NCBI RefSeq assembly: GCF_031877795.1
Contig: NC_133933.1
Span: forward strand, 64,120,984-64,184,983
DNA from: Strix aluco
Taxonomy: Eukaryota > Chordata > Aves > Strigiformes > Strigidae
DNA length: 64,000 bases
Reading direction: 5' to 3'
Below, one piece after another: positions 1-64,000 of this stretch. Below the pieces are notes generated by a model. It made no database searches and was not told the origin of the DNA. It worked only from the letters and a program-made list of their open reading frames with translations. Both the position numbers and the translations under genes were made by a program. The stretch's first letter is position 1, and the number at the start of each line of letters is the position of its first letter.

Positions 1-1429
1 TAACGCAGTGACACAGAGAAGCCCTATAACAAAAGTAATCTGTGCCTGACTTAGAGTGACTGAATAAGCCATCGTTTCAGCTCCTCAGTGTTGCATTCTA
101 ATAGCTTCCCTTTTATTGCCCTGTTCTTTATTTCCCTTCATGTATTCATCAAGCCAATTAAAAAGAAAAAAAAAAATCAAAATAAAACCTACTTCAACAC
201 AACACTCTGGCTTCCTAGCATGTGATACACAGAGCATGCCAGCAAGCCTCAAAGGAACCTGATCTATCAGTGATGGTAATGGGGGGGAGTGGGGGGGCAG
301 GGGCTTTTCATAACAGTGCATCAAGAATAAAGAGGGAGTATCTACAAAGCAAATGCCAATTCCTGAGATGCACCTGCAGTAGAAATAGGAAGGTAGAATG
401 GCTCACCCTATTTCATCATGCCTGCATGAATCACTGAGAGGGGGACTTTCCTATGGAGCAGGTGATGAATGGACATAGAGACTGCAGCTGTAGGGACCAA
501 ATATAATCTTTGGAAAGCCAGAGGAGATCAGGGAACTGCAGACTGCAGCAGTGTCTTATGGTATGTCACAAAAATAAAGTAAATGTGAAACAGATTCTTT
601 CTGCAATAGAAATCACCTGGGACTGTAAAACAGTGGATTTGAGCAAACTAGCAGGAGGAATATTCATTGTAATTCCCTGAGGAACCAGACAGTACACCCA
701 CAGGCAGCCAGGAAAGACACTTTGAATCATCAAAGAATTTGAGTCTTGAGAGCAATGCAGAGACGTGAAAAAGCAAGTTATGCTGTGTCCAATTGCTCAT
801 AGTACAGATGCAATGAGCAGTACCCAGAGGTGGACTTAGTTTCAACTGTGACTGATCTCAAGAGCTGTAATTTTAATAATTCTCAGCTCTCTGTTGTGGA
901 CAGCAATAACTGGAAGGAATCCTGCTATAGCTTGAAATTTACTGCACAGCCCCAAAATAAAATGTTTCTAAAGAAATTGCTTTCTCACACAAGAAGGCAA
1001 AAGGTACATGGAGACATTAGGCAGTGCATCAAGAGATTCCAAGCTCCAGAGCCAGTTCTGCAATTTTAGCTCTAAAGAAAAATCTCTCCCTCCAAAGTAC
1101 ATGAGCTCCAAAGTACATGAGCTAACTTTAAGAGAAAATGTGGGAGTCTTCTGGCTATACTTTGTCACCCTGAGCGATGCAAGATGGTATCACATACTAC
1201 TTACTGTTGGAGAACATATTGCTAGACTTGAGCACATGTAACACCTTCCTTCCTTTTCTGCTAAAATAGATGGGTAAATTAAGTACAAAACTAAATGTCC
1301 TGCCAAAGTCGTTCCTCAGACAGTATAGTTAATGACTTGCAGTAATAACCAGAATTGACCTGTGTCGGTTCATCCTCTTTCACTCTTTTTTCAAAAGGTT
1401 GAGACTTGGCTAGTTTGTTGTCATGAGTG
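1..1429. other. upstream intergenic DNA, no gene seen
   Basis: I see no coding gene here; the short open frames have no recognisable protein content or splice context. There is a G-rich run at about 278-302 and a perfect 16-bp unit repeated twice in tandem at 1091-1122. The 3' end of TULP4 would be expected upstream by synteny, but nothing here lets me assign it. Confidence 0.5.
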
Positions 1430-2760
1430 GCATAGAGCAGGCTGAAGAGAATTCCAGCCAACTGGTGTGCATTTCTGATGAATTTATATAGTCTGAGAAA
1501 TTTCAGGAGCCCGAGAAAATGTTTAGCTAACAAAATTTGAAAAAAGGAAGTAGGTAGCAGGCCAGCCATGCTGACCCCGGCATCAGGCAAAATAATAAAA
1601 AGGATGATATAGGAGTCAGTTAAAAACTGGAATGTAAGGATGTAAACCATGAAAAAGTAATTTTAGGTGATATGTTATAATGGAGAAAAACCAGATTGTA
1701 TCCTTCTGTGTCCTTTGACACCATTATTTGAGGTTATTACCTCAATCTGTAGATAAAATTTCATTCGTAGGGCATTTGATGAAATACTGCCTGGGGTTCC
1801 AATAAAGAAATTAGCAATAACTAATGTGAACGAGGTGTGCTTTAAATGGATTACAAATGAACCGAGAGATCTCACAAAGTAGCCTGTGATGTGGAATCAT
1901 CACTGAGTGTTTCTGATAGGATTCTGCAGAGAAGGGTACTAGATCTGACAGCAAACAGGACTCAAAAGCAAACACAGGACTGTGGTTGACCAAATCTGGA
2001 CATGGCACAAAACTGCCAGAAAGCACTAACCTCAAATAGCACTAAGGACAAGGCAGTGTAGCATTACAGACAAAATGCATTTTTAATATAGGCAAATATG
2101 AAGTTTTGTGTTTAGGAGCAAGGAATATGAACATGTCTTCAAAATCAGTAATTTAGCTCTGAAAGCTGCAGATTTGGAGGCACAGGTCAGGGCAGACAAG
2201 CATCTCAATGTGATATGTTAGCAATCCCGAGATCTTCTTGCAAAAAGAGCTAATACAATCCTCAGATTGGTAAGCAGGGCAGTGGAAGGAGGGAAGTGAC
2301 CTCACCTGAAAAAATACTGGGTCTGCTTCTGCTGTCCAGCTTTTTAAACTGTCTTGGAAGAAGTGAGAGTGTTGAAAATCTATGAAGTTCAAAAACTGAA
2401 GAAAATGCCTCACAGCAAGAGATTTGTCTGTTTAGCTTATTTCAGAGAAGAGCATAATTAAATAATTCTCACTATCTTAAAAAACTTAACAGAACTAAAA
2501 TACTGGTATCAAAAGGCACTTTAATTTAGCAGGGAAAGGCACAAGCACTAATGACTAGATGCTGAAGCCAAGTACCAAAAGAAGCAAGGCACATTTAATG
2601 ATGAAAATTATCAATGATAGAACAAGCTCAAAGAAGTTGTGGAGTCTCTCTTCACAACAAAGAAGTTGTGAAGTGTTCCAATCAAGACTGCTTTAGTTAA
2701 ATGCATTTGGATAGATGTAGAGGTAAATGTGTGAAACATGAAATGACCAAAGGCAAATTG
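1430..2760 (+). mobile_element. ancient CR1-type LINE fragment
   Basis: The stretch follows, from memory, the 3' half of old amniote CR1 elements over about 1.3 kb. It starts with a degraded reverse-transcriptase region: around 1585-1640 it resembles the 'gcaaaataatgga..gggactcaattaa' part, and around 1770-1850 the 'ggcatttga..aaattagcaa..aaatggatta' part. It then runs through the UTR-proximal segments near 1890-1960, 2240-2340, 2420-2450 and 2530-2690. Divergence and indels are heavy, so this is an old, inactive copy. The 5' limit is uncertain, and the 3' tail repeat is not clear. Confidence 0.6.
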
Positions 2761-3465
2761 GCTCCACAGGCATAGGTCAGTATTTGCCAAGGTCTTGGTG
2801 CCCCCATCAGCCAGATGATGATCTGGCTGGAGGACACTCCTGCTCCTTCACGGTCTGCATACTCAGGTTTCTTGCTTTCCTACAAAGGGAGGAGAAGTGA
2901 GGGCCTGAGGATGAGGGAGGAGTCCCTGTCTTTTGTGGGCTCAAGATTTAGCCACACATGTGCCTAGGCCCAGGAGCTTAAAAATATGCCTGAGTCCTGC
3001 AAATGGCTGAGTAGGAAACACAGTTTGTGCAAGCAAGAGCTAATTCACTCTAGTGGGCTGCAAACACATGCTGCAAAACCTATATTATCTATGTTTTTCT
3101 ATTACTTTGAAAAAAAAGCCATGCTATTTATAACTGGGTGTTCAGCTTTGTGGTTCAGACCAGAAATGACTGTCTGGAAAAAGGAGATTCCAAGCACAGA
3201 ATAGGACCCTGGTGATACTGCATGTTTCCAGTTAGATTTAACAGTATCTAAAGGTTCTTACCATGACTGTATGTGTGACTGTGTATGCAGGCAATAAGCT
3301 GCTTCTAAAAGGAGAGGAGAAGTTTTCCAAAATGTCTGGCACTTTTCACTATTTCCATGTTAGTTTTAATTGCTTCCCTTGAGATGTACAGAAAACAGTT
3401 CAGAACAGAAGTATTATAAATAATGGAAAAGTATTATGAAGTCTTCTACCTGAATAATAACATAC
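2761..3465. other. intergenic DNA, no gene seen
   Basis: There is no recognisable gene, RNA or repeat between the ancient CR1 and the LTR fossil. An inverted motif near 2808-2835 (agccagatgatgatctggct) is a short palindrome-like hairpin. Confidence 0.4.
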
Positions 3466-4360
3466 TGTATGGGGTGCAGGTGCCCAGGTGCTGGCAGGGG
3501 GGGCTGCAGGAGTGGCCTCTGTGGGAAAAGGCTGCAGCTGCCCTGTGCTGGACACAGATGGTTTCAGCCAACTCCAAAATGGACCCAGCACAGGACACAG
3601 CTCAGCCCATCAGCAAAGCTGGTGATGCCTCTGTGGAAACATATTTAAGAAAGGAGAGAAACAGGAGAAGGGAACAAAAAGAGTGAGAAACAGCAGGGGA
3701 ACACCGAGGTCAGAGGAGGTGCTTCATGGTGGGGCAGGAACCCCCCACCGCCAAGAGACTGTGCGGCCTGTGGAGGACACACATGCACACACGCCCTGGA
3801 GGGACTGCAACTTATGACTAAGTCCATGCTGGAGCAGGTACACCCCAAAAGAGTCAGCAGCCTGTGGAGGACCCACACCAGAACGTAGGAAAAGACTGAG
3901 AAGGAAGGAGCAACAGAGAGAAACCTCTGTTACCTGATTGCAGCCCCATCACTACCTGTGGCATCACTGAAGGGACTGGGTGTAACTTGCAGTGATAATC
4001 AGGGTGGGGGATTGGCAGGAGAGGTGCTTGGATGAAGGTAAGCCTGAGAAAGATGGAGAAAAGGTGGTTTTCTTAAGTGTGTGTTTGGTTGGGGTTTTTT
4101 TGTTTTTGTTTCCCAGAATCCAAATCAGTACTCAAATATTTACCTCAACTGACAATAAATTAAGTCTCTGAGTAAAGTCTGGTTTGCCCCCAGCAGTAAC
4201 TGGTAAGTGATCTCCCTGTCTTTTTCTCTTCCCATGTTGCTTTTTTGCTCCTGTTCTTTTTATTTTCTCCCCTGTCCAGCCAGTTGCAGGGCAGGGTGGG
4301 GGAGTGAACAAGTGGTTGGGTGGGAGTTTGGCTGCCCATCCAGGGTCAACCCGCCATACA
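3466..4360 (+). mobile_element. solo LTR of an avian endogenous retrovirus (fossil)
   Basis: This looks like a lone LTR of a long-R avian ERV family, probably ERVL-like; the family call is from memory. In + orientation there is a TATA-like catatttaaga near 3640. Imperfect repeats of a 'cctgtggaggacccac..ctggagcag' unit lie at about 3766-3880. An aataaa signal follows at 4155, then the U5 part with 'gtaactggtaagtgatctcc' and the terminal 'cagggtcaacccgccataca'. No internal retroviral region is attached on either side. The 3' end is well placed; the 5' end is approximate. The copy is moderately diverged and old. Confidence 0.65.
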
Positions 4361-7300
4361 TTTTTAGTCTGAGGTGATATAATTTGCATGAATATTAGTC
4401 AGTCTTAAATATTCTTGAGAGATGAGATTATATGTCACGAGAGACCTGACTTTCAACCGAAGGGTAATAGGCATCTTAAAACAAAGATATTTAGCTTAAA
4501 ATAGATACAATAAAACTGTCAGGATATGACATTACATCTATTTTCTCAAACATTATGAAACTTTTTAGAAAAATACAGCTATGTGTTTTGAACATTGTGT
4601 TTAAAATTTTCTCTAAAGTACACTTGCACCAATATGCTTTGTGAGAACTGAAAAGATGGTGATCTATTTCATTTACTAAGGTAACCAAAATACAAAAAGT
4701 AAGCAGTATTTAAAAACATGCAGTTATTCTTAAGTCTTCATAAGTTATCTAGATATCACAAGTAGTTGAATTTTTATTTCCCTTACAAGTATTCCTTTTA
4801 ATACAAGTGGGATATTTAAGCTAATATATGCCACTAGTAATTATAGTTGACATTTGAAAGCCAATAATCACACTGGAACACCATATTAAAATGTTAATTT
4901 ATATATAGGGTAAGCAACCTAGTCATGCTCCCAATTAGGCCATTTCCATCTTCCCATTGCTTTTGACATGACAGTCGAGAAGAGCTTCCCAGCCGTATTA
5001 AGACATACACAAGAGTGTGAATCGGGTGCGATTAGGGTTTCCTCTTTGTCATCCTTGAAATCACCTCACAGGAGATTCTTCTTAAATTTTGATCAAAAGA
5101 GATTATAAATCTTATTTTATTTTCTCGTCCTCACATCTCTTCAAAACAGGATAGATTCAGGGAAAGTTCATCTCCAAAGATACAAAGAGAGGGTGATGAG
5201 TCTTTCTTGCTGCTGCTGTGAGGGTCAGGACTCCCAGCTGCAGCCAGCTGTGTAGAACTTTATTCCTTCCAGCGATGACAAGAACAGCTGTGGCTCCGAA
5301 GCCCCTGTCAGCTCAAAGATGATTTTTTATGGATGATCTGTCAGTGGCTGTCCCAGCTTATGTCTCTGTGCCACCTCTTCAAATAAATGAGAAGCCGCCT
5401 TGCTTCATGGTGAGCGCCCCATTCCTGCTGAGCTCCCCGAGCCGTTCCGTCCCCAGCACGCTGCTGTGATCCTCTGCACGTGCAGCAAGGGCTATGTGGC
5501 AATGGCTGTCATCACATAACTGGTTAGCTGTGACAAAGGAGGTTTCTGGCAGGAGGAGACAGTCAAGCCATGATGGCCTGTTGTAAGGCAGGGTTTATTC
5601 TCTTCCAGACTCAAGGTAGCAGTGAAGAAGAGGGCAGGGTGGACCAAAGTCCTGAGGCTTCTGTGGGGCTCAGCAGAGTATTTACTCACGCAGTTTGGGG
5701 ATACTGAACGACTCAGAGGTGTATTTGCAGGTGTATCAGCAGCAGACTCTCATCTTGGGAGAGTCAGTATGGAGGTGTGCTTGTTTCTGTGCCATCTGAC
5801 CTGTCAGTCCTTAACTCCACTTCTCAGCCAGCAGCTGCCACTGCTGCCTTTCTCCAGCTCAAAACAGTTTTGAAGGAGAAAGTATTTGCTAAGCAGCTGA
5901 ACTTTTGCTAGTTTGTGGGTTTTATTCCTTTGCTGAAAAAAGAGGGACTTGAGTTGGCAGTGTTTATTCCCTTAACTTCTCAGCACCAGCTGCTATTGCT
6001 TCTGTGAGAGCCCACAGTAATAATCCTGGTGCTTTTAAGTGGATTGCCAAGCTTTATATTTAGCTACTATCACAATTAAATATGTGTGGCTGATGCTGTA
6101 AAAGGATAACTATACACAGGGAAGAATCAGGAAGAAAAATTATGTGGGGGACTTCTGTTAAGCTCCACCCTCAAAATAAACTCTGTCCATGTGACATGAT
6201 ACAATGAATGCGTTGAACAGATGTTGAGTTTGATCATGTCTTAGTCTTAGACTCTTGGGGCTTTTCTCTCCCTCATGAAGTCCAGAAATATTCGGGGTAT
6301 GAACTGAGTTCCAGATGCTTAAATTCTGAGATTTATAGGACTCTCAGTATTACTTTAGATTAGTTCTCAGATGTGGTTTGATGCTGCCTCTCTTTTAATA
6401 TGTGCTGTGAAATGCAGCAAACCAAGGTTGACAGAGAAGGTGCCGTGCTTGGATGGATGAGTTAGGGTGCCCTGAAATGAACGGGTCAAGTCATACCCCA
6501 GTGCAGGTAATTTGTTGGTTGTTCTTGCAGTTTGTTTGCAAAGCTGTCTATGAAACCTTGACCTCCCTTTGCTTTTACTGAAGTCATGCTTCCTGCAGAA
6601 CCAAATGCTTTTCTGTGCCAGCCCAATCTGTGCCGTGACTGCACTGGACAGGAAAGAAGGACAAGCCATAAAGGTAGGTCTGTTAGCATCTGCAGGGCTA
6701 GGGGTAAGTGAACAGCTAATTGAAATGTCCCATTCATTAGGTTTTGACAAAAGAAAATAGATTGGCCATTTTAATAGAAATGCCTGTTTAATATTAAAAG
6801 TTTGTTTTAATATTTTTCTCATTTAATAAAAAACCTGGAAATTTCTTTGAAGAAAACGTTTAGATGGAAGCTAATATTTTTTCCTTAAAAATGTTAGCTA
6901 GGAATTGCTACTGCATAGCAAGCACAGCACTTTTTAAAAAAGCAGCAGGCCAGACTTGTAACTACAGTATGGTTTTCTCAAAGTCACTTTCAGTTTGCTG
7001 AGCTTCACAAACCACCATTGTCCTTAGCCCTTGGGTGTTTTCTCAGCTGCAAAAGGCACGGCTGGTGCAGCTCTGCATGCTTCCAGTGTCTGGTCATTGC
7101 CCTGTCAGAGGAGGCCATGCACTGAAAACGTTTGATTTGCACACTGGTACGTGCGTGTATTGCTTGTTTTATTGACATGTTAAAGTGTTCTGGAGACTCA
7201 AAATAGTTTCTTGACCTTTTTAAATTCTTTGAGTGTTTAATACGGACCGTGACAGGAATATGCAATTATTAGCTTGTGTCTTCACACAAACTTCACTATT

Positions 7301-8489
7301 CACAACCCTAGTAATTTTAATCCTGTAATGTCTGGTAATTATTAGTTGAAACACTGTCTGGTTTTATTGATAGTGGAAGTTGGTGCATTGATGTATGGTA
7401 AGCGCTAACACCTTCTCTGTGTGAGTAACCTGCAGGCCTGACTGCCAGCCTTCCATAGCGGGTGTGATTTCCTCCTGCAGCACTGGAGCTGTAGGGGACA
7501 GACATAGTTTGAGGTTGGTCTGGATAATGTTCAGCACAACAGGGAGGAAACTAGATTGCATCTCTGAAATGGTGCTGCTTTGGGCCCTCAAGCAAACTCT
7601 GGTTTGGTTGGGGGTTTTTTTTGAGAAATAAATGCAATAGAGGTCATTTAGTTGTAAGTAATTAAATGGTAATCAGTTTTTAATCTTTGAGCTGATTTTT
7701 TTATTACTTTGCTACACTAATTGCATAACTCCCAGCAGTGAATGCTTTTTTACTCAACTGAAGCCTTAAATGTTTTATTTCCTCCTTTCTGTAAATATTT
7801 AAAGATCCCATTGATAATTCCTACCTCTGAGCCTGAGAGCTGGAAGCAGCACATTCTTCACACATAACAAGGGATTTTAATTCTTGTTTTGAGCGAAAAC
7901 ATAGCTAAATCTTAATCACAATGAAATATTTACCCTTAAATAAACACTTCCAGTCAAATCCTACATGATTATATCAGCCACATGTACTGTAACAAGCAGG
8001 GTGCTGGCAAGTAATAACATACAGACAGTCACAGAAGTGCGAGGGAGCTGCTGAGCCTGTCCTGACGTTCCAAAGTAGCCATTCAGAAGCTGGTTGAGCC
8101 TTACCCTAATGCTGGCTGGGCTCTTCACTCCTCTTTGGAGACCGCTCCAGAGCAACAGTCCTGTGATTGTTAGGAACCTTCTAGTCTCCAGCCTACATGT
8201 GCATGGGGCTTTTATCCTGCTGCTATGGCTTCTCAGGCTTAGAAATACTCAGAGTTACGAAACAGAAATTCTCAGTCAGAGGTGATCCTTCCTCTCTGTC
8301 TCTCTCCCACCTGCCAGGGGAGATATATTGTCCCTCTCCCACTGCACCACTGGGAATAACCTCTTGTCACCACATGAGATGGCAAAGTGGGCTTATAAGT
8401 GAAACTGCATGTTCTAGTCTTAGTATGTGATAAAATACAGACTAAGGGCAAGGCTGGGAAATAACCCAGCTCAACTTCCTGAAAGTGAA
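4361..8489. other. intergenic DNA upstream of TMEM181, no gene seen
   Basis: I find no supported gene. Open frames of up to 151 codons (for example 6367-6822 on the minus strand) lack recognisable domains and splice context. The 4920-5130 and 5270-5460 stretches look unlike repeats and could be regulatory or part of an unannotated transcript (aataaa at 5383), but this cannot be decided here. Confidence 0.4.
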
Positions 8490-8970
8490 TAGGGAACATA
8501 TTTTCATGAGAGGGGCCGTATAGCAGACTTCTATATTTATACTCTCTAGAAACAATTATGACGTATCGATAGTAACGTATTTTCATATTTAATATGGATA
8601 CCGTCATTGCCATTAATTCGTACAAATTATTAAGTTTTGAATTGATAGAATGCTTTAAAACAGAGTTTAAATGTGAATTTGTTTATGACGAAAAGTTTAA
8701 TAGAGATGAAGCTAACATGACGCTCTGCAAATTGGCTGGAGCTCAGCAGAAGCCACTCCGAAAATCTAAACAGCTTCATTCTTAATGTTCGACCATTTAT
8801 GGCATTACAACCGTGAAAAGTGGATTTAGCGCAGGATTTCTTTTCTGCATATGTTCGGCCTTCTTTGGTGATGCAAACTGGCCCCATGTAGCGTGGATAA
8901 AAGAGACGATAAAAATCAGGACATTAATGTTAAACAGAGCTGGTATGTTTTTAAGAACAAAACGGGTTTA
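8490..8970. promoter_or_regulatory. candidate conserved non-coding element upstream of TMEM181
   Basis: This AT-rich block sits directly upstream of the TMEM181 CpG island. It keeps an unusual number of CpGs for its base composition (tacg, tcga, cgta and similar around 8555-8620, 8680-8760 and 8795-8905). It lacks repeat signatures and long homopolymers. Retained CpGs in AT-rich DNA often mark selection or lack of germline methylation, so an enhancer-like role is possible. This is inference only; no alignment was available. Confidence 0.3.
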
Positions 8971-9341
8971 TTTTTTAAAAAATGAGATGTTTCCAGCAGC
9001 GGTAATGCGAGGGCTTTGCTCACGTCCCTGCGGGCCGGCGGGGAGCGGGCAGCGCCAGGCCGGGCCGGAGACTGGGCCGGGGGGAGACGCGGCCGCCCGG
9101 CACCGGCTGCCCGGGGGTGCTGAGAGGCTTTCGGCACCGCAGACGGAGCCCCCGGCGCTGCCGCCGGCTCCGCACCCACACCTGCCCTCGCACCCTTCCC
9201 TCAGCACCGCCCGCGGGGAGGCGGCGGTGGCGACGGCCTCCCCCGGGCGGTGGCGGCGGGCGCCGGCCGCCCCTCTCCGTGGTGCTGAAGCGGCTCCCGC
9301 CGCCTCCGCGGGCGCGGGCCCCGCACGGAGGGCCCGCCCCT

Positions 9342-9362
9342 GCCGCCGCCGCCGCCGCCGCT
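9342..9362 (+). repeat. GCC trinucleotide run
   Basis: A pure GCC repeat of about six to seven units lies 100 bases upstream of the TMEM181 start codon, probably in the promoter or 5' UTR. Such runs vary in length between individuals. Confidence 0.8.
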
Positions 9363-9425
9363 GCGGCTCCTGCGCCGCCCCCGCCCCGCGGCCGCGCAGC
9401 GCCGGGCGGGCTCTGGCGGGGCGCC

Positions 9426-9446
9426 ATGGCGGCGCGCGGGGCCTGA
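9426..9446 (+). CDS. short upstream ORF before TMEM181
   Basis: ATG followed by five codons and TGA (peptide MAARGA) ends 16 bases before the TMEM181 ATG. The start context has G at -3 and G at +4, so it should be recognised if transcripts begin upstream of 9426. It would act as a translational brake or reinitiation point rather than make a functional peptide. Confidence 0.4.
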   Translation: MAARGA

Positions 9447-9462
9447 GGCGGCGCGGGACGGC

Positions 9463-9593
9463 ATGGAGGCGGATTTCGCCGCCTTCGGGAGCCCGCTCTG
9501 CGGCGAGGTCAAGCGGTTCTGCAGGCGGGTGCGGGAGACCTACCGGGAGATCAAGGAGGACCTCACCCCCTACAAGGATGACCGCTACTACCG
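9463..9593 (+). CDS. TMEM181: TMEM181 coding exon 1 (long form)
   Basis: It encodes residues 1-44 (MEADFAAF.. to ..DDRYYR), matching the human N-terminus. The ATG has G at -3 and G at +4. The exon ends after two bases of the R44 codon at a gtacgg donor, which is a slightly weak donor. Confidence 0.9.
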
Positions 9594-12500
9594 GTACGGC
9601 CGCGGGCGCGGCTCCCCCCGGGGCCCAGGGCCCTGCCCGCCCGCGGGGGCTCCGCCCCGCCTTCCGCCGGGGTGGCCTCCGCGGCGCCCGGGGGGGACCG
9701 GGCCGTCCCCGGGACGGGGGGAGGGGGCGAGCGGGGACCGGCACAAAGAAATCCGGGGCCGGGCTCCACGCGACGGCCCCCGGCCGTGCCCCCGGGAGCA
9801 GCCGCCCCAGCCCCGGGGCCGTGGGCCGGCGGGCGGCGCCGAGGGCGGCCGGGCCCCGGGCGGGGCGCGGCGCGGCGGCTGGGGCTGCCTGGACTGCCCG
9901 GGGGGACGCGGTGGGGCAGCGGCTCCGTTCCTGCCCTCGGGTATTCATGTCCTCACGCTGCCATAAAGGCGATCGCCATTTGCGTGCCTCTGCGCTGCGC
10001 CTTTTCCACGGCCGTAGCAAGGGGGAGCGTGGCCTAAGGCAGCCGCGAAACAGTCCTGGGAGAGTGACACACCTGGCCAGGAAAGCGGGGCGGTGGGTGA
10101 AGGGTGAGGTCGAAAGGGGCTGATGTACCCTGTAGGCTACGCCCATGCTGCTTCTGCGCCTGTTTCCACGTCTTCTGTTTCCATGAATGACCAGTGATGG
10201 CTGGAGAGTATTAACGTTTTGAGATTACACAAGGCTAGGAAGGACTCCAAGGGCGTTGGAAGGCTGGGTTGTAAATTAAAAGCAAAGGTCTGAAAAAGAA
10301 GAATGACAATCAGGAGAAACGAATGCCAGGAACTACACAGAGAATGAATGCTATTGAGCCACACAAATACGGGTTGGGGAGCAAACAGGTACAAAACATT
10401 ATTGTAAAAAAGGGTGTGGGAATGATAATGCTTTACAAAACAACCTCTTTCAACAATGACATTGTCTTATACATGTGAAAGAGGTAAAATAATTTGGGGT
10501 GTATGGCAGAAGTACAGTTCATAAGATGTGAGAATTAGACCATCTACTTTAGTCACCACTCCAGACCTTAGCCAGAGCTGTGTCCAGTTCTGGGCACCAC
10601 ACTTCAAGGGCCTGCCTGTGGAAGAGTGCATAAGGACAGAGATACGGATAATCAAAAGCCTAGAAAACATAGCTGGGGGGAAAACTTGGGGTTGCTCCCC
10701 CAAAAGGAGAAATGTCCAAGTTGGAGGAATAGGAATTTCTGTAAAGGGAAACTTAATGTTCATCTTGGACAAAAGATTACAGAGTAATATTAATTGAAGC
10801 AATAGGAGTTCATATTAGACATTAAGAACAAACTTCTGAACAGGAAGGATGGTAAAACACTATAGAAAGGATTATCCAGGGAGACTGTAGCATCTCCATC
10901 ATTGGAGGTCTTTAAAAACTTTTGACAAACATGTGCCAAGAAAGACACAGATCTGGCAGATGCTCTCTTGAGACAGAAGGAAATATTAGGTACTTTGTGA
11001 GGTCTCTTCCAGCTCTATTTTACTATGAATCTGAGCATGAATACTTCTGTCTGTGCACAGTGCCCCAGTTCTTCTGCTTAGATCATTTGACTTCAGCACG
11101 CTGTGTCTGTTTTTCCCGGTGAAGGGGCAGGTGGTCTGTTAGATTGAATTCATCTCATTGTTCACAACAGCAAAGACTACGGAGCGTCACAGAGTTTGGA
11201 AACACTGCCTGACAGCTTGGCAGAGTTTAACACACCACGGTCCTTCCTGCCAAAACAGTGGCTCCTTGTGCCTAAGCATGGTGTGAGAAGCCATGGGAGG
11301 TGATAAGGGGTGATGGAAATGTACCTGTGTGCATCTGGCAGCGTGATAATGAATATTGGCACTAGAATGGAGAAGGAGGAGAGACATAAGCTTTGAATTA
11401 ACAAATAAGAGGTCCTGGGAGAGGCATTTGTTCAGCTTTGTTTCCAGAAGAAACTTGAGCTTTCCAAGGTAAATTGTTACTAACTCATTTTTATGACTTA
11501 AAGTGTGCATGGAGGGATTTTCTATATTGAAGAGAGAAGATGCTACTCCACTGAATCAAATGAGCTTGTAGCATTAGTGCTAGATTGTCCTTTCTTCAGT
11601 GAGAGTATCCCCCAGAGGTATCGACTGCAAGTGGTCTAAGAATTAAATGGAGTAATATTGGGCTTTTGGCAAGGAGATAACATTTTGTGACTTAAAAGTC
11701 ATGGTGGTAGTACTTCTCTGCATTCCCAAGATCTTAACCTGAGCGATCTGGCATAAAATAAGTTTACTGTTACTGTCACTGCATACCTGCTGTTCTGGTG
11801 AGCATTTCCCTTCAGCATTATGGGTGGATGGAGCAACGGCAGCTGCTTTTTAGATTCCTGGTAAGGAGGAGGGTTTCTTGATGCTAGCATGCATTCTTCT
11901 TACAGCCACACTTGTGGGAAGGAGAATTAGATACTTCATCCTCTTCTCTCTCTCTCTCTATTGTATTCAATACATTTGGTCAGGTTATAAATGAGCACGC
12001 TCGGGGATGTCATGGAGATACTTACTGGAAATTGGACCAAGGAAATGCTGTGTGGCTTGTCTTTACTTCAGACCAAGGAGGTTCTCTAAAATAATCAGGT
12101 TACTAAAAGCAAATAGTATCTTATACCAGACTAACAAAATGAAGAGACGGTAAAACCACATAAAAGCATGTTTTTTCCCTCTCACACACTGTATTCACAA
12201 ACATGAGACTATCTAGCACCACCAGCCTTAACTCTCCCCTCCCACTGGTTGAGCAAAGGCATTAGGCCATCAGGTGATGTTTCCATCACCTCTTCGGAAA
12301 TGGAGCAGCCTAGTCCATTAAGTGGTATGGAAGGAGAGGCCAGAGAGGGGAGCCCATGAGTTTACAAGTAATCAATATTTTCTAGAAAAAAAAAAAAATA
12401 ATTGGCTGCTGCGGTCTCACTCTCTGAGTGCCAACAGGAAAACTCAAAACTGGAAAGCTTTGGAGGAGAGCCGATACAGAAATGGAAAAACACCAAGCAG

Positions 12501-15500
12501 TCCCCTCTGTGACTGGCAGAGAAATAGCTTTTCTTGACTCAGGAGTGCTTGTTGTATGCTGTGCTGGTATGTGCTCATTCTCAGTGACAGGGGATTGAGT
12601 GCAAGGGGATGACCTAGCTCAGAGATGGCTGATGCAGCTGTTATCCCAAGTAACTGTGCTCTCCCTGCACAGATGGCTGAGTCATTCCTGATTCAGCTCT
12701 CGGGCTGTCCCAGTTTAGTAACATCTTTTGGTAATGGTTTCCTTTAAAGCACGGTGCTCTTGAACATATGGTTCAGCAGCTGTCTGTGAGTAGCCTGTTC
12801 TGCGGGCAGGGGTGGCAACTAAGGGTGACGGCTTCCTCATCCATCTCAAGCTCTGCCATCCTCACTCTGCAGAGCCCCAGGGCACTCATCCACACTATAG
12901 AGATGAAGGGGTGTCCATGTTAGTGATTTTGTTCTGCCTAACAGACCGGAATAGTCTCTACGTTGTGCCTCCTGGTGCATTTCCCCATGAGCAAGTGCTC
13001 ATTCACCCAGCCCTCTGGGAGAGATGGAGAGAGCGGGGTTAGCCATGGCTCAGCACGCTGATTAACGGCACCTCTCTAGGTTAACAGTTCCTTTAGGCAA
13101 ACATGGCACTTTATGGTATGCTTGTAAAAGAGACTGTATAATTACAGACTAATGGGCGCGATGTTAAGTAACCTCATTGGTAAACCCAACAGAAGGTTGG
13201 TCTGGACTTAGTACACCTAAGATTACTCTGTGGTACACCAGGAGATGTTTGGTGCTGTAGATAAGCTCAGAGAAGACAGAAGAAGAAGTGTTATGCTCTC
13301 ACATCAGTCCTGGGGACTGCCACAAAGTGTATCAGATTTATTACAGCAACTTCAGGATTGTTCTAATTTATACCCCTGAAAAATTGCTCCAAATAAGCTG
13401 CTTGAATGAACAGTTTGTTGTCTGGTGTCTCTCCCTCCCACTCCAGTATGTTCCTTCCTCCCCTCACATGCCTCCTGGCTGGAATGGCAGGGCAGGGAGA
13501 GCTGATGGAGGACTGGCAGCCAATGGCTCCCTCCATCACACTAGGCAATTTTAAGTGAATCGTTGGTACAAAAAGAGTTTAATACCAATGTTACTAAAAC
13601 ATCTACATTTTTATTTCTTTGACATGTTGTCAGTGAGATATACAAAGCCTACCAGAAGACACCAGGCCTCTCCATCAGCTGACAGTTATTTCAGTGGAAG
13701 TTTCATAACTCTATACCCTAGCTAATGTCAAGGAGTTCAACATGCTGAAAACATTTTGATAGGAAAGCAAGCAATTAAAAGGCCTACTTGGTAGAGAGGA
13801 CAGAGCAGGAGGGTGGCCAGACTTTGGTCTGTCATCAAAGTCACCTAAGTAACAACTTGGTATTCTTGAAAAATCAATTTCTAGGTTAATGAACGTATCC
13901 CACTGGCCAATCAGCTTATACAGGGCAGCACAGTGCTGGTGCTGAATTTAGTAATAATACCCAGAGATTAAGACAAATGACCTACAATCCACTCTGCTTT
14001 AAATAAGGGATACGTTTTAAAGTTCTATCATGCAATGGTATGACATTTTGTACATCAAAAAGAAAAGACTATATATAGGGCATAGTGAAATGTATTATTT
14101 AACTTGCAGCTTTAATTAATGCTTGATGTTGCTTATATGGGTAACAGAAGAGGTAATTATAGACAGTACCAATATTCTTAATTCCTCAGCATCTCCTATT
14201 AGTGTTTCCAGTTCATTGAAACATAACTAATCTTCAAAACGTGGGAAAAGTTCATTCATAGTGGTTTTGCTGCTTTGGCAAAAAGACCAGAGAATAGCAC
14301 GTTGTTTGACTCAGCAATAAAGAGAGGCTGTTCATTTCTCCTTAGAGAAACTAGTCCCTGCGTGCTTCAGAGAAGAGACTTGGAGTTTGCCAGAGGGCTG
14401 TTGTGATAAGGATACGCTTTTTCCCACCTTCGTAAAATCTTTCCCAAGTGCTCAAAGTGCAAGTCTGTGAGAAGCCAAGGGATCAGCAAGACCTTGCTGG
14501 AGAACTGCCATCAGGTTCATGAAGGTTCATGCTCCTTCCAGCCTAGAGCCAGACAGGATCTTCAGTGGTTCCTTCAAGCCACAACTCGTGCCCCTCTCTT
14601 GTTCTTCCAGGGCTCACTGCTGGGTCCTGGCAACTGGGGGAAGAACCCAAATGACCCCAGTGTGAAGTACACAGCTCGGGCTAGAAGGCAGGGGGAGGAA
14701 GAGACTAACACTGAAGCTTCATGATTGCTTTAAGCTGCCATAAGCTGGCTCTGTGGCTGGAAGAAGACATCCTAGTTCTCCTTTCCCTAGTCACACATTT
14801 CTGCTCTCTTCCTCATCTGCCCACAAATATGCCTGTAGCTGCACAGTGACTGAGCGACCGATCCAGTAGAACACCTTTTTTTTTTTTCTGAATGACTTTT
14901 AACTCAGATAATTACCATTATTTGATTCACCACTCTACTGCACAAACATCTGTGCTGTCAAAAATCAAAGAGCTACAGAGAGACTGAATTTCACCTTTTG
15001 TCACTGAAACTCTAGGTGTGAGCCATGAAAGTATAAACTGGTCATCAAAGCATAGCGTTAGTGTTAAGGTGGTTAGTGTAAGTGGAATCCTGGCTGAGCT
15101 AGTATTCAGCCTGCTTATTCATGGATCAGCCTGCCTCTTCTTGCAAGCCTCATTCACCATACACTGTCCAGTTCCTACAATAGATGAGGCAGACAGTAGC
15201 TTCTTGCACTATTTCACCCCAGAACAGGTCAGACAGGCACTGAGTGAGGCACCTTCTTGCAAGGAGCAAGGTAGAGTGAGACTCTGACTGTGGATGGAGA
15301 GGGGTTTCACGGTGCCTTCCGTCTGAGGGTTTAGTTTGTAAACTCGGTGCCATTATTTTCACAAAACTTACCGGGTGCAATGTATGTGTTTACAATGTAT
15401 TTTCAACCCTTTGAAAGTTGGCAAAGAGGAATGTGGTCCCGTGGCTAATTGAAGTGAGCTAGATTTCAAGCTCCACCACCCACACTGTTCTCCAAGTGAC

Positions 15501-18500
15501 TTCTGGCAAGGCTCAGTCTCTCTGTGCTTCAGTTTCCTACCTGTTCAATGAGAAGAATGTATTTTTGTTTTGAGGACAATAAATTCATTCACATTGGTGA
15601 GACACTTGAGTGCCAGAGGGATTGGAGCAGTCATCCAGACGGCTCAGATGTGCACACGGAGTCGTTACTCTGCAACTGCACTTCCCAGAATGCTGGAAAA
15701 GGTCACAGGTGCTGTAAGCACCATTCTGTCATTTTCTGGCCAGGGAGAACTTGTTGGAGAAGCCTGAAGTGTGCTGAGAGCTACACAATACATGTCATAG
15801 TCACCTGTGACCTAACGACTTCAAATTCTGGCTTGGCAGTGCTATCTTGTTCTGAGCAGATATAGTTTGTTAGGTTGTCCTGATTACTCAAAGCTTTATT
15901 TTCTGCCCTACAGTAGTGATTCTTGTTGATTTAAAATTTATAAATGCCTTTCCTTCATCACTTGGTATTATGCATTTCTCAAGACAGCCTTGTTATGAGA
16001 TTACTAAATAATCATCAGTGCTGTAAATCACAGATCTAACTGACGGGCTAAATACCAGTATCAGTGACTGAATTAATTCCCAGCATGTTTCTTTTGGGTT
16101 TAGTGGTGTTACACAAGAGACATTCTGGGTCCCACAGGTCATGAGTAATGACATGAATTACCCATAGGGCAATGGAATGAAATGAATAATGTTATTAATG
16201 TTAAGTACCTTCAAAAAGTAATTGCAATAAAACCATCGTATCATCTAAGTACGCTTTTAATGGAAGTATTTGACTGTTGAAGAGATAATTTTTAGATTAT
16301 ATATTGACCGATCTAGCTAAACATTTCTGGGGTCATCCTGAGATGGCTCTACCTTATGCATAATGACAAACACCAAAGCCAGGAAGTTACTCTGAATTTT
16401 ATACTAGACTAGACACCAGGTATCCCCACATGTTTAAGTAACCGCAGGGATGGCTTTCTATAAGCAAATATTAGAGCTATCAAAAATGAATACAAAATAG
16501 AACTTGGCAAAATCCCTAAAACTGCCTAGTTTTCATCATCGCTACCCAATGGATGGGTTGACAGTCTTTGTCGCCCAGTCTCAGAACATTTAAAAGGAAA
16601 GCAGGACAAAATCCAACTTTATCTCAACATTTGTGCAAGAATAAAATAGCATTAGGTGCGATCTGGAGATTTTTATTAGGTAGTGTGTTTAAAGTAGTAG
16701 CTGGCTCCTAGGTTTTACTTTCTAGCGCTTGTGTGTGAACATGATACATCAATCCCGTCTCCCGAATACCCCAACGCCGCATGCAGGTGACTGCAGCGCT
16801 GGCATTTGCATCCCACTGAAAAAGCCATTGCGCCATTTGATCAGGTTGGGAAAAAACGGTTTGCAAACCAGGAGGCTGCCTCTAATGGGCACTAAACGTG
16901 CACATGTTCGGCGTGGATCAGTCGCGTCAGTCCTCCCGCCTACACCGGGTAGGTTTGGATGGGATTCAGAACCACTCCTCTGTCCGAGGTGTTTTCTGTT
17001 CATGAGGTTAAATTTCCCTCTGGTGAATGTGGCTGCTCCTACAACAATACAAGCCGAAAAAGGGCTCTGGAAATGCGGCCAATCCTGCTGTCGCCCGAGA
17101 GAACGATGTCTTTTGATCCCGCAGTGCTCAGCAGGGAAGGACGGGCCCCAGGCTCGCTGCCGGCTCCCGCAGCGGCGGTTGCGGCTTGCGGTACGGCGCG
17201 GGAGGCGGCGGCTCGCCCCTCAGGCCGCCGCGACTGCTCAAAGCCGGGGCCGCCACCCGCTCCCCTCGCTCCCCTCGCCCCCCGCCCCGGGAGCGGGCCG
17301 CAGAGCGCGGGCCCGTGTCCCCTCCGGCTCGCCGTAGCGCCGCCGCCGCCGGCCGGCAGCGTCGCCCTTTCGGCCCCGCGGCTGAGGGGCGGCGGGGGCT
17401 GCCGTGACGTCTCCCGAGTCGCGTGGCGGCCGGGTGACGCACGCGGAAGCCGCCGCCAGGCACCGCTGGCGATCGTGCCACGGCAGCGGCGGCAGCTCGC
17501 GGGCGAGGGCGGGGGGAGGAGGCGCCGCCTCCCACTGCGCATGCGGCACCGGGATGGAGCCGTGAGTGGGGGGCGGGGGAGGCAGCGGGGTGGTCGCCGG
17601 CGGCGGGCGGGGCGGTGGGGACCCTCGCGCGTGACGGGTGGCGGGGCGGCGGCTCGCGGCTCTGCTCTCGCGCGCTGCCCGGTGGGGAGTCCTGTCCCGG
17701 GGGGGAACCCTGCCCGGGGGGAGCCCAGTCCCGAGGGGGAGCCCTGTCCCGGGGGGGGGAGCCCTGCCCGGGGGGGAACCCTGCCCGGAGGGGAGCACCG
17801 CCCGTGGGGAAGCACCGCCCGTGGGGAGCCGCCGCGCTGTCCCCAGGGTCTGGGGCTTCACGCACCGAGTCGACACTGCCGGGAGCGGGATGTGCTTGTC
17901 CGCTCGGGACCGGGGCTGGCGCCGGGGCCGGGGAGCAGAAATGCCTTCTTCCGCCGGGTGCGGTGGTTTAAGCTTTCCCCTCTAAAGACCCGACTCTTGT
18001 CATTCAGTTTATACACGTTACTTCTCAGTAGAAATAAGATCACCGCGGGCTAAATTAACGTCTCCGAGGCTACAGTTTGCCGGTCAGAGACCCGAGTGAC
18101 TGCCCACTCCTGTAGAGGAACGCTGTGATTTCTCCTCTTCTGTGCTGAATAACCCCCTCTGTGTCTCCGCTCTCAGATCGTGTCTGTTAAGGAAAAACTC
18201 GTTTTCCCGGATATGTCTTCGCATGGACAGAGCCATAGTTGTGACTAATTATTCAGACTTCAATGAAAACAAGAAACAAGACACTAAAAAAAAGCCAAAT
18301 GCACCCCGTGCACGTGAGCTAGTTAGGACAGTCGTGGTTAGCTGTCGGTTGTCATATAGCAGTACTACGTAGTACTGTTAATATTCATTGTGTGCATCTT
18401 TTTATGGAGTTGTGTGCTGCCTCATTAGCTATTAACCATTGTGTAATACAGCTGCAAGAAGAAATTCAAGGTCTTCTGAGGGACACCGAAACAAGCGACG

Positions 18501-21500
18501 TCTTTAAACCGTGAGAAAGTGCAGTGTGTACAGACAGACCCAGTACTATGAATGTAGGTAGCATATATAATCATTTAAATGAAAGTGGTTTTGATGGTTT
18601 TATTTGGGAGCGAGCCTAAAATAGAAAAGAGCAGTTGGAGGCAGAGATGTTGAGGCTACTATGTCAGAAAAACTGCTGGGCGTAAAAGCGAGTTATTTCT
18701 GATTTTATTATCAACTCTGTGCTACCTACTGCTTAATCCCAATTTTGTCACAGCCTTCCCATCTGTGAAGTGAGAGTCTTAAGTTAAAACTATTGTATAA
18801 AAGGCTCTGTTTTTCATAATGGTCTTTAGTAAAAACTGTGTTGTGCAGGCATGAGAAGTGATTTGAAGATGGGGAATAGCCTGAGAAACTTTGAGCCAAA
18901 ACTTTACTCAAAGAGCAAGATTTAACCTACCTTTACATCTCACATATGAATGGCTGCTGGAAGATTGCAGCTCATGGAGTCATGAGTGTGCGTTTCCATA
19001 GTTCACCCCATCACAGACTGCGTTAGTGCAGTTAGTTTTTTACTACTATTTGAGATGCCTAAGTATACTGTTTCTCTGTTTGTATCTCAGTGCTTTCTGC
19101 TCCTTCGCAGTTAGTTTCAGACATATCCAATTTAATTACAAAATATTTAGTTTACTTATAAAATATTTAGTTTCTGTCTGAGTTAGGATAAAACTCAGTA
19201 CAGGTGGTAAAAGCTGCCTGAAAAATCTGCAGACACTTGGATGGCTAGTCTTGAGCTTTGGACTGCCTTGGCCAGGCTGATTAAAGCATCTTCCATTGGT
19301 AAAGCAAAGCACAGTTCTTTACTCATTTGAACAGGTGCTTCCAGAGTGAGGAACCTTTTTTGCTTTTCCCATAAATGCTTCTCAAACATTTTATTCTTTA
19401 TTAGGCTTTTCAGATGTAAGAAAGAAGCTGTTAGTGGGGGATCATCAACTTGCACTTATGTATATTCATAGATTTTATATAATCTCTTTCCAAAAGGCAG
19501 ATGTTAAACAATGAACATATGGGAAGATCATATTATTTGCTTTGTACGTCAGCTGGTGATACATTGAAATGAGGCACTTAAACCACACAAGGAAATTCTG
19601 TTATTGCAATGAGGGACAATGAATAATATATCACCCGATAGGAATGCTATAGATTGTTGTTTCCTGTCAACGATAAGTGTAGTTAAGATTTGGCCGAGTT
19701 CTTGTATTTACTCTTACAAAAAGTGTCCATGTTGCCTTATTGACCTGTAAAGTAGCACATACAGTCAGTGGCTTAAATGAGACTTCAGGAGTAGCAGTAG
19801 GAAAGAAGAAAGGAAGGAAAATGCAGAGTGTGTCCCTACTCTTTCTGGTCTCCTCTCTTTGTTACGTGCCAGCTGACTGTTGTAAGGTAGGTGTATACCT
19901 ACCCATTTTGACTACTAGGTTTTGCACCACCTGGAGAGGAGTTGGAATAAAGAATGAGCCAATGTCTGGAACACGTTTCTCAAAAAACTTGCAAGTGCAT
20001 CTGTGCGCTGGTGTACAAGTAAACCAAGGTGATAATTGCTGCAAGCCGTAACACTGAGTGTTGGCTAAGTGGCTCTGGTGACTCTCTTGTAAGGACTGTA
20101 GAGATGAAGCTGCTTTTCATGTTCACATTATGCATTTTGAAATGTCTGCAAAAACTTAGAAACTAGGAAGCTTACCAAAAGAACCAAGAATATGCATAGC
20201 AAGTCAGAAGTATCCTGCATCAGACTGGAGCTGTAAAGTGGATGCCCAGATGTAAGCTGTTAAGGACAGCACAAGCATATGTGATACTTTCCTGCATATA
20301 TACGATACTCTTCCAGTCGTCAGCTATTCTCAACCCTTGGACTTTCCCATCCAGACCTGGTTTCTGTGTATGGAGTGATCCTTAGTGTGAGCTCTTCCAT
20401 GAAACATTTGGTATCCACTTGAACCCTTATAGTTAATGCAGGCATATCAACATTTTATATACCATTTTTATATATCAAGGATTTTCTTAATAGGATTAGT
20501 ATTTTGGTATCTCAAGATAATATCCCATATCTGGTGTTCTTAAGCACACAAGGAATACGAGGTTATCTGTGGAACTGAAGGAGCCCTTGGAACAGATAGG
20601 AAAATGCAGCTTAGTTATTTAGTTATTTCAGTGCTAGTACAGATGTCATATCTTTAAAGTGGTTTAAGTGCATGACGGCTGAGGTGTTAAGACATTGATT
20701 TAAAGAAAATGCTGTAGTTATATCCCTACAAAAGTTGTGCAGACAAGTTCTGGTTTGAAATGCCTTTATTTGGCATTTTTCAAAGTCAACTTAAAATCCT
20801 ATTTGTCTGTGAGACTTCTGTGTGATGATCTCTGTGACAGATGTCCAATCACTTCCTGTTTATGACTGTGATAATTTCAGGTGTGATTTACCTTTTTTGC
20901 CTGTACAATCAGCTATTCTGACTTCTTAGACTGGTGTGGGGTTTTTGCTCTGCAGAACAGAGCGTGGCAAGGCAAGTTCTGCTGTGTTTGCAGGTGCTAT
21001 GCCAGGAGTCCTGTACAGCCAGTTTATGCAAACTTGTAACATTTACAGTTACTTGCTTGCAGTTCTCATTACTTCTGTGGATTTTTCCTCCCTTCCCCAC
21101 CTCCTTTGTGAGTCAAATTAAGATTTGGATCTTGCAAACTTTACAGCAAAGGAATAACGTAATTATTTTTGTAGTGCCTCATTTGAAGAGAATGCAGCAA
21201 TTCTTAAAGAAAATAGAGGTTATTATTAAATCCTTTTGCTGGTTTAAAGTGAACTGTTTGCCTTTTTTTTAAAGGCTGCCAGGCATGCAGGCATGGGGTA
21301 CCTGGTCCCAGAATTCAGGCTGGGCTTATGAAAAGGATTCCACCACCTTTTCTGTGTTATTCATTAATGTGGTGAACCAGTGAGAGCACCATTCAGCTGG
21401 TGAAAAGAAGTTTTATTCCAAGCTGAAAGGAAGCACTGTCATTAAAGACTTACGCTTTCATTTCTTTCCATGATGGTGCTCATACAACTTTATTGGAAAG

Positions 21501-24500
21501 CACCCTCATCCCCCACCCCCAATCCTTCAGCTTTCCCATATAAACTGTACAGCTTTCCATGATCATACAGTAGAAAATCAGCTATATGGTGGCTCAGTTT
21601 TGGCATAACTCAAAATGAGATGTTGATTGTGTTTTGAAACATGGTGTATTTGTCCTCTTTTGAACTATGCATTTAAATAAAAAGGAAGATAGAGGAGGGA
21701 TATGTTATGTAGGATTAATTTTTTGAGCATATTTCCCTTAAGCTAACAGAACTGGAAGTTACCTGTTTCCAAGAGAATGCAGTTGGTCCTTTCAGGACTT
21801 TTTTCCCCTCTGTTTTGTCTTTAACCTAATGATAACCACCAGTCGTGGAAGAGATGTCATTGCTTTTATCTGTATTTGAATTTAAGTGTCTAATAAACTT
21901 AAGTTCAGGTTTCTATTTTCCAAGCTTTGGTGGAGCTCAGACAAGAATGCAGAGCCTGAGCATGCAATATCTAGCAGATCTGGAGTTCTGCCTTACTCCT
22001 TGTTAGGGGTTATCCTGCAGGGATAAGGTGTATATATATAGGGTGTAGAAAACTCATCAAGATCCTGTGCAGGTAACTGAGTTGTTAGTGACATCAATCC
22101 CTGTAGGTTAAGCTGTCATTGCAGGAGACATGGTATCTTGGCAGTTTAAATTATTAACGTATGAACTAAAAAAATGTAATTTTTTCTTCCTCTAAGAAAT
22201 GCTTTCTCTTGCTCAGGTCTTAGGACAATAGAAAACCCTAGCATAAAAAGAATGGGCAAAATTAATACATTTTGGGGCATGGATGTGTGCGCACATACAT
22301 ATGTCTAATAATTCCTAATAGTTATCCTTGCTCTATAAAAGAGCATTTTTTTTTTTTTTTTGGTAGTTAGATGTTACCTCAGAGTTTGTTTTAATTTTCT
22401 TTGGAGGAACGAACAGGGTCTTTTCCCCCCCTCCCCTCCTTTTAGAAATATGACTGACAGCTAATTAATTCTGTGCTTTCTTTTGCTTCCTGCAGGTTGG
22501 CACCGATGCGATTATATACGCTGTCCAAACGGCATTTTGTTCTGGTCTTTGTAGTATTCTTTGTTTGTTTTGGTCTGACAGTCTTCATAGGAATAGCAGG
22601 TAAGGATGTTGTCTTTTAAAAAGATTACAGTTCTTGTAGGCTTTGTCTAAACCTGTTGGTATTTACAGATGTATTTAAATGCTAATAAGCTTACAGCCCC
22701 TGAGATGTCTGAGGAAGCATTACTTTTGACAGGGAGGGGGAGGTGTTTCTTCCATCTTATTTTTATAGGAGTACTACCTACACAGATTTGGTATTTGCAA
22801 CCGCTTTGCAGGGGAGAGTCAGTAAAGTAAAACAAAACCAGCTTCATTGTAATACAATTTTTCAGCAGACTGCTACATTAATTTTCTTCTTTGTATTTCA
22901 ATCTGTAAAATGGTGATGCTAATACTTGATTTCCTGTGATGTAATGTAAAAATATGAGCTTCTCTTGTCGAATATATATGAGTTTAGGTCTCTGGTTTCA
23001 AAGACCTTTGGGAAGCCAAGCACTTAGTGCCTGGATACTTATCCTGGAGATCAGAGAGATTTGTGGAAGTCTGTTCGACAAAGATGCAGAGTGTCATTAG
23101 GCAGATGGAAAGCGTGGGAGCCCTCTGTATTTCATGCCAGAGAGCTTTTTGAGGTCTAAAATGTACTTGAAAAAGAAGTCAGCATGCTGTCACTGGAGTG
23201 CTAATAAGCTAATACTCTGCTGTCAGGATAGCTTTGTCAACACAGAAGTGACAGACAGGGAGAGGGGAAGGGAGGGACTCATTAAGCAACCTGCCCCCCA
23301 TGTAAGAGTTATTTAAGGTCGTTACCAGCTCCCCCCACTTTACTGCTTATTTCCATGTCACTCTGTGCTCTCCTGTGCTGCTCTCTGATACCTCTTTACC
23401 TGTCTGTAGGGTTGTTTCTACTTCTGCCCTGTCCTTCACTTCCTTTAGGATGAGACTGGCTGCCCAGGCCTGAGACTCATCTGCTCCTGCCTGCCTTGGA
23501 AAGAAGGGGGGATTAATTGGAGGCAGCTGTTTGGGCTTTTTATGCCCATCTGTGCCTTGTAGGCAGTACATTCTTCATAATAGCATTAAATAATAAAATT
23601 TGTCTGTGAAATAAAACCTTTCCTGCTGTTTGATTTATTGTAGCAGCCTAAGGTCCAAATAGGCTTTCAGTTCAAAAAGGTTAACCACTGATATTCCTGT
23701 GACTTGCCTAAGGATGCTGAAGGGCATTATTTGGCCACTAAACTACCATATAAATACATTTACGAAAATGCATTTCATATGGATGATAAAGGAAAAAAAC
23801 CCTGGAATTGCTTAATTTAGTGTCATTCGGGTTAAAAAGTGAACCATATTTATAGTTGTGTATTTATACTGCCCAGTTGCAAGAAATGCAAGTTTTATGT
23901 AAGACTAGGCTAAAGGCAGTGCTCCTGGAAGAGAAAACTGAGCATTTCATTCTTTATTGGTAGCAGAACCTGAAAGAGAGCTGTGTTGGTGTGTTGCATT
24001 GCATCTGCATGCAGAGTGGTCTGATGATGTGGTTGCCTTTGGTCCAGGGCACTTGGCTGCTGTAAGCAACAACGCTTGGTCATCTGTACCCTGCTGGGGT
24101 CCCAGGGCTTGCCTGTGATCCCCTTCAGGAACTAGCATGGCTGTGGGATTTTTGTCTTTGTATGACTGGTTTGATGGATAGTTTTGCTGACAAAGTGTGA
24201 ACACAGTTCATTATTACGACTTAATTATTTTTAAAAGAATGCTGTTTACCTTGGGAGGAGACCCACTGAACACTTAACTGTGATGTTTTTCTTGTTGACA
24301 GCTCCTTGCTTCCTGTGAATAGAGGGAGGGGCCCTAACAGTAGACTCCTCCCTCATTAAAGCAAAACTCACCAAACCCACTAAGTAAATGAAAAAGTGGG
24401 AGATACATCCATATTTTCTGTGCTACTTGAATGCTCCATTGCCCATACTCAACATCTCTATCTGCAGTTTGGGAAGCCTAGCAGAAGTCTTGCTTCTCAT

Positions 24501-27500
24501 CTGAGAAAACAAGAGAGTTTAATCTGAGGTGGCTGTTGCTCTTCAGTTCTTGTAACCCAAGATGCAGGCTTGGGTTTTTTTTCCTAAATTACACTTACTT
24601 TCTTTACCTTTTCCCAATGTGTCTATGTTGTCTTTGGGGTGAGACAAATGCAAGGAAAAATCCAAGGCACAGAGCTCATTTTCTGTACCTGTGCAGTTTT
24701 CCTGTTCACCACCCCAGGGTGAATCTTTGCTTTCAGATGTGATTCTGTTAACTGAGCAAGACTAAAAGAAAAACAATAACCATGTAATCTAATCACAATT
24801 TTTAAAAAATATGACCACAGCATCGTTTTGGTCAGTTGCTTTAAAAAGCTTTAATATATTGCTTGCTAGAGGAGTAGCAGTTACAGCAGCAGAACCTCAT
24901 TATTTTTTTGGTTGCTTTTCTTAAAAACTGGGGCTATGATCCCTCTGTCCCAATTGGTTCATATCTTCTGGTAGAAGAAAAACCTTTTTAAAAAGGCTCA
25001 TTCTGTTGTTTTTGCTAAGAGTTAATTGCTGAAATCTGATGTCTTATCAACTGTGAGCACTTACTGACATTGAATTATGCTTTTCAAAACAAAAATGCCT
25101 TCCAAAAATCTGCCCTGTTTATATGTACTTGAGAACTGAAAAGTTCAGTGATGCAGAACTGACTTTATAGGGGGTGGCTGTTAGTGAAGTTGAACTGTAA
25201 TTCTAATAGGAGGCTTTGAGTGTGATGGGTGAAATTCTTAATTTTTCCATTTAAAGTCTGTAAGATAGTTAATATTGTAATTAGAGTGGTTATAGAAGCC
25301 CAAGCAATGCTGCATGTTTAGAGCTGTCATGACATCTAACGTAAAATACTTCTTGCACAGAATGATCCCATGTTGCTCATTTATAAACTTCCTTCTTTTC
25401 CATTTTTTCTCTGTACTAACTTTGAAGTCCATGGTCTTTGTGAAAAACTACTTTTCCTGCATAATTTTTTAAATATGAAATTTGTGGCTGAAACAGCGTG
25501 TTTTGAGGATTAATAAATTATATTAAATTGCCAGACCAAATATGTAAGGGGAGAGACCATTTGGACAGAGAAATCTCACCGTGACTGGGAAGCCTCTAGA
25601 GTGACCCAAATACACACATACATGTCCTGCCTGTGTCCCTACCTGCTATACATCTCCTCTGTGTTTATTCATACCCCAATATACAGATACAGACCTTTTC
25701 CTACTCTTTGCTTTCATTTTTCTGGTTTAGTCCTTCTGTGTGTGTACACACACACATGCATTCCTCTTCTCCCCAGTACCATGTGTTCTTACATACCTAA
25801 GAAGGCTAAGGTGAAACTGTACCGCTGTCTACAGCAACCTTATCAGGATATACAGAAGATGGGGCTAGACTCTTCTCAGAGACAAGCTGGAACACAAGAA
25901 ATTCCAGTTAGATATTAGGAAAATTTTCTTACCATAAGGGTGGTTAAATATTGAAACAGGCTGCTCAGGGAGGTTGTGGGAGTCCCTGTCCTTAGGGATG
26001 TTCAAGACTTGACTGGACATGGCCCTGAGCAACCTGGTCTGATTAAATAAGAGCATGGACTAGATGGCCTCTGGAAGTCTCCTCTAACATAAATTATGAT
26101 TTTATTGCTTCACATTTACTGCATACAGAACTAGAGGTAGGGCGTGCGTGGATGGATGCAGTTGATCAGTACGTGTTAAGTGTATATGTCTAACCAGAAT
26201 GATTGGAGGAATGGTTGCATAAAAAGTCTGATAGTGAGCTCAACGTCTCCCACTACAGTTGGACATGAAACTCCATTGATTAAATGGATTGTCTGTTTTA
26301 GGATAAATTGTTTATAGAACTTTTATGCAGTTATATTTATTTATGTGATGATATACATAATATATTATCACCCCAGATTTCTGTAGGAAAGGAGAGCCCC
26401 AATCTGAGTAGACTGAGAACTGCTCCTAAACAAACATGTGGGTATCTTGGCTTGAACAGACCAATATGCGATGAAAATCCAGTACTGGCCAGAAAGTGCT
26501 GTTATTGTGATTGTACAAGCAAGTACACTACACGTACAGAAAAAGGCATTAGCATCATGCACCCCAGTACAATGGGATGTGTTTGCCCTGGTACCCGAGC
26601 GTTTAGTGCAATGCATTATGGACGCTATACTCTCTGTAAATCAGCTAATGGTGGTAGTTTGGCTATAGAAACTTTATACTGCAATGAAGTATGCTGGTTT
26701 TTCATGTGGTTTTTGCAGCCGTTGTTGAGCTTCAAGTTGCTGTAACAACAGTGCCACTGGTGCTTAGATAGCTTTTCCTGTAGCTGGGTACTTTCATGAC
26801 TGCAGTGTACTGCTTAGCTTGGGAAAAATACTGTGTGGTTTGTTGTATAGTTTAGAGTATACATGCAGGGCTTCTGACATGGAGTTCTTGATTTATAATT
26901 TACTTCCTATTTAATCATGCCTAGAAAAAATTGTGGCAGAGAGGTTTAAAGGAACATTCAGGCCAAGTTTATCAATTATATTGAAACATCTAAGTGATTT
27001 ACCCTTCAGATGAAACATCTGAAAAGTGGGATACTATTTACCTGCTTTGCAGGGAGGTATTTTGTATTTACATCATTACTTATCAGTAATACGCATGCTT
27101 CGATATTGTTCTCTTTCTTCCTTCTTATATAATTTATAGGTCCTAATGTAATTGAAACTTCTGTAGCAAGAACCGATTTAAATAACAGCCTAAAGGTAAG
27201 AGTTAATAAATACCATTGGATTACATGAATTACTTTATTTTATGTCAGTAATGTTAAACAATCCCCCCCTTCCCCCCAACTATTTTAAGTCTTTAAGTTT
27301 TTACTGGAAATCTTCTTGGCCACATGGTGCTTTCCAGTTTGAAATTGAACGTGCAATATTGTACTACCACTGTGTTATTTCTTGAGTGGCCCAGCAGCAA
27401 TTTCTAGTCTCTTACTTTTGTGAGCAGGTAAGGTAGAGAATTCTATGATGTAATTTCTGATAAAGTAACACCTGAGTGTTGATAGGATTCCCTGGTGAGT

Positions 27501-30500
27501 TCATGTTGGAGATTGTTGTAAGGGGTCTAGAAATAGAAACTGAGAACTTAAACTGAAAAACAATGCTCTCAGTGGCAACTAATGATATCACTCTTGTGAT
27601 TTTCCTTTCTGTCAACTGGGAAGGAATATTTCTTTTTCTTGTTAATTGTTCACTGTCACTTGACCAAGACATGGGATCTGGCTTCCTAACATGAACCTTC
27701 ACATTCATTTTCTTGAAAGCTTTCATATTTTGATTATCAGTTCTTGCATTTTTATTTCTGTCTAGCTCTTCATTGTCAACCTAATATCTAAAGTAATTTT
27801 TGTGAAAGTGCTAAAAATGTTTTGTTGTTTTGTTTTGATTTTTTTTTCAAGTAAATTTGCTTTAAATACACTGGAACATTTCTCTTTTTTTGGTCTGTTA
27901 GTCACCTATATATGTTTGGATTGGTACTGTATTGTGGGTGGTTTTGAAAAAAGCATATTTTTATATCAAATAAGAGAAGTCTTTCCTGCATGTAGGTTTT
28001 ATCTGTTAATGATATCTTCCATGCTTTTGAAATGAATGTGGGATTTCTAGAAAACCTAGTGGAAAATACTTGTGTTCATAATTATAGTTGAACAGGTTTA
28101 AAACTGTGTAGCAGATGAGGAGTCATAAATCTGACTTCTGATGTAAAGTGCTAGAAATGACTTTTTATTTCCAGACTAGGTCTCAGGATTTTCTTTTCAT
28201 ATCTGAACTTTTTTGTTTTATTGCTGCTGCTTTTATGTGCTTTAAGTAGTTGTACCTTTCCTTACTTCAGTGCTGTGCAAAATATGTGTGCTGTTTAAGC
28301 TACTTCTCTGGAAGGCTTATGTTTGAGCCACTTATCATATTGTCTACATATTAAATCTCTCCCCCAAAGTATTGTCACAGATGTAATTAACATGCTTTTC
28401 ACTGTAACTGCAGTATGTCATGTAATGGAATAATGGTTGGTGCTAACCTTGTGGGTTTTTTACAGCTGAAGCCATTTAATTTAAGTTCGCCACCACTGTC
28501 TACGTACAATCAGCAGCTGTGGCTGACCTGCGTAGTTGAGTTGGATCAGCACGATGGTGAGAATCTTACCTAATTGTCAGGGAACAGCTATAGCAACCTG
28601 TATATTGTGTCTTTAATTTTGTCTGTCACATTTGTGCTTCTATTGCTTTCTGGCTATGGTTGGTGGGTTTTTCCTCTGATACATTTTCTTCCCCTCCACC
28701 CCCTGCCCCTGGTGAAGACATGGACAGCACTGATCTTGAGAACTGGAAACAACAGGTGTATGGGATAAGTGATTTGTTATTTCTGTGACAGCAGTGGTAT
28801 CTAGAGAGTCTGTGTCTCTCTTCCTTCATTTGGGGGGGGGAATTAGATGTGTAGATTATAATGATATTAATTTTTCAATAAAAATTCCCTGTAAATATGT
28901 GAGAAATACTGTAATAGTAATTGTTAATCTGTCAAGATTCAGTACAGGGCATTTGGGATTTAATGCCTAAGTATATAAATAAAAAGTTTGTGTTTTTTTT
29001 TATTTGTATGTTGGACCTCTACTCCAGTAAAGTATAACTGAATAACTTTGAGTAATCGTAGGATATCATATGTGTTTTAAACTATATTTGGAACTCCATT
29101 TGAGATTTCATTTCTGCATGTAGCAATAGCTTAATGTTTTCTCTTTTAATTACAGTATCCCTCAAAAAGAATGTTACTATGACAGTCAAAGTACTTGGGG
29201 TGGTGAAGGATGGAAGCACACCATATGTTAATAATCAAGTTCACAATCGGACGAGATTACTCAGTTGTGCACAAGTATGTGCTTGCTTAAACAAAACTCT
29301 GATGCAGTATATCTACTTTAAATCTATTTGTGTGCATGTTACCTTATGTTGCAAATGAGAAGAATATGTCTGTTAAGCACGTCTCGGGAAAGAATCTAGA
29401 GTATAGTTTTATTTATAATTGCAATTTAGCTAGCAATGCTGACCAAGATACCTACCTATCTGTGTTTTTCTATTTACTTCTGACTTGTGTCTACCCCTTA
29501 AAGACCCCTCTTTCTTGTTAGAGCAGCTTTCTGTCAGCAAAGCAATGTGTCCTGCTTAGTCAGCTAAACAAATTTAGCAGTAATGAAGAAAGGGATATTG
29601 AGGTAGAAGATTGGATATAGGGCTCCAGAGGAGAGAAAAATTCTCCTCCAACACCTAGCAGAGAGTCTGGTTGAAATCAGCTGGCATCTGTGTTCTGAAA
29701 AAGCCAAATTGCTTGCCACCTGAGAAGAAATGTTTAAGTCTTGGAGTTTCTAGTATAATTTTCACTGAAATTTTTAAGCTTAGGGACATCCAAAACAGCT
29801 TCTCCAAATGCAAGTCCTTTAGGAAGGGCATAGCTGAAGTTTTTTTGTGATAAGCATATAGGGTAAATAAAAAGCTTTCTTTTTATATATGAATGCATCT
29901 ATATGAAATCTTTAGAAATTAATGAACAGTGTTCCATTACATTTAATTACACACAGGCAAGAGAGCAATATGCTTGAGTTTCTTTTTCATCCTGTTAACT
30001 TTTAGAAATGAATTAGTACAAGATAACCCCATCTCACAATCTGATGACCTAAAGCTTGACTGACAGAGTTATTCAGATCCTTCCTGGTGCTGCAAGCAGT
30101 TGCTTTCACCAGTTTAAGTGAAAAGCTAGCCTTGTTTTTTGGCTCAACCTTTGATCCTGCTGACTGACTTTATCTATCAGTTTCTGGTATCTTTCAAGAA
30201 ACGCTTTATCTGTGGGTCTTGTTTGAGTCTTATTCTGACTGATCAAGAATAAATATCAATATCTGGCCATTAGAAACAAATTCTCCAACCTCTACTAACT
30301 GCATATTCTGGAATAAATTGAAGGCTTTTATGTACTATTCTTCACTGCATGTGTTCACAGAAATGCAGTGAAATCATTGTTGCTCACCTTGGCTACCTGA
30401 ACTACACTCAGTACAACATATTTGTTAGCTTCGAAGATTTAAATAAGTTGACTTACACCATCCAGAATATTACTTTCACGGTAAGTATAAAATTTTATAC

Positions 30501-33500
30501 TAGCAAAATAAATCTCTTTAATTACTGATGCTGTAGAAGTCTGCTTTAACTGTAATAAAAAGTTATCTTATTTTTGAAGATAAACATAAATATGTATGAT
30601 TAATTTTTCTGTCACTGCTAATTTCAGAACTATTACAGCATTTGCAATTAATAAGGGTCTAGGCCAATTTTTTTAACGCTATAAGGAAAGATTTTTCTTT
30701 CAGAACTGCTAATGCTGTTTTCTGGAACAGATAAATTTAGTCTAATTCCTGGGAGATATTTTTAACAGTAGGCAAGCTAGACTAGAACATCCAGTTTTCT
30801 GCCTTTTACTTATAGAGATGTTGCCTCTCTAAAGCATGGTATCTTTTTCAGCCTTTCCAGTAGGTGGGTAGCAAGATTTTTTCAGACTTTACAAAACTGT
30901 GGGCTAGAAAGATTTAACAAACTCAAAGAAAAATGAATATTTTTTTTGACTGTGCTTATGAGGAAGGAAAAAAATGTTTATTCAGCTAAAATAAGCAGGC
31001 TAATAAAATAATTCACTAAAATAATCCCTAGTGAAATGACTAGCTCAGTTTGTAGTGCTAAAGATTGCTTATAAAACAGTTACATCATCCGTGTGTGCTG
31101 ATTGGCTCCAGAAAGAAATTTAGAAACATTTGCATTGGGAGGAAATGAAACTAAGCCAAATTTATAATACAGGTTACTATGATATATTCTACCTGTATGC
31201 AACTTTCAGTATGTCAGAGCAGATAGCAAGCAAAAATCTTACTGTAAAGCCAAAGTGTTTTTTATATACTAAAATAACTTCCTGAATATTAATATTTCTA
31301 ATCTTCTAGTGCGTAAAGCACATGATCAAAAATAAGCTTTAAGGGGAAAAAAAACCCAAACTCACAAGCCCTTTGCTCAGTTCCAGATTTCAAACATGAC
31401 AAAGTGTTGGAGCATTTATAGTTGTACGGTTTATTATCTTGGTTTGCAGGCTGCCTTTAAGGCAGACTTGTGTGCAAACCTAAAAAATCCCAAACCTAAA
31501 GCCCTGCTTTCCCACAGCAACTAAAATTGTCAATTTATTTCATTATTACAGTGGTTTATGCTGATCTCGGTTACAATCACAGATTGCCTTTTGTATAATG
31601 GGATTATTTACATATAATTTTCATTGTGCATTTACAGTTTTAAAAGGTAAGACAGAGGTTGTCAGACTTAATACATTGAAAAGTAAAGCTTCTTGTTCAG
31701 ATGGGCAGAGCATATGTTGTACCAGTGAGTTTACATTTCAAAAGTGGCTTCAAAAGAGAAGCATGCCAGGTAGGAGAGAAATTGTCAACAGAGCAGAGTT
31801 TCTACAAACTGACGTGTTATAATTAATATTTGTGCCCTTCTAATAATTAGAGAAGGAGCTTTTCCTCCTTAAGCTGTGAAAAAAGTTCTTTATTTCTGGT
31901 TAGCCCATTTATTCTTCCCTTACATGGTTTTCTTTTTCCCGCTTCTGAAACAAGAGAATAACCTTTAGGAAAACAAACCCATTACAGGAAGCATGCCTGT
32001 ACCTAATCAACCTCTTCGTAATCAATTTATACATCTGACCTTGGTAATAAAGAACAACATACTGGATTTACTCCATTATTGGCATACAAACTTTGAAAGA
32101 AAGTGCAATTGAAATTAATGAAGAATATCCTTCTTGTCCTGAGAACTGCTTTAACATATGACACCTCACTGAGTATGTTACAAGGTGGCAGGGTAAAAGG
32201 GAAGCAAGGATATGAGTCTGCTTTGGTTATCTTCTCGTCAGATAGTCCTATAGGTGTGAATTTATCTTTGTCTTTCCATGATGACATGGTGGAATTTGGT
32301 TATACCTTTAAATTTTGAAAAGCCAGAGAACTTTTCAGTATCTGCAGAAAGTGCTAATTATTGATGTCATCTGTACCCTATCAAAACATTGTTGGGCTAT
32401 TTTTCTTCTGTTTTCTTGTAGTGGAAGACCTACAATCCAACTTTTTCACAAGTGGAAATATGGTTCCGATTTGTCTTTGTAGTTCTTACTTTTATGGTCA
32501 CGGTAAGATTTTGTTTCTGTTTTCCTGGCATGTATTGTGTACACAGCTGATAACACTGCTTTGTAGTACTGTTTAGTAACTTAACCCCAGGCAGCAGAAT
32601 TGAGATATCACTGAATGGGTGTAAAAAATGTTTCTAAAATACTTACGTAGTTGCTGCTTTTATGTTTTTACAAGTAGTATTGAAGGGACATTAAGAAAAT
32701 AGGATAAATGGGAAAACTTGTTTTTCTAAACTCTGATTTTTAATTGAATAGAAAGAATTTTGCTTAAGCAAAGGAAATTGTGATTAGATGCTAGAAAAAA
32801 TATTTTTTTGCGGTGCATGTAGGCTCAGACGTTGAAATAGGATACCCAGAGTGTGGGCTTTCTGTCTCTGAAAATGAGCAAAACTCAGTTGAATATGACT
32901 TTCATCTAACTTTAAAGTTGTCACTGCCCTGAGCATAAGGATGTGACAGATGACCTCCAGAGGTCCCTCACAACCTAAATTATGCTATGATTTAGATTAT
33001 GTCTCCCCTCCAACCTGGTTTGGCCCCTGGGAAGAAAGTATCTGGAAAAAAAAAAAGCAAAACAACATAAAATCTAAAATGCAGAATTTTCAGGGTAAGG
33101 ACACTAAAGTACTGAACAGCATTTTCTCACATAGATGATGTCATTCAGCAGGTAACTGCGAATGTGATATAGAATCTGTTTTTTTTAAAGAGTTTAAGTG
33201 GAAGTTGTTGGTAGTGTGTGACCAGTGCTTAGGCAACATTTTTTCATACATTGTTGATTTGTGTGGTACTTGCTGGTTTTCTTCTCAGTTTGCTTGAGAG
33301 ATGAAGTAATTTGCATTGGGGAAAGCCAGCAAACTTGAAGCAGAAGTAGAAGCTAGGAGATGTCGCTCCTGTTACAGTGTTCTCAGTGAAGTAGCCTTTG
33401 CAGTGTGCTGTGTTATCTCTTTCCTCTGGTAAAACCATTAAGGCTGTATTCCTTCCTTACAAATTGTTGTTGTTGTTGTTTTATAGTGTCTGTTTGCACA

Positions 33501-36500
33501 TTCCCTGCGGAAATTCTCCATGAGAGACTGGGGTATTGAACAGAAATGGATGTCCATTCTCCTTCCCCTCCTGCTACTTTACAATGGTATTTACATCCTG
33601 GAATTTTTAGAAAAGCTCCTTTCTTAAAAAAAAAAAAAAAAACAAAGAAAAAACAAAACAAAGAAAAAAAAAAACAAAGAAAAAAAAAAGAGCATGAGAG
33701 AAGATAGAGAAGGTTGAGTGGAACTTGGCCTTGAACTTACAGGCAGCTCTTTATAAGGTTTCAGAAAACAAATTAAAAAAAAAAACCAACTCTTTTTAAG
33801 TGTGTCAAATTCTGGGGCATAATGAGTAAGTGGATTTCATTCTTTTCAGTCATGTGAATTGCAACTCTATTTGTTTAAAGCTCTGACTGGAATAGGTGGA
33901 TGCAACCATACTGAACCTTTCATAGAGCGACATGTAAATGTAATTCTGTGTTTGCCTGCTAAGTCTTACTTCTGCATTTTTCATATACTCCCACTTTAGT
34001 TACAAATGGAGACTACTTTTAGTCTGGTAAACCACCTCAAGTTCTAGCACACTCTAGCAGTACCAAAAGAATATTTGCCTTTCAGTCATTCTATGACAAT
34101 TTTTTAGGTCAGCACCAAGAACAGTGCTTTAGTAGAAAGTCTAATAAAACCTGAAATCTTCTAGAAATGTTGGCAACCAATTCAGATGATTTCTACAGCA
34201 CAGAGGATTGCTGCTGGAGGCACCATTTTCTTTGTAAACTAAGATACAGCAAACTTCATTTACCGGTGTAATTTGAAAAATCTGGGTTTTTCTGTTCCTC
34301 TGAATATACATTCTGCTTTACTTTTCATAATGGAAAAGACTGTGCTTTTTCCCCTCTGTTTAACTTTTTTTTCTTGTTTTGTTACAGATCCATTTTTCCC
34401 CCTTTCTTTTCTGGTGAACAGCTGGTTTCCTGGAATGTTGGATGATCTATTCCAGTCACTGTTTCTGTGTGCATTGTTGTTGTTCTGGCTTTGCGTCTAC
34501 CATGGTATAAGAGTACAGGTAAGGGTGCAACATTATCTACTACTTACTGAGAAAGCAGTATTTGCTTTTTCAATTCTCTCAAAAGGTGACAAAAATGAAA
34601 CCAAATTTTTAAAAAAAGAGACATTTATTCCTGAAGTACAATGTGACACATGAAGCTTTGGGGTTAAAAATGATTTATGGTGAAGCAGCTTGTTTTGACG
34701 CTACGTGCGTAAATGAGATAGAAGGGACAGTCTACTCTGAACTATTGCAAGCCACTCTTCAGAACTATGGTGCAATTACACTTTGTTCTTGCTTGAAGGG
34801 TCTTCTTGTTGTATATGGGGTTGATTGTTTTTTAAACCACTCTAAAATACTGCATAAGATAAATATGAATTCTGAAGCATATTTCTGTATTTGCAGTATC
34901 AGTGAAATATGTGGGACCTTATAAATAGGATGCTACAAATCTATGGCATCTTATTAACACAAATGATGATACAATTTTATGTCTTCTGTGATCACCTGTG
35001 CAGGTTAAAAATACAGACGGCAAGTCTCTTAATCTAGTTCACGTTGAATGAAACAAAGATGATAGTTGTTTTATTCTGTCAAGAATGAATGAAATCTTGA
35101 ATGTGGGTTCACTCCTTCACCCTACTATTGTTTTCTCAACAGGGGGAAAGGAAGTGCTTAACTTTCTATCTGCCCAAATTCTTTATTGTTGGACTACTGT
35201 GGTTGGCCTCTGTTACATTGGGAATATGGCAAACGTAAGTAATTTAAAATTTAGTGCAAAAGTAATGAGCTGAGAGTGTTCAAAGAATGAGAAGATTGTT
35301 TATAATTAGTGGAATCTGTTTCTTAGTGCTCTGATTGTTATATAGGAATGGAGCTCAAATTCTTACTTCTGTTTTGCAAATTTTGACTGATTTGAAAACA
35401 GAATTCCCCATGGATGATCTAGTAGTACGTAATTTTATAAATCAGAATGAGATCTAGAAATCGCTACTTTGTCGATATGTTACGGCTCCCTACCATACTC
35501 CCTCTAGCGCTAAGTCCCAATTATCTTTTAGTATTTGAAGCAACAGTTTCTCTGTAGTTAACTATTACACAGCTTGACCCAAGTTTCTCAACTAGTAAAT
35601 CTGCACAATTGGTATTGATGCTGCTTAGTCAAGTAATGCTCTCTCTCCTGAAAACTCAGTTCTTTTGCTTGGTTGAGTGTCTCTTTTTTTCCAATCTGTC
35701 ATGTTAACATAAAGGTGTCACTATTCCCCACCCAGAAAACTTTCTCGGTTTTGGTACATTTGTGGTTTCTAAACTGTTTTAGTCTCAAGCGTTTGCCTCT
35801 TATTTTCCTTCTCAGAAGGAAGATACCTTCTGGCCTTCTCCATGCCGTTGTACATTGTTGAAAGCAGTGGAGTTGCAGGAAATGCTCATGCTAGTGCCTT
35901 ATCAGAAGAATGGCTGTGAGGGAAGGGCTTACTTATATCACAGTTATTTCTTAAGTATAATTCTTATCACCAAGGGTAAAATTTAAACACTAAATCCTGA
36001 AGGCTTGTAGGAATTTAGATGATAATACATTTTCTAAAAAATAAGTGTGGAGATTAGACATGGTCACAACTGAAATCCTCCTATTCCTTCAAAATTGGGT
36101 TTGGGAAGAAGGAGGATGTTATATACTGTACATTGTCATGACTCCACTGGAATCAATGGCATTGCCCCAATTTATGCAGCCAAACCCTTTGGTTATAAAC
36201 TCTGTATAGTAACTTTAAACCTTTTCTTTGTTAGTTTGTTTCTTGATCAGTACGGCTTTTTGACCTTGTCTTTTGTAATGGTGTAAGTACCACTTTTTCA
36301 TTTTGAATCTTTTCTAGTGTTAATGAAGTACATGATCCTACATATCAATACAGGGTTGACACAGGTAATTTCCAGGTAAGTCAGAAATGTTTTCTTGCTA
36401 TTAAATTGTCAGGTGGAGTTAGGCAATACAAGGAGGTGGGGTTTTTCTATTAAGATCTCTAACACAATTTAGAAAATAGCAAATGCTGGTCAGATGGTCT

Positions 36501-39500
36501 TATTCTGACTAGGGTGCTTTTAATTTTGCTTTAAATCATGCACAGGCGATACTGAACTCCATCCCAGTGAGAAAATTGACTTGAAAATCTGGAGACTCAA
36601 CACCACAGGTTTACACATGGACTCATTACTGTTGGGATTGAAAGAAAATTTTTTAAGCGTCTTATTAAATCAGTTTTGTACATCTTTACTCCTGCCAAGA
36701 TCCTCTGTCCTAGTAAATTTCAGACTTTCTTGTTGTAAAGGAAGATCTGATTTATATGGGTCTATGTATTGTTCAAAGGAGCTGTGTTTTTAGAAAATCA
36801 TTGAGATTCAGCTCACTGTCAACAAAATTATGACTTCTATTAAACATCCTTTCCTTACATTCCCCAAAACCCTACCTTGATGTATAGCCATTGTTGTTTT
36901 GTACTTCCTTTCATGAGCCTACTTTCCCTGAATAAATGGACCGCTTTATGTTGTGCTTTGGGAAATAATTATTTATATTGACAGAAGAAGGAATAGACCA
37001 CATCTTGTTAAATAATAAAAACTAACACTCTTCTTATAGGGAATGAAAATCTTCTTCCTTGTGGTGGCAACCACATACATTCTCTACCTTTTGTTCCTGA
37101 TAGTGAGGGCATGCTCAGAACTTCGTAACATGCCTTATGTTGGTAAGGAATATTTCTTTTGATTCTTCCCCAGACAGGCTTGCTTCTCCTAGATGTAGGT
37201 GTAAATTTGCTAATAACAACTTTTCTCAATCTTTTCCAGATCTCAGGTTAAAGTTCTTGACTGCATTAACCTTTGTAGTGCTTGTCATTAGGTAAGGCCT
37301 TTCAAAGTACATTTCTCAGTACTGTAACTTTTATAACTTTTTTTTCAGGACTTTGAATACATTTTGTTGATAATAAAATTGTCAATGAAACTGAGGAATG
37401 CCTTTCGATATGGCAAGCATTTCTTATTTTTTTAACCCTTCTTGAGGCTTTTAGAGCTAACTTTATATTATTTCTGTTACCACAGCAATACATAAAGATT
37501 TAGAGGTTCACTTAGCAGAGATGTTTTCTGTACTGCTGAGTGGTCTGCAGTGCACCGTTCACCTCTTTTGGAGCTTTATAAGCCTCACTTAGTCAAAACA
37601 GAAGTTTAGAACTAGTTTCTTAGATTATTATTAATATCTGCCTCCTTCACTTCAAGCAGTTATTTCAGATTACTGTTGAGTCTTGAATTGTCTGTAGTGG
37701 ATGAAATCTGAGTGAAGTAGACCATGTTTTTTTTTTTTTTTTTCTGCTTGATTCAGTTGATTGCTGACTTTTAATCACAAAAGAATCATTCTTAATTTAG
37801 AACGATAAAAGCAAATATGTCTTAAAATAAATGGTCAGCATGTTAACGTAATTATTTTCTCATATGCTCTTCTCTCAAGCTATCATTTCAGTTTTGTGGC
37901 TTAAAGACTCAAGACACCAATATGCTTTAAATTTTTCCACAGCATTGTTATACTCTACCTACGCTTTGGAGCACAAGTTCTACAGGACAACTTTGTTGCT
38001 GAGCTGTCGACTCATTATCAGAATTATATCCTTGTGTTGTGATACTGCTCAAGTAGGAATGTTAATCTGTTTTCATGCAGAAGGCACTTAAAAATGATGT
38101 ACCTAAGGACTGAGACCTTTAACTTCTAGGTGGGCTTTTGAAGCTCAGTCCATTTTGATTGAGGTTTTATGTCAGCATTTTGTAGTAGCTCTTTGTAAAC
38201 ATTATGAGCTGAGACAGTTTCAGTCTAATTTGTTTACATCACATAAATCACAACTGCATTTGATACTTTTCAAAAGGAATGAAGGCCTAGATATGCATGT
38301 GTTCAAGTAATTTTAACAAGTCATTGTGACAAATTTGGCTGTATTTGCTGCATGAATTCAGTTTGCTGTTTACCTGTCAGTTGGCATGGGGCATACCAAA
38401 ATATTTGAGAAATTAATAGTTTAGAAGTCACTGAAAATGCATTTGTGTATTGGCCCAAGTCTAGATGTGGAAGAGGTCATAGCAGAGAATTTATGTGACT
38501 TGAGAGAGACTATTTCTGATGTCTGTTGGCAACAGGATTGTGAACTGTATTTCTGGACCTGAACCATGAGATCGTAGTTCATTTGACTTTCTGAAAGTGC
38601 CTGTGTGACTGCAATTGCTCTGGTTACTGATAAGCTTAGATATGTGTTGGGAGCTAGTAGAAAACAGCATGTAAAGCCTTTAGTGTTTTCCCAAAATGAT
38701 GGCAAGAAGCCATCTTCAGAGTCCTATCTACAGATAGTCCTTTCTCCTTCCTTCACAATTGCTGTGCCAAGCAAGAAATTTTTCAAAAATAAACAAAACC
38801 ACCCCACCTGAACACTCCCCTTACTCAGCTTGCTTTTAGCATTGAAGGCAGAACTATGCAATTTACCATGCGCTCCACCACTCAAGAGTACCTTATCTCA
38901 GCAAATGTTACTTGTGTTAAAGCTTTGTCTTCAGTGGGAGCTTTACCTTGAAATAGCTTGAGTACATTAGTGGTCACTGAATTTAAAACACGCAGTTTTG
39001 CTTATCCATTCATGCTCTCAGACTTGAAGGTAAACATTCTTTCCACTGAAACAGCTTATCTGTGGTTTGGGTCTTGTTTCCAAATTTAATATGTATGGAG
39101 CTATACTGAGAAATATCCTTGACACTTAATACCAGCAGAATTCTTATCATTTTATGGTTTATTGAACTTTTATCTCTACACTTTAGCCTTTGTGTATTCC
39201 CCCTCAAAGAATGCACTATATGGTAAGTGTAAGCAATTGTCTGGCAAACTCAGATGACAAGAGCTGGCACGTTAGCAGATATTGTGTAACATCTGTATAT
39301 CTTGGTTTTCTTGTTGCTGTTTCAATTCGCTTTGAGTAAACATAAGCAGAAGCTGCACTGTTCCTGAGCAAATTAGTGTTGGAAATATGAAGGAACACAT
39401 AAAATGTATACAACTCATTATCTAGACTTGAATTCTTATGCACTTAGATCAAGCTGGTAAGTCAATATGATGTTTGCAGATAATGCACTAACTTTTGCAC

Positions 39501-41885
39501 TGACTCACAGACAATCCTTAAGAAGCAACAACCCTTCATTTGTACTTTGTTCTAACAAAGGTTAACATATTGGCATGCTGGCAAACTGGACTCTGGAATA
39601 GGTACCGTGCTGTTGGAAAAGTAGGAGTGCAGCTGATCTCTAACATGGGAGGGATTTTGGGGAACTTGCTATTGGGGAGAGGGTGGCACAAGGGACATGT
39701 AAAGGACTGAATCAGTGGCACTTCTGGTTTTGCATTCTTATGTAGAGGATGTAATCTGACTCACATGATGATTATAAAGTGTTAGCCCTCTCTTAACAGA
39801 TAAAGATCTGTAAAATCAGTATTTGTACTGAGTGCATTCTCTGCTTTAAGCATTGAGTTTAAAATATAGAACTGTAGAACAGCCCAGGTTGGAAGGGACC
39901 TGGAAAGATCATCTGGTCCAACCCTTCAGGGAAAAGGGAGCCTAGATGAGATTTCTAGCACCCTGTCCAGACACATCTTACGTGCTGAGAGGTACGCAGG
40001 GGGAAGGCTCTAAATAGTGGAGCTGGTCCCTTCTCTAAACTTTTTAGAGTTGAGAGGGACGGAACTGTTACAGAAAAACGCTATTTTGCCATTAAGAAAG
40101 ACGAGAAATGGCTGGGTGAGGATAAAGTTAAAAACTTGCTGTTGAGTTGCAAGAAATATTAGTTTATAGAAGGCAGAAGGCCAGGAAAAATATGTTTATG
40201 GCAAATTGCTGGACTGAATTTTACTTGTGTATAATTATGAACTGCAGCTAAGCAGCACAGATCATACAAGAAATGAAGGCCTTAAAACAAGGTAGAGGGA
40301 ATTGTCATAAATAGCCAATAAAAAGTATGTGTTTCCTTTCATCTCACCATAAAGGTACAAGTCCTTCCTTCACCTATTTCAAGGATGAAAAATAACTGCA
40401 TACAAGGGATTACAACTTTGGTCTACTATCTCTGTAGCTTAGAAATAACCAAGAAGTTAAAGAAGGCTGTGCTTTTTAAATACATATGAACATTTGAATA
40501 ATGATTAAGAATAATGAGGTCTGACTTAATTACTCTTATGTGCAAGTTGAAATAATATGACATAGGACACTGCAGAAGGGAGGAAATCCACTTAGACAAC
40601 ATGGAGAATATCTGTCTGAAAATGAGATAGTTATGTCATCTCCTTAACTCTTAAGAATACCATGATGTTGTAGCTGAAGGGTGAAGAATTTAGAGAGAGT
40701 TCCTGTTTGGATATAGTTTTGTGACTGCCTTGGAGATTGTCGAGTCTGCTACAGTGTTGAGTTAGAAGTCCAGCCTCATTTCTGTATTTAATGTGCTAAA
40801 TTAACCCTTATTTGTGTTTTCCAGAATCACAGTTGAAAGACAATCCTGCTTTTTCTATGCTGAATGATTCAGATGATGATGTGATTTATGGGTAAGATTA
40901 TAAAATACCTATGGAGAGTTACTTTTGGTGTGGTTTTTGTAATTTTCCATATTCATTAAATAAATTATTTGTAAGTTCTTAGTGAAAGTATTCTGCCTAA
41001 AGAACAGAAACATAGCCTTATTCGGAAACAGAAATGCAATTAGAATACATGTTATTTTGTTTTTCCTTTTTTTGGTTTCTAAAAGGGATTGCCATGACAC
41101 TGATACAGACAGGTAAGAAAGTATTAGGATGCTTGTAGGTCATGGAGTGAAAGCAGCAAGAGCTGTGAAAGGAAAGGACTTCCTTTTAAACGGGGAAGGG
41201 TTGCAGGAGTCAGGTGGAGTTAGCAAAGAGGCAGCTCATATGTAAATGCTTCAGGGAAGGAGAATGGCTCTTCTTAAGTGTCCATCACTTACTGAAATAA
41301 GAATAACTAAATCTAGCAAAACTTCCTAGACATGAGAATTATAGCAGTGCTTAAAACACACCCTCATAAGATGTCTCTGTGCTAGACCCTGAAAATTCAT
41401 TATCTGCCCTTGTTTTCACCTCTTACCAGACACTAAAGTGGCTGGAACAGTGAGGATGGGATTAATATTGCAGTAACCCGACCAGATTTGTGCTAGACTA
41501 GCTACATGCATTGTCTGAGATAGCTTGCCTTTGTTTAGTTGGATAAGTAGTGGTAGTACCAGCTTGCTTCTGTACAAATCCTTGTGAAAAGTGGCTTGTA
41601 GTTACTGGAATAACTTTTATTATGCATCATCCTTTGAAGAGAACTCTTATATATTGTTCATATTCCCCACAAGGAGGAAAACAGATACCAGCTTCTTACC
41701 CAAATAACAATTTGATACCTCAGTGTAGTTTAGAACTTTCCTGTTTATTTTGGACTTCCTATCTGAACACCATGTTCAGAAGTTTTAACAAGTATCTGTT
41801 TCACAGGAGTGACTATGAAGAAATGCCACTTCAGAATGGCCAAGCTATTAGAGCCAAGTATAAAGAGGAATCGGACAGTGATTGA
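9463..41885 (+). CDS. TMEM181: TMEM181 (GPR178), multi-pass membrane protein, 17 coding exons
   Basis: The 17 exons join with no phase conflict into 1557 nt (518 residues plus TGA), colinear with my memory of human TMEM181. The N-terminal 44 residues are charged. TM1 is at about 58-78, followed by a luminal or extracellular domain (about 79-215) with six N-glycosylation sequons (N93, N102, N133, N158, N181, N203). Seven further hydrophobic segments lie at about 220-238, 256-275, 288-306, 318-340, 363-384, 398-420 and 445-464. The acidic tail ends ESDSD. The family is related to Wntless and GOST-type seven-helix proteins, and human TMEM181 has been reported as a host factor for E. coli cytolethal distending toxin; its normal role is poorly known. 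Junctions: 9593/22496, 22599/27140, 27195/28466, 28556/29156, 29274/30361, 30480/32422, 32502/33487, 33586/34388, 34518/35143, 35234/36318, 36375/37040, 37142/37240, 37291/37943, 38025/39133 (AT-AC), 39222/40825, 40891/41807. Confidence 0.95.
10555..11035 (+). mobile_element. CR1 LINE 3' fragment
   Basis: It starts near 'ctgtgtccagttctgggcacc', continues through degraded UTR-proximal sequence, and ends with 'ggaggtctttaaaaac..gacaaacat..aggtctcttccagctct..tttactatgaatctgag', the usual 3' end of CR1. It is truncated at the 5' end, as most CR1 copies are, and clearly diverged. It has no coding capacity. Confidence 0.8.
15440..15560 (+). mobile_element. MIR-like (CORE-SINE) remnant
   Basis: The match is to the MIR 3' half: 'aagtgacttctggcaagg', then 'ctctctgtgcttcagtttcc', then 'acctgttcaatgagaagaat' in the consensus order. 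MIR copies are scarce and very old in birds, so a readable one suggests slow decay or use as regulatory sequence. Confidence 0.6.
17554..17561 (+). CDS. TMEM181: TMEM181 alternative first coding exon (short form)
   Basis: ATG GAG CC then a gtgagt donor. Eight coding bases leave exactly the phase that exon 2 needs, so translation would read MEP then LAPMRLYTLSK. From memory, a mammalian TMEM181 protein starts MEPLAPMRL. The short form would be 477 residues and lack the charged 44-residue N-terminus. The start context (G at -3, G at +4) is strong. The 5' limit of the exon is unknown. Confidence 0.75.
17680..17830 (+). repeat. G-rich minisatellite in TMEM181 intron 1
   Basis: About seven or eight imperfect units of roughly 18-21 bases are built from a G5-9 run, 'agccctg' or 'aaccctg', and 'cccg'. 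They start about 120 bases after the alternative first exon. The G-runs on the + strand could form G-quadruplexes, and the array is likely length-variable. Confidence 0.8.
18716..18775 (+). mobile_element. possible MIR-like remnant
   Basis: The short match 'cagccttcccatctgtgaag' plus 'tgagagt' resembles the MIR 'tttcccatctgtaaaatgag' segment. It is too short to be sure. Confidence 0.3.
22496..22599 (+). CDS. TMEM181: TMEM181 coding exon 2
   Basis: It encodes residues 44-79, including LAPMRLYTLSKRHF and the first membrane helix (about 58-78, rich in V, F and L). The acceptor is tgcag and the donor gtaagg. It is the common acceptor exon for both first exons. Confidence 0.95.
22880..22945 (+). 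mobile_element. MIR-like remnant
   Basis: 'tatttcaatctgtaaaatgg' followed by 'tgatgctaatacttg' follows the MIR 3' consensus (atctgtaaaatggggataataatac). A possible further match, 'cacttagtgcctgg', follows at about 23019-23032, as in the MIR tail. Confidence 0.55.
25812..26104 (+). mobile_element. CR1 LINE 3' end
   Basis: This is a clear CR1 3' segment: 'gatggggctagactcttctc', 'gctggaacacaagaaattcc', 'gctgctcagggaggttgtgg', 'gacatggccctgagcaacc' and 'gactagatggcctctgg', ending in 'aaattatgattttat'. It is 5'-truncated, younger-looking than the copies at 1430 and 55485, and in the same orientation as TMEM181. Confidence 0.92.
26985..27070 (+). mobile_element. MIR-like remnant just upstream of TMEM181 exon 3
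   Basis: 'aagtgatttacccttcagat', 'catctgaaaagtgggatact' and 'acctgctttgcagggaggta' follow the MIR 3' half in order (tttcctcatctgtaaaatggg..acctacctcacaggg). It ends about 70 bases before the exon 3 acceptor. Confidence 0.6.
27140..27195 (+). CDS. TMEM181: TMEM181 coding exon 3
   Basis: It encodes residues 79-97 (GPNVIETSVARTDLNNSLK), the start of the luminal domain, with the sequon N93-N-S. The acceptor is tatag and the donor gtaaga. Confidence 0.93.
28466..28556 (+). CDS. TMEM181: TMEM181 coding exon 4
   Basis: It encodes residues 98-128, including the sequon N102-L-S and the conserved STYNQQLWLTCVVELDQ. The acceptor is tacag and the donor gtgaga. The exon ends at phase 1. Confidence 0.95.
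29156..29274 (+). CDS. TMEM181: TMEM181 coding exon 5
   Basis: It encodes residues 128-167 with sequons N133-V-T and N158-R-T and the VHNRTRLLSCAQ segment. The acceptor is tacag and the donor gtatgt. Confidence 0.95.
30361..30480 (+). CDS. TMEM181: TMEM181 coding exon 6
   Basis: It encodes residues 168-207 (KCSEIIVAHLGYLNYTQY.. to ..IQNITFT), with sequons N181-Y-T and N203-I-T. The acceptor is cacag and the donor gtaagt. Confidence 0.95.
32422..32502 (+). CDS. TMEM181: TMEM181 coding exon 7
   Basis: It encodes residues 208-234 (WKTYNPTFSQVEIWFRF..), entering the second hydrophobic segment. The acceptor is tgtag and the donor gtaaga. Confidence 0.95.
32922..33001 (+). mobile_element. CR1 LINE 3' tail
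   Basis: 'actgccctgagcataagg', then 'gatgacctccagaggtccct', then 'cacaacctaaattatgctat' and 'gattta' form a classic CR1 3' terminus. Only about 80 bases remain. It lies in TMEM181 intron 7, same strand. Confidence 0.85.
33487..33586 (+). CDS. TMEM181: TMEM181 coding exon 8
   Basis: It encodes residues 235-268, including the conserved loop FAHSLRKFSMRDWGIEQKWM and the start of the next helix. The acceptor is tatag. The donor gtattt is weak and an A-rich tract follows shortly. Confidence 0.95.
33626..33690 (+). repeat. A-rich low-complexity tract
   Basis: An A18 run is followed by caaag-separated A-runs, starting 40 bases after exon 8. It may be the decayed tail of a retroposed copy or slippage-grown A-rich DNA. 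It is probably length-variable and hard to assemble. Confidence 0.8.
34388..34518 (+). CDS. TMEM181: TMEM181 coding exon 9
   Basis: It encodes residues 268-311: DPFFPLSFLVNSWFPGMLDD, a membrane helix (FLCALLLFWLCVYHG) and IRVQ. The acceptor is tacag and the donor gtaagg. Confidence 0.95.
35143..35234 (+). CDS. TMEM181: TMEM181 coding exon 10
   Basis: It encodes residues 312-342 (GERKCLTFYLPKFF.. to ..LGIWQT), one membrane helix. The acceptor is caacag and the donor gtaagt. It ends at phase 2. Confidence 0.95.
36318..36375 (+). CDS. TMEM181: TMEM181 coding exon 11
   Basis: It encodes residues 342-361 (VNEVHDPTYQYRVDTGNFQ), a polar loop. The acceptor is tctag and the donor gtaagt. Confidence 0.95.
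37040..37142 (+). CDS. TMEM181: TMEM181 coding exon 12
   Basis: It encodes residues 362-396, a membrane helix (FFLVVATTYILYLLFLIV) then RACSELRNMPYV. The acceptor is tatag and the donor gtaagg. The following intron is only 97 bases. Confidence 0.95.
37240..37291 (+). CDS. TMEM181: TMEM181 coding exon 13
   Basis: It encodes residues 396-413 (DLRLKFLTALTFVVLVI), a membrane helix. The acceptor is tccag and the donor gtaagg. Confidence 0.95.
37943..38025 (+). CDS. TMEM181: TMEM181 coding exon 14
   Basis: It encodes residues 413-441 (SIVILYLRFGAQVLQDNF.. to ..STHYQN). The acceptor is a normal cacag. The exon ends at an ATATCCTT donor instead of GT, which is the U12-type AT-AC 5' splice site. Confidence 0.93.
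38026..39132 (+). other. TMEM181: AT-AC U12-type intron in TMEM181
   Basis: The intron is 1107 bases. It begins with ATATCCTT, the full U12 AT-AC donor consensus, and ends in AC (..taatac). A branch-site match TATCCTTGAC is at 39114-39123, with the branch adenosine 10 bases from the 3' end. Only this AT-AC boundary joins N440 to SAEFLSFYG in frame (T|CA). Confidence 0.9.
39133..39222 (+). CDS. TMEM181: TMEM181 coding exon 15
   Basis: It encodes residues 441-471 (SAEFLSFYGLLNFYL.. to ..SPSKNALY), the last membrane helix. The 5' end follows an AC acceptor (U12-type). The donor is a normal gtaagt. Confidence 0.93.
39862..39985 (-). mobile_element. CR1 LINE 3' fragment
   Basis: 'actgtagaacagcccaggtt', 'ggaagggacctggaaagatc' and 'atctggtccaaccctt', then 'agcctagatgag', are the reverse complement of a CR1 3' end. 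The copy is short, antisense to TMEM181, and lies in intron 15. Confidence 0.85.
40825..40891 (+). CDS. TMEM181: TMEM181 coding exon 16
   Basis: It encodes residues 471-493 (ESQLKDNPAFSMLNDSDDDV, then IYG), the start of the acidic cytosolic tail. The acceptor is tccag and the donor gtaaga. It ends at phase 2. Confidence 0.95.
41086..41112 (+). CDS. TMEM181: candidate 27-nt cassette microexon of TMEM181
   Basis: Between exons 16 and 17 there is a strong pyrimidine tract and an aaaag acceptor, then 27 bases, then an excellent AG|gtaaga donor. The entry and exit phases match the neighbours, so inclusion would insert DCHDTDTDR into the acidic tail without shifting frame. I do not recall it in the main human isoform; it may be an alternative exon. 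Confidence 0.5.
41807..41885 (+). CDS. TMEM181: TMEM181 coding exon 17 and stop
   Basis: It encodes residues 493-518 (SDYEEMPLQNGQAIRAKYKE, then ESDSD) and TGA at 41883. The acceptor is cacag. It is nearly identical to the human C-terminus as I recall it. Confidence 0.95.
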
Positions 41886-44800
41886 TTGATTTTGATGTAG
41901 ACAGACTTGTTCAGCTGGAATTAAACCAATTTTGAAGTTTTCCTAGATGGAAAACTTCCTTGGCTTCCTTACAGTCTGCTGTCATCTGAACACCGACTCC
42001 CAGGAAGGACAACCTGCTTCTATTTCTGTTTATGAAGTTAAAACTGAAAAAAAGAATGCTTGAAAAGGTTGTGGTGAAAACTTAAGAAACCAAAATTTTT
42101 ACATGTCTTATAAAATGCCTGATAGCAGGATGTCTAGGGACTAAAATCTTTAAGTCTAATTCCGTTTAGAAGTGTCACTGATTATGTGCTGATTTTAAAA
42201 TTGCTTCCTTGCTCTTTGTTTTTTTGGGTTGGGGTTTTTTTTGAGGATTATGTATAGCATACTGTCATTCATCTGTTGCATTTGTGTTAACTCTTTTGTA
42301 TATTGTCCAGTGCTGTAAGAAATGTCTCATTTCCCTTTCAATTTTCTACCTTAGTCTTTTGAGCTGGAGGCAGGGAATGAAGTGTTTTAGAGTTTGTTTT
42401 TTTTTTTTTCTATGCAAGAAAACACAAGCTTTCCATTCTTCCTCCAAAGAAGTGATATAGACTTAAGACCATTTTTAAAATTCATTTAAATGAGTTTACC
42501 AGATTTGTAAGTGCAAGATACGTGCAAGTAGTCACGTTCTAGTGAGCCAAAAGAGCCTCAGTGGTGCAAAATGATTTGTATAATATATGTTTTATAACAT
42601 GCTTTACTGCCACAACAGAAGTGTGTGTTTTGTTTTTTTAAACATCCCTTTCAAATGGAAATATTTATGCAGCAACAAATCTCAGAAGGAAGCCTCAGAA
42701 GCGTTTTTTGTATGCTGGAGGAGATTGTTAAGACTTACAGAGAATACACTACGAAAGTTTCACAGAGAATTACAATTTCAAATTTCCAAACATTTCATTT
42801 TTAGAGGCTTTTTTTACATCAGAATTTTTCCTTAATTTGTATTAATAATCTACATCTTAGGAACAACTGTGGCTGCTCATGTATTGAACGTGCACGAAAA
42901 TTAGCTTTTGAGCATGTTCTGTGCATAGTTCAACTTTTGTCATACCACAGTCGCCACCTGTACTGATCAGAACTTTTACTAGCACATTTGTGATTGTATT
43001 CCAGCTTGTGCTGGAACAAAGTTACATGGGAATTAAGTATTCCTAGTACAATGCTGCTGCTTCTCTAAAAATTGTTTTTCTCCTACACCATTGTTCAGTT
43101 CTTTAAAGTGGATGCTGTTTGTTTCTAACTACTTTTGTTTTCAGGTACTTGACCCGTCTGAAAGTATCTTTTTTTTTTTTCATGGATTTGTAACTGTGAT
43201 TTACTCTTGTAAAATTTCTCCGCCGTGCTGCTGTAGAAGCACTGTTAATGTATTTGACAGAAAATGGTGCTGGCTGACACTAGGGAATCGTGCTCATCAT
43301 TGAAGTAGTTCAAGCAGAAGAGTGCAATGAAGTCCTACTAGACTTGCTGAATCATATTGGGAAAAAAGTGGATTTGCTCTGCTTTGATGCAACAACTATT
43401 CTAGGCCATTCCCATTGCAATAACCTCCTGGTAGCTGTTCAGGATCGTGCAGGGGAGACTTCCCAGGACAGCAGTTTGCTTAGAGAGGACCAAAGGAACT
43501 GCTTCATGTGGTTGCATCCTTGCTATCGTAGAACAGTTCAGATTAAATGAATGCTCTGCTAAAGACAAGTGTGGTAAGATACTATGTGTGTGAGAGAGAG
43601 AAAATTTCCTAAAATTATGTAGAGCTGTGAAATTCTTTGAGGGTATTTGACATTTAAAACTTTCTGTACCAGGGATCATTTATTTGTTAGAAGCCAAAGC
43701 ACTGTTGTATGGCTAAAGCAAGGAAGCTGCTGGGGAGGAAGGGAAGGTTTTTCCCTTTAATTTCTTAATTAATTGGTGTCAGTTTAGAACATATAGGGAA
43801 ACATTACAGAAATATTTCAAGTTAGTGGTGTGGGTTTTTTTCCATTGAATTGTAGTAAGCTGTACCTTCAGCACTTCCTTTTAGACTTTTTTTTTTTTTT
43901 AACAAGTATGTGAAATGATCTTTATATCCTAAAAGTGGAGAGCCCATTCTCATTTTTACTGTTCCCCAGATGATACTCTTGAGGCTTACAGCTGTTTGAA
44001 TTTGCAGAGTCAAGACTTGGGAGCCAACTAGGCATCCTCTGCACAGCATCCTTTGCACACCCCAAATCCTTTTGACTTCCATTCCAGTAACAGTGGGTAC
44101 ACAAATTTGGTCTTCAAAAATTGGTATTTACATGATCCTTATATAGTCAGATCTTTTGGGTTTTGATATTGTTTGATCCTGTTCTAAATTGTTCTGATTT
44201 GACCAATGTGCAAAGTACACTGATGTTTCTTTTCACAGTCTGAACTGGTTGTTACAGTTAAACCTGAAATACAGGGTCATGCTTTGGGATTTCATTAACT
44301 AAAGACAATATTTTTAATCTATCTTTGAGATGATAATTTTTTTCTAAGCTGTTCTCAGCCCATTTCACTTGCTGTTTTGTTTGCATTAACTTTTCTACAT
44401 CACTACATTCAAAGTGGAAATAGGAAAGCTGAGAATGGGAAATGTGTAGTTAAAGTATCTCACTACAGAAATAATGAGAAAATAGTTTCCTTGTTAATTT
44501 TGAGAGATTATATTTAAACAATGTTTGCCTTGCAAAATACCTTTGTATTTCCAAAGTGCTAGAGTATAATGGTAAGCTTGGTTGAAGCACTGTTGCATCA
44601 AATTCAATATACAGTAAAAAGGCAAAAGCAGTGAAGCAGATAAGGAAATAGTTTTGCTAGTAAGAAATCTCAATTTCTCTCTTATTTCCACAGTTGGAAA
44701 GCAGAGACAGTATTTGGGGAATATTACAATATGGATTGTAAACAGCTTGGGAGCAGGTGGCATAAATTCACCTCTGAGTAAACTATTGTAACCTAAGGGT

Positions 44801-45675
44801 GAAACAGAAGATATCTGGGTAAGAAACTAGCCTGGCTTTCCTTTCATTACTGTTAAAGTAATTATTTCCATCACTAGTGGAACTATAGAAAATGAGAAAA
44901 GTATAAAAAAGGCCCCACAGCATATAGTGTTCCTGCTTTGAAGGAGATGCTGTCTGTTAACTGCAAGACTTCCACGTATGCAATGAGCAAGAGGGACTTT
45001 TAAGAACTCATTAACCATTGAGTCTGAGCCATTCATGGCAACCATTTTCTGCAGTATTTGCTTTAAAAATACAGTTGGTGTTGGAATTGGTTGGAAACTT
45101 TCCTAGGACTAGCAAGGAAGAGGAAGCATAAGGCTTAACACCAGTAAGGAGCAGCTAGTGCAACAGACCCGTGGCACTAATACTGGGGGAAATGGGAGGA
45201 TGGTTCCTGCTAGGAAAGACTTTGATCTGTTGTCTGAGCCAAAAGACAACTTTGTATCCAGTCACCTAAGTTTCCCTCCATTTCCTTCTGCTTATGCCAG
45301 TAATAACCTTTGCATTACTGTAAAACTTTTTTTAGAAGTTTGTAAATATGTAAAATGAAAATATGGAAAAATTGTGTACCAAAATGGTATAAAAATGTGT
45401 AAGATAAATGCTCTGTTTAATGAGAAGCTGTAATTAAAAGCTGCTTTGAGAAAGTGTGCATGAGGATGTGTTAAATATTCTATGTATCTAGAAGTTGTGT
45501 TAATGACAGCAAATTATACATTTATGTTGGGGAACTTCATGCTAATACAGAATATGAAGGAAAAACTAGTATTTTACTTCAAGCAAAAATTGGGTATTGA
45601 GTTTCTTGGAAGACTTCGTGTGCATAATCATTGTTAAATATGTTCATAATAAAGTTTTATATCTTTATATTGTAT
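41886..45675 (+). other. TMEM181: TMEM181 3' UTR
   Basis: About 3.8 kb of AT-rich sequence with no further splice-linked coding. A Pumilio-type TGTAAATA is at 45341-45348. ATTAAA near 45434 could serve as an earlier poly(A) signal. The 86-codon open frame at 43290-43550 has no recognised content. Confidence 0.65.
45648..45653 (+). terminator. poly(A) signal of TMEM181
   Basis: Perfect AATAAA followed by a T/GT-rich stretch (ttatattgtatcttggtttt) within 40 bases. It is the last good signal before sequence loses its UTR-like character. Confidence 0.65.
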
Positions 45676-48600
45676 CTTGGTTTTATTTTCCTTCTAGTGA
45701 ATGACTAACTGTACCATTTTCCTAACTTACACATATTTTCAGTTTACATGTATTTTCTTATGCATATTTAAACTTGGTTAATTGCCTAAGGCTGGGATCC
45801 AGGAGGCTGTGTCAGCACCAATTAACCAGGGATTTATTTTAGGTTGGATTGTTAGGGTTTGGGTTTGGTTTTTTTCTTTTTTTTTTTTTTTAACTACCCT
45901 GCCTGGGCTAAAAGGTGGAAGGAGAGGTTGCTAATTTTCCTAAGAACTACACTAGCCAGTTTACAAAGGGGAACTGGCATTCTCAAATGGCTTAAGTGTG
46001 GCTTTGCAAAGCCTGCTGTGGTCACCCTGGCAGTAAAACTTCCCCTGGTGAATGTCAGTGCCAGCTCCCTTTCTGCTGAACACGCGTGCTTCACCTGAGC
46101 TGCTGTCGGATGCCTCTGCCAGCAGGGCTGGAAGTTCTCCTACTTACCCAGCGATGATGTATCCTCTCAGCACAGCCAGGAGGGGCTGCCCCACCTCCAA
46201 CCCACTGGCCAGGAATAAAAGTTTAGAGATGGTGAAGATGCTGATGTCATTCATCTCCTCCTTATAGCTCTGTATCTTCCAAGAGTCTGCTTATAGCCGG
46301 TAGACTGCGAAGTGCTCAGCATGTCACCCACTGTGGGGGGCAATGCCATTCCATGTATAAACTCGAGCAGAGACTGAAATCTCATTGCGTGCTGAACGAA
46401 ACAGCTGTAAACATCTCTGCACAAACGGGTGCACAGCTTACTCTTGCTTTAATATCAGAGATAGTAGTGCTCATTTACCAGCAGCAGTTAATTCTGAAGC
46501 CATTTCCTTTAGTTAGTTAAAACAGTTAAGGGTGGAAGACAGCTCATACTCATTTGCAGCAGTTACAGTAAATGATGACCCTCCCCCTTCCTACTCCTCC
46601 CCCTCCAGATCAGGGCTGACAAGCCCCTGACTTCTACAGCTGTAGTCATAGGAAGAGCCATGGCAGTAAGCTAGAGCCAGGAAACAGGGACTGACTCTAA
46701 TTACCTTCCTGAATACACCAGCCCACAGTTTGTGTTAATTAATTACCTAGAGCTAGGACTCTGCAAGCTCATCACCCTAATGCTTTACTAGGGCACTGAG
46801 ATGAGCAATTTAAAAATCAGTAACTGCACAACATCAAGACTGTAACATACAACGGCTATAGCATTTTACAGAAAAGCCCCATCTTAATTTGGGGGAGAAG
46901 GGGGACCAACACCCAAAACCCCACAACCCCTTTCTGTAGTCCTGAAACATCGGAAACATTGGTTATTGCTCACGTGTAAAACAATCTAAAAAAACGTATC
47001 TATCTACCTTTCTGCAGCACAACTTCTGTTTTAATGCAACAGGGTTTTTTCCTCCCATACAGTTTTTACACTGACAAGTGTCTCAACCTTTTTTTCTGCA
47101 GTTCAGCACACACATGAACCAACAAACAGCAAAAAAACCCAACAGATTTGCTATTATTAACATGAACAAAGGCCAAGGAATGTTTGAATGGCTTGACCAA
47201 GAAGCTGAGTATTTATAGAAGTAAATATTGACTCAAAGTGCATGAAAACTATTTCTCTTAAAAGTAAATGAATAGCTCAGTAGGTACTACACTACCAGCA
47301 CCATTCTGGCATGCTGATGGAAAGGACATAAAATATCCAACCATCCAGATCAAAAGTTTCCTTAGCAATTCAGAGATTAAAAATTCATTCTCTTTATGAC
47401 AAGTTTCTCTCTCACCCTGATGACTATTTCAGGCACTTTATTCAATCTATCTTGTTTTAGTATTTTCTTCTTACAGGTGTTGTATCAAATACTCAGCATT
47501 ATTTCTAGTCAAACCCAAGCTAAAACTCTCTGCTACAGAAAGGTAAGGTACATACTCCTCAGTGTAAGGTATATACACCTAGCCCTGAGGCACTCCCTAG
47601 GACATATGCTAGAATAAAGAAGTGGCTCATCATGGAGGAGAAGTGTTTACAGAGATGTTTTGAAACTGGTATGCTAGCAGAAACATACGAGTCTTACAGC
47701 TGTATTAAGTCTCAAATGTACCGAGCCCAAACCTGCTAATAAAGACAACTTTTGTGCCCTACTGACAGCAGAAACTGATAGGAAGAAAGAGGGTTGTAGC
47801 CTTACCTAGCACAGGGTTTTCTAGTCTGTTGGGATACATCGAGTAGAGTTATCACAAAGAGCACCCCTGTGCACCCAGCACTGTGAAAAACAATCCTCTA
47901 CTGTCATTCGATTTTTCAGTATTAAGTCTTTCCAAACAGTGGAAACATACTGCTGTATCAGCAGTCACCTCATCCTAGACAGCTTTAGCTGAGAGCCAGA
48001 GTCTGAAAATATTTGACAGGCATTCTTAAACATAAGCAAATGCAGGTCACTCAGACTGCCTCTAGCCCAGGAGTACTCTCCCATAGCTGCTTTGGAAGTA
48101 ATTCTTTCAACTTCACTAGCAGGGAGCTACTGCTTACAGAAGCAGCAGTTCACAGAGGTAGTCTGAAATGCATAGCATGCTTCCATTTCTTTAATTAGCT
48201 GACAAAGAAAACCTTATCCAAACCTACACCGAAAACTTGTTTTACTTGTTACTCCTCTGCAACTTCACTCTAGAAGGCAGGACACTTATTCACTTTATTT
48301 AGTCGCGTTGCCTTGAGGCAGTTTTTTTTCCCCCCTTTCAGAAAGGATCATGTTTCACCAACTATCAGAACTCCTCACACTATCAGCAGAATCAGTGTAG
48401 AAGGTAGCAGGTAAGTTCAAGACCTACTGAACACATGTAATTGGCTGCAGTAGTGAATGATTGCTCATGTAGAGCTTGCTGAGCACTTCTAGAATGTGAA
48501 AAACTTATCTTTGTTCAATATAGACAGTTATTTCTATTATCATTCCAAGCCCTGAATACCACACAATCAGAATAAACAGATCCCAAAAATGCAGCCAAGT

Positions 48601-48740
48601 TACTTTCTGATAATCATCTCATTCTGTAGCAACCAACTCTGGCAAAATTATAGAAGTGCTTTGTATTCAGCTACCTTGAAGACAATTAAAAGAATTGGAA
48701 CTTTTTTTTTAACAACAAAAAGAGTTAAGTTTAAATGAGT
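45676..48740. other. intergenic DNA between convergent TMEM181 and DYNLT1
   Basis: About 3 kb with no recognised gene, RNA or repeat. Short T- and A-runs occur, as at 45870-45891. The stretch at 46000-46640 is somewhat richer in GC, but no exon could be supported. Confidence 0.5.
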
Positions 48741-48767
48741 CACACCAATGGTTATGAATTCAAATAA

Positions 48768-48773
48768 TTTAAT
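48768..48773 (-). terminator. candidate poly(A) signal of DYNLT1
   Basis: ATTAAA on the minus strand about 340 bases past the DYNLT1 stop, a 3' UTR length similar to what I recall for mammals. AATAAA at 48294-48299 (minus strand) is an alternative further on. Confidence 0.45.
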
Positions 48774-49108
48774 GCTAACCAAGAGTACAAAGTGTGAAAG
48801 TCAGTGTCTCATTTATATTGGTCTTAAAAAAGAAATCTAGAGAAAGTGTTTACACTGCAGCAGATTTCAGTATTAGCACCTTGAAGAGAAGTTCTTGAAG
48901 TGTTAAGACAGTATGGCAACACTGGTCCGATACTAAGTACAAACATAAACCATGTAACAGCATGTTTTCACATTTCTAAGTTTGAAAAAAAAAAAGTGAC
49001 TTAAAAAGTACATTAAAACCAGAAGTTGTTCAGTGTATTCACAGTTTTGAGTAGAGATGGAATCAAGTGCTGGATTAGAAAAGAGAAGGATGATTGATTT
49101 CAAGGCAA

Positions 49109-54210
<5,102 letters not shown>

Positions 54211-54467
54211 CTTCCCGGTGGAGCCCCTCACACCGCAACCGACACCCCGGCACCGGCACCACCCCACGCGCCGGCCGCTGCTCACAGTGCGCCTGCGCCT
54301 CTGGCCCCGCACCCCCGCCCGCGCCGGGCTGCGGCGCTTGCGCAGCGCTGCCCGCGGGAGGCGGCGCCCGACCACCGGGGCCGCTCGGCGCTCTACGCCT
54401 GCGCGCCGCGCGCGCCTCTGCCTCGGTTCCGTACAGCCGGGCGCTCCCCTGCCCGGCCCGTTGGCAG

Positions 54468-54479
54468 TGCGCATGCGCA
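54468..54479. promoter_or_regulatory. palindromic NRF1 site
   Basis: TGCGCATGCGCA is a perfect NRF1 consensus palindrome, 258 bases upstream of the DYNLT1 ATG and within a cluster of weaker relatives. Confidence 0.7.
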
Positions 54480-54587
54480 CTCCTGCCCCGCTGCCCCCAC
54501 CCCGCCGGTCTCTTTACGCCTGCGCAGTGCGCTCTGCGCGTCTCGGGTGCGTAGCAACGGGGAGCGCCGCTGTCGCTGCGTCAACCG

Positions 54588-54601
54588 CCGCTAGGGGGCG
54601 C
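54588..54601 (+). promoter_or_regulatory. CTCF-like core motif
   Basis: CCGCTAGGGGGCGC differs from the common CTCF core (CCASYAGRGGGCRS) at a single position, G for A at position three. It sits at the upstream edge of the DYNLT1 CpG island. Confidence 0.55.
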
Positions 54602-54631
54602 GGCCTGCCCAGCGCCCTCCAAGATGGCGCG

Positions 54632-54645
54632 GTTTCCATAGCGAC
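54632..54645 (+). promoter_or_regulatory. X-box-like RFX motif
   Basis: GTTTCCATAGCGAC resembles the RFX X-box GTNRCCATRGYAAC with two mismatches. A half-site GTAGCAAC is at 54551-54558, and a YY1-like site abuts at 54620-54629. Confidence 0.45.
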
Positions 54646-54826
54646 AGCGCGGGGGAGGCCTGGCCGGAACCCTGTCGGGGAGATGCTGCTCGGTGGGGTG
54701 CTGGGACCGCCATCGCCTTGTCAAACGCCCCAAAGCTAGGGTCTGAGATAGAGAAGGCTGCTTGTTGCGGTTGTGTTTTTCATCCAGACAGCTTGCCGTT
54801 TGTGTTCAGCGGGCACACCTGGAGAG

Positions 54827-54862
54827 AGATGGGTCCCAGAGGCCCTTCCCTGGGACCCATCT
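54827..54862. repeat. perfect inverted repeat (hairpin)
   Basis: AGATGGGTCCCA and its exact reverse complement flank a 12-base spacer, giving a 12-bp perfect stem (13 with an inner G-C pair). It lies between the CpG island and the LTR fossil. No function is assigned. Confidence 0.75.
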
Positions 54863-54905
54863 TGTTTCTGGAAACTGAGCTTGAAAAGAAGGCCTGAGCA
54901 TGTCA

Positions 54906-55310
54906 TGTTGTCACCGAAATCGGGAATAAACCTCTTAACACCAATGTAGCATTAAGAAGCAGGCATTCTCTTTATTGCAGTGCCGGATGCACTCCACCTT
55001 ATGTGCATACGGAAAGACAAAGGCACACTCATTATATACATTTAAAAAATGAATATTTATATAATTCCCGAGAAGTACTCATTTCTGGGGAATCTAATGC
55101 ATATGTTAAATACCTGCCTATTTCCAGGAAATCTAATGTATACATTGTGAGACTGCATCAACACACGCAGGCTTGCTTATCTTGACAGTACAAAGCGTAC
55201 TGAATCGGGGAAGGGTCGCTCTTCGGGTGTAGGCTTGCTTATCTTGTCGGTACAGAGCTTATACAAAGGGGCCTATTATTGATATATTATTGTTTAAGTT
55301 TTTGGTATCA
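54906..55310 (-). mobile_element. solo LTR of an avian endogenous retrovirus (fossil)
   Basis: Read on the minus strand it has an LTR layout: U3 with two pairs of direct repeats (about 55230-55260 with 55168-55198, and about 55079-55104 with 55119-55145), a TATA-like TATATAAATA near 55060 and an AATAAA at about 54972-54977. The U5 end is ..CGATTTCGGTGACAACA at 54906. No internal region is attached. CpGs survive, so it is younger than the neighbouring CR1. The family is not certain (class II-like by its U5 end), and the far boundary is approximate. Confidence 0.65.
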
Positions 55311-55484
55311 ATGTATGCCTGGGAACTGAAAAACAAAATGGAAAAACATGAAGAATATCTGAATTCTTACAGTTTAAGCAGATCCTGTTATTTTTAGCAG
55401 CCAGAATCAGAATCTGGACAATGAAATTGAAAGGGCACGCTTTCCGCAGTTTATGGATTTTGTGTGGTGTGTGGTGTTTACAGG

Positions 55485-55905
55485 TTGCCCTAATTACTGA
55501 TGATGCCAACCTCTGAGAGCTGCTCTAGACAGTGAAAGATGCTGTTCAGGTTCAGAGTGGCCTGGATGAACTGGAGAAATAGTCTGAACAAAGGAGAAAG
55601 TAACTTACTGGGGGCAATACAGAGGCCTATACTGAGCCAGGAATAACCAGCTCTATGAATGCAGACAGAGCAGGACCAACTCACTTGGTAGCTGTTACAT
55701 AGACAAGAGAGTAGGGGGGTGTATTAGGTACAATTTACCTCAGTCTGTCACATGATGCTGCTGTTAAAAAAAGGAGATGCTGTATTGTGACATGTAAATG
55801 GACATACAGCTTGCAGGACGCAGGAAACACCATGTCTGTTGTACTCTGTGCAATAAGGCCTCACAGGGAATACTGTGTCCAGGTTTAGATGTTGTGTGTC
55901 AAGAA
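55485..55905 (+). mobile_element. old CR1 LINE fragment
   Basis: Colinear weak matches to CR1: 'gatgatgccaac', 'gagtggcctggatgaactgg', 'agaaatagtctgaacaaagg', 'gggcaatacagaggcctata' and later 'aggcctcacagggaatactg' followed by 'tgtccagg'. It is heavily diverged and truncated at both ends. Confidence 0.6.
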
Positions 55906-58900
55906 GGTCGTGAGTGAGTTACAGCCTCAGGGCCTGAGTGCGCTGACAGGCCTCAGCTGCCCTGAACAGCCTCAGCTGTGGCCTCCACCCCTGCGCCCTC
56001 TGCTCCAGGCCTGTCCCAGGCCTTGGCCCTTCATTTTGACCTTGTCTCCAGTCAAATGTCTGGCCCTGCCTCCTGTTTCTCCTGAAGAAGACCCCAACCG
56101 GTCAGCTTGCTTTGGGATTGTGTGGGCACCCTGTGGGTAGCACATGCTTTGCCTGCCCCACTGGGATGTGGTGGGACTGTGGCTGGCTGATGAGCTTGCC
56201 CTTGACCCCTCTCCACTGAGCCCTGCACTCACTGCTCCCTCTAGGCAGAAAGCAGAGGCAAAAAAGTGAGGCCTATGGGAAGGCTGAACAAGTGGTTCTT
56301 ATTTAGACAAAAGAATAAAAGTCTGTAACTTAATTACATTCTTAGTGCGTATAAAATACTGCAGTAATTTTCCACATCCAGATGTGAGAGGGAAAAATAC
56401 AATGAGATAAAAGTGTGACAACTAAGTCTTTGGTTAAACATAAGGGAAAGCTGGCAGTAAGGCTAACGTTCCTCAGCCTGGCTTTGTGATACTACAGATC
56501 TGTCACCGTGGGTAGTTACAATCATCAGGTTATTTCTGGTCTTTCATTTAGTTGAAGTTTTGCCTGAAATGAAGGCTCAGATCACCCAAATATTCTTTGT
56601 TGGGCTTAGCTCTGTGACCTACTAACAGTTGCTTTCTCTTCAGTGATACAGCTGAAGAGGGTGATTAAATGTGTCATACACAGGTGTTTGAACCTATTTA
56701 ACTTAATGAGGTTATAAAATTGCAGGCTGATTAATTTTGCCATGTGAATAGAATTGCAGTGCTTTGTTGAATTTTAACTAAAAAGATTTCTTGAAACACC
56801 TGAAACACTAGAAGAGCTTCTGCACCATACATACAGTTTATCTGGTAGAGCCAGGAACAAAAAGAAGATTGACCTACAAGAAAAGCCTTCTTTTCCAAAC
56901 TTTGAAATAATTTAGATGTAACGTTGATCTTCATTACTTACACTTGGTTCTGTAGTAGACTGAAGTGGGGTATCCAATCCAAATAATATTTTAACTTTTT
57001 ATTGCTATCTGAGATCAGATTTCTAGGTAAAATAATTTTCTTCTTTGCACAGATACATAAAAAATAAATACTTTTGAACTTTTATGTATGCTAATTGCTT
57101 TGTCATTCAGACCTGAATAGAAAACTATTTTGTTTCCAGGAAATAACCACTTACCGTACAAGCGGAGTTTTCTGTGCAAGTCCTGGTGACATTGAGGTCA
57201 GTTGTATTTTCATATCTATAGTATTAGAAAAAGAAATTATGTAGCACTCAAAGCCACTTCTCTTCCTGTGACTGGCTTGAAGACTGAGCATGTTTTGATG
57301 ATGTTGGTCAGCTTTTATAGTCTCTTATGCTGAGTCTTTTTTTTAATGTTAGAAAAATTAAGAACTTCTCTTTGATTCCTGTTGCTGTTGCTGGTAACAA
57401 AACCACAGACTTGGCAAAAGCTGTTGTAATGCTATTGCTCTTCTTTGAGTGCATTTGCTTTTAGCTGTTTTGGGGATGCTCCTCTGTGCATATGTCAGTC
57501 TAATTTTGGTGCCCAAAGGAAGGAAAGGGGGTGGAGAACAACCACCGGTTTTCTTTAAGGAAAGATAAATAAGCAATAAGAGTGCTACTCATCTCTTAAA
57601 AGCAGTTTACTTCCACACATCTTTCTTTGATGGCTGCTGTAAAGGTAAGGACATCTTTTTAATGTGTTCCATATGACTTTGCACAGAGGGGTGCATTTTT
57701 ACTTACTGGAATGCTGGTATTTTAGACAGCAAAGATTTCATGGAAAGACAACTGAAAACTTAAAAAGTTCGTTTTTTTTTTTTACTTGAAGTGCTGAGGT
57801 GAGATGCTATTAAAATCACAACACATAACTGATAAAACATTATCAAAGAACTTATAAATAATTTGCATGTGTGTATCCAAGGATATGAAAATTAAACTGT
57901 TGCAGCCAGGTAGTATAAAATTACACTTGTAATTTTCTTAACTAAGAATAAACTTATGTGATTGGCATCTACAGAGTAGAAAAATACCCATAAATTCCAG
58001 GAGCTTTTGTGATCATTTTTACTGTGAACCTCCTTAATCTGTGTCTTAGCTACTGATGTATTACATCCATCTTCTGAGTTAGTGGTAAAGTAATCCAATT
58101 ATCTCAAGTCAATGAAAGCTGTGCCTTTAGAAAAATCAGTTTATTTATACTTATTTAACTGTCATTATTTTGCTAATGCTTAAAGATCTGAAAGGAGATC
58201 AATAAGACATTACATGCAAAATTGCTTTGAGAAAAAGTAGCTTGCTAAGTCAGGCATTTCTAAGTTCAAAAACTTTAAAAAAAGCTACCTTTTCCAAACT
58301 TAATCTTGTCTTTGGTAGGCCTTTTGATTGATGTTCAGTTATATAACTACATACTATTCTAGCCTGATATAAATGAAAAAGCCTGTGGTCTTCTGAGCTT
58401 GCACTGTGTGCGTGCATACCTTTCTCTCCTCAGATGTGACCATGTTGGTCATTCCATCTTCTTTACGATGGCTTTGAGACTTCACATGATAGTTTCAGAA
58501 AGCTACTGATCCACCTGCAAAAGGCCTGACTCTGGGTTATCTTAAATACATACTTTAAAATAATGCTTAAACAAAACATTTTATGTGAGCTTTGTGCTGC
58601 AAAGGGAGAAGTGTCATGGTATTTACTAAAGAGGTTGTTGTTGCTTTTGGTTTTACATAGAAGGTGCTTGGCTTTGAGGTTAGCTGACCACATAAAACAG
58701 CTAGCTAGCTGGGTGCAGTGGGTAAACATGAAAGGAGGGTATCTGTGAAGGTTTTAAGATTGCTTTTTCCTGTCAAGGAGGATCATTACTGAAAACACCA
58801 GTTTTTATTACTGCCAAAAAACTAATCTAATGCAGACAGCTTTGGTGTTAGAAAAGCTCTTATTCTACAGTGGTAGAGAGCTTTTCAGTCCAGTTTGAAC

Positions 58901-59050
58901 ACCTCTGTGAAATGTAATCGTGTCTATTGTGGGGCACGAGGATTATCTCCCATTTGGGGGGATATAATACTTTATTCTTAAGATAGATTTTGAGTTATCT
59001 TTGAATGTGCAGGAAAAATTGACAGAACACAATGATTGCCTGTGCTTAAA
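55906..59050. other. intergenic DNA between DYNLT1 and SYTL3
   Basis: No gene recognised. The segment at 55920-56230 is more GC-rich, with tandem-like 'ctcagctg' and 'cctgtccc' motifs, and open frames in it are probably chance. A non-coding SYTL3 5' exon could lie here but cannot be seen. Confidence 0.4.
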
Positions 59051-59053
59051 TCT

Positions 59054-59712
59054 TCATAGAATCATAGAATGTTTTGGGTTGGAAGGGACCTTAAAGACCA
59101 TCTAGTTCCAACCTGGCCTTGAACACTTCCAGGGAGGGGGCAGCCACAGCTTCTCTGGGCAAACTGTTCCAGTGTCTCACCACCCTCACAGTAAGAACAA
59201 CTTCCTTACATCTAATCTAAATCTACCCTCTTTCAGTTTAAAGCCATTACCCCTTGTCCTATCACTACAGGCCCTTGTAAAAAGTCCCTCTCTGGTTTTC
59301 CTGTAGGCCCCCTTTAAGTACTGGAAGGCTGCTATAAGGTCTCCCCAGAGCCTTCTTTTCTCCAGACTGAACAACCCCAACTCAGCCTGTCCTCACAGGA
59401 GAGGTGCTTCAGCCCCCTGATCATCTTTGTGGCCTCCTCTGGATCTGCTTGAGCAGGTCCATGAGCTTCTTATGTTGGGGGCCCCAGAGCTAAACACAGC
59501 ACTGCAGGTGGGGTCTCCTGAGAGCGGAGTAGAGGGAGAGAACCACCTCCCCTGACCTGCTGGCCACACTTCTCTTGATGCAGCCCAGGATATGGTTGGC
59601 TTTCTGGGCTGTGAGTGCACATTGCTGGCTCATATTTTTTCCTTCCACTATGACTCTCAGGTCCTTCTCAGGGCTGCTCTCAATCCAGTCTTTGCCCAGC
59701 CTGTATTTGTGT
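59054..59712 (-). mobile_element. CR1 LINE, 3' portion, well preserved
   Basis: It begins 'catagaatcatagaatg', the reverse complement of the CR1 3' tail. It then follows the consensus for about 650 bases ('gggttggaagggacctta', 'ttccagtgtctcaccaccct', 'ccttgtcctatcactaca', 'aaggtctccccagagccttc', 'gcagcccaggatatggttgg'). It is the youngest-looking repeat in the window. 5'-truncated; no ORF survives at full length. Confidence 0.95.
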
Positions 59713-62706
59713 TTTAATTATGAAGATTAAAAAACCCCAAACAACCGTAGGAATGTCCAGGTGCAATATTGATAGAGCTGCTGGCTACATGGTGGATTTT
59801 AAGCTTTATTCTGTGCAGCATGTAATGATCTTGCCCAGTGGTGAGAGAGTCATGGAAGCTTTTTATCTCTCTGCATGTTGCAGATATGGTAGGACATAGG
59901 GCCCCTGGCGCTCCACTCTGCAGTAAGTTTGTTCTGTTGTTTGGTGCCAGAAGATGATGCTAGTCTTTCCATCCTAGCCCTTGTGGCAGTCTACTGCTGG
60001 CATTAGATTCAGTGCTTATGATTTATCCCTGTGAATAGGATATGAAGTGTAGCAATAGATCAACTGTTTTGGGTGATGGTGTTTGCTGTATCACTGACGT
60101 GCTGAGGCCGAATGCCCTTCTCAAGAATCCTGCCCTGGCTAGGGCAGAACCTATGTCTTCCAGGGGGGTATAGCTGCAAGCAAGACAAAGTGGAAACAAG
60201 GGGAGAATCGAAGCTATTCCCTCCCTCACACCACTTAAGTTTGTGCAAGTTGAAGAGATGAAACCATGATCTTTTAAAAAATTTGTATGCATCTCTAAAT
60301 AAGATGCTTTTTGCCCCAAATGTTTTTGATACACTAAGATGTCATCTGAAATCCAGTTCCCAAACCAGGCTTGAAATATGGAAAACTTTGTGCCTTTCTG
60401 TGAAGAAGGGAGGTAGTCCTTTTTTAAAGAATTTGAAGGAGATACCAAATAGCAACTATTTCTGTGCTTGCTTAACTGCAGATGTTGCTCTTAGTAGCTG
60501 TTCTACAGTGACATGTTCTTAATAGCTCTATAAGACATTTATATGTTTTCTTTAAGATCACTAGAGCGGTTTTATTGGATCCACCTAATAATGACTATCA
60601 TGAATTTTCTAGCTTTTACTGGTGCTTCAGCAGAATTTTCTGATGATGTTGTAGATATGCTAGCCTTTGGAACTCCTAGGAGTTTACAGAAAGCGTAACT
60701 TATGCTGTAATGGGTGTTTTGGTGTCCTGTACAGTGCAGAGGTCCCTAAGTTTGTACTGACTGCTCATTCAGATTGTATTGACTTAAATGGAGTTGAAGG
60801 CTCTAAACATGCTCATCAATCCTGGGAGGTATTCTTGAAGTAAAGGATGAAAGCAGGTGAAAGATGCAGGGGCCTTTGAAAATGACATATATTGTGTTAA
60901 AAAATTGTTCAGCCTTTTGAGGTTTCAACTGAGTAATTTCCTGTGAAATTGCAGTTGGTAAGGAAATAAAATATGATTATGCCTATCTCTGTCTCTCTTG
61001 TTTCCACAGGAAACCAATCTTTTTTTTTTTTCTTTGTTAACACTGCCTCTGTGAAATGCTTTGTCCTTTTGGTGTCTGCTGAAGGTTTCACGTAAAAATA
61101 TAAAAGAATGGAATGTATACTGTTTATAAACACAAATTATCACCTCCTGCTTTTTTGTGGGAAATTAAGTTAATTGGGACAAGCTGTATGTAAAGTAATT
61201 CCCTGCACCAACAGAAATACATTGTCACTATATATCTGAAGTTTTGGTGTTTTTTTTTTTTTTTAAACTTAAAACTTGCAGTATTTTAAAATAATGATCC
61301 AGTAATGCAGATAGTTGGTCAGATTCTCAGCTGAGGTCCATGAGTGAAGCATCAGTAACTGCTTTGGGAAAGCCTTACCCTTCTGTCCTAGAGCCTGACT
61401 GTATGTATTTAGTTCAGATTAAGTTTGAAACACTTAAGCAGTTTTCATATATGCGTCTTTAATAGTTGGTGTACCATAAGTGGAACTCTCTTACATTTCT
61501 TATAACACATGCTAGAGTAGTATTAAAACTGAATATGGTGTGTAAGCTGAATTAGACTGAATAATGATTTTATTTCTCTACTTTGCTGCAAAGTCCATTA
61601 AAATTATTTTCTATTTTAGCTGGAGTTTTACAAAAGTGAAGGTCACAATATATCCAAAATACAGTTGTGATTCTGCTTTAATTTTATACTTCTCATATAT
61701 TTGTACATTAACATCATCAGTTTGGGGACAAAATTGTTAGTGCATTGAACTGGCAATAAACTGTATCTTAACTAGTGTTTGTGTGTATTAACAAAGGTAA
61801 TAGCATTATTGGGTATTAAACTGTTTATCTAGACTTAACAGACATAGGTAATAGATAGAAGTGACTTGTAGAGGGTGTCTTTCCCTCATTCCTCTTAGGC
61901 TTGTGATGTTTTGTCTTTTCTGTAAAATGAGATTAGAAAGGGACATTTTTTTCTCAAACAGTATGACTTTTCCAGTCATGGGGCCTGTAGGCCTGTATTC
62001 AAAACTAACTTAAGCTTCTTTTATTGGTTGATTTATGTTGACTGTACAAAAAATGTGAAGGTACGTGGCTACGTGTTAATGGAAAATATGGTGAGACTGT
62101 TTGAAGAACAGGAATGTCTTAAAAACCTCTCCTGTATCTGAATTAGTGCCTGAAAGGTCTGAGTATAGCAAAATATGGTCTTCACATACTATTTGCAATG
62201 TCTTGAAAAGGAGAGGAGAAGAGATAATAACATGTATTCTTTTTTTTCCCTAGACCCAGAAATCCCAAATCTACAACACCAAATAAAAAAAAACATTCCC
62301 CCCACTCCTTTACACCATTTCTTGGTGAATTGTCCCTCCATCTGGTGACAGTTAAAGACCTCTCTGGGACCTTGCTGCAAGCTCTCATCTCTTTTGGAAC
62401 CACTCACAGCAGAACAAGAAGAAAGAAAAGAACAAGAAGTTCTTTCATGTGAAAAAGACTGCTGTGATCTTGTTAACTGTTCATATTCCCTGGGTGGCAG
62501 AGACACTTAAATGATGACTTGTGTGAAGACAGACACGGTTATTTTTCTTTTTAAGGGTATGACACAGTGAAACGTATCACCAATCAAGTAAGAGCGCAGG
62601 CACTTAACACTCAAACCACATTATACTCTGTAAAGTAGTGTCCATCGCTCTGGATGTAGTAAAACCATAGGACAGGAGTCTACAAAATAAGTGAAGTTTG
62701 GGGAAA
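59713..62706. other. region upstream of the SYTL3 start codon
   Basis: No recognised repeat or coding exon. Homopolymer T-runs occur at 61020-61031 and 61251-61264. If SYTL3 has 5' non-coding exons as in mammals, part of this stretch is intron or 5' UTR. Confidence 0.45.
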
Positions 62707-62816
62707 ATGGCTTGTGAATTTAATCTAAACTTCCTTAAGGAATTGGAACAAGAGGCTGTTCTGGAAGTCCTGCACCGTGACCAGATGGTGAGAAAAACAG
62801 AGGAGGAAAGAATAAG
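62707..62816 (+). CDS. SYTL3: SYTL3 (Slp3) first coding exon, gene runs off the window
   Basis: The ATG at 62707 opens MACEFNLNFLKELEQEAVLE, then VLHRDQMVRKTEEERIR, close to the human SYTL3 start (MAQEIDLSALKELEREAILQ). This is the first helix (SHD1) of the Slp homology domain, which binds GTP-loaded Rab27. Full-length SYTL3 goes on to a zinc finger, SHD2 and two C2 domains and acts in secretory vesicle tethering. The 110-nt coding part ends at phase 2 at a gtatct donor. I searched to 64000 and found no next exon. An in-frame TTG three codons upstream is not the start. Confidence 0.9.
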
Positions 62817-64000
62817 GTATCTGCCATTCCCCTATTCCTGTATTTCTGTTCCTTTCTTTCTCAGAATTACTCTTCTTCCTCTTTGCTGGCCTTCCAGATG
62901 TATTCCTTGTTTTTTACTTCTTGTTAGCTAGTGCCTTTTTATTCTTTGGGAAAATTAAGGGTTAGCCAGATCCTCTTGGATTTACTGTCCTATTGACTAA
63001 TCTACAGTACAGATGAGCAAATACTGTTCAATGAATAATTTGCTTGATGGATTTTACTTCTAGCCTTCATAGAAAGCTCAGCTGCTGCCTGTATTTTTTC
63101 TGTGAAGGCTTTATGGCATTCTCATCATGTTCCTATGTATGCCTATAGAGTCCTGGTAATGCAGAACATGTTCAGATCTTTGACTGGCTTGTATAACTTC
63201 TGTTGTGCAAAGACTGGAGTTAAGAATCATTGGATACCTGCTCATTGTGCTGAATCCATCACTGTCCCTTCTCACATGTGACAGGTAGCAAATGCACCAC
63301 ACTGTCTTGGAGGTTATTACTAGTGTCAGTAAGTGTCATTGGTTAGGAAAAGGATTATGTTTAATTATTTCACACTGTGCAAGTATCTCAGTTGTGAAGG
63401 ATAAGGGATAATCCTCTAGCATTTTATTTGCTTTATATCCTTGATATATAGCAAATTTATCCAAAATAGGATTTCCTTGTAGTTTGTACCCTGTTTTGTC
63501 ACATTTCATCCCCATGTAAAACAGGGTATTTGTGTTGCTAAATTAGAATTTTTTAGTCTCTTACATGTAGAAACTTAAACTTTGTTTACAGCAAATATTT
63601 ATGTTACCGGACATATTAAATGACTGTGAAAAGTAAGTAAAGGGTCATAGAAGAAGTTTGAATTGCTTAGAAAATCCCTTTCAACTGTTGATGATGTTGC
63701 TAACAATTAAAAACATAGATCTTGATTATTGGTAAGTGTAATAGAAGCAAAGTTAAATGAAAGGGAGAGGTTTTGATATTTTGGTCTGATGTGGTTTTTA
63801 TTTAACTTTCAGATGATGCATTTGGTATGATTATTTTTATTTGGTAGAAGATTTGATTCTTGGATAAATATGATAAAAACCATCATTACATGAAAGGGAG
63901 CACCATTTAGCCGCAGGTTTTTTTATGTGAATACATAATCACGTGCACCATTTTGGTGCCCTGCTCTGAGCATGCATAACTGACATGAACAGAGCCCCAT
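62817..64000 (+). other. SYTL3 intron 1 of the coding region (partial)
   Basis: AT-rich intronic sequence to the window edge; no exon or repeat recognised. Confidence 0.7.

Follow-up and report, generated by a model that had tools for sequence, protein, structure and literature searches.

Intron 14 of TMEM181 as a very probable U12-type AT-AC intron and its traces in public gene models

U11 and U6atac recognize the donor of U12-type introns, and the role of U12 in this class is likewise established. The AT-AC members of the class (A-type minor introns, collected in U12DB, SpliceRack, MIDB and IAOD) are the closest described counterparts of intron 14 of TMEM181, which lies at 38026..39132 (+ strand) of the 64-kb stretch of DNA analyzed here in full (hereafter, the window). 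The two share the donor, the branch site and a short distance from branch to acceptor, along with AT-AC ends, a phase other than 0 and conservation in vertebrates. Intron 14 differs in its branch purine, which is G (TCCTTGAC), and in a branch-to-acceptor distance of 10, which is slightly short, but nothing in these differences is categorical. Intron 14 also belongs to the same terminal class as the AT-AN introns that depend on CENATAC, a factor that promotes them in human cells; these introns are described as responsive to CENATAC and as having a relatively high basal retention (PMC8280824). The main text of that paper does not mention TMEM181. U12 introns are described as slowly spliced (PMC7367187, PMC8280824, PMC2831892, PMC3584512, PMC10639083) and as very stable in vertebrates (PMC2831892). 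An earlier note on this DNA had called AT-AC introns a small minority of U12 introns; a minority they are, but not a tiny one, since Table 2 of PMC7367187 puts their share at 18% in chicken and 26% in human. Searching the full text of the literature, we found no paper tying TMEM181 to a minor or U12 intron, nor KIAA1423 to an intron. TMEM181 and the spliceosome do co-occur in papers that, by their titles, concern liver steatosis and horse endometrium.

Gene model, boundaries and splice signals

The coding region of TMEM181 (9463..41885, + strand) comprises 17 exons encoding 518 aa in a model for which human TMEM181 served as a guide, exon ends were read off the sequence, and the exons were then joined. 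Its joined frame is open, the protein has Pfam matches to WLS-like_TM (1.2e-85) and TMEM181_GOLD (1.3e-42), and homologue rows support it, the Parus major row differing in 4 places and the Ficedula row in 6. Fifteen of the 16 introns have GT-AG ends, the exception being intron 14, an AT-AC intron of 1107 bp in phase 1. Exon 14 (37943..38025, + strand) ends with STHYQN plus a T, and exon 15 (39133..39222, + strand) starts with the CA of the split Ser codon, followed by AEFLSFYG; the exon numbers 14 and 15 used in the earlier note hold in this model. Exon 14 has a single match in the 1.41-Gb source genome, and thus a second copy was not found there.

Combining donors from 38008-38039 with acceptors from 39118-39149 gave 1,024 pairs, and AT 38026 with AC 39132 was the sole pair to give STHYQNSAEFLSFYG (STHYQN-SAEFLSFYG). 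The claim that only an AT-AC boundary joins these two strings in frame was therefore borne out, and the boundaries originally proposed are exact, with ATATCCTT starting at 38026 and the intron ending in TTAATAC, its final C at 39132. Every pairing of the GT-AG alternatives near the intron ends (three GT and two AG in the tested ranges) lost the frame. The pair AT 38026 and AG 39135 was a near miss, remaining in frame with loss of the Ala to give STHYQNSEFLSFYG.

The U12-type 5' splice site ATATCCTT (38026..38033, + strand) agrees with RTATCCTT at 8 of 8 positions, and the other 15 TMEM181 introns do so at 5 of 8 at most. The sole + strand match to TCCTTRAC within the intron is the branch site TCCTTGAC (39116..39123, + strand), with its presumed branch A at 39122 and with TATCCTTGAC located at 39114-39123, near the 3' end. 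The AC 3' splice site (39131..39132, + strand), identified from the sequence and the boundary-pair test, has its last base 10 nt past the branch A. Perfect donor, branch A 39122 and C 39132 together support the U12 type and give the distance of 10 that had been reported for this intron. That distance is just below the published optimum of 11-13 nt (PMC3584512), and AG 39135, at 13, falls inside it. U12-type introns are expected to lack a distinct polypyrimidine tract; the pyrimidine fraction from -20 to -4 before the acceptor (0.59) is low but only the second lowest among the 16 introns, after intron 16 (0.53). A second exact copy of ATATCCTT, at 39113-39120, shares five bases with TCCTTGAC (39116-39123).

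The source genome contains a U12 snRNA match scoring 147 bits, above the Rfam cut-off, and the 5' part of this RNA, GAGTAAGGAAAA, contains GTAAGGA, which, as judged by eye, can pair with TCCTTGAC with the branch A left out and one G-U pair. An Rfam scan of the 64-kb window itself returned nothing at the gathering score.

Motif rarity by itself was rejected as evidence, as sets of donor, branch site and AC arise by chance in about one-third of simulated windows (at least one set in 34.5% of 200 Markov-1 windows). On both strands of the window, ATATCCTT was seen 6 times against 2.41 expected by chance, and TCCTTRAC 7 times against 4.73. These expectations correspond to a chance per position of about 2e-5 for the donor and about 4e-5 for the branch motif; what does not look like chance is that both motifs coincide exactly with the exon ends that protein homology dictates.

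The junction in homologues and in faulty gene models

Comparison of the junction across vertebrates, which the earlier note had proposed, was run here on proteins. The homologue search matched 718 proteins, of which 120 were listed, the rows being representatives of 90% clusters; among these 120 matches listed, the junction is shared in its normal form by 79, reads QNSEF in 3 and is broken in 38. Among the 25 bird rows listed (birds judged from their names), the junction is right in 10 and wrong in 15, fractions that refer to cluster representatives and are no measure of error frequency; one right row, P0002, represents 535 member sequences. The expectation that many avian annotations would be wrong at this point thus holds for part of the record only, the 15 wrong rows speaking for it and the 10 right ones against it. 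All 9 listed bird rows with uniref as the only listed source are wrong, and the 10 right rows have names of the kind used in NCBI annotation; from accession style, our guess is that the wrong bird rows stem from Ensembl. Annotations in IAOD are taken from Ensembl (PMC7367187), and U12 catalogues built on broken models could miss TMEM181 intron 14 in the affected species. A single non-GT-AG intron accounts for a mistake that recurs in public gene models: among the matches listed, the junction is broken in 15 of the 25 bird rows and in 38 of all 120 rows.

Several of the faulty strings can be reproduced from this DNA. Forcing a GC within exon 14 (37963..37964, + strand) to AG 39135 gives, on translation, the faulty protein SIVILYLPEFLSFYG, a string found in bird rows P0007, P0013, P0014, P0017, P0089 and P0095 and in turtle rows P0062 and P0073. 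Forcing TT 38032 to AG 39138 gives YIQFLSFYG, the string of P0004 and P0010. The Callipepla (quail) model P0112 stops at YILVL, which is the product of reading intron 14 as far as the in-frame TGA at 38040..38042 (+ strand). Among the 15 wrong bird rows, neither GC-AG, TT-AG nor read-through matched P0006, P0015, P0016, P0057, P0080 and P0111, six in all; P0006, P0016 and P0080 read YLLPAEF, and P0015 and P0057 read NYPFLSF.

All 17 of the rows that we picked from the lgn source have the normal junction in one uninterrupted frame. This set, hand-picked and not a census, consists of rows with several exons each, their contigs being 998-4,769 bases long, and a search aimed at the exon 14/15 junction was the first to list 11 of them; the remaining lgn rows are read-through ORFs or rows left unclassed. 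We infer that the picked contigs are transcript-derived. One of them, P0248, is identical to the predicted TMEM181 protein at 281 of 284 residues in the part that starts at residue 235 and takes in all the rest (exons 8-17), and its contig has 4,769 bases, compared with the 8.4 kb that the same exons span in the window DNA; by its sequence, P0248 is bird-like, with exons 8-17 joined and a SAEF junction.

Intron ends can also be deduced from faulty proteins and read-through ORFs when the DNA itself is missing. In the frame of exon 14, T followed by ATATCCTT encodes Tyr-Ile-Leu and a GT start would give Cys, while Ser at this position indicates a spliced product or no intron. The exon 14 end was readable in 236 of 299 rows, with 198 Ser, 37 Tyr, 1 Ala and no Cys. 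The Tyr rows include mammals, a turtle (P0064), a monitor lizard (P0123), a quail (P0112), fish (P0125, P0128) and the bird-like P0240, and 30 of the 37 read Y-I-L; the misfits are YIN in P0116 (Amia), YIQ in P0004 and P0010, YPF in P0015 and P0057, and YTE in P0256 and P0259. At the other end, P precedes AEF in 29 rows (9 named gene models, in which the codon may be patched together, and 20 ORFs), as expected if the last base of the intron is C, with misfits of G in P0031 and P0107, N in P0246 and A in P0213. Two fish-like rows, P0151 and P0212, read Y-S-L-T just before the acceptor, as TCC-TTA-ACN would encode, and P0240 tracks intron 14 of the window over 20 residues, its TGA read as Trp. 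In faulty models and read-through ORFs of fish, reptiles, birds and mammals, Y-I-L thus marks the donor and P-AEF the acceptor, and an AT-like start and a C end of intron 14 would seem to be kept in other vertebrates.

Nature and age of the intron

We conclude, with a probability of about 0.95, that intron 14 is a U12-type AT-AC intron that goes back at least as far as the ancestor shared by the sampled ray-finned fishes and land vertebrates. It is ordinary in kind, a member of a known intron class, and the AT-AC finding is correct. Going by the signals of the intron, the minor spliceosome very probably excises it: from what is established for the class, U11 and U6atac would recognize ATATCCTT and the exons would be joined at 38025/39133, presumably with help from CENATAC, and a failure of splicing would leave the intron in the transcript, where a stop codon begins at intron base 15. 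Minor splicing might limit the output of TMEM181, which is a general possibility in the light of PMC3584512 and PMC8280824.

A U12-type intron might instead end at AG 39135 (AT-AG; candidate acceptor at 39134..39135, + strand, 13 nt past the branch A), whether as its sole acceptor or alongside AC 39132, with a difference of one Ala in the protein. The reading frame would be intact, the distance lies within the optimum given in PMC3584512, and QNSEF in P0054, P0056, P0102, P0243 and P0245 matches the predicted product. However, these are just 5 of 299 rows, none of them named as a bird, and some of the models may derive from pipelines that prefer AG; AT-AG combinations appear disfavored (PMC3584512), and the bird-like joined contig P0248 reads SAEF rather than QNSEF, so that we regard this ending as unlikely. 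We similarly doubt that the AC/CAG acceptor is a working tandem, in which use of AC (10 nt) or AG (13 nt) would yield TMEM181 with or without one Ala in its transmembrane domain, as a minor-class analogue of NAGNAG kept across vertebrates.

Removal of an AT-AC intron need not involve the minor spliceosome, as major AT-AC introns exist (PMC8280824 examined 85 of these or of related subtypes), but the donor here is a perfect U12 match and the U12 branch site, close to the intron end, can pair with the U12 snRNA of the same genome, which makes a U2-type intron very improbable. Equally hard to credit is true splicing from GC 37963 within exon 14 to AG 39135, which would yield the string of the 6 bird and 2 turtle rows but would swap 23 conserved residues for one Pro, against a normal junction in 10 of 25 bird rows among the matches listed and in all 17 picked lgn rows; the GC-AG junction is more likely an annotation artifact.

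As to the age of the U12-type AT-AC intron, ORFs that are probably invertebrate (such as P0154, P0163, P0164, P0171 and P0177) each keep one frame across the whole of exons 13 to 15, with outer exon ends that agree. Because the frame is uninterrupted, introns 13 and 14 seem to be absent from them, an apparent absence that fits PMC2831892, where 194 of 267 invertebrate orthologues lacked the intron concerned and losses were considered more frequent than gains. Two neighboring introns both seem to be missing in these ORFs, and their gain or loss is datable in principle. A model from the coral Acropora cervicornis (P0215) omits some of what the bird errors skip, which may point to a non-GT-AG intron at the same place in corals and gives a weak hint that intron 14 may be older than the vertebrates sampled.

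Beyond TMEM181, DYNLT1 exons were located on the - strand at about 49112-51160 by tblastn with the human protein; DYNLT1 is the neighbor expected next to TMEM181 from gene order. The kilobase at 54001-55000, with 69% G+C, may be the DYNLT1 start region. Within the 12.9-kb intron 1 of TMEM181, the kilobase at 17001-18000 has 75% G+C and could be an alternative promoter or a CpG island.
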